Source of the DNA: Antedon mediterranea | Lineage: Eukaryota > Echinodermata > Crinoidea > Comatulida > Antedonidae | Assembly (NCBI RefSeq): GCF_964355755.1 | Contig: NC_092678.1 | Location: 16,588,922 to 16,652,921, forward strand | Reading direction: 5' to 3' | DNA: 64,000 bases | Program-made: the position numbers and the translations under genes | The notes under the pieces: generated by a model | Seen by the model: only the letters and a program-made list of their open reading frames with translations | What the model was told of the DNA's origin: nothing | Database searches by the model: none | Part shown: positions 1 to 64,000 of the stretch, piece after piece | How the letters are laid out: each line of letters starts with the position of its first letter | How positions within the stretch are numbered: position 1 is the first letter of the stretch

Positions 1-1016
1 AAAATACAAATCGGAATATTCTTACTTATTTTAAGAAAAATATTGCTTGAAACAAGAATTCAAAAAATACAAATCGGAATATTCTTACTTATTTTAAGAA
101 AAGTTTTGCTTGAAACAAGAATTCTACAAATAAAAATCGGAATATTCTTACTTATTTTAAGAAATATATTGCTTGAAACAAGAAAACTAAAAATATAAAT
201 CGGAATATTCTTACTTATTTTAAGAAATATATTGCTTGAAACAAGAATTAAAAAAATACAAATCGGAATATTCTTACTTATTTTAAGAAAAATATTGCTT
301 GAAACAAGAATTCAAAAAATACAAATCGGAATATTCTTACTTATTTTAAGAAATATATTGCTTGAAACAAGAATATTAAAATTAAAAATCGGAATATTCT
401 TACTTATTTTAAGAAAAATATTGCTTAAAACAAGAATTCTAAAAAATACAAATCGGAATATTCTTACTTATTTTAAGAAAAATATTGCTTGAAACAAGAA
501 TTCTACAAATAAAAATCGGAATATTCTTACTTATTTTAAGAAATATTTTGCTTGAAACAAGAATTCAAAAAATACAAATCGGAATATTCTTACTTATTTT
601 AAGAAAAAAATTGCTTGAAACAAGAATTCAAAAAATACAAATCGGAGTATTCTTACTTATTTTAAGAAAAATATTGCTTGAAACAAGAATTCAAAAAATA
701 CAAATCGGAATATTCTTACTTATTTTAAGAAAAATATTGCTTGAAACAAGAATTCAAAAAATAAAAATCGGAATATTCTTACTTATTTTAAGAAATATCT
801 TGCTTGAAACAAGAATTCAAAAAAATACAAATTGGAATATTCTTACTTATTTTAAGAAATATATTGCTTTAAACAAGAATTCTATAAAATACAAATCGGA
901 ATATTCTTACTTATTTTAAGAAATATATTGCTTGAAACAAGAATTCAAAAAAATACAAATCGGAATATTCTTACTTATTTTAAGAAAAATATTGCTTGAA
1001 ACAAGAATTCTATTTT
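1..1016. repeat. 63-bp satellite array, truncated by left window edge
   Basis: About 16 head-to-tail copies of a 63-bp AT-rich unit. The landmark GCTTGAAACAAG recurs at 45, 108, 171 and 234, exactly 63 bp apart. Each unit carries two short palindromes, CTTGAAACAAG and TTCTTACTTATTTTAAGAA. Because 63 is a multiple of three, the array stays open in frame for long stretches and yields apparent proteins of a repeated 21-residue unit (LLETRIQKIQIG...). These are treated as by-products of the period, not genes. Copies differ by a few substitutions and one-base indels. The array starts before base 1, so its full size is unknown. Confidence 0.95.
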
Positions 1017-1640
1017 AAAAAATCGATAAATTGTTACTTATTTTATAGCAGATACTGCTTAAAACAAGAATGAAAAAAGCAATTAAATTCTTGGTAAGAA
1101 TATTGTTCTTAAAGTATTATTTCTTGGTAAGAATAATTTTCTTGATAAGAATTTGTGTGATTCTTGTTAAGAATTTTACGATTCTTGGTAAGCCAAAAAG
1201 TATTGAAATACGGACAAGTCAAAATTTACTTGTTTCAAGAAATATTTTGCTTGAAACAAGTTTTTTTTTTCTTAAAACAAGAATCAGAATTTTGCTGTGC
1301 AGAGGTGGTCAATTATGAGAAGCGGTTCCTTACAAGAGGTGGTGGTCCTATAAAAGTGGTGATTCCTTACTAGAGGTAGTGGTCGTTAAGAGAGGTGTTT
1401 GATAATGAGAAGCGGTCCCTTACAAGAAGAGGTGGTCCCTTAATAGAGGTGGTCGATTATGTTAAGAGATATGGTGGTAGTTTGAGAGAGGCGGTCATTT
1501 ACGAGATGTGATCGTTACGAGTTGTGCTTGATTATGAGAAGGGGTTCCTTAAGAGAGGTGGTAAGTAAATAGGGTGGTTGCATATGATGTATGGTCATTT
1601 TAGGGAAGTGGTCACTTATGAGATGGCTGCTTTTGAAGGT
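1017..1640. repeat. Degenerate satellite border and GT-rich repeat
   Basis: From 1017 to about 1300 the 63-bp unit decays into scattered CTTGGTAAGAAT and CTTGAAACAAG pieces. From about 1300 to 1640 a different degenerate repeat follows, built on AGAGGTGGTC and TTATGAGAAGCGGTTCCTTA, with irregular spacing. No gene is supported in either part. Confidence 0.7.
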
Positions 1641-3122
1641 CGGTAACTTTAAAAAATTGTGGAGACTGATAGCTAAAGTAAAGAGATGCATTTGCACAAA
1701 TTTAAACATAGGATTGTAAAAAACACACAGGATTTAAACTGAACTTCAAAAAGTCAAAAATACAGGCGGGGGAAAAACACAACTATTGGAAGGGCATTGT
1801 CTTACGTTGCGGGGTTTGCGTTACGTTACGTCGCTAGTGGGAACCAGTTGTTACGTTAGTGGTTAATAATTCGATAGTCTGTTTCTCCGTTTTCTATTCG
1901 AATGACTTTCTGTTGAGCACAATCTGTTAACCATTCGAATACAAAAAGTAGCCTACTCAACGAATCTTTATGCTGACAACGAAATTTCCCATTCGAATAT
2001 ATACGACAATTAATTCATTCTTGCAAATACTGTATTAAGTATCGTAACTTGAAAAAGTGAAAATGAACTATCTGTTACGATCTTCAAATATCTTGACTAA
2101 ATTGGAGAAAATCCTACTTTTTATATCAATTGTAATTTGTATAACCTTGACAATCCCTAAATGGAGCAATTTTGGTTTATTATCTATTTATTAATAATAA
2201 TAAACTGATTTAGCTAATGTTTCTACAATGGCTTCCATGTTATTATGGTTTTAACCTGTTTTCTTTGAGGAGATGGAGACCCCAACAATGTTGGAAAATT
2301 AAGTTAAGTAAACGACTTAATTGCATAATACACGCGCACGTTCTTATAAAGGAAGCAACAGCTAGTTATTGATTGACGTGATTAAAATTTGAAATCAACT
2401 CAAGGCAGAAATAACAATGAAACAACAATTTCATATAGACCAATTAAATTCAAATAATGTATATTAACAATAACAATTCAGTAAGACTTCCAACAAAGGA
2501 ATCACATAGTTGATGTAATCAGAGCAGTAAATCGACGATAATTTAGATTGTTTTTAAACAATCTTCGATGACGATAGAACTATTAAAACAGTTCTATCGT
2601 CATCGATTATATTATCAATGTCACTTCTCTGGTGTAGTAATACCGCCGCCAAGTTACACGATTTACAAAGACGTATACGTACCTTTGAATACGTTTCGAT
2701 GGAGATTTTTTTTTTAATATTATGGATAACCATGGACGAAATACTACTGAACTTTCTTACGCACTGCAATGTCACTTAGAGAGAGGTAATTGTCACAAAG
2801 GTAAGGCATTATTTATTTATAGTAACGATGCTGCTAAAAGACGTGGTCACATTGCACTGTAGTGATATAATACATCACTCAGTGTCAACAAATCCCACAC
2901 GACAAAAATACGCTTACAAATGTCTCGTGTGTTATGGATATGACGATTATGAATAATAAAACGTCTGTAGCTGTATTAATAATATACAGAATGCGATGAT
3001 GATTATGATTAAATTGATGCAGAGTAAAAACAAATTATTAATGACAAATCATTTTCTGTCTCTCATAAATCTCTTTCAAGTGTAGGAGAAAGAACATCGA
3101 TTTTAGTGAAAAATTAAACAAA
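1641..3122. other. Non-coding stretch upstream of the channel gene
   Basis: No coding region is supported. It holds a fragment of the GCGTTACGTT MITE family (about 1790-1860) and a perfect hairpin at 2566-2605. The last few hundred bases presumably include the promoter and 5' untranslated region of the channel gene that starts at 3123, but no core promoter element is clear. Confidence 0.5.
2566..2605. repeat. Perfect 16-bp hairpin
   Basis: CGATGACGATAGAACT at 2566-2581 is exactly repeated in reverse complement at 2590-2605, around the 8-nt loop ATTAAAAC. It could be a transposon relic or a structured RNA element. Nothing else indicates its role. Confidence 0.85.
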
Positions 3123-6100
3123 ATGACGACAATCGAACTTCAACGTAGGTCAGGGGGTGAAAAGACCGCTACAAGTGCCGTCCTTATTATAGGATCGTGT
3201 ATGGAGAATAGTTCAGCGCATGGAATCTCAAATATAAAGCGCGCACATCAGAATATCAGACGTCTCTTTTGGATTTGTGCTTTTCTGACGTCATTTTCCG
3301 TATGTGTGTGGCAGATTACTTTGCTAATCAGCGCCTACCTCGATCGGCAAGTCACTACCAATGTAGACGTCATTACCAAAACGAAACTAACGTTCCCCGC
3401 TGTAACCATATGCAACAATAACGGCATGTTAAAGTCATACTTACAACAAAATGAAGAATTATTCAATGACATAAATGGTACTGCCACTAAACTAGTAAGT
3501 AAGCTTAAATAATTATTTAGAATTACGTATATTTTATATATCATTGTATTTGTTGTTAAGCCATTTTGATACCGTGGTTAGCCTAGTCACTTTGATCAAA
3601 AGTTGGACCGAAAAAAGTCAATAGGAAGGCTATTGGCTCGGATAAAAGTATTTTCTGGTTAGCTGTAACCGTTTATTTTATATTTCTATAAGCGAAATCA
3701 TTATAATTATTTGTTCTGGTTCGTGTTCGGTGAAAATGAATACTACTAAAAAGTAGGATTTTTTAGGACAGTAAGTCTTTAACATTCGATTTGAAGTGCT
3801 ATATTTTAATAATTGTCTGTAAAAAAACTTTCTTAAATAGGATTCCAAGTTTCAATATTGGGACAACGATGATGATGAAAGTTATGAGGCTCCTTTTGAT
3901 TTGATTAATCTTCTGACGGAACATCTCTCTCCTATAGCATACGATGACAGAGAAAGTAGTGGTCACCAGATCAACACAAGCCTGTTGTCTTGTATATTTA
4001 ATGGAATTCCCTGCAATCCCAAGTATATTGAATAATGTTTATTTTATTTTAGATTTTTTATTTTTAGATTTTGCTTAAGTTCGTTTGATTTGTTTAAGAA
4101 CTTCTTAGCTATCTTAAATTAAGCAACATGATTTTTAAATGTCAGCTCAGATCACGACAAGTATATTGTTGCATGTTTTAATGGAAATCCATGCACACCA
4201 TCCAGGTATATTTTTTCAAGTTTAACTCTCCTCAGAGAGAGGCTTTATTATGTTTATAAACATTTCTTATTGTGTCAATTAAAATGTTCCTTTCTTGACA
4301 GCACATACAATACAATTTGCTAATAACTTAATCGTATGTTGGTTTCTGGATTTAAATAATTAAAAAAGTAGAACATATTTGAAATATAATTTGGAATAAG
4401 ACGATTTCTTTCTTAATTATATAATGGGCAGTTACAAATAAGAGGAAAGACGTTCTCTACTTCTCCTCTGTTACATAGTCTACAAATACGTTCCGGACGC
4501 GGGAGCACAATCATCTCTGTGTATCTATTCGGGCTTCTATATTCAGAGTACCAGGACTTGCTTTAGTTATTTTTTGTTATTGAGTAATATTGTAATTGTG
4601 TTAAATAAAGCGTCAATGTTTTCACTTAACTATCTTGACATAAGCCACTGTACAACAAGCTTCGCTGTCCAGTATTCAATAGGAATCCATGCAAACCATA
4701 TTACAAATGATTACGTTTGTAGTTGGATGTGAGCCGAAAGATGAAATACTGATGCAGTACTTAATTTGTAATGAAACCAAAACAAAAGAAATCATTGATA
4801 AATAAAATAATGAAGACAAAATTAAATAATATTTATATTATTTAATTTAATTTCTATTCTTTTAAAAACATTATGTTTTTTTAAAGCTCAGGTACAGGCA
4901 TGAATTTTAAACATAATATCAGGTTAATTGCACATAAATCAAATATTTGTAATAGAAATCTAGACGAAAAAACATTAATATCCCTTAAAATTGTCAAATA
5001 CAAAATTTGACAAAATTCTGCTATGAAAACCAGGAAGACTTTTTTCAGTAGTTAGGTAGTTTAGCCTAATGTCATGTAATAACATGTCTGTTGACTTCCT
5101 AGAAGGTCAAAAAAAGATGGTGGATATACAGTGGATACTTTTTGCTATAGCATAAAAATAAAACTCTGAAGTTGAATAAAAATACCAGAAACGTAAAATT
5201 CAAGTTATATTACCTATTAGTCATCTGATAAGATTTTTTACCACGCCGTTTATTTTTCATAGCTTTTTAACATTTGTGTATAAAAGAATAGAGATTTTGC
5301 TGGGTAATTTGAACTATCCCCCCACTGATAAGAAAGTGCTTATTTTCAACAAGCTCCAACAAGCTCGTGTAACACCAATAAAATCCCAAAACATGATAAA
5401 ACATAGGACAAACTATAGATCGATAATTATTGGAATGTATGATCAATAGAATTTTTTTGCCCGCACCTAGCCTTTAAAGAAAGGAAAATGGTAGTCGAGT
5501 TGGTTGTTTGCATGAATGTTAAGAAAGTATTAATTAATAATATTAATTAATAACTTAATAATATTCTTACTTCGTTTTTTCAGCCATTTTTCCTACGTAT
5601 ACAATTACTTATTTGGTAACTGCTATACTTACAACAATGGTATGAAGTTTCGTGCCAGTAGCACCGTCAGTGCTGGTCCCATTTATGGTGAGAGTTTGAT
5701 TTAAAACATTGCAAGCAACTGGTTGTTGATGTATTATAATACAATTAGGTCTCTAAACATTATATTAAAAGTTTACTCAAATCGGACTACCGCAAAGGTT
5801 CAAATTTCCAATGCATTTCACAAATTAAATCTTTATTAACATCATAAACCGCTACATTAAGATATAAACACAAGATGAATGTATTTTCTTTGCATATATA
5901 TCACGCCTTATAGTGTTATTGTTATCGATCTATGGGAACAATAGAATATACGACAATGCCTTGAAGCATAAAAATAAATCAGTAAGACGCCAATCCACGC
6001 TTGATATAGTATTACTCATCTTCATTTAGCGGCTGAATGTTTTCCATCACAATCGATGCTGTGTTTGCTTTACCCTTACACCATCTATTGATTTTTCTAT

Positions 6101-9100
6101 TGTTAGAGGAAAACGCAAACTAAATTGAAGATGGTAATATACGATTAACAATACCTATATTTAATGGAAGATTTTCTATGGCAAAATATCGCTAGAAGAA
6201 ATTGATCAATGGTATTCCTTACGGTATCAAATGCAATTTCAAGATCCAGTTATCAACATTACAAAACGCATGATGGTTGGATACACTAATGCCATACCAT
6301 TAAAACATTGCAATATAAAAATACAGAAACAACGTGAAATGGATTGCGTACTCTCAGAAACAAATTATTAAACCGTTACATCGACTTTATTCAAATCACA
6401 AATTTTATCTATTTATACTCATTTTAGGGTTAACCCTGGAAATGAACATCCAACAATCCGAGTACATTGCAGATATACGACCGGCCGCCGGACTGCGAAT
6501 TCTTGTGCACGACCAACATGAAATGCCATTCCCTGAAGATAAAGGTATTAATGTTCCTCCTGCAAGAGAAACATCTGTTGGTGTATATAGGGTAAGTGTT
6601 TTTTATATTTAAAATTTGATAAACTATAAAGGAATATGATCGATAAACAACGACGATAAATAAATACATAATACATTTTTATTCAGAAGAAGAAAACAGT
6701 TTCCATTTGAGAACAATAGAATGGTTTATATGAAAATAATATTTCCATAAGATCAGAACAATACAATCATTGTAATTTATTTATTCTTTACATTGGGTAA
6801 CCTCTTCAGTCAAAAATATAAAAAAATGTTCTCCCAGAGGGCCCAGTATACAAATCAGTAAAAGTAAAATTACAAAAAAATTTAAAACAAACCAACGATA
6901 TAAATGCAAAAACTGTACAAGAAAGAATAAATAATACCCTACGTTCCAAATTATCCAACATCATTATTCCAGATCTGCGTACCCATGATACATAAATATC
7001 TTCTTCTACCAGATTCAGTTCTAGCCTTGGGTAATAATAAATTACTATTAGAACTGAACCTGGTAAAATAGTTATGAACATCATCAGCTAATTTAAAACT
7101 ATTTTGGAGAATGGGGACCCTGCCACTCAATCATTTATAAACAAAAGTAAGCACATGGGTGTCCCGTCTTTCATTTAAAACGTATGCTAACGAATGAACA
7201 AGAACACTGGTAGCTCTATTCTGTATCTTTTAAAGCCGGTCAGACCCTTACCCCAATTTAAACTAAATCACAATAATCAAAATAGGTAAAATTAACGATT
7301 TGTAAAGTAAATTAAGAGATGTGTTATCAATATATAGGTCACAGTCTACATAAAAGGTAAATTAAGTTGCTTACTTTAACACAAAGTTTATCCACATTGA
7401 CACTCCATAAGCGAAGTGTCAAACCAACCAAACTCCAAGATATTTAAACTTATCAACAACTTACATGGTAGAGTCCCCAATATTGATAAGAGCAGCTGCA
7501 CCATGTAATTTCTTACAGGAACCAAGTAATAATGAGTTGGTTTTCTCAATTTTTTAAGAGAGTTTTGTTGAAGCATGGTTAAAGTATTTTTTGATGTACT
7601 TTTTGTTTAAACTTAACGTAATTGCACATACAGCACCATCAATTTTGTTTTCAATTCAATTGGATTTCTATTCCATACCTATCTAACATACATTAACCAG
7701 CTTGACTAAACTCTGAAAAAACATTCTCCATTATGATTTTGTATACGACAGACTGAGTTTGAACGATTACCACATCCCTATCCGTCCAACTGTAAACTAA
7801 AAGAGAGTCCGACGATATTCAGTAGAAGATTTCCTGGCATTGAATATAGCAAATCGGTAAAGTATTCAATCAACTTAAAACGTAATACTATAGTGGAATA
7901 GGGTATTTATCATAGACAGGAAAATATAGGACATATCATTTTACAATATTTTAGGCTTCCGAGTCATCTATTTCATAGAAGAAAAACCCGGTAACACGTT
8001 ATGAAATGATTAACCACGTATTAGGCATGGTAATAGGCTTACAGTCTGTAAACTTAATAAAGTAAGATTTAGCATTCAACGTGCAATGAATCACTACCAA
8101 CAACACTGGAAGATCATTATTATTATAATTATTATTATTACCACGGTTCGGTACGTATGAAGAATTGTGATTTCTTGAGTAATTATTATTTCTTCTAATT
8201 ACTACTAATGTGTTACCGTTAGCAACCATAGCTATAAGCTATATTGACGGGTGTTATGTATTATAAATTGATATCTTGCTTTTCGTTAATGCATTGAAAC
8301 ATATTAGGTTTTACGCACTATTATGGTGACATCTTTCTAAGATTAAATGGGTTTTATCTTAAATGCTGGATTGAAATTAATTATCCGAGTGTTATTTACA
8401 TCTGATTGTCCTTTAAGCTCCCTGACGCAAAGCTACTTCAAAGTAGTTCACATTGAGACTTACACATTGAATAGGATAAAGGAAGGCTTTCTTTTAAATT
8501 AGTTAAAATAAGGATTTTACTCCAAAAATATTGAAAATGTAGTTCTCAGTTAAAATTCAAACATAGGCCTACAAAGTAATTAGTTTCAGCCATGTAGGTC
8601 TACTAGACGGCATTATTAACTTAACTTTCCTTTTTAGAAATCACAAGAGGCCTGTCCCATACGGTAGCATACTAATCGATAATTTAAGAGCCATTGTCTG
8701 TAAGAATCAAAGAAATATCAAAAAGAGTGGCAGACTAAAAAAAATGGATTTCTTTCAAATTTTGCACATGGCTATATATGTGTTGAGAGAAATCAAATAT
8801 GAAGTATTTTTTATTTCACACGTATATTTCCATGGCAACGGCCAAATTTGTGTTTTTGACAAATTTTGTCCTTTTTTAAGGTTTTTTAAAATGGATATTG
8901 GTACTACTTTGATGAACGATATTTTTTTGTTGTTCATTTAATTATAAAAAATAATTAGTGTATGCATAATAACAATGCATTGTGTACCTGTTTCAAATTT
9001 TTTTATTTTTTTTTATTTCATACCTTGGGAGATACCATTTATTTAAAAAGGGGTGTTTTTCACTTTTTTTAAATTGTTCAATGCAACTAAACTTTACTTC

Positions 9101-12100
9101 ACCATAACGCCCAAAGTGGTGTATTTTTTTAGCTGATTTATTACAAGTAGGTAGTTCTAATGTTTAATAATTGATTTATAAAATAAAATACTGGGGTAAA
9201 TTTAAAATCTACAAGCAGTGTTGCGAGTAACATAGGCATTTTTATATAAAAAAAAAACATTTAATATTAGTAAAAACATTTTATTTTCTTTGATTATTTG
9301 ATTTGAAACTCATTGGTCAGAAAAATTCTTAATGTTTTATATAGTTCTAGTTGTGTTGTGAGAAAAAAAATTAATTTTTAATTATAGATTCTGTAATTCC
9401 CAGTTTTAATGTCATTTTATAGGTTATATCCTCTGGAAATTTGAATAAATTATCAGATCGTTGTGAATTTTAATCTTTGCAACAGATTACTCCTCTCTTA
9501 TTTTGAAGCTCCTCTTTCATTTGTTTACTTCTTTTATTTGCTAACCTAAGCAGATCCTACATGCCCATCCACCACCACTTTCGACTACCACCGCCCCCCA
9601 CCCCACCCCGACCGACTATAACCACAAAAAGATAAACTGCAACACCTTGGTCGATCATCCACTATAGAGTGTCAAATGCATGCATTCAAGCACCACCCAC
9701 ACTGCCGCTACTATCGCCCCAATGAATAGACGGATTCAAACTCCTCCATCCCATCCCCTCCCCCTTTCTCCAAGCCCCCACCCACCCCAAGTTAAAAATT
9801 GCAATGCAAAAGATAGGACATAAAGTTAAGTTTTTAGACCCTCGCCTACAACCAGCATGTAAAATATCACACTTTATTATTAAATATTGGTTTTAAATTC
9901 TATATTTTTTTTACTGTGATGGTTGGATTCAGTATTAATTATTAATTAATAATTATCTGATAATTATTTAATTTCCCTTAGTTATGCATAGCAACAGTTA
10001 CTATGGTAACTAAAAATGAGATATTCTTTAGATTTTGCCTATTTATCTCATACAAATTTAAATTTGTAGTTTATTAGCAGGCATGCCTTATTTGCATTTT
10101 TAAATTACCGTTTCACAAGGTCATATTCGTAAGCACTTTCTTCTGTGATTATTTTTATTCATGAAAACTCCATATTTTATTTACAGCGGCCACCTCCCTT
10201 TAACGGACGCACTTTGAAAAGCCTGTTTGTTCTTCCTATCTAATTAGTGCATTTGGTGCTTACCGTAAGCAGCTGCGGGCACCTTTTTATACTAAAAATG
10301 AGATTTTTTGTAAGCGGCCAATCGAAAAATATTACTAATTGCATGGACCTATGAATTAGAGGTGCATGTTTATTGTATTTCTTTATATATTAGCTTTATT
10401 TTGAAGAGGTTTTAAAAACATTACTGTGAAGAGATGAGAAAACTACACAGATTTTGACCGACCATTTTTCATATGATAAAAGTTTTTAAAATTTGTCTGA
10501 AAATGCTAAAAAATACTAAACCACCTGATTATAAATAATAATAGGCCTACAATTAGCTGGAAAATTGAGAGGCTCGTTTCGTTAAGAATATCGTATATAG
10601 CCATAATAAGTGATTTTCGCCCTTTATTGGCAGAACCTCCCGTAAGGGGTCACCGGCCGTAAGCGGCGGCCACTTTTCCAGGTCCCGAGGGTGGCCACTT
10701 ACGGGAGGTTCAACTATATTTAAAAAAACAATTATCCTTAGTTATGTATAGAAACAGGTTCTAAGATAACATAAATAATACATTTTGACATAACTTGACC
10801 CAACAAATGACCGTTTCACAAGGTCAGACATTTTCTGGGATTCAGTAGATAAGTAAATTTGGGAAAAGGTAGTAAAGCTATGTAATCAATTGTTTGTATT
10901 CATGAAACCCCATATTAAAAATATTGTACTTAGTTACGTATAGAAACAGTTGCTACAATACACTATAGGTAAAATGTTGATGTCATTTGACCTCAATATG
11001 TAAACAATTTTTTTTTTCATGAAACTCCATATTTAATTTTTTTTTTTAATATCATTTGTTACGTAAACAGGTTTAAGATAACACTAAAGGTCATTTTTTT
11101 TACCTTTATTCAGATTCGTCAAGACTTTCTTTCTGAGATTATTAGGATTCAGTATTTAAAGTAAATTTGGCAAAAAGTAGAAATGTAATTTGTAAAACTA
11201 TGTAGAAAAAATGTTTTGTATTTATGAAAAACCCCTTATTTTTTTTGAAATTTTCGCATAGAAACAGTTACTATGGTAAAATGTTGACCTCAAAATGAAT
11301 GAATTTACAAGGTCAAGTTTGTCATTAATGGAATGTAGTAGAAGTAAAATTGAGAAAAATTACAAATGCAATCAATTCTTTGTATTTATAAAAACACCAT
11401 TTTTTAAGTTTAAAAAAAAAGTACTTTCCTTAGTTACACATAGAAATGGTTGCTAAGGTAACACTATAGGTAAAATAAGAAAATTGTTGAGAATTGTTAA
11501 GAACTATCTTGTAAATTTTGATCAAACATTAATAGTTGTAGTAAAGTGGGGACCTGTCCTGTTTTGCATTCTGACTCCTTTTGACCTCAAATGACCTATT
11601 TACAAGGTCAGATTTTTTGGGAGGTCTTTCTGTATCTCTTTACACAAAATAGATTAAAAAATTTATAAAAACCATTGACGCAATTATTTCCAAGTTTAAC
11701 ATTATTTTCCATCAACTACATATTTCAATGCAAAATACTGTTTTTCTGGAAATTAATTGAAATAAACCTGGCAACACATTCTCCTATTTTATCTAAAATA
11801 TTCGTATGACTCTAGTAGCATTATGGCAAGCCACATATACATTTTATTATTGGATTAGCCATATTTAAATTGTGTTTCATGTGTTTTGTTTGTTGATATT
11901 TTGTTATATTTTTTGTATTTTTCATATTTTCCTGGCAACACAAAACCTATGTACGAAATTTACCCCAGTGTTTTTTTCGTGATTATTGTTGACAAACCTA
12001 TTGACTATCAAATTAAAAAACCTCATTGATTTAAAAACACCACTTTGGAAGTTATAGGTACGTTTATGAGGTATACTTTTATAAAAAAATTATATTTTAA

Positions 12101-14675
12101 AAACATCCCTTTTTAAAATAATGGTATCAACCAAACTCCATTTTGTAATTAATTTTTTTTCTACATTAAATGGAACTCAATACATGTTGTTTACACTGCT
12201 ATAAACAAAAACTGTATACTGTAAGTATTTTTGGTTAAAATAAGTATACAAGTTTGTACTTTTTCACTATAGAAAATCTGTGAAAAATGGCAAAAACATC
12301 AAAATTTGGATAATTGACCGTTGTCATGGCAACGGAGGCTAAAAATTGAAATGAATGTTGTAGATATGCTTTTTATTGAAATGTCTATTCATGGTAAAAA
12401 TTTGAGAGAAATCCATTTTTTTACATCTGCCACCAAATCTTTGATTTTTACAGACAATGGCTCTTAATTGTTTATGTTTCCTTGCATAGGCTTGTCTAAA
12501 AGATTGTCTCTACAGACACACATTTCTTGAATGTGACTGTTACAATTCTCGATACACTTACGATTCTGAATCGCCAGTGTGCAAAGTTGGTGTGGAAGAG
12601 GAAGGTATCACAACTATTCTTTATTTTTGTGGCGTTGTTAAAAATGATGAGTAGGCTAGGCCTACAGTACCGGTAGGCCTACTGAATTTCAGCTGTTCTC
12701 TGCATTGTCAAATAATACAAATATGTCTAAATTTGACTAAATATAACGTACGATAGAACAAAAAACAAAACATCCTAGTCAGATACAGTTTATAATAACT
12801 TATTTACTTTCATTAATGTGTTTGTCTTTTGAATACGGTATTTATTTAGAGGAGTGCTTGCTTAATACTGAAACAATGATTGCAGAGGGTAACATCAGCT
12901 GTAACTGTGGGCCTGCATGCACGTAAGTCAGTGCTTTCAAATGTCACCAGCCCACTACCATCTTTTAAAACCTGAATAATAATGTATAAGTAGACCCTAC
13001 ATTAATTGCCGTATTTACCGTTCTTTTGCTATCCTTAGCTTACCAAATCACATAATCTGAATTTCCTTACGTTCCGTCATATGGAAACAAAGCATTAGAG
13101 GAACCAATGCTCGGCTAGTGATCTGGAGGTCGTTGGTGGTTCGACTTTGACTTAAATATTCTCATAATGTACTTAGTATAAACATGGAGGAAAAAATAAT
13201 TTATTTTTTCCTCCATGGTCAGAGTAGGGCAACCATTTTTACCAATTATAATTATATTTTAAGTATAGGCCTATAGTAATAATTTCTTGTTTACGTTGGT
13301 TGTCCACAGAGAGGTATCTTACAGTACGAGCGTATTTTCATCGGCATGGCCGGGTTCAGAGTATTTGGTGAGATTTTCAATCACTTTTTCTAATAAAATA
13401 CAAACTTTTTATTTATAAAATCAATGTGATATGTGATAATTTTAGAGTATTTTGAACTTGTCAGATACAGTTGTTACTTAAATTTCTTTTTCACACATTA
13501 TTTTCACAGCCTAAAATCGTAGACAAACTTCTGAACACACCAGCAATTAGTGTAGAAGGCAACGATACCGAGAAATTCATTTAGTAAATATACCAATACT
13601 TATTTAACATTTTTTTCTTCTTCATATTTTCAGCGTTGTTTATATTTTGTTTGTTCTTTTTTATTCTCATTTGTATTCATTTTGTTTTTGTCTGTGATAC
13701 CAGTGCTGTGACAAATATAATAAACAAATAAATGTTGTCAGCATTCATGTATAATATCTAGCTAGTAGGCTAATATGATATGTACGTTATAGGTACAAAT
13801 ATGGTCCTATACCGCACAAATAGTATACTAAAATATATCCATTTTATTTATTCAATTACCATTTATTTTCTAGTGAAAACTTTGCAAAATTGAACGTTTA
13901 TTATGAAAATCTGCAATACGACTCAATCGAACAAGTAGCAACGTACACAGTAAGTTATAATATATATTAAAATCAGCTATGAACACATAGTACATTCTGA
14001 AATGCACGATATCGTACGTGTATTTCATTATTTTGACATTAATATCATCCGACATTATAATATATTACTGTTGTTATGAATTAGGAACCAGTTGATGAAA
14101 TAAAAAAAACACACAAAAACATTAATTAATGTTAATTATTTCACATCGATTATATAATAATAATAATAATAACGCAAAATGCAGGGCGCCTCTAAGAGCG
14201 CTGAACGAATAACAAAAGTAACACTAATTAATTAATGTTAAAAATGCAAATTAAAAAGGTGGCATTTGAGGAGTTGTTTGAATGTGGCGATTGATTCGGC
14301 ATTCATGATTGAGTTTGGAAGTGCGTTCCAAAGAGCATGCAGCAGCTGACTAGGAAAAGGCGCGTTGTCCATAACATTTTGTTTACGGCTTTGAGGTACG
14401 TATTTAGGCCTTGTAAGGAGAAATGATTATATAACAGCTATTGTTATTTTCTTTTTCTAAAGTTGCTATCACTTGTAAGTAATGTTGGAGGACACTTGGG
14501 TCTTTGGATTGGTATGTCGGCTTTAACGTTGATGGAATTTCTAGAGTGCATGTACGACGTGTTATACGTACTGATGTTCCGGCGAAAAAACGCGACACAG
14601 AACGTTAGCCAATCGGCTAATGGAGCTGAAAACCATTCCAGTGCGACCTTCAAGAACGATGCATTTTCACAATAG
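3123..14675 (+). CDS. DEG/ENaC-family (amiloride-sensitive type) sodium channel subunit, multi-exon
   Basis: Spliced model, with phases that join except around exon 6: 3123-3494, 3841-4022, (optional 4146-4205), 5584-5687, 6428-6591, about 8648-8676, 12490-12604, 12850-12922, 13310-13367, 13510-13583, 13874-13949, 14463-14675. Exon 1 has the first membrane segment (LFWICAFLTSFSVCVW) followed by FPAVTICN, a hallmark of the family. Middle exons give the cysteine-rich extracellular domain: FNGIPCNP, FGNCYTYN, the motif CNCGPACT, then EVSYSTSVFSSAWP. The last exon has the second membrane segment and pore with GLWIGMSALTLMEFLE, where GxS is the selectivity filter. The product should be a trimeric cation channel subunit; its gating stimulus cannot be told. 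Odd points: the segment between VPYGS (exon 6) and ACLKDC (exon 7) lacks the usual cysteine-containing residues, a 3.8-kb transposon lies there, and the exon 6/7 phases do not fit. The gene may be damaged, or a small exon was missed. The start ATG is the first in the open exon-1 frame. Confidence 0.87.
4146..4205 (+). other. Duplicated mini-exon of the channel gene (copy 2)
   Basis: A 60-nt open segment with acceptor TGTCAG and donor GTATAT encodes YIVACFNGNPCTPS. It mirrors the 3' part of the preceding exon (LLSCIFNGIPCNP at about 3985-4022). Both end in phase 2 before a GTATAT donor, so either could join the next exon (FSYVYNYLFGNC, 5584-5687). It enters in phase 2, so it could be included after exon 2 but not swapped directly for it after exon 1 without a frameshift. 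Confidence 0.6.
4651..4710 (+). pseudogene. Third, decayed copy of the channel mini-exon
   Basis: Reading from 4651 gives YNKLRCPVFNRNPCKPYYK and then a stop at 4708-4710. The core CxVFNxNPCxP matches the two upstream copies (CIFNGIPCNP, CFNGNPCTP). No good splice donor follows, so this looks like a dead duplicate exon. Confidence 0.55.
6780..7580 (-). mobile_element. Degenerate CR1/L2-like LINE fragment (end of reverse transcriptase and 3' tail)
   Basis: Read on the minus strand, broken frames show the end of a non-LTR reverse transcriptase: KFKYLGVW at about 7423-7460, then SLMECQCG, and RRYLCIMGTQIWNN at about 6955-7015, the usual terminal 'G...WN' block. A tail with CTGGGCCCTCTGGGAGAAC and a GAAGAGGTTACCCA motif follows. 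Many stops and frameshifts show it is dead. It lies inside a channel-gene intron. The same tail recurs at about 31676-31745. Confidence 0.65.
8684..12467. mobile_element. 3.8-kb TTAA-flanked element with long terminal inverted repeats (Kolobok- or piggyBac-like, non-autonomous)
   Basis: TTAA at 8684-8687 is followed by GAGCCATTGTCTGTA. The right end is CAGACAATGGCTC and then TTAA at 12464-12467. The inverted similarity extends about 500 bp inward: CCATGGCAACGG near 8830 against its inverse near 12330, and ACTGGGGTAAATTT near 9190 against AAATTTACCCCAGT near 11955. TTAA target duplication is known for Kolobok and piggyBac elements, and purine-rich GAG ends fit Kolobok better. No transposase reading frame is present, so it is non-autonomous. 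It contains a C-rich stretch (9545-9800), a smaller nested inverted repeat (10628-10712) and several degenerate copies of a unit of roughly 200-250 bp. Confidence 0.8.
10628..10712. mobile_element. Short nested inverted-repeat element
   Basis: CAGAACCTCCCGTAAGGGG at the left pairs with CCACTTACGGGAGGTT at the right, enclosing a GC-rich core (GCGGCGGCCACTT) in an AT-rich setting. The CAG..AACC end resembles ends of pogo/Tc1-type MITEs. It lies inside the larger 8684-12467 element. Confidence 0.45.
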
Positions 14676-17427
14676 TAGCAATGATTTATTAGGTGATTTT
14701 GTAAAATTGATTTCAAAAAGATGAATTTAATATTAATGTTCAGTACTATTTGTAAGAAGCATTAGGCATTATGCAGTGAATGTAACATGTCTTGACAGGA
14801 GATTTTGTTGTAATGTATTTCGATAGGAATAACGTTCTGCGCATATTGACATCTCCTAAAAATAGGTTAAATTTTGACTCAAAATGGATAATACGTATAC
14901 GATTGATAGATATACTCCTCGCTCACTCAGTAAGGTGGGGGGGGGGGTGGAGGGGGCGCATTTTGTTGGTGACAAAGCACCACTTAATACTACTGTATAA
15001 TTATATTAGCCACCATTGGTATCTGAACTTTCTCATTAACATTATAACACGTGTTTCCAAAAAGGAAATACGTCTGCACAAAGTTGAGAATGTATCGGCG
15101 TATCGTTTATAAAGCCAACCTAACTAAGTTACTAAGTGCAGGCCTATACAGAAATAATTAATAAATAAGGTATGATTTTGTGTCGAAGTACCCGTTAGGC
15201 TTATTGTACGTAATCAAATACGTAGGCATATGATTTTTAAAAAACAGGTTACAATGTAACTTGAAAGAAGTTGGGGAAAAGGAAATGTAAGAAATCTAAA
15301 TGAATAAAATAAAACTGGATAGATAAAAAAGCGGTAAAATGATGATGTAAAACTAAACAACAAAAAACTAGGTGTAAGATAAAAACAAAATGATGTAGCC
15401 TATACATATGGATAGATGTCATACTTTCTAAAATGTAAACATATTCATTATTTTGTTATAGGATTATGAAATGTTATCTAGTATCGGCTAGTTTTCAATT
15501 AAAAAATTGAATTGTGACGTCATTAATGTAATATTATTTCATGACGACTTTCTCCGGAAACAATACTTATAATTCAATGAACAGTATTAACTGAAAATAG
15601 TACTGCATTAATTAAACGAAATCAATATTAAAGATGTCTCATTTTGATCAAAGAGCGTAACTAATGTAAAATAAACATTCAAATTGTATTTAAGAATATA
15701 AATACGTCAAGAATTATTAGCTTCACTGTTGCAGTTTGTGGGGCAAATTAAAGTATAGTTTGGAATAGTTCTAATCAGTAGAAATCTAAATATATACTTA
15801 TATATGTGGTGTTTTTATGTAAATGATTGTGTAATAAATAATTTACCATTTTTCGGTAAATGAATGTAGTAACAATAATAATTGTTCTCTTGTATATAAT
15901 TTCCAATAATGAATAATAAATTCAGTTTGGAGTGCATGATAACCAGCAGATCCGATTAATAAATCCTAACTAATTATAATGTTAAATGATGTATCTTCTA
16001 CCTGCTGATTTAAGAATAAAAACGTTTTGTTTCTCAAAGTTCAATCTAGGTTTTCACACGCATACATTTCTGCCGCATTTCACGCACATCTTTAACCTTT
16101 CCATTCAAACAAACTGCTGATTTCTTTAACATTTATGTTGCGCGGAACTCGAAACCGCCACAATGACGAAGAGTACAAATCTAGTGTTTTTAAAATTGTT
16201 TAAGCCCAAAGACATTCCATTATTCTATTTTGTCTCTCTTCTGCTATCTGTTACAGCATTAATGAGTTTTTTAAACCTCTCCCAAGTTTGTTTTTAATTT
16301 TTATTTTTTCATTTCAGTCCACCAACAGTAAGTCGGCGTTTCAATTTCTGTTGGGAAGGATTATACGTATGAAAGGCCATATGTGCCTAAATATTCATCT
16401 TTATCTTACTATAAATAAAAACAGTCTAGAACCTAGGCTGTGAGTTGTTGTTGTAAGTGAAAATGTGTTGTTAGAATAAAGAATAACACCAAATTATTCT
16501 TCTTATTCGTATTATATTTCAAATAACTGCAATAAACATAAAAAACAAGTAACAGTACGAAAATTATCACTTTTTAAAGTGTTTCTATATCGTAATAATA
16601 TTTACATAAATAACTTATGCACATTTCTAATTATCATCACTGAGGATACAAAGTTTACAAAGAACAGGGATCAATTTTGTTTGTAACTAAAAGGTTAGAT
16701 GTAAAACTACCTTACATTTCATATATTATATTTGCAGACGTCCTAACTTGGAAAAATCAAATATTGGGAGGTTTTACGTAATCATGTTCAAACTATAGAG
16801 GGCGCTATCATATTTAAGACAATACATACAACTATAGAGGGCGCTATTAAAGTTATTGTTATTTATAATACGTGCAAAAGGCGGAAAATACGATGTCAAC
16901 TCATTGCACTTATTAAACAATACATTGATTAAAAACATCTTGTGGACTGCTTATTTAGCATATGGAGTAGCAATAGGAATTAGAAATATCGGGAGAACTC
17001 CCTCCATTATCGGAAGATTTGGGAGGTCTGTCTAATCAGTTTAGATCGGTTCAGACACATTGAATAATTAATAATAAGCACCTCCATCGTATTATACAAA
17101 TTTGACTATATGACGTTCACCCTCAAATAATAATAGGCCCTACTATTAATTGTGTTTTTATTGAATAGGATATTTTAATTGTTAACTTCAAAACTACAAA
17201 TGGCCTATTCAAAGTATGCTTTTATTTTATTTTTCCTTTTTCTAATGTATTTTTCACAGATATAATATTTTACATTTAGACTGGTGCGGTGATCGGACAA
17301 GTAAACCCTCATTATAAACTCATATACAAAACTTTAATAATTAGGAATTTTCATAATACATTCAATTATCTACTATTTTCGATGAGAATTACGTTTTGTT
17401 TTAAAAACTCAAAGTTCACTACCACTA
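14676..17427. other. Gene-free stretch downstream of the channel
   Basis: AT-rich, with no coding region supported. It includes the channel 3' untranslated region, a G run near 14938, and a duplicated CTATAGAGGGCGCTAT at about 16793 and 16832. Nothing else is interpretable. Confidence 0.5.
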
Positions 17428-17583
17428 AAGCTCTGTCTACACTATCAAACTAGTTTGACAAAAAAGCATGATGTGCCCAAATAATAAGGTAGTGATATTC
17501 CAACATATGGTAGTAATATGACATCACCGTGTCCATGGGCACATCACATTTTGCCACATAAAGTTTGATAGTGTACAGCCCTA
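17428..17583. mobile_element. Palindromic MITE, family A copy 1
   Basis: The left end AGCTCTGTCTACACTATCAA pairs with the right end TTTGATAGTGTACAGCCCT. The interior repeats ATGATGTGCCCA and TGGGCACATCAC in inverted order, so the whole 155-bp element can fold. Related copies occur at 48010-48162 and 48356-48495, with fragments near 19882-19965 and 48880-49083. Confidence 0.75.
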
Positions 17584-18061
17584 TAACACTTTTGAATTAT
17601 TCAAGCAAAACACATACACTAAAAATATAGATATTGCCACAGAGGAATCATTTTAAACTAATTTACTCATGTCAAATGTTACCGGACCTGGGTGTTTAAA
17701 TATGAGTAATATTATTTTTCTATGATATACTTAGATAATTTTAAGTCGACAATGAAGACATTTGGAATATTTTACACACATAATATATTGTAACTTTAAT
17801 CTACAAACAAGAAACATTGTTGAAAAGGATTTAGTAACGACCTATGACGTCATAGAGATGTACTGTACGTCATTTTTGTCAAGTTGTCTGATCAAATTAT
17901 TTGGTCGATTCTCTCAGACATTTGCATTTCAACCTTTTTTGGGTGAATTTTCTTTAATTTACAGAGCCTTGGACATTTTCTTTTCTCCATGCTTGGACAA
18001 ATGACACTACATAATAAGTCATATCCTAAATCAAAACCTCTATATTCTCTACTATAATATT

Positions 18062-18150
18062 AGGCAAACCCTTAAATAGGCAAACCCTTAAATAGGCACA
18101 CCCTTAATAGGAAAACCCTTAAATAGGCACACCCTTAAATAGGCAAACTG
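18062..18150. repeat. 16-bp tandem repeat
   Basis: About five copies of AGGCAAACCCTTAAAT with variants CACACCC and GAAAACCC. Short and non-coding. Confidence 0.8.
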
Positions 18151-18869
18151 TTTGGTCCCAAATTGTAGGCACTATACAGTAATTAACGTAACCGTAAGTT
18201 AGGCTATATACATAATCGGTATCAGATAATAGTTGCAGTGATAAGCCATCAAAATCAGCAGTGTATACCCACAAAAATAACTAATTAATAACAATTGTGT
18301 AAATCGTAAAAAAAAAAAATTAAAATAAATATTCATCTTGTATATTTGTGCAACACTGAGTGCAAAATGCGACAGAGTGTCAAGGTTAGGATAAAGATAC
18401 TGCAGTAACTATAACAAAATACTGCAGCAATTAAAAAATTAAAATTGGATATTCCCTACATGTACTTTACTTGCTTAAACAGGTTTATGGTGTAACTGTA
18501 ACAAAGTACCTATTACTGCAGTACCTATACAAAATACTGAAGCAATTACAAAACATTAAATATGCATTTGATTGACCAGCTTTCCCATGCTGTTATATGA
18601 ATTTGGTGGGTTCATTTTCTAGGCAATAAGCCATATATAAAATATATTTGTTTCATGGCCAGTTAATTAAGGCTTGTTAACCTCATATAACCTAGTTTCA
18701 GGATTTAACAACAATGTATATTTGATTTGCAAATTCTTTCTTTGCACAATTCTAAAATGCAAACAAATAGTTAAGTTGATAAGTTAAGTAAGTAAGAGTA
18801 ACCCATAACTTTACAATATGTTTGTTGAAAGTTGTAATGGAACTTTAGTACACATTGTGCTTTATTAGT

Positions 18870-19455
18870 GAAAAGTACACATGGTGAAACCACACAATTA
18901 CATATCATAGTGAAATAACATGGCTTGGTAAAATCACACGATGAATCCACATATGGATATCATGGTGAATATGGTAAAATTGAATCATTATGCAACCAAA
19001 CGGTGAAATCACATAATGAAATCATGTCATAAACTCACAAAAATGTAATGTGGTTAAACTACATATGGAATAACATGGTTAAATAACATGGTATGGTGAA
19101 ATCATGTGGTAAAATCACATGATATGGTGAAATCATGTGGTAAAATCACATGATATGGTGAAATTATGTGGTGAAATAACAGTGAAATCATGTGGTAAAC
19201 TCACACAGTTAAATCACATAATGATAGGGTAAAATCACATGGTAAAATCACATGATAGGTGAAATCATGTGGTAAAATCACATGGTTAAATCACATAATG
19301 ATATGGTGAAATCATGTGGTGAAATCACATGGTTAAATCACATAATGATATGGTGAAAACATGTGGTAAAATCACATGATGAATGAAATCACGTGGTAAT
19401 ATCACATAGTGAAATCATGTGGTAAAATCACATGATGAATGAAATCATGTGGTGA
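18870..19455. repeat. Degenerate tandem repeat built on ATGGTGAAATCACATG
   Basis: Some 585 bp of repeats of GTGGTAAAATCACATGATAT and close variants, alternating GGTGAAATCA with CATGTGGT. The unit length is irregular (about 16-40 bp) and it looks like an expanded short motif. No coding content. Confidence 0.8.
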
Positions 19456-20039
19456 AATAATTCAGAAAACAAACTACTCTAGGGCATAAAATATTGATAT
19501 AATTCACAATTCATACATGAAAATATGTACTGGACATAATAAAATCATTGAGGAATTTTGATCGAATGTATCACCCAGTATTGAAATAATACTAATTTAA
19601 CACTAAGTACAGTACACAATCTTTATACAGTATGTTTATATGTTACCTATTGCAAAGAAAAACCACTATAGAGCTCACCACATAACGATATCATTTGGCT
19701 TGTTTAAATGTTCCACCAAACTACAGTACATGTGCATAATTTCCTAAAATTCTATACATTAAATGATGTATAGTTAGAATGTAAATATAGAAAATTGTTT
19801 TTCCTAGCAGCAGTTGGCTCCGCTCAAGAAAACTTCCGTTATATCCTTATAAGCTGATAGCAACATCGTGGACTAGTGCTAAAGGTCTGTCTGCACTTTA
19901 TGTGACAAAAAATGTGATGTGCCCATGTGTGAAAATAGCGACCTTTCATGTTTTCACGATGTGCCCCAGCTGTTGAGTTTAAAAGTCATTCTGCACATGC
20001 TATGATACATACAGTATAACCATGCACAGAATGAAAGTA

Positions 20040-20192
20040 AAGCTTAGTTCCTACTAGAACGCAACACAAGGACAACACAAGCGAGTTGACCAATCACACG
20101 TGACTGTTCGAATAATTCATCGCATGAGATTGGTCAAATCACTTTGCATTGCATTACGTTCTTGCGTTACGTTCTAATTGGAACCAAGCTTA
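20040..20192. mobile_element. Palindromic MITE, family B copy
   Basis: It starts AAGCTTAGTTCCTACTAGAA and ends TTCTAATTGGAACCAAGCTT, an inverted repeat. Inside are TTGACCAATCACACG and its inverse GATTGGTCAA. Sister copies lie at 20311-20475 and 41355-41536, with fragments at about 1790-1860 and 37910-38000. Confidence 0.75.
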
Positions 20193-20310
20193 AGACTGAC
20201 TCAATAGCCAAGTGATGAAAACAAAAGGTCGCCAATACTGCAACTACACCACACATACATTGGATTAATATACAATTTGTTTTTGGTCAACTTCCTGCCA
20301 CTGCTTGAGT

Positions 20311-20475
20311 TAAGCTTGGTTCCAACTGGGACGCAACACAAGGACTAAGCGTGTTGCAAGTAATTTGACCAATCACGACATGATGGATCATCAGAACGGT
20401 TGCTTGCGATTGGTCAACTTCCTTGCGTTGAGCCAACATCGCTGCATTGTGTTCAAGTGAGAAACGCGCTTTAAA
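20311..20475. mobile_element. Palindromic MITE, family B copy
   Basis: It starts TAAGCTTGGTTCCAACTGGG and ends GTGAGAAACGCGCTT, with internal GACCAATCAC and GATTGGTCAAC arms. It is the same family as the element 120 bp to the left, and the two lie close behind the 3' end of ARL8. Confidence 0.7.
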
Positions 20476-20977
20476 ATGAAATCATAATGGCTAGCTAACT
20501 TTTTTTTTAACAACCACATAGTACAGTATACTATTGATAGTATGGGATGTGATATGGTGTATTTTATGTTAATTTCATATAGGCAACTAGTATAATGTAC
20601 GTTCTTTCATAAAAATACAATTGACTTAAATCAATTAACTTTTAAGTGATGCAAAATGAGCAGAACAATTCACCTTTCACGTATTCAATGAACATTTATT
20701 TTCTACCTAATATTTTAACAGTAATAATTAAATATTTTCTATGTAAATTTTAATTATTCAATAGATAAGGATATAAAATAATAAAAGAACCATGCGAGAT
20801 CCATTTCGTTTCAATCCTCCTTGCGCCTGATTGGTAGCAGTAATCGTTCAAAGACTTGTTATAATATATACAATGTTCTTCTGTACAGTTTCAGTATATC
20901 AAGACGGTGATTTCGTTTCCGCTTAACATTTTGTGTTACAAACATAAACTTCATGGAATGACTACAACCTTTGACCC

Positions 20978-23900
20978 TTAATTCCCTCCAGTTTTTGAGT
21001 GGTTGATTAACCATTGCAATGTAATATCTAAAATCAAAAAGTTTTAGGATTAGTACATTAAAGAAATAGAAGTGTCTGAAATAACCCCCTTAAGCTCCAT
21101 CTATTCTGACGAAATTTGCTAAATAAATGAGTTTTAAAATAATGTTTAAATGAGACAAAAGTGAAGAGAGGAAGCAATACAAGAAAAGGAGTGTCCACTG
21201 TAAGTCTTAGGCTGTGTTCAGACTTTAAACTCAATTACAATGTGTAACTTAAATGACTTTTGTAGCAATAACCCGACAAACTGTTCAGGCTAAAAAACAA
21301 TTTACACATGTAAACTGAAAACATTTACCCAGCAAGGTCATATTTCATGAATCTTTTTACACTACTGTTTATTTGTTGCTTTTTGGGCTATCCTGGAAAG
21401 TCTTTTATAAATGTATTATTTGTAAATGTCCGTAATTTATGTAATATCACTTTGTATGTATTTTTTATGACGAGTTTCCAAATAAATTCAAATCAAATCA
21501 TACTTGTTTGTGGTTAAAGATGTATTGTCCCCCCGAAAAATAATTATTACATTTTTTGTTGTTGAATAGGCCATTTTAATGTCACATAATAGTTATTTCT
21601 TCAACCAAAAATTGGATTAAAAAAATGTATTTACCTAAAAAAAAATGGAATTTAAAGCAAAAAAATGGTCAAATGGCAGCCAGCCAATGGAGTTTTGGTA
21701 GAATTTAACCATTTATTATGTTATTTTAAGTGAAAACATTATTTTTTTTTCGTTTTTTTTTCTTCGGAAGTAATTATCTTTGTTAAAACTACAAAATGGC
21801 ATATTCGAGGTCTGATTTTAATAATCTTCATTTTTAATGCTTTTGGGGGACAATACATCTTTAATCAGCTTGGAGTTTGCAGGTGTAATTTAAAAATCCA
21901 CATCATGAGTTGGGGTTTTTGAAACAGCTGGTTTATCTTAAAATTTACAACACATGCGACCATTACATATGTATATTTTCCGAAATAGGCTCTTAGTCTG
22001 GAAACAATGAAACAGAGGAGGGATAATATAATAATAATAATAAACTTACCAATATTTTCTTTGTTTTTACATGATATTGAGTAGCAACAGATTTCCCTGT
22101 CTTGGATTGCAGATAAATTCATTCTTTCAATCAGTTCTTTTTCATCCAAAGCCTCTGCTAAATCTTTCTTATTTCCGAGCACAAGAACCTAAAGAAATTA
22201 ACACATAAATCAAACTATTTCATTGATTGCAAAGCATTTTTCAATTTCTGCACGTTATCATAATATGGCCATCTGAAATTGGATTGTCGTCTATTCACGT
22301 TGTGTAACCCATAGTCAGTTTGAAACTATGATTAACAGGTTTTGTACATCATAGCCAGTTTGTAACTATGCTGAACAGGTTGTGTAACCCGTAGTCAGCT
22401 TGTAACTATGGTTAACAGGTTGTGTAACCCATAGTCAGCTTGTAACTATGGTTAACAGATTGTGTAACCCATAGTCAGCTTGTAACTACAGTACAGAAAG
22501 AAAATACTGCAACTTTACCTACGAAGTAGCTTCGTAGATAGAACGTAGGCAACTTTGTTGGCTTCGTAGGTTCTATTGTTTGGCTTCGTAACCTCAATAA
22601 ACAACTTTCAATGAACTGAATTCTGAACTTCGTAGGGAGTTCGTAACCTAAATAAACAACCCTAAGATGTTCTTAGTGAAGTAAGGTGTGAAATTAATGT
22701 GTTAAATTTAACTGGCGGAGGACAAAGTTGTAAATTAATAAAAAATAAATAATATTTTTTAATCGTAATCTTTTCCTTCGTGCGTGTTTACCTACTCAAC
22801 AGCGAATATAAACATAAATTTCCCACGATGTATGACGTAGAGAGACACGATCCAACACAGGTGAACCGCAACGAACAAGCCAACTAATATAGTGAACGTC
22901 CAGTCCCATCCAGAAACGATGCCGAGAAAAAAAGATCGTAAACAATTCATTCTAAATATAGCATCAGGACGTTCAATCGGTCGCTCAAAAAGACTGCCGA
23001 CAGAAGACCGTAATGAATACAGACCTAGTTTTTTTTGGTCACATGGCATGAAACGCGATACTCTCTCTGCTTACCGCAATCTCTCACACGTTTTTTTTTT
23101 ACTCAGTACGAGCATGAGAGGGTGGCTACCGCCTGACGACGATAAAACAGTAATTAAGATCGTGTACCTGGATTTTGTGTCACATGACATGAAACATAAT
23201 ACTCTCTCTAAACTGCTCAGCTCACATGTTTTTTCCCCTCCAAATTCTGGTCGGGCCTTTTCCCGGGCCTTTTTCTTTATACATGTCGTAATCATTTTAA
23301 AAGGCCTATGTATGTTAAATCTTAATATGGAATATATATTTATTTTGCATATATTTTGTTGGTATCCTAGCCTAGTAGGTGTCGTTGTTTTTATAATTCG
23401 CTAACCCAACAAGGTAGGAATAAATAATTTATAGTGTAGGCCGCCGACTCTCTCTACGTGAGCTGAGGTCCACCGGCCCGATGTCGTTTCGTCGGCGGAT
23501 TTCCGTCCAAATTAGGATAACCGATGCGTAGGGCGGCTACCAAAATTGACCTACTATCTTTAGGTAGGATTTTAATTAGCAAACAATACATTGTTTGTTT
23601 GCATTGTCCATGCTTCTACGAACCACCCTACGATCGAGGCGTAGCCTAGATTTCATAACAATACATCGTAGGCTAAGAACAATGCATCGTAGGCTACGAA
23701 CAATACAGCGTAGGAGAGAACAATACATCGTAGGCTACGAACAATACATCGTAGGAGAGAACAATACATCGTAGGCTACAAATAATACATCGTAGGCTAC
23801 AAACAATACATTGTAGGAGAGAACAATGACCTACGTTCTACCTACGATCTACCTACAAAAGCCTACGCGTAGATATGAAGCAGTAATTTCTTTCTGTACT

Positions 23901-26900
23901 GTATGCTTAACAGGTTGTGTAACCCATAGTTACTTGTAAACTAAGCTTAACAGGTTGTGTAACCCAGTTAGTTTTTAACTATGGTTAACAGGTTGTGTGA
24001 CCCATAGCATGATTGATATACTCACAGGTATTCCTTGTAGCTGTGGTTTATCTAACAGATTGTGTAACTCGTTCCTTGCAGCTTCAAGCTTTTCATGATC
24101 AGCAGCATCTACCATATACCTACAAGTTCAATCATAATTTATTAACACATTGTTCTTAATATCTACCGACATACATTAGATGCAATTATGCTGGGCAGGG
24201 GAGGGGAGCAACAAAAACACAACCTTGAGATGTTAAATGTTGGTAAACTAACAGTAACAGGTGCAAAAAAGTGCGAGCAATGAAACAATTTACTGATGGC
24301 CCTTGGTAAAATTTGGCATTTTTCATGTGTTGGGTGCATGAAATCGAAAACAAAAGACTGTCCTACTGCTTGCAGTACAACAGACACTTACACAATACAA
24401 TTAACACCTCTGCAGTAACGTTCCCACATACTCCTGAACCGTGGCTGTCCTCCTATGTCCCATAACTGAGAGTAAAAACAAAAAAATGATTAATTAAATA
24501 TGACATGATAGTTCATTGCTTGAAACGTAAGGTAAAATAAAAGTTATATATGAACTATCCTATTATTATGCCAATAGAAGTAAGAAGAAAATGTTTTCAC
24601 TAAAAAAAAATTCATTTGTATGTACTGTAATAAGTAGAAAGTTAGAAAACAAGATTGGAAATGTCAGAAACAGAAATAAAGTAATTCAAAATGCCGACTT
24701 TTTTTTCGTCTAAATTTGTTTCATTACTTCATTTCTCTAGCCGTTGGTCACGGTTCACTGCATAAGCCGGCCAAACGTTATAGCTGCTCCTGAACTTAAC
24801 AGTACCTTGAGTTGTAACCACGTTCGTGCCCGGCCAAGGGACAGCCACCTAATGCCCGGCCCAGGGACAGCCACCTAACTTTGGGAAATGCTTACTCTGT
24901 ATCGTTTGCTGCCTCAGACCAAACCGTGTGTAAATGCGGTCTAAAACAAGCTGTAGTAATAACCTACTGTACAGGGAGGTTTCGCAATCTTACGAATACG
25001 ATAACGACAACGGATACGTCACGCACACGTATTCGTTTTTCGTAAGCCAGTAAAAATCTGTTTCGCATGGCAACGATATATTGAGGGCGCCGTCCAAAAT
25101 ATGACTGCGGTACATTTGAGCGAAGCGCAGGTACGTGTTGCTTGGTGCTTGGCTGCCTAGGCCTAGCGTAACATCAAAAGCGAGTGAAGACTTTAAAAAC
25201 TGCTATTTATCAAAATTGACCTGGCATTTTAGTAAATTACTTTAGTAAATTACTTTCAATAAAGGTATAATTATATTATAGTCATGAATCATTCCTGATT
25301 CAAATGCAAAATGTGCAAAATAGATCAAAAACTATACTCGTTTTGTAGTTACGAATATGACTGGTGATATTCGTCAACACGAATACGCTTTACGAATACG
25401 AAATGGGGATCAGCTCCAAAGTTTCACAAATGTGTGACGTATCCGTTTTCGTATTCGTAAGGTTGCGAAACCTCCCTATTATGTCAATAACTACTAAAAT
25501 ACAAATTTGTTCTCATGCATTTTTCCTTTCATCCATATGGTAGATTAACAAGGGCATTGATTATACATAATTACTGTAGCTAGGTTACTCAGTATGAAAA
25601 AATACTAATAAAACAGTCAGATAGAAGATGGAATACTGTATGATGGACCTGTAAATCAAACTGCTAGTAGTAGGTATTATACATAAAAAACATTATGCCA
25701 GATATGGGTTGCATAATTAAATAATGCATGTGTTGTAATGTATAAGTTATCATCTGATGGCAAATATGTTGCTGAAAAGGTTTTTTTTCCCCAAGGCCAT
25801 AAAATCTAGCCAATCTGAAAGTAACAACTTCATTGCTACAGTACATGCTGTAACTATGAATAAATATCACAAATTATTGCATAAAAAGTTATTGTTGGTA
25901 ATGTAATGAAAGGCAAGGAAGTCATAGGTCAAAGTTCAACATAAAGACAATGCATAAAGTATGTAGCACATGATTATTCTGTAGTCAGGCCCTACAGTAT
26001 CCAAAGTATATACATTTTAAGTTATGAAATTTAACTACAGTACCTGGAACATGCTAAGAACCGAGTCGTAAAGTCTATCAACTTATTTACCTAATGTAAT
26101 ACATGTATGTTTATAACTTGTATACTTTTTTTCTCTTATTGTATTTGTTGGTATGTTTTGTTGGTAATAAACATAATTTTGTTATGGTTTTTTTTTTGGT
26201 GTTTGTCTTTTTTTTTTGGTAGTTTTAGGGATGATTTATTGTTAATGTTAGAAAATGTTTTATTTGTGTTTTCTCTTGGTACTTTCTTTTTTTACTTTCT
26301 GAAATTATAATTAAGTTAAACCTTACCTTTATGGTAACATGACCCTTTGTGACCTTGCGCATGTTGAATCCGACAGTCGGTATCATATCTTCACAAAAAT
26401 TACCAGACTACAAAATAAAAGATTTTGTTTTAATTGTAAAGTCAAAGTTCATAAAAATAACTTTCTTAGGTGGAAATTATTTATGGACGCGTAGTATAAT
26501 AAAAAAGAGAAAAACATTTTGATGGTGAATTCAGGACAACCAAATTAATCCTAAATAAAAAAAGAATTATAGTTTCCATTGGTTGTAATGTTGATGCATT
26601 GTGACAAATATAATAATATACTGTAAGTTAAATTTACCACTAAAGCGTGTTAATATCATGCACATGACATCATTTTTAAAACCATACCAGGCGATATTGC
26701 CCCGGGGGTGTTTGTGTACAACAAAACGGGGAGGTGCAGCAGCCACTTCGAGGCATGAGGCACTTGCGCTACCCGTTTTACGGAAACCTTAATAAACTGC
26801 CAAGTTGAATATTTAAGAGTGTTTATCAGTACTCACTCAGTACAGTGAATGGAATATCATTTTTATTTCTCTCATTCAATAATATGAATAGGCCTACTTA

Positions 26901-27352
26901 TAAATTATCATAACAAAATAAAATGTGGTTTATATGACAATAAAACATCATTCAATTAATTATTGAATTGGAAAAAAGTTTGTAAATGTTTCACTGAATG
27001 AGAATGTATTGCTACAAAATAGCAGATGGCCAGGCCCCGTGTGTCCAGGAACCATAAACTATTGTGGAAGCACGAAAATCCGATTCGGCGGTTGGTATTG
27101 CCTTTTGACCCTGAAACTGTATGTATAGCCATAGGCCTACTAGGCTAGGCTAGCTACTACTAGGGCCTAGGCCTCTAGGCCTAGGCCTAGACTAGAGAGA
27201 GGCTAGCCTAGCATACGTGCATGTCTTACCGCAATTACGTTCACGAAAGTCGTTTTCCCTGAATACTGAAGACCAACAAGCGTCAATTCCATCTCTTCTT
27301 TCCAAAATAGACTTTTTAACCAGTCCAAAATTCCTCTAAAAAACGACAGCAT
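20978..27352 (-). CDS. ARL8: ADP-ribosylation-factor-like GTPase 8 (ARL8), complete, six exons
   Basis: Coding exons on the minus strand: 27352-27230, 26407-26327, 24465-24392, 24119-24026, 22188-22050 and 21027-20978. All junctions are in phase and have GT/AG borders. They sum to 561 nt, or 186 residues plus stop, the same length as human ARL8A/B as I know them. Visible GTPase motifs are the P-loop GLQYSGKT (exon 1), the switch-I threonine in MIPTVGF, the switch-[25 protein letters not shown] for guanine specificity, and SISCK near the end. The N-terminal [18 protein letters not shown] is the family's amphipathic helix, which anchors ARL8 to lysosomes without myristoylation (no glycine at position 2). 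The family recruits kinesin adaptors and the HOPS tether to lysosomes. It is transcribed away from cathepsin C, with 458 bp between start codons. Introns carry a MITE, a minisatellite and a larger transposon. Confidence 0.96.
21514..21864. mobile_element. TTAA-flanked MITE, family C copy 1 (ARL8 last intron)
   Basis: TTAAAGATGTATTGTCCCCC at the left is inverted as GGGGGACAATACATCTTTAA at the right, about 350 bp in all. Interior markers are CCATTTTAATGTCACATAA, GGCAGCCAGCCAATGG and ACCATTTATTATGT. Further copies lie at 49345-49615, 52392-52718 and 58799-59142. TTAA at both ends fits Kolobok- or piggyBac-type target duplication. Confidence 0.8.
22487..23903. mobile_element. 1.4-kb inverted-repeat element with TA target duplication
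   Basis: The left end TACAGTACAGAAAGAAAATA is mirrored by TTTCTTTCTGTACTGTA on the right, a terminal repeat of about 23 bp. TA at each border suggests a Tc1/mariner-type or similar DNA transposon. Subterminal CTACGAAG/CTTCGTAG motifs form further inverted copies. A plus-strand open frame at 22892-23404 begins [17 protein letters not shown] and is rich in basic residues. I do not recognise it; it may be a transposon-derived fragment or chance. No DDE transposase is seen. It sits in the intron between ARL8 exons 4 and 5. Confidence 0.7.
23654..23826. repeat. Tandem repeat inside the 1.4-kb element
   Basis: About eight copies of ACAATACATCGTAGGCTACG or the variant ending GTAGGAGAGA, roughly 20-22 bp each, near the right end of the transposon. 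The two variants partly alternate. Confidence 0.8.
24973..25478. mobile_element. 505-bp MITE with about 40-bp terminal inverted repeats
   Basis: AGGGAGGTTTCGCAATCTTA at the left is mirrored by AAGGTTGCGAAACCTCCCT at the right, and ACGAATACGA and CGGATACGTCAC extend the match. It lies in the ARL8 intron between exons 2 and 3 and contains no coding frame. A duplicated GGGACAGCCACCTAA lies just upstream (24838 and 24864). Confidence 0.8.
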
Positions 27353-27810
27353 TTTGAAAGATGTTCGTTTATTGCACCCTAAAGAAAATTAATCGACGAG
27401 CAACGATAGAGCACTCAGAGCAGCAGCCTTGTGTGTAAAGCTGCTGGATATAAAGAAACAACAAAAAATGCACTTCCTGTTTCAACGCGACATTCGTCAT
27501 GTGATGATGAGGTCTCCTCGTAGCCTAGCCAAATACAAGAAATTCTCTATTGATAAACGGATTTTAAATTATCTAGATATTACACTGTTTGTTGATCATT
27601 AAATTATAAAGACGAGAATTTTAAAATTTTATTTTGTATGATCTACCATTTTAAAGTTTTTTAATGGATATTTTCATTTTCATTAGATGTAATATTTACT
27701 GATTCCTCTGTCATAAATGTCACATGTTTTGCATTAAAAACCACTTGTCTTTTGTAGACTGGAGGTAGCACTAGCACTAGCACTAGCAGCACTAGTTTTG
27801 GTAGTGTTTG
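27353..27810. promoter_or_regulatory. Divergent promoter region between ARL8 and cathepsin C
   Basis: Only 458 bp separate the two start codons, so both promoters and both 5' untranslated regions must lie here unless distal non-coding exons exist. Visible candidates are CACTTCCTGT at 27471-27480, which read on the minus strand is an ETS/GABP-type ACAGGAAGTG, and GTCATGTGAT at 27496-27505. The latter is one base off the M-box core GTCATGTGAC and close to the CLEAR consensus GTCACGTGAC bound by TFEB/MITF factors. No TATA box is convincing. Both genes being lysosomal makes a shared CLEAR-like site meaningful, but this is inference. Confidence 0.55.
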
Positions 27811-30800
27811 ATGAACATGTATTCCTTATTAAACTCACTTTTGTTGGTAATTTGTCTGTGTTGCTTTACAGCAGTAAATGCAGATACACCAGCAGATTGT
27901 AAATTTGATGATTTAGTAGGAGTTTGGAAGTTTTCTGTCGGCGAAGGCGGTCATGATAATACTTTGAATTGTTCAGATCCAGGTCGGTAAACACTGTGTG
28001 TCATGTGGAGGTGGTCATGTGTGTGTGCGCACTGTTGTCTATTGATAAAAATAGAAATGAAGGAGGTTGGGTGGGGATGGGGATGGGGTGGGGTGGGGGT
28101 TAGGGTTTTGGTTGGGGTGGGGGTGGCGATGGGGTTGCGGGTGGGGATGGGGTTGGGGTGGGGGTGGGGGGACGGTTTGGGCTGTTGTCTATTGATATAA
28201 AAATAGGAATGAAGGAGGATGGCTGGTGGTGTTATTAGGCCTAAAAAAAAAAATTGTTTGTTTGCTGTCAAGTTTTTTTTTTTTGGTAGGGGGGCGGGTG
28301 GAAAAAAGTTTTTTTTTTTTTTTTTTTTTTAATGTTAATTTCTCTGTTAATTGTACGCGAATTTGAGAGTAACAAAACACACTGAATAAAACAACGAGCT
28401 CAAACATCTATTCATAATTTGTTTCACACTTTAATTCTGTTTTGGGCGCGTTAGGCCCCGTGTCTAAACTAGCCTAGGCCTGGCCTACTACTAGTACTAC
28501 ACAGTAGGTCGTTGTTAGCAGGCCTAATTAAATATTTTAATTTTTAGAAGTTAGTGTACCGTATATTTCAGTGTATAAGTCGCACCTGTGTATAATAAGA
28601 CGCACCCGACCCCTAACTGAGAGTAAAATATCGGTATTTTGTATATCGTCGATGTATAAGACGGCCGCGCCCAGCCTCAACAAGAAGGGAAGTCCCCCAT
28701 TCCGTCAGTTCTTTCTAACTTGTTATGAATGAGTTTCGCACGCCGCAACATCGAGTGACCGCACGCGTGTGTGGGCTAGCCTCGCTCTCGATCCTTTTAT
28801 CGAGAGGCGCACGTTTTCACGGACTGACAATCGTATTCGATTAGTATCTATGTATCCTAGAAGTGTGTACGCTAGGTCTATGCTATAATCAACTGGAGAA
28901 TAATAACTAGTCGAATACTGTGTACACAATGTGGTTGCCAAGAAGGGCTCGCTCGCGCTGGGGGTACGACGGTCGTGCGTATAACTATAATACTATTCCA
29001 ATCGTAAACGTCGTTTTCAAATGAAATTTTATCGGAGCGCCTAAAACAGCTCCATAATGAACAAATCTTTTCATCATATTTAGTATAAAATCACGCTAAA
29101 ATGCCTTGAAAACTAGCAGGTTGCTGTTACGCTAGTATACTGTAGCTAGGCTAGGCCTACTCTTTAGACTTTAGTAATACTAAATAGGCCTACTAGCCTA
29201 GCTAGGCTAGGCCTTACCTTAAAAAGCCCAGGCCTTACCTTAAAAAGCCCAGGCCTAGCCAACGAGGTGGCGATCTGTGTTTTGAGGCATTTATGTTCGG
29301 TGTATAAGACGCACCCTTAATTTAGAGGTTAAATTTGCGTGTCAAAAGTGCGATTATACACCGAAATATACGCTACGTTATTATTTTTATTGTTTCATCC
29401 TCGCACACTCGATTTTTACACCTTTTCGGCCAAAATAAATCATTAAAAAAACTTTTTTTTTAAAGCGCCCTCAACGTAAAAAAAAAACTTTTTCTTATTT
29501 CCGCCCCAAATTTTTGGCGAAATTAGGGGCGGCGGATGACAGCAAACAAACTATTTTTTTTTTTTGGCCTTATAATATCTTTTATTTTTAACATTCTATA
29601 AATATATGACTTAAAAAAAATGCACATACACCGTTGTTGACTAGTACTTGTCTAGGCCTACTGACGAGGCCTAGGATACGATAATAACCATTGTTTACAC
29701 TGATTATTATAATAAATGCTATTCTTCAGTATTTCTATTTACCAGGGAAGGTGAAATTATTTGTTTTTATCTTCTCAACTTTTTAGGAAAATCTGTAAAA
29801 GAGGTGTCCATAGAGCTGCTCTTTCCGGATGTCGCAATTGACCTCGACTATGGTCACCAAGGCCACTGGACCATGATCTACAACCAAGGCTTTGAAGTGA
29901 CTATCAACAACAAGAAATACTTTGCTTTTTCAAAATATGAGAAAGTTTCTGGCAAAATACAAAGCGTATGTAATGAGACGTTGCCAGGCTGGGTTCATAA
30001 TGTTGATGGCAAGGACTGGGCATGCTATACTGGCATGAAAGCAGCACCGCCCTCAGTTGTTAGGTATGCTCCTGTCAGAATTTTTAAATTATCTTTAATG
30101 GTAACATTGCCCTCAGTTAAGTATGTTCCAATCTACACAGAGCTATGGAATGCCATCACCGCCAAGAATACAATTACAAACATACAATATATTCGTGGAA
30201 ATATACAACGTACACGCAGAAACCTACAACGTACTCGCAGAAATATACAACGTACACGCAGAAATGTACAACATACTCGCAGAAATGCACAACGTACTCG
30301 CAGAAACATACAACATACTTGAAGAAAAGGACAACAAAAAGACATTCACAAAAACGTACAACGTGTTCGCTGAAACAGACAAAAACAAAAACGTACAACG
30401 AAGTCGCAACAATGAATGTGCAGTAAAATAACCATGGAATCATCCATTATATAAAGGGTATGGACATTTAGGATGACATCAAGCATTTCAAAGATAAAGA
30501 TAATGCGGGTTTTTTTTATTTATCATTTTTCTTATTTGCAAGATTATCACTTCTGCAAAATGGGCCACATCCATGTTTTTTATCAGAATCATAAATCGAC
30601 CGTATAAAAGTAAATATTTGCATTTTTCCTACCGTTGTTGGGGTCAGCTGAGTGGTCTTGGCCACGCAATAAATTTACCGCTATGGCCACCATTTTTTTT
30701 TTTTTTAAGAAGAAAAGGACAAGAAAATTGTGCAGCACGTGTTGCGAAACTACGCACGTGCACGTACGTAAATAAAACTAGTGAGACAGTAAATAGTTTG

Positions 30801-33800
30801 GATATTATACGTTTGTGGAACCAACCATGAGGAAGGTGCATCTATATAATAAAGAGAAAAAAACCTCGTTATCTTTATCTTTGAAATGCTTGATTGAATA
30901 TTATACTACAGTATTTTCATCAGTAATGTCCATACCCTTTATATAATGGACGATTCCATGGTTATTTCGTTGATATTGTACGTTTTTGTGTTTGTCTGTT
31001 TCAGCGAACACGTACGTTTTTGTGAATGTCTTTTTGTTGTTCTTTTCTTCAAGTACGTTGTACATTTCTGCGATTGTTGTACCTTTCTGCGAGTACGTTG
31101 TATATTTCCACGAATATATTGTATGTTTGTAATTGTATTTTTGGCGGTGATTGCCTTCCATACAGAGCCATTATGTTATGGCTCTGAATATACAAAGGCA
31201 ACACCGCCCTCAGTTAGGTACATTACGTCATTATATTCCATATTTGCCCATTTGAGATTATCATCACTAAATTGCTAACTATTAAAACAATGATTTCTTT
31301 TTTATTCTAGTCAGAAAACCAGACTTTATAGAAACAATCCTGAGTTTGTAGAGAAGATAAATTCAGTGCAGTCTTCGTGGAAGGCGGCGGCATACCCACA
31401 ACATGAGACATATACTCTTCAAGAAATGGTGAGACGTGCTGGAGGAACATCTTCAAAGTCTTCAAGGAAGTTGGTCACATTCTTTACTTTTAACTAGTTA
31501 TTACTGTATGACAATGTAAACATTTATGCCCAGAGAGGTATCTTTTATACAGTTTAGTAGAGTTAGAATATTTTATAATACAAGTAGATTCTTGTCATTT
31601 GATCAATGATTGGAAGATTGTGGGTCACATGATATTAAATAATTACTGTACTGTATTTGTTTGTTCGTTTGTTTTAATCTTTATACTGGGTGACCTCTTC
31701 AGTCAAAGACTGATCTCCCAGAGGGCCCAGTTGGTGATCAGTGGCTGTGATGTACTAATACACCGGGGTAACCCCCTACTCGTCTCGAAAGATGTACTAG
31801 GTTCTTTAAAGTGCACACGAGCAAGTTGTGTACTTGTGTAGCAATCTTGATTACATCATCGAGAGTCTGAAATCGTTATAATATGCAATTGAGTAACTAC
31901 AAAATTGTTTTGTGTGTTGACGATCACGTTCTATCAACCTGTAGATTACGCCGTCTACATTTACTCTACTAAACGTCCAAAATTGGAGCACTGCCTTTCC
32001 GAATGAGTTATGCCTTAGCCTAGCCTGTTCTTAACACTTTGACTGCCAGAGGTTTTTCCAGTTAGAAACTGCCACCGCCAGCGTTTTTAGCCCAATTCGA
32101 TGTTTTTATTAAAGCTGATTGAAACCATGTATGTGATCTGATTTATATGTAATTTAGACTAAAATAATCATAAAGATTTTAGCTTTACAATGGTACCAAG
32201 AACGATTTTTAAATCGCAATATGTAAATCGTAATAGTAAAATGAAAGTAACCCACTTTTTGAATTTTTCGTAGTTTCGCGCAAGAAAGTCGAGATATTCG
32301 CGATTTTGTGCAAGACATCACAATATGAAAATATCGCCCGGTGAGATCAACAAACAACGAAAAAGTTACTTACACGGCACCGATAGGCCTATAAAAACAA
32401 GTTATCACTATCGAAAAATGTATTACATTTATAAATCATAAATCTTACATCAATGTTTCGCCAAAATCCACATAGTAAAGACACCAGGCCTAGTTAACCA
32501 GGCCTAAAGTTGGTCCGGAACCGTTTTACGACTAGGGCTAGGCTAGCCTAGTACTACTAGCCTAGGCCTCCTAGGAGATAGTAAACTGATAATAACCATA
32601 CCATTTCAAAACAAGTTTGTTGCATGAAACTCGGTAACTTTCAGTAAAACACCAAAACAATTAGGGTATACATACAATAATAAAATTAAAGACTCATATT
32701 GAAAATGACTCCATTATTTTTTATTCAGATAACAAACAAACATGTCAATCCACAAAAACCTTTGTAATGCTTCGGCGGCATAGCTAGCGCGCGACCGATA
32801 CACAATGCGCCAAGCCATCGCTCTACGAGCTACTGTGATGCGCGGTGTTTGTTATTTCGACAGGTACCATTTTGACAGTCGTTCGTAACCAGATTAGTTA
32901 CTTTCAAATTGTAAAATATTAACGGTCCAGACCGAATATAGTGTTCATATTTATAGTATATACAATAATTAACCTATCTACCGGATTTCGTAAAAAAACA
33001 CAAAAAACGAAGATCTTCGTTTTTGGCAGTCAAGCGTTGTGTTTCCAAAAACGAAGCTCTTCGTGTTTGGCAGTCAAAGTGTTAAAAGCTTTTTCATTTA
33101 TTTATTCGACACAATCGGCGCCATGACACGAGAGTGTCCGCAACCCCTAGCTGGTGTGTTTAAAACAAATAATGTATGTTTTATATTCATGAAATGAGGC
33201 AAATCTTTTAATACGGTGAAAGATTAAATGTTCTAACTGTATTCTCACCTCATTAAATTATTTACCCCATTCCACTCATAAACATTAATTATTGTAATAA
33301 TGTATACTATTGACTGTTGCAGTTTACATGTAAAATCTTGCCATTCTGTACATGTAGAAATAACACTATGTGTGTTTGTTTTGTTTACACGCGTAAAATA
33401 TGTGTACATATAATTGGTAAAATGTTAACACAAAATAACCTATAAAAATGCATGCCAAGTTTCATCAACCCTTGTGTATTTTCAGACGTTTGGCATCGGC
33501 AAAAGTAAAACCTGAAGTAGCAAAGATTGCTAGCCAGTTACCGATGGAGTTCGACTGGAGAAACATGGCTGGACAGAACTTTGTAACGCCTGTTCGCGAC
33601 CAGGGTGGCTGTGGTAGCTGTTTTGCTTTTGCATCTATGGCTATGTTAGAAGCCCGATTGAAAATTGCAACTAATAACACCATAAATAAGGTGTTTTCAC
33701 CTCAGGATGTAGTAGATTGCAGTGAATATGCCCAAGGTAAGATATCTTATTATTTTTATTTGTTTGAAATCTTACACAGACGTATAAGACAAAAATAGAA

Positions 33801-35893
33801 ATATATCTATATATACATTTACAATACATTAGAATAAATTCTAAAGCACCTGTTGATAAACTGAAAATGTATTCATTTTGAAACGATAAAGATGAGGAAA
33901 TCTGGGTGAATGAGAAAATGATATTCAAACTCAACAATTAACAACAATTAACAATTAAGAGGCTTTTTCAAAAGGTATAATTGTTCAAATGGAACAAAAA
34001 TGTAAATATAAAATTGACGGGAGGAGATCAAAAAGTGAAAATGTACCTCTAAAAGCGGCCAATACCTAAATTTGAAAGAAGAGAACAGTATAAATTGTAT
34101 CGGCAGACTGCTGCAAGCTTCTACGTTATTCTGTAGGTTCCCCCCCCCCCCCAACATATTTTCTACTAACCATGCTTGAAGAAGCATATATCCATTGTTT
34201 ACTGCAGATGCCGATTGCCTAAGATTATTTTAGATAGCACCCTCTATAGTTTGATGTAGTTAAATTGTTTAAGGGCCCTCTCTGGCAATGCTTCCATAAA
34301 TCGTTCAGATAGTTCACTTTTTCATCTTGTAACCTCTTGATGTCTGTAGAATGCTTTTATTACCGTATTCATGTTATATGGTATGCCACTATTGGAAAGA
34401 ATCAGGACATTGTAATTGTTTGGAGTTTAGTTCTTTTATCAGTCACTACTATATTTAGTGTTAGCAAATTAACAAATGACCCTCGGCCCCCACATGATGT
34501 CTGGTTTCTTACTTGGCAAAATAGAATTTTGCTGAGCATATAGTTCTTGCTTTGTTTGTTTGTTCGCATTATAGCATCCTCATTTTTAGTTGCCTGGAAG
34601 CGACTCTATAGTTCACTATGTCGGTCAGTCTGTCTGTCGGTCCGGTATGTGTTTTATCGCTTTCTGACCTTATCTTGATATCAGTTTAATCTAGCTAAGT
34701 CAATTTTTCACAGTATATTATTCCTTATGGCCAGGAATCGATGTGGTTATGTTTTCACGGTGCGCAATAAAAAATTATGCGGTCTACGCACGATTTAACG
34801 AAATCACAATTGTAATCATATCTTCACAACCATGCATCACAATTAAATAAAATTTGGTACTCATAAATTTCAGGGCATAAATCATGATATGGTAATACAA
34901 TTACGTGCGTAGCGCATGTAACGCATGCGTACGCGCGCTTAATATTTTCAAAATTTATTTTCGATGAAATAAGAGTACGTTTCAGGCAATTTTAAGCGTT
35001 TACAAAATTGCCATGAGTGCGCTGATTTTTGCGCGCGCACTGCACGTTAAATGTTATTGCGCACTCTTTTTGCCCGATTTCTGTTTTCTTGACTTACTTT
35101 TCAACTCGAAATTACGTTATACGAGCACGTCAAAAGTGACAGGCTACGCACGTGTAAATTAACAAAATATAACTGTTTTTAAACAAGTAATTTTCCCGGA
35201 AAATTGATATATTGGTTATGTCACAAAAGCTTATCTATCTTCAAGCTGAAATATTAAATAGCATGCCCTCTGTATTCTTTAACATAAGCCGAAAGTAGTG
35301 AGCCCTCTATCTCTCTATATTTTGCCAAGTACTTCACTCAGTTTCTGAGTGCTTTCATTTTGATATTTTGAAGGAACTACATATTCTTTATTGTAGGATG
35401 TGATGGAGGCTTTCCGTATTTGATAGCAGGGAAATACGCACAGGATTTTGGGGTTGTTGAGGAGTCCTGCACACCTTACCTTGGCAAAGATAGCTCATGT
35501 ACCAAAAACAGCTGCAAGCGTTACTATGCTTCTGATTATTCGTACGTCGGAGGCTTCTACGGGGCTTGCAACGAGGCACTGATGCGTATCGCTCTTGTGA
35601 AGAATGGACCGCTGGCTGTGGGTTTTGAAGTTCTAGACGATTTCTTTCAATACAAAAGCGGGATATATCAGCACACGGGTTTACAAGACAAGTTCAACCC
35701 GTTTGAAGAAACAAACCATGCGGTGTTGGTTGTTGGTTATGGCACCGATGCAGCTTCTGGCTTGAAGTACTGGACAGTGAAGAACAGCTGGGGAGATGGA
35801 TGGGGTGAAGATGGATACTTTAAGATCATACGAGGTGTTGATGAGGTTGGCATTGAAAGCATGGCATTAGATAGCTTCCCAATAATTCCATAA
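27811..35893 (+). CDS. CTSC: Cathepsin C (dipeptidyl peptidase I), complete, five exons
   Basis: Coding exons 27811-27982, 29787-30063, 31311-31469, 33486-33736 and 35397-35893 join in phase to 1356 nt, or 451 residues; human CTSC has 463. The signal peptide (residues 1-24, ending AVNA) is followed by DTPADC, so the exclusion domain starts with the Asp that in this enzyme holds the substrate amino group. The exclusion domain continues through YNQGFEV and [10 protein letters not shown]. The papain-like domain has [14 protein letters not shown] with catalytic Cys248, [12 protein letters not shown] with His394, and [10 protein letters not shown] with Asn416. [18 protein letters not shown] is typical of cathepsin C. 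It removes N-terminal dipeptides in lysosomes and activates other proteases. The start is the ATG at 27811; an in-frame ATG two codons on is possible. The exon 3 donor (AA|GTTGGT) is weak but required by phase. Introns hold several transposons. Confidence 0.95.
28056..28180. repeat. G-rich minisatellite in CTSC intron 1
   Basis: Repeats of GGGGATGGGG, GGGGTGGGG and GGGGTTGGGG over about 125 bp on the plus (transcribed-sense) strand. Many runs of four or more G make G-quadruplex formation in the intron RNA plausible. The proline/histidine open frames on the other strand are by-products. Confidence 0.8.
28238..29571. mobile_element. 1.3-kb inverted-repeat element in CTSC intron 1 with a second element nested inside
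   Basis: The outer ends share TTTGTTTGCTGTCA next to an A run and GGCC: left at about 28238-28275, right at about 29521-29571 in inverse. Poly-T/poly-A and GGGGCGG blocks continue the mirror. Inside lies a different inverted-repeat element at 28558-29377. No transposase frame is seen. Confidence 0.65.
28558..29377. mobile_element. Nested element with GTGTATAAG terminal repeats
   Basis: The left end has TATATTTCAGTGTATAAG, then TCGCACC. The right end is the inverse, GTGCGATTATACACCGAAAT, then ATA. Internal GTATAAGACGCACCC occurs on both flanks. It lies wholly within the 28238-29571 element, so it inserted later. Confidence 0.65.
30130..31180. mobile_element. Large inverted-repeat element in CTSC intron 2 with 21-bp internal repeats
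   Basis: The left arm (about 30140-30515) and right arm (about 30862-31180) are inverse copies: GAATACAATTACAAACATAC against GTATGTTTGTAATTGTATTT, and CCATTATATAAAGGGTATGG against CCATACCCTTTATATAATGG. The left arm has six 21-bp repeats (ACAACGTACACGCAGAAACC type, 30206-30330), fewer on the right. Because the period is 21 bp the repeats are open in several frames, and the short proteins predicted there are artefacts. The loop (30516-30861) is unique. Confidence 0.75.
31676..31745 (-). mobile_element. CR1/L2-like LINE 3' tail fragment
   Basis: On the minus strand it reads CTGGGCCCTCTGGGAGATCA, then a GACTGAAGAGGTCACCCAG motif, matching the tail at about 6795-6850. Only the 3' end is present, a typical 5'-truncated LINE insertion. 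Confidence 0.55.
32031..33085. mobile_element. piggyBac-like non-autonomous element, TTAA-flanked, in CTSC intron 3
   Basis: The left border TTAACACTTTGACTGCCAGA and the right border TGGCAGTCAAAGTGTTAA are inverse copies with a TTAA at each side (32031-32034 and 33082-33085). Inverted CACTTTGACTGCC ends plus a TTAA duplication are typical of piggyBac-type MITEs. Near the right end the motif ACGAAG..CTTCGT..TTTGGCAGTCAA occurs twice. No transposase is visible. Confidence 0.8.
34590..35330. mobile_element. CpG-bearing repeat element in CTSC intron 4
   Basis: The left border CTATAGTTCACTATGTCGG, with TCAGTCTGTCTGTCGG following, is loosely mirrored by the right border GTGAGCCCTCTATCTCTCTA. The core is rich in CGCGCG-type runs (GCATGCGTACGCGCGC, TTGCGCGCGCACTGC), unlike its AT-rich surroundings. 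It resembles the 38905-40475 element in composition and shares the CGACATAGTGA border with the modules near 43988, 48975 and 58436. Confidence 0.5.
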
Positions 35894-38730
35894 TTTCTAC
35901 CAATTTTTATAGTAATTCTATATTAAATTCGTTTAGTCATTTATTATTCCATAGTCTTACCATTTACTATGTTAAAAACATGCTTCTATTTTTCCCAACA
36001 GGATGAGGATAATTCTATTTGTTCTTTCATAAACATTATTTTTATAATAACCAATGATGCACCATTAGTATTAGTGAATTATATAATTATTAACGCAGTT
36101 TCTAATGACTACTATTATGATATGGCACAAATGTATGCGATGCAATGGTACATACATTTTCATGAGGTAAAATTATAACATGTTATCTTACTGAATGAAA
36201 ATATTTGCTTCATTGCACGAATTCATATGAGCAAATCCCTAATTTTTTTTAAACATCTATAGGTTGCGCTAACCAAAATGAAGATAATTAAAAACTCTTG
36301 TTGCCGTTGGTTCAATGGAGTACATTTGAAATTGTGTTACCCACAATCCTCCAATTAAAAAAAATAGATCTACTTGGGTGTTATAGATTAGGGAAAGATG
36401 CCATCTAAAACTTTGTTAGCAATTCTGCTATAGTCCTTTATCTCCCTTGCTTAGTACAGTATTATGGCTAACACAATGGGAATTAACTCTACATATTGTT
36501 TATTATGTTTACTAATACTAATGGTTACTAACACCTATGTTTATAATACAATAGTATCAATAGGACTGTATTAAATACAGAATCTGTTGTGAATCGTAAA
36601 TTCAAAATTGTTATAATTTATTTTCGTAATCTTTGTTTGATTTTCAGATATATAATTTTCTTTACAGTACTTAGATAATAATGTGTGATTGCAATAAAAT
36701 AGTTTTTTTATATTATGCAGAAATAAAATATTTATACTGTATTGCAAAACTAGACTGATAAGATAGCGTTGTGTATTATTAAAACGAGGGAGAAGACCGC
36801 AAATGGCAACATATTTGTAATAATCGGCCATTTTAATGTTGCATAATAATTATATTACAATCGGTTCGATGTTATTTGTTTATAGTACAAATCGCGACTT
36901 AATTTAGAAATTAATTTGCTTCCTTTCTTCTTGTATTAAGTGTCCCTTTAAAATGATTTACCTCGATGGTTCCTCATGCTGATAACTGTGACGTCATCAG
37001 TTCTCTCTTCAATTCCATCTTGTTAAATCTACTGTAGGATTTTTTGTTTAATCTTAAAGTTCTTAGAAAGATACCGATGTCCGTGTCATGCATTGCTACT
37101 ATTTCTCGAAATGGTCATTTTGTGGTGGTCTCTCCTGTTTCAACATTTTGGAAAATAAAAGATTGTTAGTCTCGTCGGTTTCAAGAGTGTAAAGTACTGC
37201 ACCTGGCTATGCAAATAATTGACACTAAAAACTTTTTTTTAAATTTAAATAAATAATATTTGACACAGAACAAAAACAAAATCTTTAAATCTTTAAAATA
37301 CACCATCCACAGTTGTAATTTTAGTGTCGATGTGGTGGGCGCGGTCGAGTACGGTAGGCCTACAAAGGTCACCGCCCTTACGCATTCAAAATCTGCAGAA
37401 AACGTCTCAATATTACCTGCTAAAATAATAAATCGGTTAGTCGGAAACGTTTTAGATAATGGTTGATGGACTATTTCTAGTGTCTACAAGATTGTTCAAG
37501 GAATTTTAATCCATCAGAAGTTCCCGTTTGATTATAAACTGTCATCACTTATTGACACGAATCCAAGATATTCTTAGAAATTGAATATGCTGTAATTGCG
37601 CGCGACCTTACAATGAAGATATTAATAATTGAGGGGTTAATATCGTCTGCTTATCGTTCATGGATGTGTATATAAATGCTTAATAATAATCATTTTCTGA
37701 GAAACATCTGCCACGTACATAAAACGTATATAAATAATGCATACATTTTGTATACGCCTTCAGAACTGCATCACTAACTACCTTGGATGTATTTGTCTTC
37801 TCACGGTCGGTATCAATCTTTTATTTAGGGTAAATTACATGGCTTGTGCATGCGCCTCGTAGTAAAACAGTACAACAGGAGAATTGGTAAAGCATGGACC
37901 TATACAATTATTCCATGGGTAAAGCAACACTACCGAATTGACCAATCACAAGCGACAGTTCGAATAATCCATCGCTTTTGATTGGTAAATTCGCTTGCGA
38001 CGTTGATTGTGGCTTCATCAAACTATTTTATTTATTCAAACTCTCGTATATTGCATTCATAATGTATACGATTATTCCTTATTATAAATGCATATTTATC
38101 ATAAATTATAGTAGTGCATGGCGTCATCCTACATAAGGATTACGTGTTGTGACTCAAACCATTATCCAACATATACAAGTTTTAGTACGACACGAAACCT
38201 GAAAATACCGTATCCTATAATATTCGCATTGTTACAAGCAGAAAACAAAGGAAGTCCATTCGTGCCACTAAATTATTATTGAATTACTATATCATCAAGT
38301 CTCTTTCTCCCACCCCCCCCCCCCCCCCCCCTCTCTCTCTCTCTCTCCTCGGGTGCCTTATCTACGGGCGTAGGCGATCATGGTCTGCCACAATTTTCTG
38401 CTTCTTGCTTTCTTTAAAAGGTCCACTCCTTGATTCGTTATTCCATTAACTTGCAACCACTCGATTAGGCTTGTCATCCACATTACATGTTTTCTACCCC
38501 TGCTCCTCTTTCCTTCAATCTTTCCGGTTATTGACTACAGGTTCATCAAGTAGTGGCATGAATAAGCTTTCGTAGAAACACATTAAAGAAACCTCAGTGT
38601 AGTAGTAAGCCATATCATTTTGGTCAAAATTTATTTTTAAAATCCATATAAAATTCAATAAAGTTTGGAAAGACTAATAGAAACAATGCATAATATAAAA
38701 CGTATCCATAACTTACTTTATGATCAGCTC
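35894..38730. other. Gene-free stretch downstream of cathepsin C
   Basis: It contains the cathepsin C 3' untranslated region, an AT-rich non-coding tract, a MITE family B fragment (about 37910-38000, GACCAATCACAAGCG / TTTTGATTGGTAAATTCGC) and a C run joined to a CT microsatellite at about 38311-38346. No coding region is supported. Confidence 0.5.
38311..38346. repeat. Poly-C plus CT microsatellite
   Basis: A C run of about 20 joined to about eight CT repeats. Similar long C or G runs occur at about 14938, 34141, 47095 and 51560. Confidence 0.85.
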
Positions 38731-38904
38731 TAAAATAATAATAATAATAATAATAGTTCATTCTTATATAGCGCATATAAGCAAGCTCTCAATGCGCTGA
38801 ACATTATTACCCCAGTCATTTCCTGATCAAACACCTATAGAAACATACTCCCACATAATAACAATAACAGGACAACTAGACATGTAACTCGTCACTTTGA
38901 CGAG

Positions 38905-40475
38905 TTTGGTTATCCGCCGCGCAAGTGGTGCAACATTAACATTAAGGGGATAGGTTGAGGACAAAAGGAAGTGTTCACGTTGGCATTATGACCTGAACTG
39001 AAGAATATGATATGTTGTTATTGCTGAATTTTATTATTTAAATTCATATATAGTATACACAGTATAATCTGTATCCATATCACATACAGTGACATACATA
39101 GAATAGGTGAAATTACGGGACCCGCTATTTATTGCAATTTTTAACATGTTGACGGTTTTAAAATGAAACGCGAAGGTAGCAATTCCGAAAGGAAATTATC
39201 TCAGCAACAACGTATTAGCGTGTAGAAGAAATTTGAATACGTGAAATATTGATGCGTGCTCTTTTAAATGTAATGAATTATGACGCAAAAGATGAAAATA
39301 CGACCTTTTTTTATTTAACTGGCCATATGATGACGTCACAACATCCGATTGGCAACATTTTTACATAATTTCATATCTACAATCCAATAGCTTCCAGAAA
39401 AAGTTTTAATCGTGATTATCACATTTTATTCTTACGAGCTATAACAGATTAAAATTTACTGTAAAGATGAAATTGATGCCACACGTGATTTAAATTTTTA
39501 GGCACGATGACGTCAAAAAAATTAAAATATTTTTCACTCATGCGAAAGATAGTTGATTGAACTAGACAATATCAAAATCGGGGTGAAAATGGAAAACGGA
39601 TAAGTGGAGATGCGCTCTATTCAATGTGATGAGCTATGACAAAAGATACAAAAATCCTAAATTGTATATTCGCGTGGCCATACGATGACGTCACAATGTC
39701 CGGTTAGCCATATTAATACCTGATCTGATATCTACAACTCATCTACTTCCAGAATATGTCATCCACACAAATTTGACCGTCTAGTTTAGAAATTACGACT
39801 GTTTAAAAAAAGGCATATTTTAAACGAATTTTTTAACCTTTTCATAAAAAACGCGCGCAAATTGTCCAATTCGACGTGCTCGTATGACGTATCTTTAAGT
39901 CGAAATTGTTTAAAATTTGGAAAAATTACTAGAAAAGGCTGGAAAAACATAAATCACGCGAAAAAAATACGTTTTCAATGCTACGTGCGCACCGCACACG
40001 TAGAAATGTGCGCACGCGTGGGAATTTTTGACATGCTTAAAACGACATGAAACGCGTAGAAAGTTGATTATAAATTAATTTTGCGCATTTTGAAATTTTA
40101 AATGTGCGTGCGCGCGTAACTTTGTGTAAAACACGCAATTTTTTTTCAACAGAAAGTTAGCGCATGATATAAATTAAACTTTTGCAAAGTTTCACTTTAA
40201 AATGTTATTTGGTTTTCGATATATGTTAAATACGAGAAAATCGTTAAATCGCGCGTACGTCACGTTGCGCGATTGTAAACATCATGAAAAGCTTCGCTTG
40301 ACGACGTTACATAAATGTCAAAATGTTAACATAGTTAACAAAATGTTATGTTTGCAAGTTTTAGAGAAAAGCGTTACACAAAAATCATACAGAAAGAAAG
40401 AAGATTAAGAAAAAGATGATGATGATTTCGTACAATCACAAGAGGTTATCCTGCAACTTCGTTGCGGATAACCAA
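38905..40475. mobile_element. 1.57-kb inverted-repeat element with hairpin ends and CpG-rich core
   Basis: TTGGTTATCCGC at the left border is mirrored by GCGGATAACCAA at the right. The right border is itself a hairpin (GGTTATCC, TGCAAC, GTTGCG, GATAACC at 40444-40473). Immediately left of the left border is another hairpin, ACTCGTC/GACGAGT. The interior repeats phrases such as GATGACGTCACAA and CGCGCGCAAATT and has no plausible protein. It is a non-autonomous DNA element of unknown class. Confidence 0.6.
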
Positions 40476-40639
40476 TTAAATACATAACATAGTAATAGAA
40501 TTGATACAATTATCTAAATAATATTATACACTTTGCAGAATAGCTAAAAAACTACTAAATTAATAAGTTTAAAAGAATTAGGGCCTGATTTATAAATAAT
40601 GTATATTCTTTGAAAACTGTATTTCTTAGCTCTCAATTA

Positions 40640-41190
40640 AGATTATCGGAAGTTCAATCCCAAGCCATCTTGTAGGCATATTACTTTTGAGTTCATACCC
40701 ATCACAAAAACATATTTGTTAGGCCTATAACTTTTGAGTTCAAATTCAATCCCAAGCCCCTTGTAGGCCTATACCTGTTGAGTCCATATCCATTACAAAA
40801 ACATAACTTGTTAGGCCTATAACTTATGAGTTCATATTCATCACAAAAAAACATTTGTTAGGCCTATAACTTTTGAGTTCATACCTATCACAAAAACATA
40901 TTTGTTAGGCCTATAACTTTTGAGTTCAAATTCAATCCCAAGCCCCTTGTAGGCCTATAACTGTTGAGTCCATATCCATTACAAAAACATAATTTGTTAG
41001 GCCTATAACTTTTGAGTTCATATTCATCACAAAAAAAACATATTTATTAGGCCTATAACTGTTGAGTTCATATCCATCACAAACCAGCTTGTATGGCCTG
41101 TAACTTTTTAGTTCATATCCACTACAAACCAGCTTGTATGGCCTGTAACTTTTGAGTTCAGGTTCATTCAAACTGATCTTGTATACATAA
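40640..41190. repeat. About 50-bp tandem repeat with higher-order structure
   Basis: About eleven copies of a unit containing GTTAGGCCTATAACTTTTGA, then GTTCATATCCATCACAAA. Variants recur in blocks: the variant CAATCCCAAGCCCCTTGTAG appears at about 40749 and again about 197 bp later, which suggests amplification of a several-unit block. The minus-strand frame across it is a by-product. Confidence 0.8.
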
Positions 41191-41354
41191 CGTATTGTTT
41201 CTCCAAAAAGCAACTAAACATGCGTGATTCATACCGCAATGGGCATGTAGAAAAATTAGGATAAATACACTTGTACTTTTTAAAAGCTTTCGTTACAATC
41301 ATGATTTCCTAGAAAATATGTTAATTACTAATACACAAACATTTACTGTCTATT

Positions 41355-41536
41355 AAGCTTGGTTTCCACTAGAACGTAACGCAAGGACGTAAACGCAACG
41401 CAAGCGTTTTAACCAATGACAAGCGAAGTTATAGACAGTTAGCAATCACAAGCGAATAAGCCATCGCTTGTGATTGGTCAATTCACTTGCGTTGCGTTAC
41501 GTCCCTGTGTTGCGTCGCTAGTGGGAACCACGCTTT
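41355..41536. mobile_element. Palindromic MITE, family B copy
   Basis: It begins AAGCTTGGTTTCCACTAGAA and ends GCTAGTGGGAACCACGCTT, with internal GACGTAAACGCAACGCAAGC and its inverse arms. This is the most complete family B copy in the window. Confidence 0.8.
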
Positions 41537-42819
41537 ATGGACCATGTCAAACATATCATACTGCAGTAACTGCGGTAACTATTATACATCTTTTCTATTA
41601 TTTAACAAACCTTTGGTAACCAAACATACTGTTGATTATAATGCCTCCTAAACTTATAAATTAAAAATAACTAATCACACGTTTGTGTTTTACTGCAGTA
41701 ACTGCAGTAGGATAATGCTTGATCCCTTACGGCCGGCAGTTAATTTTCAACATACATATATTCTGGGTATTAGTGTAAACAAACTTAATTTAATCAATAA
41801 TATATTAAAGAATTAATAATGTACCCGTCTCAAACGTATAGAAAAAGGTAGTACATTTAAAATAATGGTTTTAATTCAACACAACTCGTCTGCAAAGCTA
41901 TTGAGTCTAAAAGAATGGTTTCCAAAGTCAGAAAAATATGCACACGCGCAGAAGCTCAATAATTGCAAAGTCGAAAGTTACTTGAACGCAGGTAGTGCTC
42001 AATGACTACTGCCGGTACGTATTCGTTTTGCTCATGCTCAGAAACATATGAGCATATCATGCGCAGAATAATAGACTCAATATATTATGAATACGTCATT
42101 TTCTAAGTACAGAAAGACAGCAATAAGCAATATTTTTATCAGAGGTAACAATACTTCCACTGAGGCACTTTCGACAATGTGTTAAACGCCATCTTCACCT
42201 TATACATGGTCCATATCTCACGAAAGTTTTTTTTAAAACAATCACTGAGTAAAGTTAGGCCTAGCCATTGTAAAATAATAGTTAACCGAAATTAAAAGGC
42301 ACGTTAAATTGAAAGAATAGCCATAAATATCCATAGAATGAAATAAATAATAAAACTTTATAAATATTATTTATAAAGATGCAGCAAAATGTTCATTTGG
42401 TGCAATGGCTGTTTAATCGCAAAACAGCTTATTTGACCTGATATGTGTAACCTTTCAAAAGTTACAATTTACTGTTATTATTACACATCCAGTGTGTTGT
42501 GTTATCGAAAAATAACTAAAATATTTGTTTTAATTGTAAATTAAGGTGTTGTGCGTTTAAAAAGCACGCATTTTTCTCTGTCAAATATATCCACAATCGA
42601 AAGTATTCATTGCACAACACGGCCCATAATGCATTCTGTTTGCAAAAGTCTTATGAAAAGTTGAAACTATGGTATAATGTTCATCTTGAACAATCAAACT
42701 CTTTGACGGGACGGATAGGAAGACGGGAGGTCGAGTCGACCATTCGTAAATGCAGGCCTCCTTCATGACGTAGGCTATGCTCCGTATTCCGACAACAGCT
42801 AAGGGGTAGGCCTAACTAG
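41537..42819. other. Gene-free stretch and 3' flank of the RING-CH gene
   Basis: AT-rich, with no coding region supported. The part next to 42820 should be the 3' untranslated region of the minus-strand ligase gene. Confidence 0.45.
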
Positions 42820-45800
42820 TTAAACGTTTATGTACATTGGGAACTGTCTCCTTCGCTTACTGTTCAAGCATATACGCCAGATAAACATAACAAACCAAGG
42901 CATAAAAAGAGCTAGGCCCATTCCGCCAGATGTTACAAGACTGAGAGAAATCCATATATCGTCTGTAATGTTGCCTCCTGTTCCGCGAATGTGGGAAACT
43001 AAGAGATATACACCGACGCCTGCCACTCCACCAAGAAGTAGAAGAATTATTAAAGCTGATATAAGTGTGTTTTCTTCTGATGTCTGAAAAATAAAAATGT
43101 TGCAATGAATAAAAGTTACATTAATTATAATAAAAATCTACATACATTCTTTAAATTTTCGATTAGCATCCTTTTCACTTAACATCCGTTTTCCTGTACC
43201 ATACTAATTGCATCATTAGGCAAGATGCTTTACTCTCATTACCTTACCTAAGAGTCCCAAATGATCAGCAAGTGCTGGATGGATCACCCTCATTAAATAT
43301 GGTAAAAAACACTACATGAAATCAAATCAGGCCTATTACTTACCGTCAACCGTGGAAACTTCATATATTTTTTATCATACTGCTTATTGCATATTTCACA
43401 TATATTCGAGCCTTTTGTTCGTGCCCATCTCTGAAGACAATTAATATGAATATATTTGGAAGAACCAGCGCAACCACACGGCGATATCAGTTTGTCTTTT
43501 CCTAAACAATGAAAATAACATGTAGTTAATAAATGGTATGTCGAGAACTTACGCTATAAATTCGACCATTCACTTTATAATCATCAAGATCTTTTGTTTT
43601 TAAATTGTGACCCGGTGAATATATCCTGGATTTATAAAGCGCCTAATGCGAAACCTATAAGGGATGTAAATATTATTCCCAGGTCATTTTTTAAATCAAA
43701 CATGTATTAAAACATACTTTCACATCTAATCATTGCAAGGTTGTGTCTTGACCTAACCGGGTACTCATTTCTACACCTGGGCAGAGGGAGAGGCAACATA
43801 AGTGATTTGCCTAAAGAAGGCAATGCGACAAAAGCATTGGATTCGAACCAACGATCTCACGATTCGTAGAACTGCAACAAACATCGAAGAAAATCAGGGT
43901 TGTCTATTCCTAAGAGACCATGTCAAAATTATTTTTCTGAATAACTACACTTTGTTTAAGCTTTATCCAATTGATTAGCAAAAAAACAAGGCCATATAAA
44001 TGGCTGCAGTCGCGTGCTCAAGTTAGTGTTTACCGACCGACCAACCGACCGACATAGTGAGCTGTAGCGACAAAAAATAATACGGTAAATATGCCTACAA
44101 GTCAAAAGAATTCGTATTGAAATAAAATAAATGAAAGAATAATAAAGCAAGCGCGAAACGTTTGCGAAACGTCGTAGACCTAGTAAATTCTTTTTATTTT
44201 GTACTCATCTAGCTATCGTACTTCATTGGAACAAGAAAACAGACAATAATTATAATGCGATAATAATAGTAATAATAATAATAACATAAAAATGAATTTT
44301 AACAATTTTAATCAGAACAGTATCACAATTTCGATTTTAATGTCTTAGTAAATGTTAACGTCCTTTTTTTGTGGCCAGGTTAATAGTTTCTTTGTTATTA
44401 TACTTATACTGATTTTATAATATTTTACGACTTATTGATGTTCAGAATGAGATTTTAATGTTTTTAACTGTTTTTTATTATTGTACAATTTGTAGAATGA
44501 ATAGACCAGAATATATATATATAATTGGGATCAAAATGAATTTATTTCAAGAATCAAACTTACCTTTGCTCCCCATATTTTCCTGACATATACGACATAA
44601 AGGTATATCACTATTATTCTCTGTTAACATTTCCTCCAAATCAGATGCAGTCGTAAGATTCGAACCCGTATTTTGTTGAACATTCTCAATGTCGCTAATT
44701 GCTATTTCACCGTTCGGCTTTTCCGCAACTTTGATGATTTGTGTTTTTGAATTATGGAAACCAACCTGTGAAGATAAAACATGATACAATTCAAACACAA
44801 TTTTATATTACGGTATTCCGTCATCAAATATTTAAGAGGCCTTCGAGAAAATTATATAAAACTTCTCCAGGGAAAGAATCAGTTGTTTTTCTAACGAAAT
44901 GGGTTAGGCGTCTTTTAAGGGAAAGGGCATCAGTAAGAATTTCAATAATAAAGATTAAATAACCAGTAAACTTAAAAATAGAAAAATTATATTATCATAA
45001 GTGAAATGTGCCATTGTCGATAATCATATTTTGTCAGAACATCCGTTACGTACGTTTTATTTGTATAATATTTATTGTATAATATTGTACAAATTTTATT
45101 TGTACAATATATAGTACTGTACTGTACTATTATTTGCAATATTTTGATTTTCTTTTCATCAAGGAGATGAAAGAAATCTAAATTAACGCTCATTTCTGAA
45201 GTTTGTACTGTCAACAAATCAATCAAAATCGAAAATTAAATTTGTGATGATGATTAATCATCATTCAATCAATCATTAAGCAGAAAAAACACACCCCCAC
45301 TCCCCTCCCCTACATTTCGAATAGATAGAACATATATCAAAATCCCGGATCTGTCACTGTAAACATATCTCTAACATGCTACCTTACCTAGCAATGATTC
45401 GGAATGTATAAATGACGTATATTAAGTCATGCTTGAATGCATGGTCAGTGTGATGCAACGCATGCATTCTCTTTTCCTGGAAAATGAATTCTGTTTGCAA
45501 AATACATATAATGATAGACATTTTTCTGGCAATGGTTGCCTATATTGTGGGAAGCCTAATGTAATTCGTGAGATTGTAATGTTCAAATTGAGTTCTTTGC
45601 AGATTTGGAATCTTTAGTCTAGGGTAGGTCTAGAATTAATTGAAATTGGGGGCCAATTTTTCCTACAATTTTGGATTTCAAAATGGCGCCTATTTAATTG
45701 TATGATCATTATCTGCCAGCATTTTCATTCATTTAGTAAAACAAAACTTTTAATAAAACAAAATGTATTAAAAGGTAAAGTATGTTATAAAACAATATTA

Positions 45801-46720
45801 ATAAAAATTAATAATTACAATACTAATTTTACTATATTCACGACTAATTATATATGCAGGTATTTATTTACTAAATTTAAAATTAAACTACTCACAAAAC
45901 ACTGAGATATGATATCCAATTAATCTGTACTGCGCACTGCATAAAAGTGCAAAAACGGGATAAGGTGTTACAATTATGAATCGTTACATTCATCAACAAA
46001 ACAGGAAAACGACAAAACTGGTTATATTACAAAAACCGACAATTCCTTCGAGACGTTGAAATGTTTCAGAGAAAAACTAAGAATCAACATTTAGGCCTCT
46101 TTTTACAATCACTGGACGGTTAATCAGCGGCGCATACATTAAATGTGTTCCTATGCGATTAATAAACTGTGCAGGTCTGACGATCTCGGGCCTACAGATA
46201 GGCCTACGTATGAATAACTAACGAGACACTGACGCAAACATGAAAGAAAAACTATAACAACAATCTCGAGGACTTATAGAATTACGTCCATAGCGGATTA
46301 CCACTCATCGGTTTATGAGATCGAAAACAGACTTTTTCCTATCACTGTACTTTTCCAAGAAAAAAACTCCCCGCAAGCTTCATCAAAGGCCAAAACTGTC
46401 GATACCATACATTATGGGTAAGATTAAATCTTTCTGAAACACTACCAAAACACTTTCATAATGTGAGCACCCCTATCAAATAATGCAAAATTCCTTTATT
46501 TTGTTGTACTTTTTTACTCCATACTCATCAAATCATTATCAAAATAGCCGGCCACAGGAATCGTTTATGAATCGGAGAACTTACTAGGATTTATTCATTT
46601 AGTAAATGTTTTATTTACGTACTCGTGGCCGGGTCAAGGCCAGGTTATGGTTTTAGCGCGTAACCGGCCGTGGTTATATTCTTCACAAAATTATAAATGG
46701 CTACTTACTGTTGGATCCAT
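42820..46720 (-). CDS. RING-CH (MARCH-type) membrane E3 ubiquitin ligase, four exons
   Basis: Minus-strand coding exons 46720-46709, 44765-44564, 43501-43344 and 43083-42820 join in phase to 211 residues. The RING-CH finger is C4HC3: Cys61 and Cys64 (PLCRIC), Cys80 and Cys82 (SPCGCAG), His90, Cys93 (YIHINCLQRW), then Cys106 and Cys109 (ICEIC). Two membrane segments follow, about 132-154 (LIILLLLGGVAGVGVYLLVS) and about 169-196, then a short basic tail (NSKRRRQ). This layout matches MARCH ligases, which transfer ubiquitin to cytosolic tails of membrane proteins in endosomal or plasma membranes. The closest subfamily cannot be told by eye. The first exon supplies only MDPT: ATG, 12 coding bases, then a GTAAGT donor, in phase with the next acceptor. 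That start is the least certain part; an alternative upstream exon is possible. Confidence 0.85.
43988..44068. mobile_element. ACCG-repeat module, copy 1 (RING-CH gene intron)
   Basis: AAGGCCATATAAATGGCTGC, then AGTCGCGTGCTCAAGTTAG, then TGTTTACC with ACCG/ACCA tetranucleotides, then GACATAGTGAGCTGTAG. The flanks are nearly identical to the copies at 48975-49070 and 58436-58502 while the tetranucleotide number varies. Confidence 0.75.
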
Positions 46721-48009
46721 TTATCTTCAGAACTCGCGATATTTTGATTCGCACGTTTCTAAATTGGACGAGTATCCACGAGTATTTTCAGACTTAAGCA
46801 AATAGGATTATGGCCATAAAAACTATAAAGACTGCGAAACAAAAGACGATAACCATCGACGATGAATGGATAAAGATAATTTTTCTTACATAAAACAAAA
46901 GAAATTAGATAAGTTTTCATTCTAGAACTATGGACTAAACATTTATGTCTTTTTGATAACGGTATCGAGAATGAAAAAAGAAAAACACAATGTTTCGACA
47001 GGGCACGAAGTTGCTCATCTATACATTTTATGGGTTTGTCGACGAAACGATTCCCGCACCTCCTGAAAAAATAAAAATGGTGGGTGGGTTTGTGGGGGGG
47101 GGGGGGGGGGGTTCCACCATGACCCCTCCTGGATCTGATCCAGTGCAACTATCCGTGCATCGACACTCATCCGTGTGTATTACCAGGGGTCTCCGTTAAG
47201 GACCAGTAAAATTACATTTTTACTGGTCCTCCACTCCTTTTACTGGTCACAGAATATGGGCCTACAGTAAATAATAGGAAGGCCTTCAATAACAACAAAA
47301 ATACTGTTTGTACCTGAACATTAACTTGAAAAAACTAAATTGAGGAACAGAAAATCGATCTTATAGTTACATTAATCCAGGCGTAAAATATTTTGTAAAT
47401 AAATATTGATGAGGTGAATTGAGTAAAATTATTGTATTTCGTCAAATTTTTCTGAAATTGTAACTGGCCAAGCAGATTTGTTATTATTTGACTATTTAAC
47501 TAGTCCTCACTTATTCGCTGAGCACTTTTATTTTTCAGTTTTTCAGTCAGACCTAGGAAAAGCCACAGGTGGCGTTACTAGGTTTAAAAGTTGAAACGAC
47601 TTGTCACTTGTGTTTGAATGCATTAATAAACTATCATCACGATAAAATTAATGCTGTGAGCAAAACGGGAAATGAAATCTAAATTTTAAATTTCCATTTC
47701 TCAGTAAACCTGCCTTAGTGGAAATGAATGTAAATTAATTGATGCAATATCTGTTTAAAATGATTCAGTAAGATCTAAATACTCTATGATATCGTTCGCT
47801 CAAGATATAACGGTGTAATTAAATTAGTAGAATCAATTTGCTCATGTCGATTCAATTTTAAATATAATGGGTATGAGCGTTGGGCAACGTTAGGCCTCTG
47901 TACTTCTGTTTTCTTTAATTTAAAAGGTTAAAGTTAATGTGAAGATCACTTGATTACATATAAGATAATGGTGACAGGGAGATGGCATAATTGTTACTAT
48001 TATAAGCTT
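46721..48009. other. Gene-free stretch upstream of the RING-CH gene
   Basis: It should contain the ligase promoter. Short GC-richer phrases such as GGCCGGGTCAAGGCCAGG lie on the 5' side of the MDPT exon (46620-46680 belongs to the intron side). A G run lies at about 47095 and a perfect 11-bp hairpin at 47201-47228 (GACCAGTAAAA / TTTTACTGGTC). No further gene is supported. Confidence 0.4.
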
Positions 48010-48162
48010 AAGCTCTGTATACACTATCAAACTAGTTTTGTGATGTGCTTAAACATGGTAGTGATATGCCCAAATATGGTAGTGATATGTAATCACCATG
48101 TCCATATTTGGGCACATCACATGTTTTTGTCACATAAAGTTTGATAGTGTAGATAGAGCTTA
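48010..48162. mobile_element. Palindromic MITE, family A copy 2
   Basis: AAGCTCTGTATACACTATCA at the left and TTTGATAGTGTAGATAGAGC at the right are inverse ends, with ATGGTAGTGATATG repeated inside. It is the same family as 17428-17583. Confidence 0.8.
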
Positions 48163-48355
48163 AGAGGGATTTCAATTAGTATACAAATAATATCATTTAA
48201 GTACATCGTCACTGCCGAAGTCTCTCTGTGAGGTAGACAAAACTTTCGAATACAATTAAGATTATACATCAAAATCAATTGGTGTGTAACTATTTAAAAA
48301 ATATGTTTGGGCTGCATGCAAATTAATTCAATTCTCCTATTTTTAATTTGTTCCT

Positions 48356-48495
48356 AAGCTCTGTCTATACTATCAAACTTTATGCGAAAACAAAATGTGA
48401 TGTGCCTTTATATGGATACGATGATGTCATATTAGTACGTCCATATTTAAACACATCGCACTTTTTTTTTGCCGAATTAGTTGGATAGTGCTTTA
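48356..48495. mobile_element. Palindromic MITE, family A copy 3
   Basis: It begins AAGCTCTGTCTATACTATCA and ends near TTAGTTGGATAGTGCTTTAC, with the internal ATGTGATGTGCC phrase. It is somewhat diverged and is followed by another partial copy. Confidence 0.65.
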
Positions 48496-48879
48496 CACTA
48501 TCACATTTTATGAAGCAAAAAATGTGATATGCTCAGGAATGTTCAGCATCGCATGTTAGCCAGATGTGAGAACTCATGCATCGGAATGGTTTGTAAGATG
48601 TAACATGTGACAGTGTATTTATGACATTTATTAGGATACTATACAGATTACCCACACTGGAGCTTGACGTTGATAGTGAAATTGTATCATCGCAGTAGGA
48701 AATAAGCGTCATGTGAGGAAACCTCAGTGAATTCTTGGAAAAGTACGGTACGGTTCGGTCTCTTTCCATTCAAGTAAATCTAACACGTGATCATCCGTAT
48801 TCAGCACGGAATTTTAATGACCACTAATGTCCAACAGACATTCTGAATAAATTAATATGAAATCATGACGACCTGCTCT

Positions 48880-49083
48880 CCAAAGTACCTCTGTCTTTAC
48901 AACTTTATGTGACAAAAAATATGATGTGCGATAATGTCATTTTACTATCATATTTGGACATTGGATATTTGGACAAGGCCATATACATGGCTGCAGTCGC
49001 GTGCTCAAGTTAGTGTTTACCGACCAACCGACCGACCGACCAACCAACCGACCGACATAGTGAGCTGTAGTTTGATAGTGTAC
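48880..49083. mobile_element. MITE family A fragment interrupted by an ACCG module (48975-49070)
   Basis: The phrase ACTTTATGTGACAAAAAATA of family A is on the left and GTTTGATAGTGTA on the right. The 96-bp ACCG module from AAGGCCATATACATGGCTGC to GACATAGTGAGCTGTAG lies between. The module carries the longest ACCG/ACCA run of the three copies and apparently jumped into an older MITE. Confidence 0.65.
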
Positions 49084-49344
49084 TATTATGTTCTTTGGTT
49101 GGAAATAGCATATCAGGCCCGTTCCTTATAGATTTTAGGTGGCTTATCTGATGAATAACAATTGGGTTTCCATAATAAATAATACCGGTACCCACTGTTT
49201 TAACAGATATTCTCGGCACATTGTTCCATTCTCAACGAATGAACTTGTTTGTATTGTTTTAAAGTCCATTCTTAATTTGTAACCATATCTAATTTGAACA
49301 TTATTCTTTTTGTCTGCCCTTTGTTTTATCTGGTACGGTAATAA

Positions 49345-49615
49345 CTAAAGATGTGTTGTCCCCCAAAAAACATGAAAAATTAAAATTAATATAATCAGAC
49401 TTTATGCCATTGTGCGGTTTTAATAAAGTTATTATAAAGTTAGTGAAACGTCGTTATTTCACTTATAAAATACAAAAGAAACGGTTAATTTTAACCAAAA
49501 ACCATTGTCTGACAGACGTTTTAGGTCAAAGTGAATAACTATTATTTGACATTAAAATGGCATATTCAACAAAAAATGTTTAAAAACAATTGTTAAGGGG
49601 ACATTATATCTTTAA
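49345..49615. mobile_element. MITE family C copy 2 (inverted orientation)
   Basis: It starts CTAAAGATGTGTTGTCCCCC and ends AGGGGACATTATATCTTTAA. Internal ATTAAAATGGCATATTCAAC and GGTCAAAGTGAATAACTATT match the inverse of the copy at 21514-21864. Confidence 0.7.
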
Positions 49616-51168
49616 ACTTCTTTATGTACTTTTAGAACACAAACTTCATGTGCAATTGGGACTATATTCGTTATTCTTAATGCAGTAAATTGTCTGTATT
49701 CTGAATTTGTTAGGGTGCGGGAAGTGTTTTTAAATAAGGTAAATGTGACTAAATGCAAGGAATGTAAACATTAACATAAGATTGGCATCGTCACCACGTG
49801 CATTTTGCGGTACCCTCAAAATTACAAATATGTTTTTGATTTTCGAAATAATGTGAGCAAATTGATTTTTTAGCTAAAACCGCATAAATCTCTGAGTATT
49901 TGGTTTTTCTGTGTATTATGGCTCCATCAAGTTTTCTAACTATTACGATAAAATTAACAGACCACAATACAATCGATACACTAAGGGTACAAAATGACTC
50001 ATGGTAAACAATGCGGTTGTCACGACTACCTAACCAGGTTTCTCTCTCCCTTTCTATTTTCTATTTAAAATACAAGTGGACAGCCTTTAATATAATTAAT
50101 ATTTACAGTATATTTATATATTATTTATTTATTTAATGAAAATAATATTTCACAAGAAAATGACGTCATGTAGCGACAGTATCTGTGCTGTCTTGCAGGA
50201 TAAAATGTTTTCTTTTTGTATACCGATTTATCTTCATCCGTTATAGTAGGCTATAAACGGACATTTAAATTTGAGAGAAAATGGGCATGATCAAGGAAGG
50301 CATGCGTGCCAATTATTAGGACTACGTACGTTTTGGATTTGTTGTATTTGCTATGCAGTTAATCTGATTGCTTTATTCAACAAACGTTAAGACCTACCGT
50401 ATTAAACTCTACTTCTATAGTTAACCTAATTGAAATCAATGTCGCTTGGCTTATAGCGTGGTATGAAATACGAGAAAAGGGGAAGATCGAAATTACGAGT
50501 TACGATGTCGCAAGCTCGTTGTCGGAATGTTTACAAGTTTAAACAAATAATAACTTTATTCACAATCTCAGATCAAATTAAAAAAGTATACATGGACAAA
50601 TTACAGTGTACTGTGATTATGAGTAAGAAAAAAAGGCCTAACCTAGTTGATGAACTAATGTTCCTGCTGGCTTTACATGAGCTAGGCCTATCTACACAGC
50701 AATTTCCCTGATAGTCTCTAGATTAAAAATTGTACTTCAGGAGGCGGTTCTTTCAACCCTTACAAATACCATGTGCTTAGGGCAAGATGTTTTTTTTTCT
50801 CAAACGTTTTACAATGTCATAATAAAGTTATCCATCCAACAGCAAATGACTTCGCCAATTAGCGGATTCAGGTTTTAGCACTCGAACTTAGTTACACCTT
50901 TAATATAACAATTAATTAAACTGGCAAAATATTTAATCTGGTTTTATTAATATTAAAAATAATGGCTGTACATGGGACGGAAAGCAAGTCAACTCCACAA
51001 GGAACAGTTACGCTAGTTACGGTACGCTTTACCAGGGTTTTACGTTTATCCTTCCTATTCCCACTGTCAATATGTTTTGCGCAACTAAAATACTTAGAAT
51101 TGCGGTGAGTTGCTCGGACCGCTTATGTTGACACAATTTACTTGCTTTTAGTTCTAAGCCTCACTTAC
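49616..51168. other. Gene-free stretch
   Basis: AT-rich. A short open frame at 50463-50711 has no homology that I recognise and no convincing splice or start context. Nothing else is supported. Confidence 0.4.
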
Positions 51169-51303
51169 CATTCTTAAAAGACTGAATACAGGGCTGAAAA
51201 AAGAACGATCACGTAAAAACGACATGCTCACGACTGGATACCTTGCGTTTTCACGTTCTCCCGTTTTGGTACTTTCCAAAGCTGCTATGCACTTTCCCGT
51301 AAT
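51169..51303 (-). CDS. Candidate internal coding exon of an unidentified gene
   Basis: A 135-nt minus-strand segment is bounded by a good acceptor (TTGTTATAG) and a strong donor (GTAAGTG). It is open in one phase 0/0 frame, reading ITGKCIAALESTKTGEREN, then ARYPVVSMSFLRDRSFF and SPVFSLLRM. Composition and motif style look like a conserved eukaryotic protein, but I do not recognise the family. An ATG inside (before SFLRDRS) means it could instead be a first exon. It might belong with the candidate exon at 55441-55614, or, since its phase fits, to a longer 5' form of the RING-CH gene. Confidence 0.4.
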
Positions 51304-52391
51304 CTATAACAATGAGGAAATTAAATAAAAGAACGACAAAATTAAACAACGAAATGAACATTATTTATATAAGTGAAAAAAAGTCAATAAAAGAAATCCT
51401 TGTACCAGGTGGTTGAGAATTGAACCAAGACTAGTTATTGTTTAAGCTAGGCAATATACATCAAGTATCATTTATTGTCAGTTGTTTTAAGAAAAAAACA
51501 TAGAAATTCTGTTTACTCTGTTGGCGGAGCACAATATCCAAGGGAAACAACACGAACCCCCCCCCCCCCCCCAAAAAAAAAAAAAAACATTGGAAATAAA
51601 AAGCCTATAATATTAGTTCATTTCTACTACAATTGGTTTACTGAAAAGTTAATTATATTTATACAATATTAATTTGAAACCAGATGATATTTTTTGAGAA
51701 TCTACATTGTTTTCGATCAAAATGTACCAGTTTTGAAGTCATTTCGATAATCGTCACGTGTTTAGAAACAGGTCACCCGTGACGAGATGGGTAAGTGCAG
51801 TAACTTCTATTGAGAAATTTTAATTCATAATTGAACATGCAATCGGTAGCTGATTGATTGATTGGTTTGTCTGCTGATCAATGTATTTACCTATTTTTTT
51901 ACACGTCTCATAAAAAAATTGTCGGTTTCCGTCATAAACCTAAATTAATTGATCTCTGTCAATTTCATTTCTTTGTTCAAAACTAGAAAATAAATTAGTA
52001 GCCGTTGATTAACAATAGTGTTTACATCCGTTTTCCACGATTTGGGATAACCTATCTCTAGGCCCTAATTGGTCCATGGCCAGACGACCAAACCCACGTC
52101 CGCTCTGCTGTTCCAGAAACACAAAGCCGGGAAATCACGTTTGAAGTGACAAAAACTACTTTATTAAAACAGGCCTAATTACCTTATTCAATCCCGCAAA
52201 CTTTTAATGCAATGTCTTCATGACGACTCTAGATAAAAATTATATTTTATTTAATGTATTATTAGCATAATGCTTATAAAATACTTGGAATTGAAGTTCC
52301 AACTCTCGATTATTGAGGTGCAACGGTATATTGTTTTAATAACTGGTCATCGCAGTTTCGTTATACGAATATCATGCCGTTGTTTTACTTC

Positions 52392-52718
52392 TGCAAATTG
52401 TCCCCCAAAAACAAATGAAGATTATTTAAATATGTTATTTTGTAGTTTTAATAAAGTTAACCACTTTCGTAGAAAAAACCGAAAATGTTTTCACGTATAA
52501 AATGACAAAATAAATGGTTAAATTCAACCAAAAACGCATTAGATGGCAGTCAATTTGACACTTTTTTGCCTAAATAACAGTTTTTTTACAGGTAAATAAT
52601 TTTTTTTCGATCCAATTTTTGGTCAAAGTGAATACGGTGACTATTATGTGAAATTAAAATGGCATATTTTAAAAAAATGTTTAAGAATTATTTTGTCAGG
52701 GGGACAATATATCTTTAA
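52392..52718. mobile_element. MITE family C copy 3
   Basis: TTGTCCCCCAAAAACAAATG at the left and GGGGGACAATATATCTTTAA at the right. Internal ATTAAAATGGCATATTTTAA and AATGGTTAAATTCAACCAAA match the other family C copies. The left TTAA is lost. Confidence 0.65.
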
Positions 52719-53628
52719 TATTTGATTGGTATAAAATTATGATTATACCTGAAATAAGAATATTGTAGATCATGTTTATGCCTACCTGGGTGTGTTGATT
52801 TCAGAGTTATCACCTCGTAATATTGCTCGGAGTCGGCTAAAATATTACACTTGTTGCTGCTGCCGGATGTGTTATTCCATGGAGATTATTTCTCCGTGGT
52901 TATTCTTAAAACGTTATCACACCTTATGTTGGCCAAGAGTTCGTTATATTTTTTTAAAACGTTTTAATCAGTTTTATTACCAGTATATTTATTTGTTTAT
53001 CCGCATCAAGCGCAACGCCTTTGATTGCGTTAATTGTCTTGTTTTGATTGACGAATATAGAGAGTATGACCAATGTTGTGTGTATTTTTAATAAAACTAT
53101 AATCGGTACATTTATGTGGGTAGGCCTAAGTGTTTGTAAGGCGAAGGTCACACGTTTGTTCTACTTTGTTATGAACTATTTGAATAGTAAATTTCCTGAT
53201 AATTATTATGTAAAATATTATTATTCGAAAGTAAAAGAACTTTTACGGTATAAAACCACGGTGTCTCTGTTTCAGCTTGAATTGTATTTAGTTAACAATA
53301 GACTGTTTAATTATGCTTGTGGTAAAAAGAAATACATGTGGTCCACTTGTCCTTTGTAACGAACTATGGGAAAGTTAAAAATACAGTATCAATCTCTAAT
53401 ATTAGGGATCTAATGAGACAAAGGTCATTTTACTTCTAATTTTGATTCCTAAAAATGTAATCAGTATAATTTAGGCCTTATACATATTAATCGTTTAATG
53501 GACGAATTTAGCATTTTTTTCATTTCTATTTCTTTTTTTTTTATTTACTTATCTCTTTTTGACCATATTTAAAGAGGGTGATCCATCCAGCAATTGCTGA
53601 TCATTCACAAGACAAACATATACACAAG

Positions 53629-53989
53629 ATGCTTTACATAAACAAAGTCTTATTACAAGTCTTTGGAAGTATGGGGAGATGTAATTTTGTACTTAGAAAA
53701 AATCCTGACATGTGGCGGGACGTAAACCCAGAAACCTTGGAGTGGTAGCCTAGCATCATAACCACCAAGCAACAACTTCACTCCTGTTTCTGTTTTAAAG
53801 ATTTTTAAAGATAAAATTGAGGGGACAGTAAAAAAAACTATCCCATTGGAGAAACATGTCCGCTTTGAAGGGGTTGATTGTGTTAACACACTCCCATCTT
53901 TGTATACGTTCGTGCACCGACTGTGTCCACAATACAGTGTCCCATGGGAGCTCGACTGCATCTATCTCACATCATGTAGGCCTATATAA
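53629..53989 (+). pseudogene. Decayed or frame-interrupted coding fragment, family unknown
   Basis: The frame 53629-53748 reads MLYINKVLLQVFGSMGRC, then NFVLRKNPDMWRDVNPETLEW and a stop. A second frame, shifted by one, runs 53762-53989 without an ATG: PPSNNFTPVSVLKIF, KDKIEGTVKKTIPLEKHV, RFEGVDCVNTLPSLYTFVHR, LCPQYSVPWELDCIYLT. Both have coding-like amino-acid make-up and adjoin, as if one gene or mobile-element frame suffered a frameshift near 53750. I do not recognise the family. Confidence 0.35.
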
Positions 53990-55440
53990 TATAAACTTTT
54001 TCTTTTGTGGTTAACCATCATCTACGTCTCTATCTTAGACAGATCTTTAATTTATTTTTTTTACAATTTTCACACTAGTTAGGCCTACTCTTTTGGAATA
54101 AGTAGCGGTTCCAAGATTAGTAAAGTGTGAGTTGGGCAGTATAGGATCGCATTCTCAAAGTCTCTCGCACGCCCCACAACAGAACATTCAAAAGTTTTCG
54201 TCCCACACCCCAAGAGGTGTACCCCCACCCCTGCCCACACACACACATAAGAGCATTGCCTTTGCTAAATTGTTCGGTTTAAAAGCGATTGTGTTGATGT
54301 TTGAACAGTCTCATTTGTTCCAGCTTATGACTTGCTTTGTGTTTATCGGATATATTGTTTTTTTTAACTTTGTTTCTGGCCACTTACCGTGCTCTCCAGA
54401 TGGTGTTGAAAATAGTGCTGGTCACATTGTTTCATTAATTCAATTATTTGGTTTGTTCACATTTCTACACAATAGGCCTAGAAAATATATACTTTAGCAG
54501 ACCTACGGACTGATTGTCTTATTGCGTTGATATTATTATCATGGAGGAAAGAATTGTTACCGTACGTTATTAATTTGTGTCGGAATTCTAAATTTAATGT
54601 GACATCATTTTAATATAGGCCTACGTTCAAATTTATAGATGTTCAAATATTAACATTTATTTAATTTATTTCTTAATAAAGAAAAAATGTACGACATAGC
54701 CTCATTAAATATGTATTACTATTTGTTTTATATTCACATTTCTAAACAATATGCTACAAATCTACTTTATCAGGCCTAATGCCGATGGTCCTATTACGTT
54801 GTTAATAACTAATATACCGTAGTTAATATCAATTATCATGCAGTAAAAAATAATACTCAATATGTTACGTTATTCCGTCGTTATTCAAATTTATTATTAT
54901 AAGGACATTTTTTATAAAATTTCACGTCATGTTAATCGTTTAAACATACGTAACATTTAGAGATGTTTCAAATATTAAGATATTGACATGATTTCGTAAG
55001 TGGTAAAAAAGAAAAAAGGTACGATAGGCTTCATCAAAACCAATTAAATGCAACGACTATTTTGTATAAAGCGAAAGAAACTCGCATGCCATTTTGGTTT
55101 AGGTATATAGGTCTACACATTTTTTAAACTCCATAGTTAAGTCAACTATACCGTAGTATAGTAATACATCTTTAGATATTTACTAATACTCGACATGATA
55201 ATGATCAGGGACATCCATCCTCAGCTGCAGCGCTGTATTGTAGACACTAACATTAGTGTTACATACTTAATGATACAATTCTTTCAAAATAAAAATATCG
55301 GCCTAAATGTTTCATATACAATAAATAACCAACTGTAATTAAAATAATTTATAAAAAAGAAAATAATTATTGCCATGTTTTATCGATTATTCATTATTAG
55401 TGTATAGCTTCCAGTGTGGAAATAAAATCAAATTTCTTAC
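53990..55440. other. Gene-free stretch
   Basis: AT-rich. The open frame at 54132-54497 shows no recognised family and is proline- and hydrophobic-biased, so it is probably chance. No other signal. Confidence 0.4.
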
Positions 55441-55614
55441 CCGATATTGTTGTTTGGTGGTACGTGATGTCAGGAAAGACTGAAATACCGTCTGTGCTTC
55501 CCAATCAGAAAATGATTTTAAATATCCCTTTCTTTCGATTAGACTGTTCTTTGTGTTCTTTGTTGCCAACTTCTTGAACCTCAGAACAACGGGTATGTTT
55601 TGTTTACAGTGTTC
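55441..55614 (-). CDS. Candidate internal coding exon of an unidentified gene
   Basis: A 174-nt minus-strand segment follows ATTAG and ends at a GTAAGAA donor. It is open in one phase 0/0 frame reading EHCKQNIPVVLRFKKLATKN, then TKNSLIERKGYLKSFSDWE and AQTVFQSFLTSRTTKQQYR. No ATG lies in frame, so it would be an internal exon. It has the same phase as the candidate at 51169-51303 downstream on the same strand, so the two could be spliced together. I do not recognise the family, and the acceptor is weak. Confidence 0.35.
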
Positions 55615-58159
55615 CTAATCATTAGAGCGCCCTCTACTCAATATACCTTGTGGCACAAGGTCGTGTCACACCACATGTTGTACACAGTATAGTACGTTAG
55701 GAAATTCCTGCCTGTTACTGGCATTCTTCAACCAAGCAATGAAAGGTTTGCAGATTCAAATCAGTACCTACATTACAGGCCAAAACTCTACTAGACTGGT
55801 GATTTAGCCGCGACAACTTCGCTTGTACTAGAATAGGCCTGCCTATGCCATTCTATGCCTAGTAGTAGACATAGATAGGAATAGAGGCTAGCCTAGTTTA
55901 TTATAGACCTGTCCTCACTAACCCGACCGGCTGTGCAGCAGTGAGTGTGGTTTTGGAGTCCTATCTAGGCCTAGTAATATTGTGAGGTATCTCGGCGGCC
56001 TAGGCAGTATAGTTTATAAATCAAACCGCGGAGGAATCAAACCATACAAGTTTTATCTAAATAATTATTATACATAATTTAAACAAATGTATACTCAACG
56101 CTACTACTACTTATCTATGAAAATATTTAGGCCTATAATAATTTTTAAATATATTATTAGTAAATTTCATATTATGAATGAAAAAGCATAAATAAACAGT
56201 GCCTGAAAAGGAGTATTATTTGGGCCTAGATATAAGTATAGTCTATAGGCCTACCTACTTTTGTGAATCAGACTTGACTCTTTTTATCTTGATTGAATTG
56301 TTATCCATGATTTTCAAGAAATGTTCTTTAAATTGTTCATACTGTATATACAGTATATATTTGTTGGTATCTTTATATTCAATCACAAAAAAAAAATACA
56401 TTGCAGCATAAAACGATTGATTGTAGTATAGGCCTAGGCCTTTGTAGTATAGGCCTAGGCCTATAGGTAAATCACACAGATGATATAAAAAACACAAAGA
56501 CATAATACAATTGAATGTAGATTCTGTTTTGCATTCAAAATTCACACAATTGGAAACAAGAGCCGAAATGAATTGATGTCAGTCAGTTTTTTTGTATGGA
56601 CCCTTAGTCTGGCTCCTGTATATTACAAATAGGTAATAGTGACTGTGGAATGTCAATTCACTAGCAGATTGAATTTAATTTTTCAGGTATTCACATAGAA
56701 ATCTGATCGTAAACATGTTCCGTCACCATGATTTTTTGAAGATACTTCGTCAGATGATGGAGAGTATGAGAAGGCTGTTATGGTCACCAGGATCTTGACC
56801 TAAGTCAAGAGTAGAGTAGTGCTGCTGGATTTTCAACTCAATGGCTCTACTTTTGTAAGGTGCGTGAAGACTACTTGTTATTTTAGTAGTATTTTTAGTA
56901 TTTACAGTATGTGACTGACTCACTTTTTACGCATGGTATTGGACCAAAACCTCATGTACATAAAACATAAGAAAACTTTAATATAGCACAGTCGAGTAAA
57001 CTGGTGATAATCACTGCGTTGTCCGCTGAACTGTGAACCATGTTTGCGTCGGTCCATGGCTCGAATCCCATAGTCGCTCTCTTGTGTGTTCAAACTGGCG
57101 GGTTGGAAAACATGTAGATAGCGTACTGTATTTCGAACGAGACTTTAATGTTGCACACAGCTGCTTATGTGCACATACTGCACTCTTCGTGCAAGTATAG
57201 GGATCGTCTTCCGGTGTACTGCCCAATTCACTGGAAACAAGGAGTGTAGTGGGTTATCATTTGGTGTGCAACACCAAAAATAATATTAAACAATTTACTT
57301 TTCACAAAGTAATACAATTTCTTGTCTTAAATGTATGTTTTATGGTAAATTATGATAAAAAGAGAGAAACCATTTACTACCTAAGTAGGTAGCTCTGAAT
57401 GACGTTTCGTGAAAGGTCTTTAGCCTGGCTAGGCTTAGTTTGTAGGTTGTAACGTACAAACATCGTACACTAGCTATAGGCCTAGCTTAACGTTGTCTAG
57501 TTGCTGCATTAATTGTCTTTCTGTTTTTACCAGAATCCGTTAATAAAAATTTGGAGATATCTGGTACTTTGCTTGGTTTGACCTCACGATTGATTTTAAA
57601 GTGGATGAATTACAGAAAAAAAAAATATATATAAATCCCTGTGCAATGCATGTTGAGATTTGTAGTGGGACACTTAATGATTAGAATCGACCTATTTTTC
57701 ACATTTTTAACCTTTTAAAGTTATCCCAATAGGACCATATAGTATTTATTTTTACATGAAATGTAGTTTGTGAGCTTAAATTAGATCTAGAAAATGTAGG
57801 AGCTGTGTTTAGAGAAGAAGGAATATTTAAGCACTTAATCAGCTAATATTCAAAGTGTTTTTGAAAAAAAAAAAATATCGATCCTCCCTCAGAAAATTGT
57901 TGAATTAATGCTCTCTAGTCTTAGAAAACATTTTCAGGAATCTGAGAAAAAATGTTGACCGATAATTCACTGCAAGAAAATTTGTTTTTTATTAGGATGT
58001 TTTTAAAATTGCGGTTTGTTTTTTTTTTCTTCATATTTTCTATAACTTAATACTTATGTATGTGTTATGCCACTAACTGTTGCTGTCACAACCCTTTGAC
58101 TGCCCGTGCCACAATAAAATAAAATAAATAATTATAATAAATAGCCAATCAAACCCTTA
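55615..58159. other. Gene-free stretch
   Basis: It contains clusters of AGGCCTA (56431-56466) and short open frames without support. A plus-strand segment at about 56686-56805 after a TTTTTCAG acceptor is open for a few dozen codons, but no family is recognised. Confidence 0.4.
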
Positions 58160-58711
58160 TACAGTAGAACCTTCATTTTACGTACGGTACAGGACCAAAA
58201 GGCATACGTAAAACATAGGATTCGTAAAATCCAGGTTGACCTTAAATTGACCCCCAAATACGTAGATCGTAGCTAAAAGGCTGTCGTGTTTACCTACTTG
58301 ACTCATGCAGTGGTCACTAGCTTAGTCTAGACTAATGTATACCTAGCTAGATGTGAGGCCTAACTAGAAAAGTATATGCAGGCTGTGCAATGTTTAAATA
58401 AAGGGTTATATAAATAAACAAGAACAAGGCCATATACATTGCTGCAGTGGCATGCTCAAGTTAGAGTGTTTACCAACCAACCGACCGACATAGTGAGCTG
58501 TATCAATGTTTTTGTATTTTCTATCAATACAAGCAGTCGCTGCTGTAGGAGTAATGTCTCACAGCCTTGACTTTGTGGTGTGTTGTTAAATTGCGCCCTC
58601 AATGTAAGAAAATAGCACTATTTACTAAACATGACGTCATCGGTCATTTTATGCGTACATAAAATCCAGGGAACGTAAAATCAGGGTAAATAAAACACAG
58701 GTTCTAGTGTA
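58160..58711. mobile_element. TA-flanked pogo/Tc1-like MITE containing an ACCG module
   Basis: TACAGTAGAACCTTCATTTT at the left is mirrored by AACACAGGTTCTAGTGTA at the right, and TTTTACGTAC/ACGTAAAAT phrases extend the inverse match. TA at both ends fits Tc1/pogo-type insertion. The ACCG module at 58436-58502 lies inside, so it inserted secondarily. Confidence 0.65.
58436..58502. mobile_element. ACCG-repeat module, copy 3 (nested)
   Basis: AAGGCCATATACATTGCTGC, then GCATGCTCAAGTTAG, a short ACCA/ACCG run, then GACATAGTGAGCTGTA. It is the shortest tetranucleotide run of the three copies. Confidence 0.7.
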
Positions 58712-58798
58712 CATTAAACAGTTGCTACATGTATGACAACATTAATTTATCAATAATTAATGTGCCTGTTGAATGATTGAAATTTATATTAGGGTAGC

Positions 58799-59142
58799 TT
58801 AAAGATGTATTGTCCCCCTGAAAAAAAAAAATTTGAACAAAAAAGTTTGTTGAAAATTCCATTTTAAAGTAACATAATAGTTATCCACTTTGACCAAAAA
58901 TTGGATAAAAAAAAATGTATTTACCTGAAAAAAAATGTAATTTAAAGCAGAAAATCATCAATTTGGCTGCCTGCCAATGGATTTTTGGTTGAATTTGACC
59001 ATTTATTGTGTCACTTTTATAAGTGAAAACACTTTTTTTTTTCTATGGAAGTTATTAACTTTATTAAAACTACAAAATAACATACTCAAAGTCTGATTGA
59101 ATTAATCTTCATTTTTCATGTTTTTGGGGGACGATACATTAA
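58799..59142. mobile_element. TTAA-flanked MITE, family C copy 4
   Basis: It begins TTAAAGATGTATTGTCCCCC and ends GGGGGACGATACATTAA. The interior matches the copy at 21514-21864 closely (CATAATAGTTATCCACTTTG, GGCTGCCTGCCAATGG), in the same orientation. Confidence 0.8.
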
Positions 59143-60964
59143 GTAATTTACTGATGTGTGTCCAATTTCGGCATCCAAAGCTATCAAGATGAACCTTTGT
59201 TTAAATTAACAGAATGAATTTGACTAGGCAGGCATACTGCAAGTACATACAATTGGTTAGTCTGGGCTCCAGACGGAGTTTTGTCTTAATATTAGTAAAA
59301 ATATAAATATTTGTGCACATATGGCGTGTCATACGTGTATTACTTTAGTTTGGATACTCCGTCTGGGGAAACACGCAAAAGTCACGTGGTTTGACGCCAA
59401 GAATTCTTGGTGCATAGATTATCTGGTTGACTAGTTTCAGCTGCATGCGATTGGCTACTCACTCATACACTCATTTTAATATTCATATTTCAGAATTTCA
59501 AAGACGCAACAACTAAGATGGTGCGCATGCGCTATGTTACGTTTAGACAATGTGTACTTGGGTACATTGATGAAAGTTTCTGAAGGCTAGAAATGATTTT
59601 ATATGCCAAGTAGTCTGGTAAACATTTGATGGGATTTTTCCCAAACATTGAATGGATCATTTATTAGGCGGAGATAATTTGATTTAATTCCCACCCTGTC
59701 CTGTTCTGTGGTGTAGCCCTGTTGTGTGCCGGTGGTGGTGGTATGTATGTTTTATTTGGCAGGTCATACGTGCGAGTTGAGTAGGACCTACAAAGGAGGT
59801 AAAAAAACAACTTGGCAACACGATTTTATATTTCAACAGTCTCGATCGTACATTCAGCACTGTACGTACTAAATCTTTTTCGTTTTAAAACAAAATGATC
59901 ATTGGTTGATTCGAAATCCATATTTACATACCGGCCGCCCCATATAGCCAAATACGGTATGATAACCTACGTCATTCTTATCGGATGTTTGCGGTGTGCA
60001 AATCGATTTCTATACGTGTTTCACAAGTCTGTATTTTCAGACAAAAATCGCGGTCGAAATAAAAACAAATAAATAAAAAAAAAGACAATACAGACTTGGG
60101 GCAAGTCTAACAATTGGTTAGTGGGTCATTCCATGCCAACTCAACAAATTTTCAGAAAATCATGGCTGGGTACCCCCTCAGATTTTCTTGAAACTTTCAT
60201 ATACAGTAATATGCAACTATATGTCTCACGAACACACCAACAATTTCAGTTGCCAACTCCAAGTCGTTAAAAAGTTATGGCCATTTGAAAATGTGTCGTC
60301 TGTAGAATTTTTGGTCTTAATAAATTACCTTTTTGTAAAGTTGCATTTTTAATTAGCCATATTTTAAAAACTATTAAAGCTAATAAGCTGAATATTGATA
60401 CACTGACATAATTTGGATCATAGATTAAAAATATATTTTTTAAATGGCTGTATCTCAATTAATTTCCGAGATTTTGGTCCCTAGAGACCCCAATTTATTT
60501 TGTCGCAAACAATTTCGGCAACTTTTACCCCTTATTTAAATATGAAAATACATTTTTAAATTGATTTTTTTCCTATACAATATTAATATATGGTGCTAAA
60601 TGTATCCATACAAAAAAGTTCATCATTATTAAAAATTCATCTTAGGGGTACACTGCACGTCAAAAAGTCACTCAGGACACAAAATACAAAAAATCATTAC
60701 TTTTTCGTTTTTTAACTTTGACCTTGTGGGCAATTATTCCCAAAGTTGAAACTCATCATACAAGTTTATCAATGCATAATTGAGCTATGTTCCAAATACC
60801 AGTTTGGTGTCTTTATTCCTTCATGTCTAAATATGACTATGAAATGAAGGCGTTTTGTGTATATTGTAGCAATTTCAATGTAAAACGTTCTATCGTCAAT
60901 TTTCGGAAGATCATAATTTCAGCATTTTATCTTTTAGTGCTTTCAATTCATTCAATTTTAGACA
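59143..60964. other. Gene-free stretch with repeat-like sequence
   Basis: A short inverted pair CCAGACGGAGT/ACTCCGTCTGG lies at about 59272 and 59355. From about 60120 the sequence resembles interspersed repeat DNA leading into the tandem array at 60965. No coding region is supported. Confidence 0.4.
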
Positions 60965-61800
60965 ATTTTTGGCCCTGAATCAATTTCTGCAACATTCAAA
61001 GTAACAAAATGAATAGTTTAAGAGATATACATGGTCAAAAATGGCTCAAGTGCATAATTAGTGTGCACATATTGGCACAATTGCGACATTTAAATAGACA
61101 TTAAGTTTTATACTGAAACCCCTAGAACACATCACAACTTGTTATCCTAGCAAACCTTTTGGCCCTGAATCCATTTCTGCAACATTCAAAGTATACAAAA
61201 TGAATAGTTTAAGAGATACACATGGTCAAAAATGGCTCAAGTGCATAATTAGTGTGCACATATTGGCACAATTGCGACATTTAAATAGACATTAAGTTTT
61301 ATACTGAAACCCCTAGAACACATCACAACTTGTTATCCTAGCAAAGCTTTTGATCCTGAATCCATTTCTGCTTCATTCAAAGTAACAAAATGAATAGTTT
61401 TAAAGATATACATAGGCAAAAATGGCTCAAGTGCACAATTAGTGTGCACATATTGCTACAGTATGATCGCGATATTTAAATGAACATAAGTTTAATACTA
61501 AAACCTCTAAAACATCACAACTTGTTATCCTAGCAAAGCTTTTGATCCTGAATCCATTTCTGCTTCATTCAAAGTAACAAAATGAATAGTTTTAAAGATA
61601 TACATAGGCAAAAATGGCTCAAGTGCACAACTAGTGTGCACATATTGCTACAGTATGATCGCGATATTTAAATGAACATAAGTTTAATACTAAAACCTCT
61701 AAAACATCACAACTTGTTATCCTAGCAAAACTTTTGATCCCGATTCCATTTTTGCAATCATTAAATTAACAAAATCAATAGTTTTAAAGATATAAGTGCT
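60965..61800. repeat. 190-192-bp tandem repeat
   Basis: About 4.4 copies. The landmark (GGCCCTGAAT, later GATCCTGAAT) recurs at 60971, 61161, 61352, 61544 and 61736. Copies 1-2 share one variant set and copies 3-4 another (CTTCATTCAAAG, GTATGATCGCGATATT), so duplication was stepwise. No open frame spans it. Confidence 0.9.
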
Positions 61801-62734
61801 CAAAATGTGCACAAATTTGATCATTATCAAGTAATGTATGTGTGTCTCTCTCTCTCCGCGCGCCGCGTGTATACTGAAACACCTATACAGTAGCTAGCTT
61901 CTCCAAAATGATACAGTTTTAAAGATAATACAGTAAACCCAAAGAATGAATCTAATGCAGAGGTAATGCAGATTATATCCTGAATTGGAATATAGCACTG
62001 ATTAATGTAGAGAATCTGCTGGTTAAGATATAGAGCATTGGTGCGCGCTTCTTGGATATGTTCATGAATTTTACATAGACACATTCATTCTTCTGATCTT
62101 TCAAGTATTGTTCCAATGTACCATTCTTTATCATAAGTACTTTTATAAAAAGATGACTATATTTGAGAGGGAACACCACTACCTATATTGTATACACATT
62201 TTGTTAGGAAATTTATCTCAGCCCGTTCAACTAACGTACTGTATATGATGGACATACATAAAATTATGTACGTACGTCCATTATATATAACACCACTGTT
62301 TCAATACGGAAGAAAAGTTCTTACAGCGCGTTTGATTGTTTTTGTTAGCGCGAGCCTTTTCATGACGTCATTTGGTCTGTTTATTTTTAGATTTGCTACG
62401 TAAATGTATCGATGTGGAAGCGGTAGTATCATGCTCATAGATCAACAATTATGTCTTAAATATAAGGCTAAACACGACTATTATTATATTTTTTGATAAA
62501 ATATATTACATAATTCCACAGAATATAACTTACAATTGGAATAATAAAAGAAAATACGCACAATAATAATGTAAACATAGTCGAATTTTAGAGCCTAGCG
62601 CGCGCTACTTATCGAACGATCGAACACAGAAGCGAAAAAAAATAGCCGCCCTAAGAAACTCTAATGCAGAAAATCCCCCGCTAATCTTATATTCTATTTA
62701 AAGTGTAAGTGTTCTATAGATATTTAACTGATTT
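61801..62734. other. Gene-free stretch
   Basis: It contains a TC microsatellite ending in CGCGCGCCGCG (about 61844-61868) and otherwise AT-rich non-coding DNA up to the presumed 3' end of the LINE. Confidence 0.4.
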
Positions 62735-64000
62735 ATTTATTAATTTTTATTTTTTTTCTATATTTCATAAAACAGTATACATTACATAACTTGGTTACAT
62801 TACAAAGTAATACAAAATAATAATAAAGTAACCTTTTCAAGTTACAAAACATATGGCTATTTTTATACATAAATATCAATAGTCTAGCTATTTTTAAAAA
62901 CAATGTACTTTTCAATTTCTTTATACCTCTCATATACCGATTTAAAGTGATTTATATGAGGTTTTTGTTCGTTAACTTTGCAGTTATAAATATACAATTT
63001 TACAATCAGTATTAAGTTATTAATTGCATGATTATTTCTATGATTTTCAATACCAAAACATATCCTTTCTTTATCTATAATCACTTTTCTTTTAAACTGT
63101 TGTTCAATAATAACTTGTATTTTCCTCCACATGACATCAATTATTTTGCATTCCACGGCGAACATGTGTATTAAAGTTTGCTTTTTTTCTAAACAAAATT
63201 CACAAATTGGTGATTCAACAATTGATATCTTATGTAGAAAAGAGTTAGTATAAATGATACGGTGAATAAATTTATATTGAAAGTTTTTAAGTTTCGTATT
63301 GATTGTGCATTTATGCAAAGTTGTGAATATCATATCCCATTGCAATTGTGTATTATCCAGTTCCTTTTCCCATCTGGACTCGATTCTATCGGGCACTGTT
63401 GCATATTTTTTAACGAAATGAGAATACAAGTGTTTACAGCTTCTTTTTGTTTTCATCAAATTATTTATTTTAGAATTTTCGATTATTAATTGTGATGTAT
63501 TGTTTGCTTCCAGTGCCTTGGAATTGAGTGTACAATTTGATGGTAAAGTAAAAAATTTGGTTTAAAATTGTATCGTTCTTCGAATTCTTCTAAATTAAGA
63601 ATTCGGTTGCTATGAGTCAAAATATCTTTAATGTATTTGATATTTTTGTCCCACCAAACCTTATTTATATTGAATTCCTTGATTTCAAAACAAGAGTTAT
63701 TCCATAAGGATTGTGATAATATTTCTTTAACAGAGCTCGGTTCTTTGAAACTAAACTCGCTCCAAGCTAATAGAACGTCTTTATTAAAACCATTGAACTG
63801 TTTAAGCATCGCGGAGGATGTTGAGAAGTTACTATAAAAAATAAAGTCGTTTCCAAAATTATGTAGATCTCTTTGAAAAAAAAGTTTCCATTTACCATCG
63901 TTTTTTCCTAGATATCTTTTAACCCAACATGCTTTTAGAGCTTGACAGTAACTTTGAACATGTGGCATTTTCAACCCTCCCTTTTCTAGTTCGTTGCTCA
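62735..64000 (-). mobile_element. L1/Tx1-like non-LTR retrotransposon, 3' part, running off the right edge
   Basis: Read on the minus strand from the window edge: the region after the reverse-transcriptase core (63974-63486, with LKACWVKRYLG, WKLFFQRDL, LLAWSEF, VWWDKNIKY, IPRHW), then a frameshift near 63500, then 63459-62884 with the LINE C-terminal domain. The latter has LKNFQYKFIHRIIYTN and a CCHC finger, CEFC-x8-H-x5-C. This order is typical of L1/Tx1 ORF2 tails. Endonuclease and catalytic reverse-transcriptase domains would lie beyond 64000. The T-rich plus-strand tract at about 62735-62760 is probably the element's 3' end. The frameshift suggests this copy is inactive. Confidence 0.8.

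Follow-up and report, generated by a model that had tools for sequence, protein, structure and literature searches.

A divergent ARL8 and cathepsin C gene pair with a probable MiT/TFE site in the gap between its start codons

Introduction

MiT/TFE proteins bind the sequence TCATGTG, unlike other bHLH-Zip factors (review PMC9363479), and MiT control of V-ATPase and lysosomal genes has been established in flies, other insects and worms (PMC7815692, PMC10452791). In the literature we found nothing specific on ARL8 or cathepsin C (CTSC) as targets of CLEAR-type regulation, and nothing specific on divergent TFEB promoters.

The locus described here lies in a window of 64 kb, which is the whole stretch of DNA that was analysed. 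ARL8, a lysosome-positioning GTPase, and CTSC, a lysosomal protease, point away from each other across a short gap that holds an E-box of the M-box type. The genome also carries a MiT/TFE gene, found on the same chromosome as the pair: Pfam MITF_TFEB_C_3_N scores above its cut-off, and the bHLH exons encode the diagnostic basic region, one exon reading KGTILRSSVDYIKKLQRDQ. If the E-box is a MiT/TFE site, the same word is predicted close to the starts of other lysosomal genes of this genome but not of non-lysosomal ones, and this prediction was tested within the assembly.

Methods

The assembly searched totals 354 Mb and has 11 large contigs. V-ATPase subunits were located by Pfam and by a chimeric bait of conserved V-ATPase/RagC N-terminal segments, and papain-type cathepsins were located by Pfam. 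The lysosomal set consisted of 19 V-ATPase, Rag and cathepsin genes, with ARL8 and CTSC excluded from the count. The 21 controls were proteasome genes, Arf/Ras-type GTPases related to ARL8, one TINAG-like gene (L025) and one mitochondrial ATP synthase c gene (L023); the last two came up in the lysosomal searches but, not being lysosomal, were counted as controls.

We placed each start codon by reading the first exon of the gene, so that all distances run to ATGs and not to transcription starts. Some lysosomal and control genes were dropped when the first exon could not be assigned; a second V1B-like copy (L057), V-ATPase c'' (L022) and the C1 peptidases L027 and L029 were left out for want of an assignable start codon. 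The lysosomal set was hand-picked from known MiT target classes before counting, while the distance cut-offs were viewed afterwards, and several are therefore given. The strict octamer class TCAYRTGA, as used here, leaves out the CATATG core.

Results

The gene pair

The initial annotation had named the two genes as ARL8 and cathepsin C and had placed them on either side of a 458-bp gap, and both points are borne out (Table 1). The spliced minus-strand protein matches ARL8A/B at E 1e-107, with other ARFs appearing only from about 1e-31. Its plus-strand neighbour is a full-length match to dipeptidyl peptidase 1 (cathepsin C) at E 1.8e-165, with the signal peptide and exclusion domain first and the NSWG motif further on, and the cathepsin C exclusion domain (Pfam) is found at a single locus in the whole genome. 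As read from their exons and spliced proteins, both genes are intact and their identities unambiguous. They stand head to head with starts less than 1 kb apart, at 458 bp from ATG to ATG, a distance between start codons and not between transcription starts. The human orthologs sit on different chromosomes, so the pairing is not universal.

Table 1. Coordinates of the features discussed, as positions of the window unless a contig is given
Feature	Coordinates	Strand	Remarks
ARL8 gene	20961..27352 (end coordinate approximate)	minus	exons read from sequence, spliced-protein match
ARL8 start codon	27350-27352	minus	
ARL8 coding exons	27352-27230, 26407-26327, 24465-, about 24120-24040, about 22188-22050, last near 21019	minus	
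Divergent intergenic gap, presumed promoter region	27353..27810	no strand	33% GC
ETS-type site CACTTCCTGT (reverse ACAGGAAGTG)	27471..27480	plus	role unsupported by promoter comparison
M-box / CLEAR-type site GTCATGTGAT	27496..27505	plus	perfect RTCAYRTGAY
Strict octamer TCATGTGA	27497-27504		145-152 bp upstream of ARL8 ATG, 307-314 bp upstream of CTSC ATG
Second, weaker M-box-like site GTCACATGTT	27719..27728	plus	83-92 bp upstream of CTSC ATG
Cathepsin C (dipeptidyl peptidase 1, CTSC) gene	27811..35893	plus	exon reading, spliced-protein match, Pfam exclusion domain
CTSC start codon	27811	plus	
CTSC coding exons	27811-27982, about 29788-30065, about 31311-31467, about 33490-33735, about 35395-35893	plus	
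Two M-box-like sites, GTCATGTGGA (28000-28009) and GTCATGTGTG (28014-28023)	28000..28023	plus	just inside CTSC intron 1
Minisatellite, units like AAATCATGTGGTAAAATCACATGATATGGTG	about 18980-19470		about 1.5 kb past ARL8 3' end
Exons reading like a DEG/ENaC (ASIC-type) channel	3069-3509, 12747-12923, 14427-14672	plus	ORF inspection only
Exons reading like a MARCH-type membrane RING-CH ubiquitin ligase	42823-44807	minus	ORF inspection only
Long open frames resembling the end of a non-LTR retroelement	62887-63998	minus	ORF inspection only
V-ATPase a-subunit paralogs, head to head	G000:C2:38908336-38909842		1,505 bp apart
Tandem array of cathepsin L-like genes	G000:C7:6594123-6774017	plus	

The gap and its sites

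The base composition of the gap is uneven, with 38-48% GC at 27403-27552 and 18-22% at 27553-27702. The AT-rich part contains upstream ATGs, so a CTSC transcript that began near the M-box would need to be spliced. A fair to good 3' splice site is present at 27757 (TTGTCTTTTGTAG), and no convincing donor for a CTSC leader was seen in the gap; taken together with the upstream ATGs, this suggests that CTSC transcription may begin near 27740. The gap is single copy in the genome and shows no repeat match, and its single-copy state rules out a repeat origin for the M-box. No Rfam families were found in the window.

Both motifs that the initial annotation had reported in the gap are present at the positions it gave. 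The E-box GTCATGTGAT agrees with the MiT/TFE consensus including its TCA and TGA flanks. Its core is CATGTG, that is, an M-box, and the strict CLEAR sequence GTCACGTGAC with a CACGTG core is absent from the gap. Three further sites, GTCACATGTT, GTCATGTGGA and GTCATGTGTG, had not been listed before and agree with the octamer at seven of eight positions (TCA at 27720, 28001 and 28015). The first of these is a half-site for CTSC at -91 and shares the form of GTCACATGTC, which lies 48 bp upstream of cathepsin F in the same genome; the other two adjoin a G-rich low-complexity stretch. With 0.21 expected, the four M-box-like sites found across 678 bp make a striking number, but the count is post hoc. 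The ETS-type site had been credited with a role in the divergent promoter, and this suggestion finds no support: the perfect octamer class occurs in 1/19 lysosomal and 1/21 control promoters, so that ETS sites are not enriched among the matched promoters.

Taken alone, the gap motif is weak evidence (p about 0.02), because many other coincidences could have been noticed in the window. Among dinucleotide shuffles of the gap, 2.6% contain a strict TCAYRTGA and 0.7% contain RTCAYRTGAY. The strict octamers (TCACGTGA, TCATGTGA or TCACATGA) number nine in the 64-kb window, five of which fall in a minisatellite; the 62.8 kb that remain when the gap and the minisatellite are set aside hold three, or 0.02 expected per 458 bp. 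The minisatellite itself packs 16 M-box-like sites into 490 bp and inflates E-box counts in the window; it could act as a sink for MiT/TFE protein.

Comparison with other promoters of the genome

It is the genome-internal comparison that makes the motif evidence strong. A strict TCAYRTGA lies within 250 bp upstream of the ATG in 8/19 lysosomal genes and 1/21 controls (Fisher p = 0.006). Widening the limit to 500 bp gives nine lysosomal genes against one control (p = 0.002), and at 700 bp the counts are ten and one (p = 0.0009). Against the background of the same loci, where 5.4% of 250-bp windows hold such a site, 8/19 has a binomial p = 3e-6. A count of 7-mers in the 300 bp upstream, made with no motif chosen beforehand, ranked CATGTGA/TCACATG first of 3,074 words, at 8/19 lysosomal genes against 1/54 background tiles (p = 1.8e-8), a result that holds when corrected for how many words were compared, and TCAYRTGA was likewise first of 384 degenerate palindromic octamers. 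The core of most lysosomal-promoter sites seen is CATGTG, and the exact decamer GTCATGTGAT is also found upstream of V-ATPase d (V0d) and RagC. The only control with a site is a proteasome gene (PSMA3-like).

The eight strict sites lie at -37 (V1B), -85 (V1F), -108 (CTSZ), -128 (V1E), -130 (V0d), -157 (V0c), -196 (CTSL) and -238 (RagC). At -152, the ARL8 site falls in the middle of this range of 37-238 bp, whereas the strict site of CTSC, at -314, falls outside it. The earlier reading of the E-box as CLEAR/M-box-like thus gains from both the enrichment of its site class in the genome and the ARL8 distance. The rule is not universal, since 11/19 lysosomal genes have no strict site within 250 bp; some of these carry one further off, perhaps behind introns of the 5' leader.

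Several other M-box arrangements were observed. A cathepsin L on contig C7 has three sites within 76 bp. A cathepsin B-like gene (L030) has four CLEAR/M-box sites (ATCACGTGCA, ATCACGTGAG, ATCACATGTG and ATCACATGAC) in about 60 bp, about 2.0 kb upstream of its ATG, and this is the densest cluster seen outside satellite sequence. V-ATPase C has one site 1.2 kb upstream. The distant sites of these last two genes would fit first introns placed in the 5' leader. Two V-ATPase a-subunit paralogs (L045 and L047) form a second divergent lysosomal pair in the genome, and between them lie two M-boxes, ATCATGTGAT and ATCACATGAT, 36 bp apart.

Discussion

The enrichment of the site class, the presence of a MiT/TFE gene and the distance to the ARL8 start codon together make a MiT/TFE site the best explanation of GTCATGTGAT, which is very probably part of an ordinary CLEAR-type regulon. 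We consider it fairly likely that two divergent lysosomal genes have their promoter region in the gap, with a MiT/TFE site there that raises ARL8 and probably CTSC too. Under this model, rising lysosomal demand would bring the MiT/TFE factor into the nucleus, where it would bind TCATGTGA about 150 bp upstream of the ARL8 start codon. Transcription of ARL8 would then go up together with that of the V-ATPase and cathepsin genes that bear the same site at the same distance, and CTSC would probably be raised as well, through this site and the weaker one at 27719. What the sequence shows is the genes, the sites, the MiT/TFE gene with its bHLH and the enrichment of the site class; the binding, the activation and the sharing by both genes we infer. 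The ARL8-CTSC pair is probably regulated along with the other lysosomal genes. Action of the M-box on both genes, CTSC included, is plausible, and the assignment appears firmer for ARL8 than for CTSC, because the strict site is 314-307 bp from the CTSC ATG and an unspliced leader would hold several ATGs.

That same asymmetry is what gives weight to a narrower model, in which the M-box serves ARL8 only, CTSC uses a promoter of its own near 27730-27760, perhaps with the weaker 27719 site, and the head-to-head layout is incidental. For ARL8 the strict site lies at a usual spacing, but for CTSC it does not; between it and CTSC come 150 bp of AT-rich sequence that include upstream ATGs, and cathepsin F has a lone GTCACATGTC near its ATG that resembles the near site of CTSC. 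Yet sites at -450/-486 (V-ATPase a) and at -629 (a cathepsin L) exist in the genome, so that -314 is not out of range for CTSC, and the 3' splice site in the gap would permit a spliced leader, though no good donor was seen. On balance, we regard an M-box confined to ARL8 as possible but somewhat unlikely. A bolder proposal goes the other way: a shared bidirectional CLEAR promoter would couple a lysosome-positioning GTPase to a lysosomal protease in this animal lineage, as one of a class of divergent M-box-sharing pairs, including the V-ATPase a paralogs, whose members stay together through selection on the sharing. We hold this stronger version to be unlikely.

By chance, an E-box of this kind would arise in 2-3% of gaps of such composition, and a 64-kb window offers many coincidences from which this one was chosen. 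A chance E-box without function is nevertheless an improbable account, given that no word is more enriched than this class of site in the promoters of functionally matched genes of the genome and that the gap site lies at the same distance from its start codon as the lysosomal sites do. It is more improbable still that the E-box answers to another bHLH-Zip factor (USF, MYC/MAX or MLX/SREBP) and marks general rather than lysosomal genes. E-box factors do overlap in specificity generally, and one proteasome gene bears a site; but a CATGTG core with T and A flanks is assigned to MiT/TFE in the literature (PMC9363479), and most lysosomal sites have this core while the controls, at 1/21, are without them. 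The preferred reading therefore remains that of a MiT/TFE site acting on ARL8 and probably on CTSC.

The comparison shows that sequence alone is enough to read the lysosomal MiT/TFE code of an animal genome that lacks annotation, largely in the form of M-boxes, and it places ARL8, a gene for lysosome positioning, in the predicted MiT/TFE set. Were the promoter shared, the content of lysosomes and their transport would be set jointly by one site, and divergent pairs would offer a simple setting for studying the action of a single MiT site on two genes.

Relation to known systems

Vertebrate ETS-type bidirectional promoters resemble this locus in having head-to-head genes less than 1 kb apart with an ETS-type site, of which there is one here; they differ in that the matched promoters of this genome are without ETS enrichment. 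The mammalian TFEB/TFE3 CLEAR network (GTCACGTGAC) likewise has a 10-bp E-box flanked by TCA and TGA, near and upstream of lysosomal and V-ATPase genes, and a MiT/TFE gene is also present in this genome. The mammalian consensus has a CACGTG core, whereas the gap and most of the lysosomal promoters examined here have CATGTG, and the regulation in this genome is a predicted one. The MITF M-box (TCATGTG) is matched exactly within TCATGTGA; its classical use is in pigment-cell genes, while here it marks lysosomal genes. The dCLEAR/Mitf control of V-ATPase genes in Drosophila and other insects (PMC10452791) also combines sites upstream of most V-ATPase subunits with a single MiT gene. In the present genome, which belongs to a different animal group, the sites extend also to several cathepsins, RagC and the ARL8/CTSC pair.
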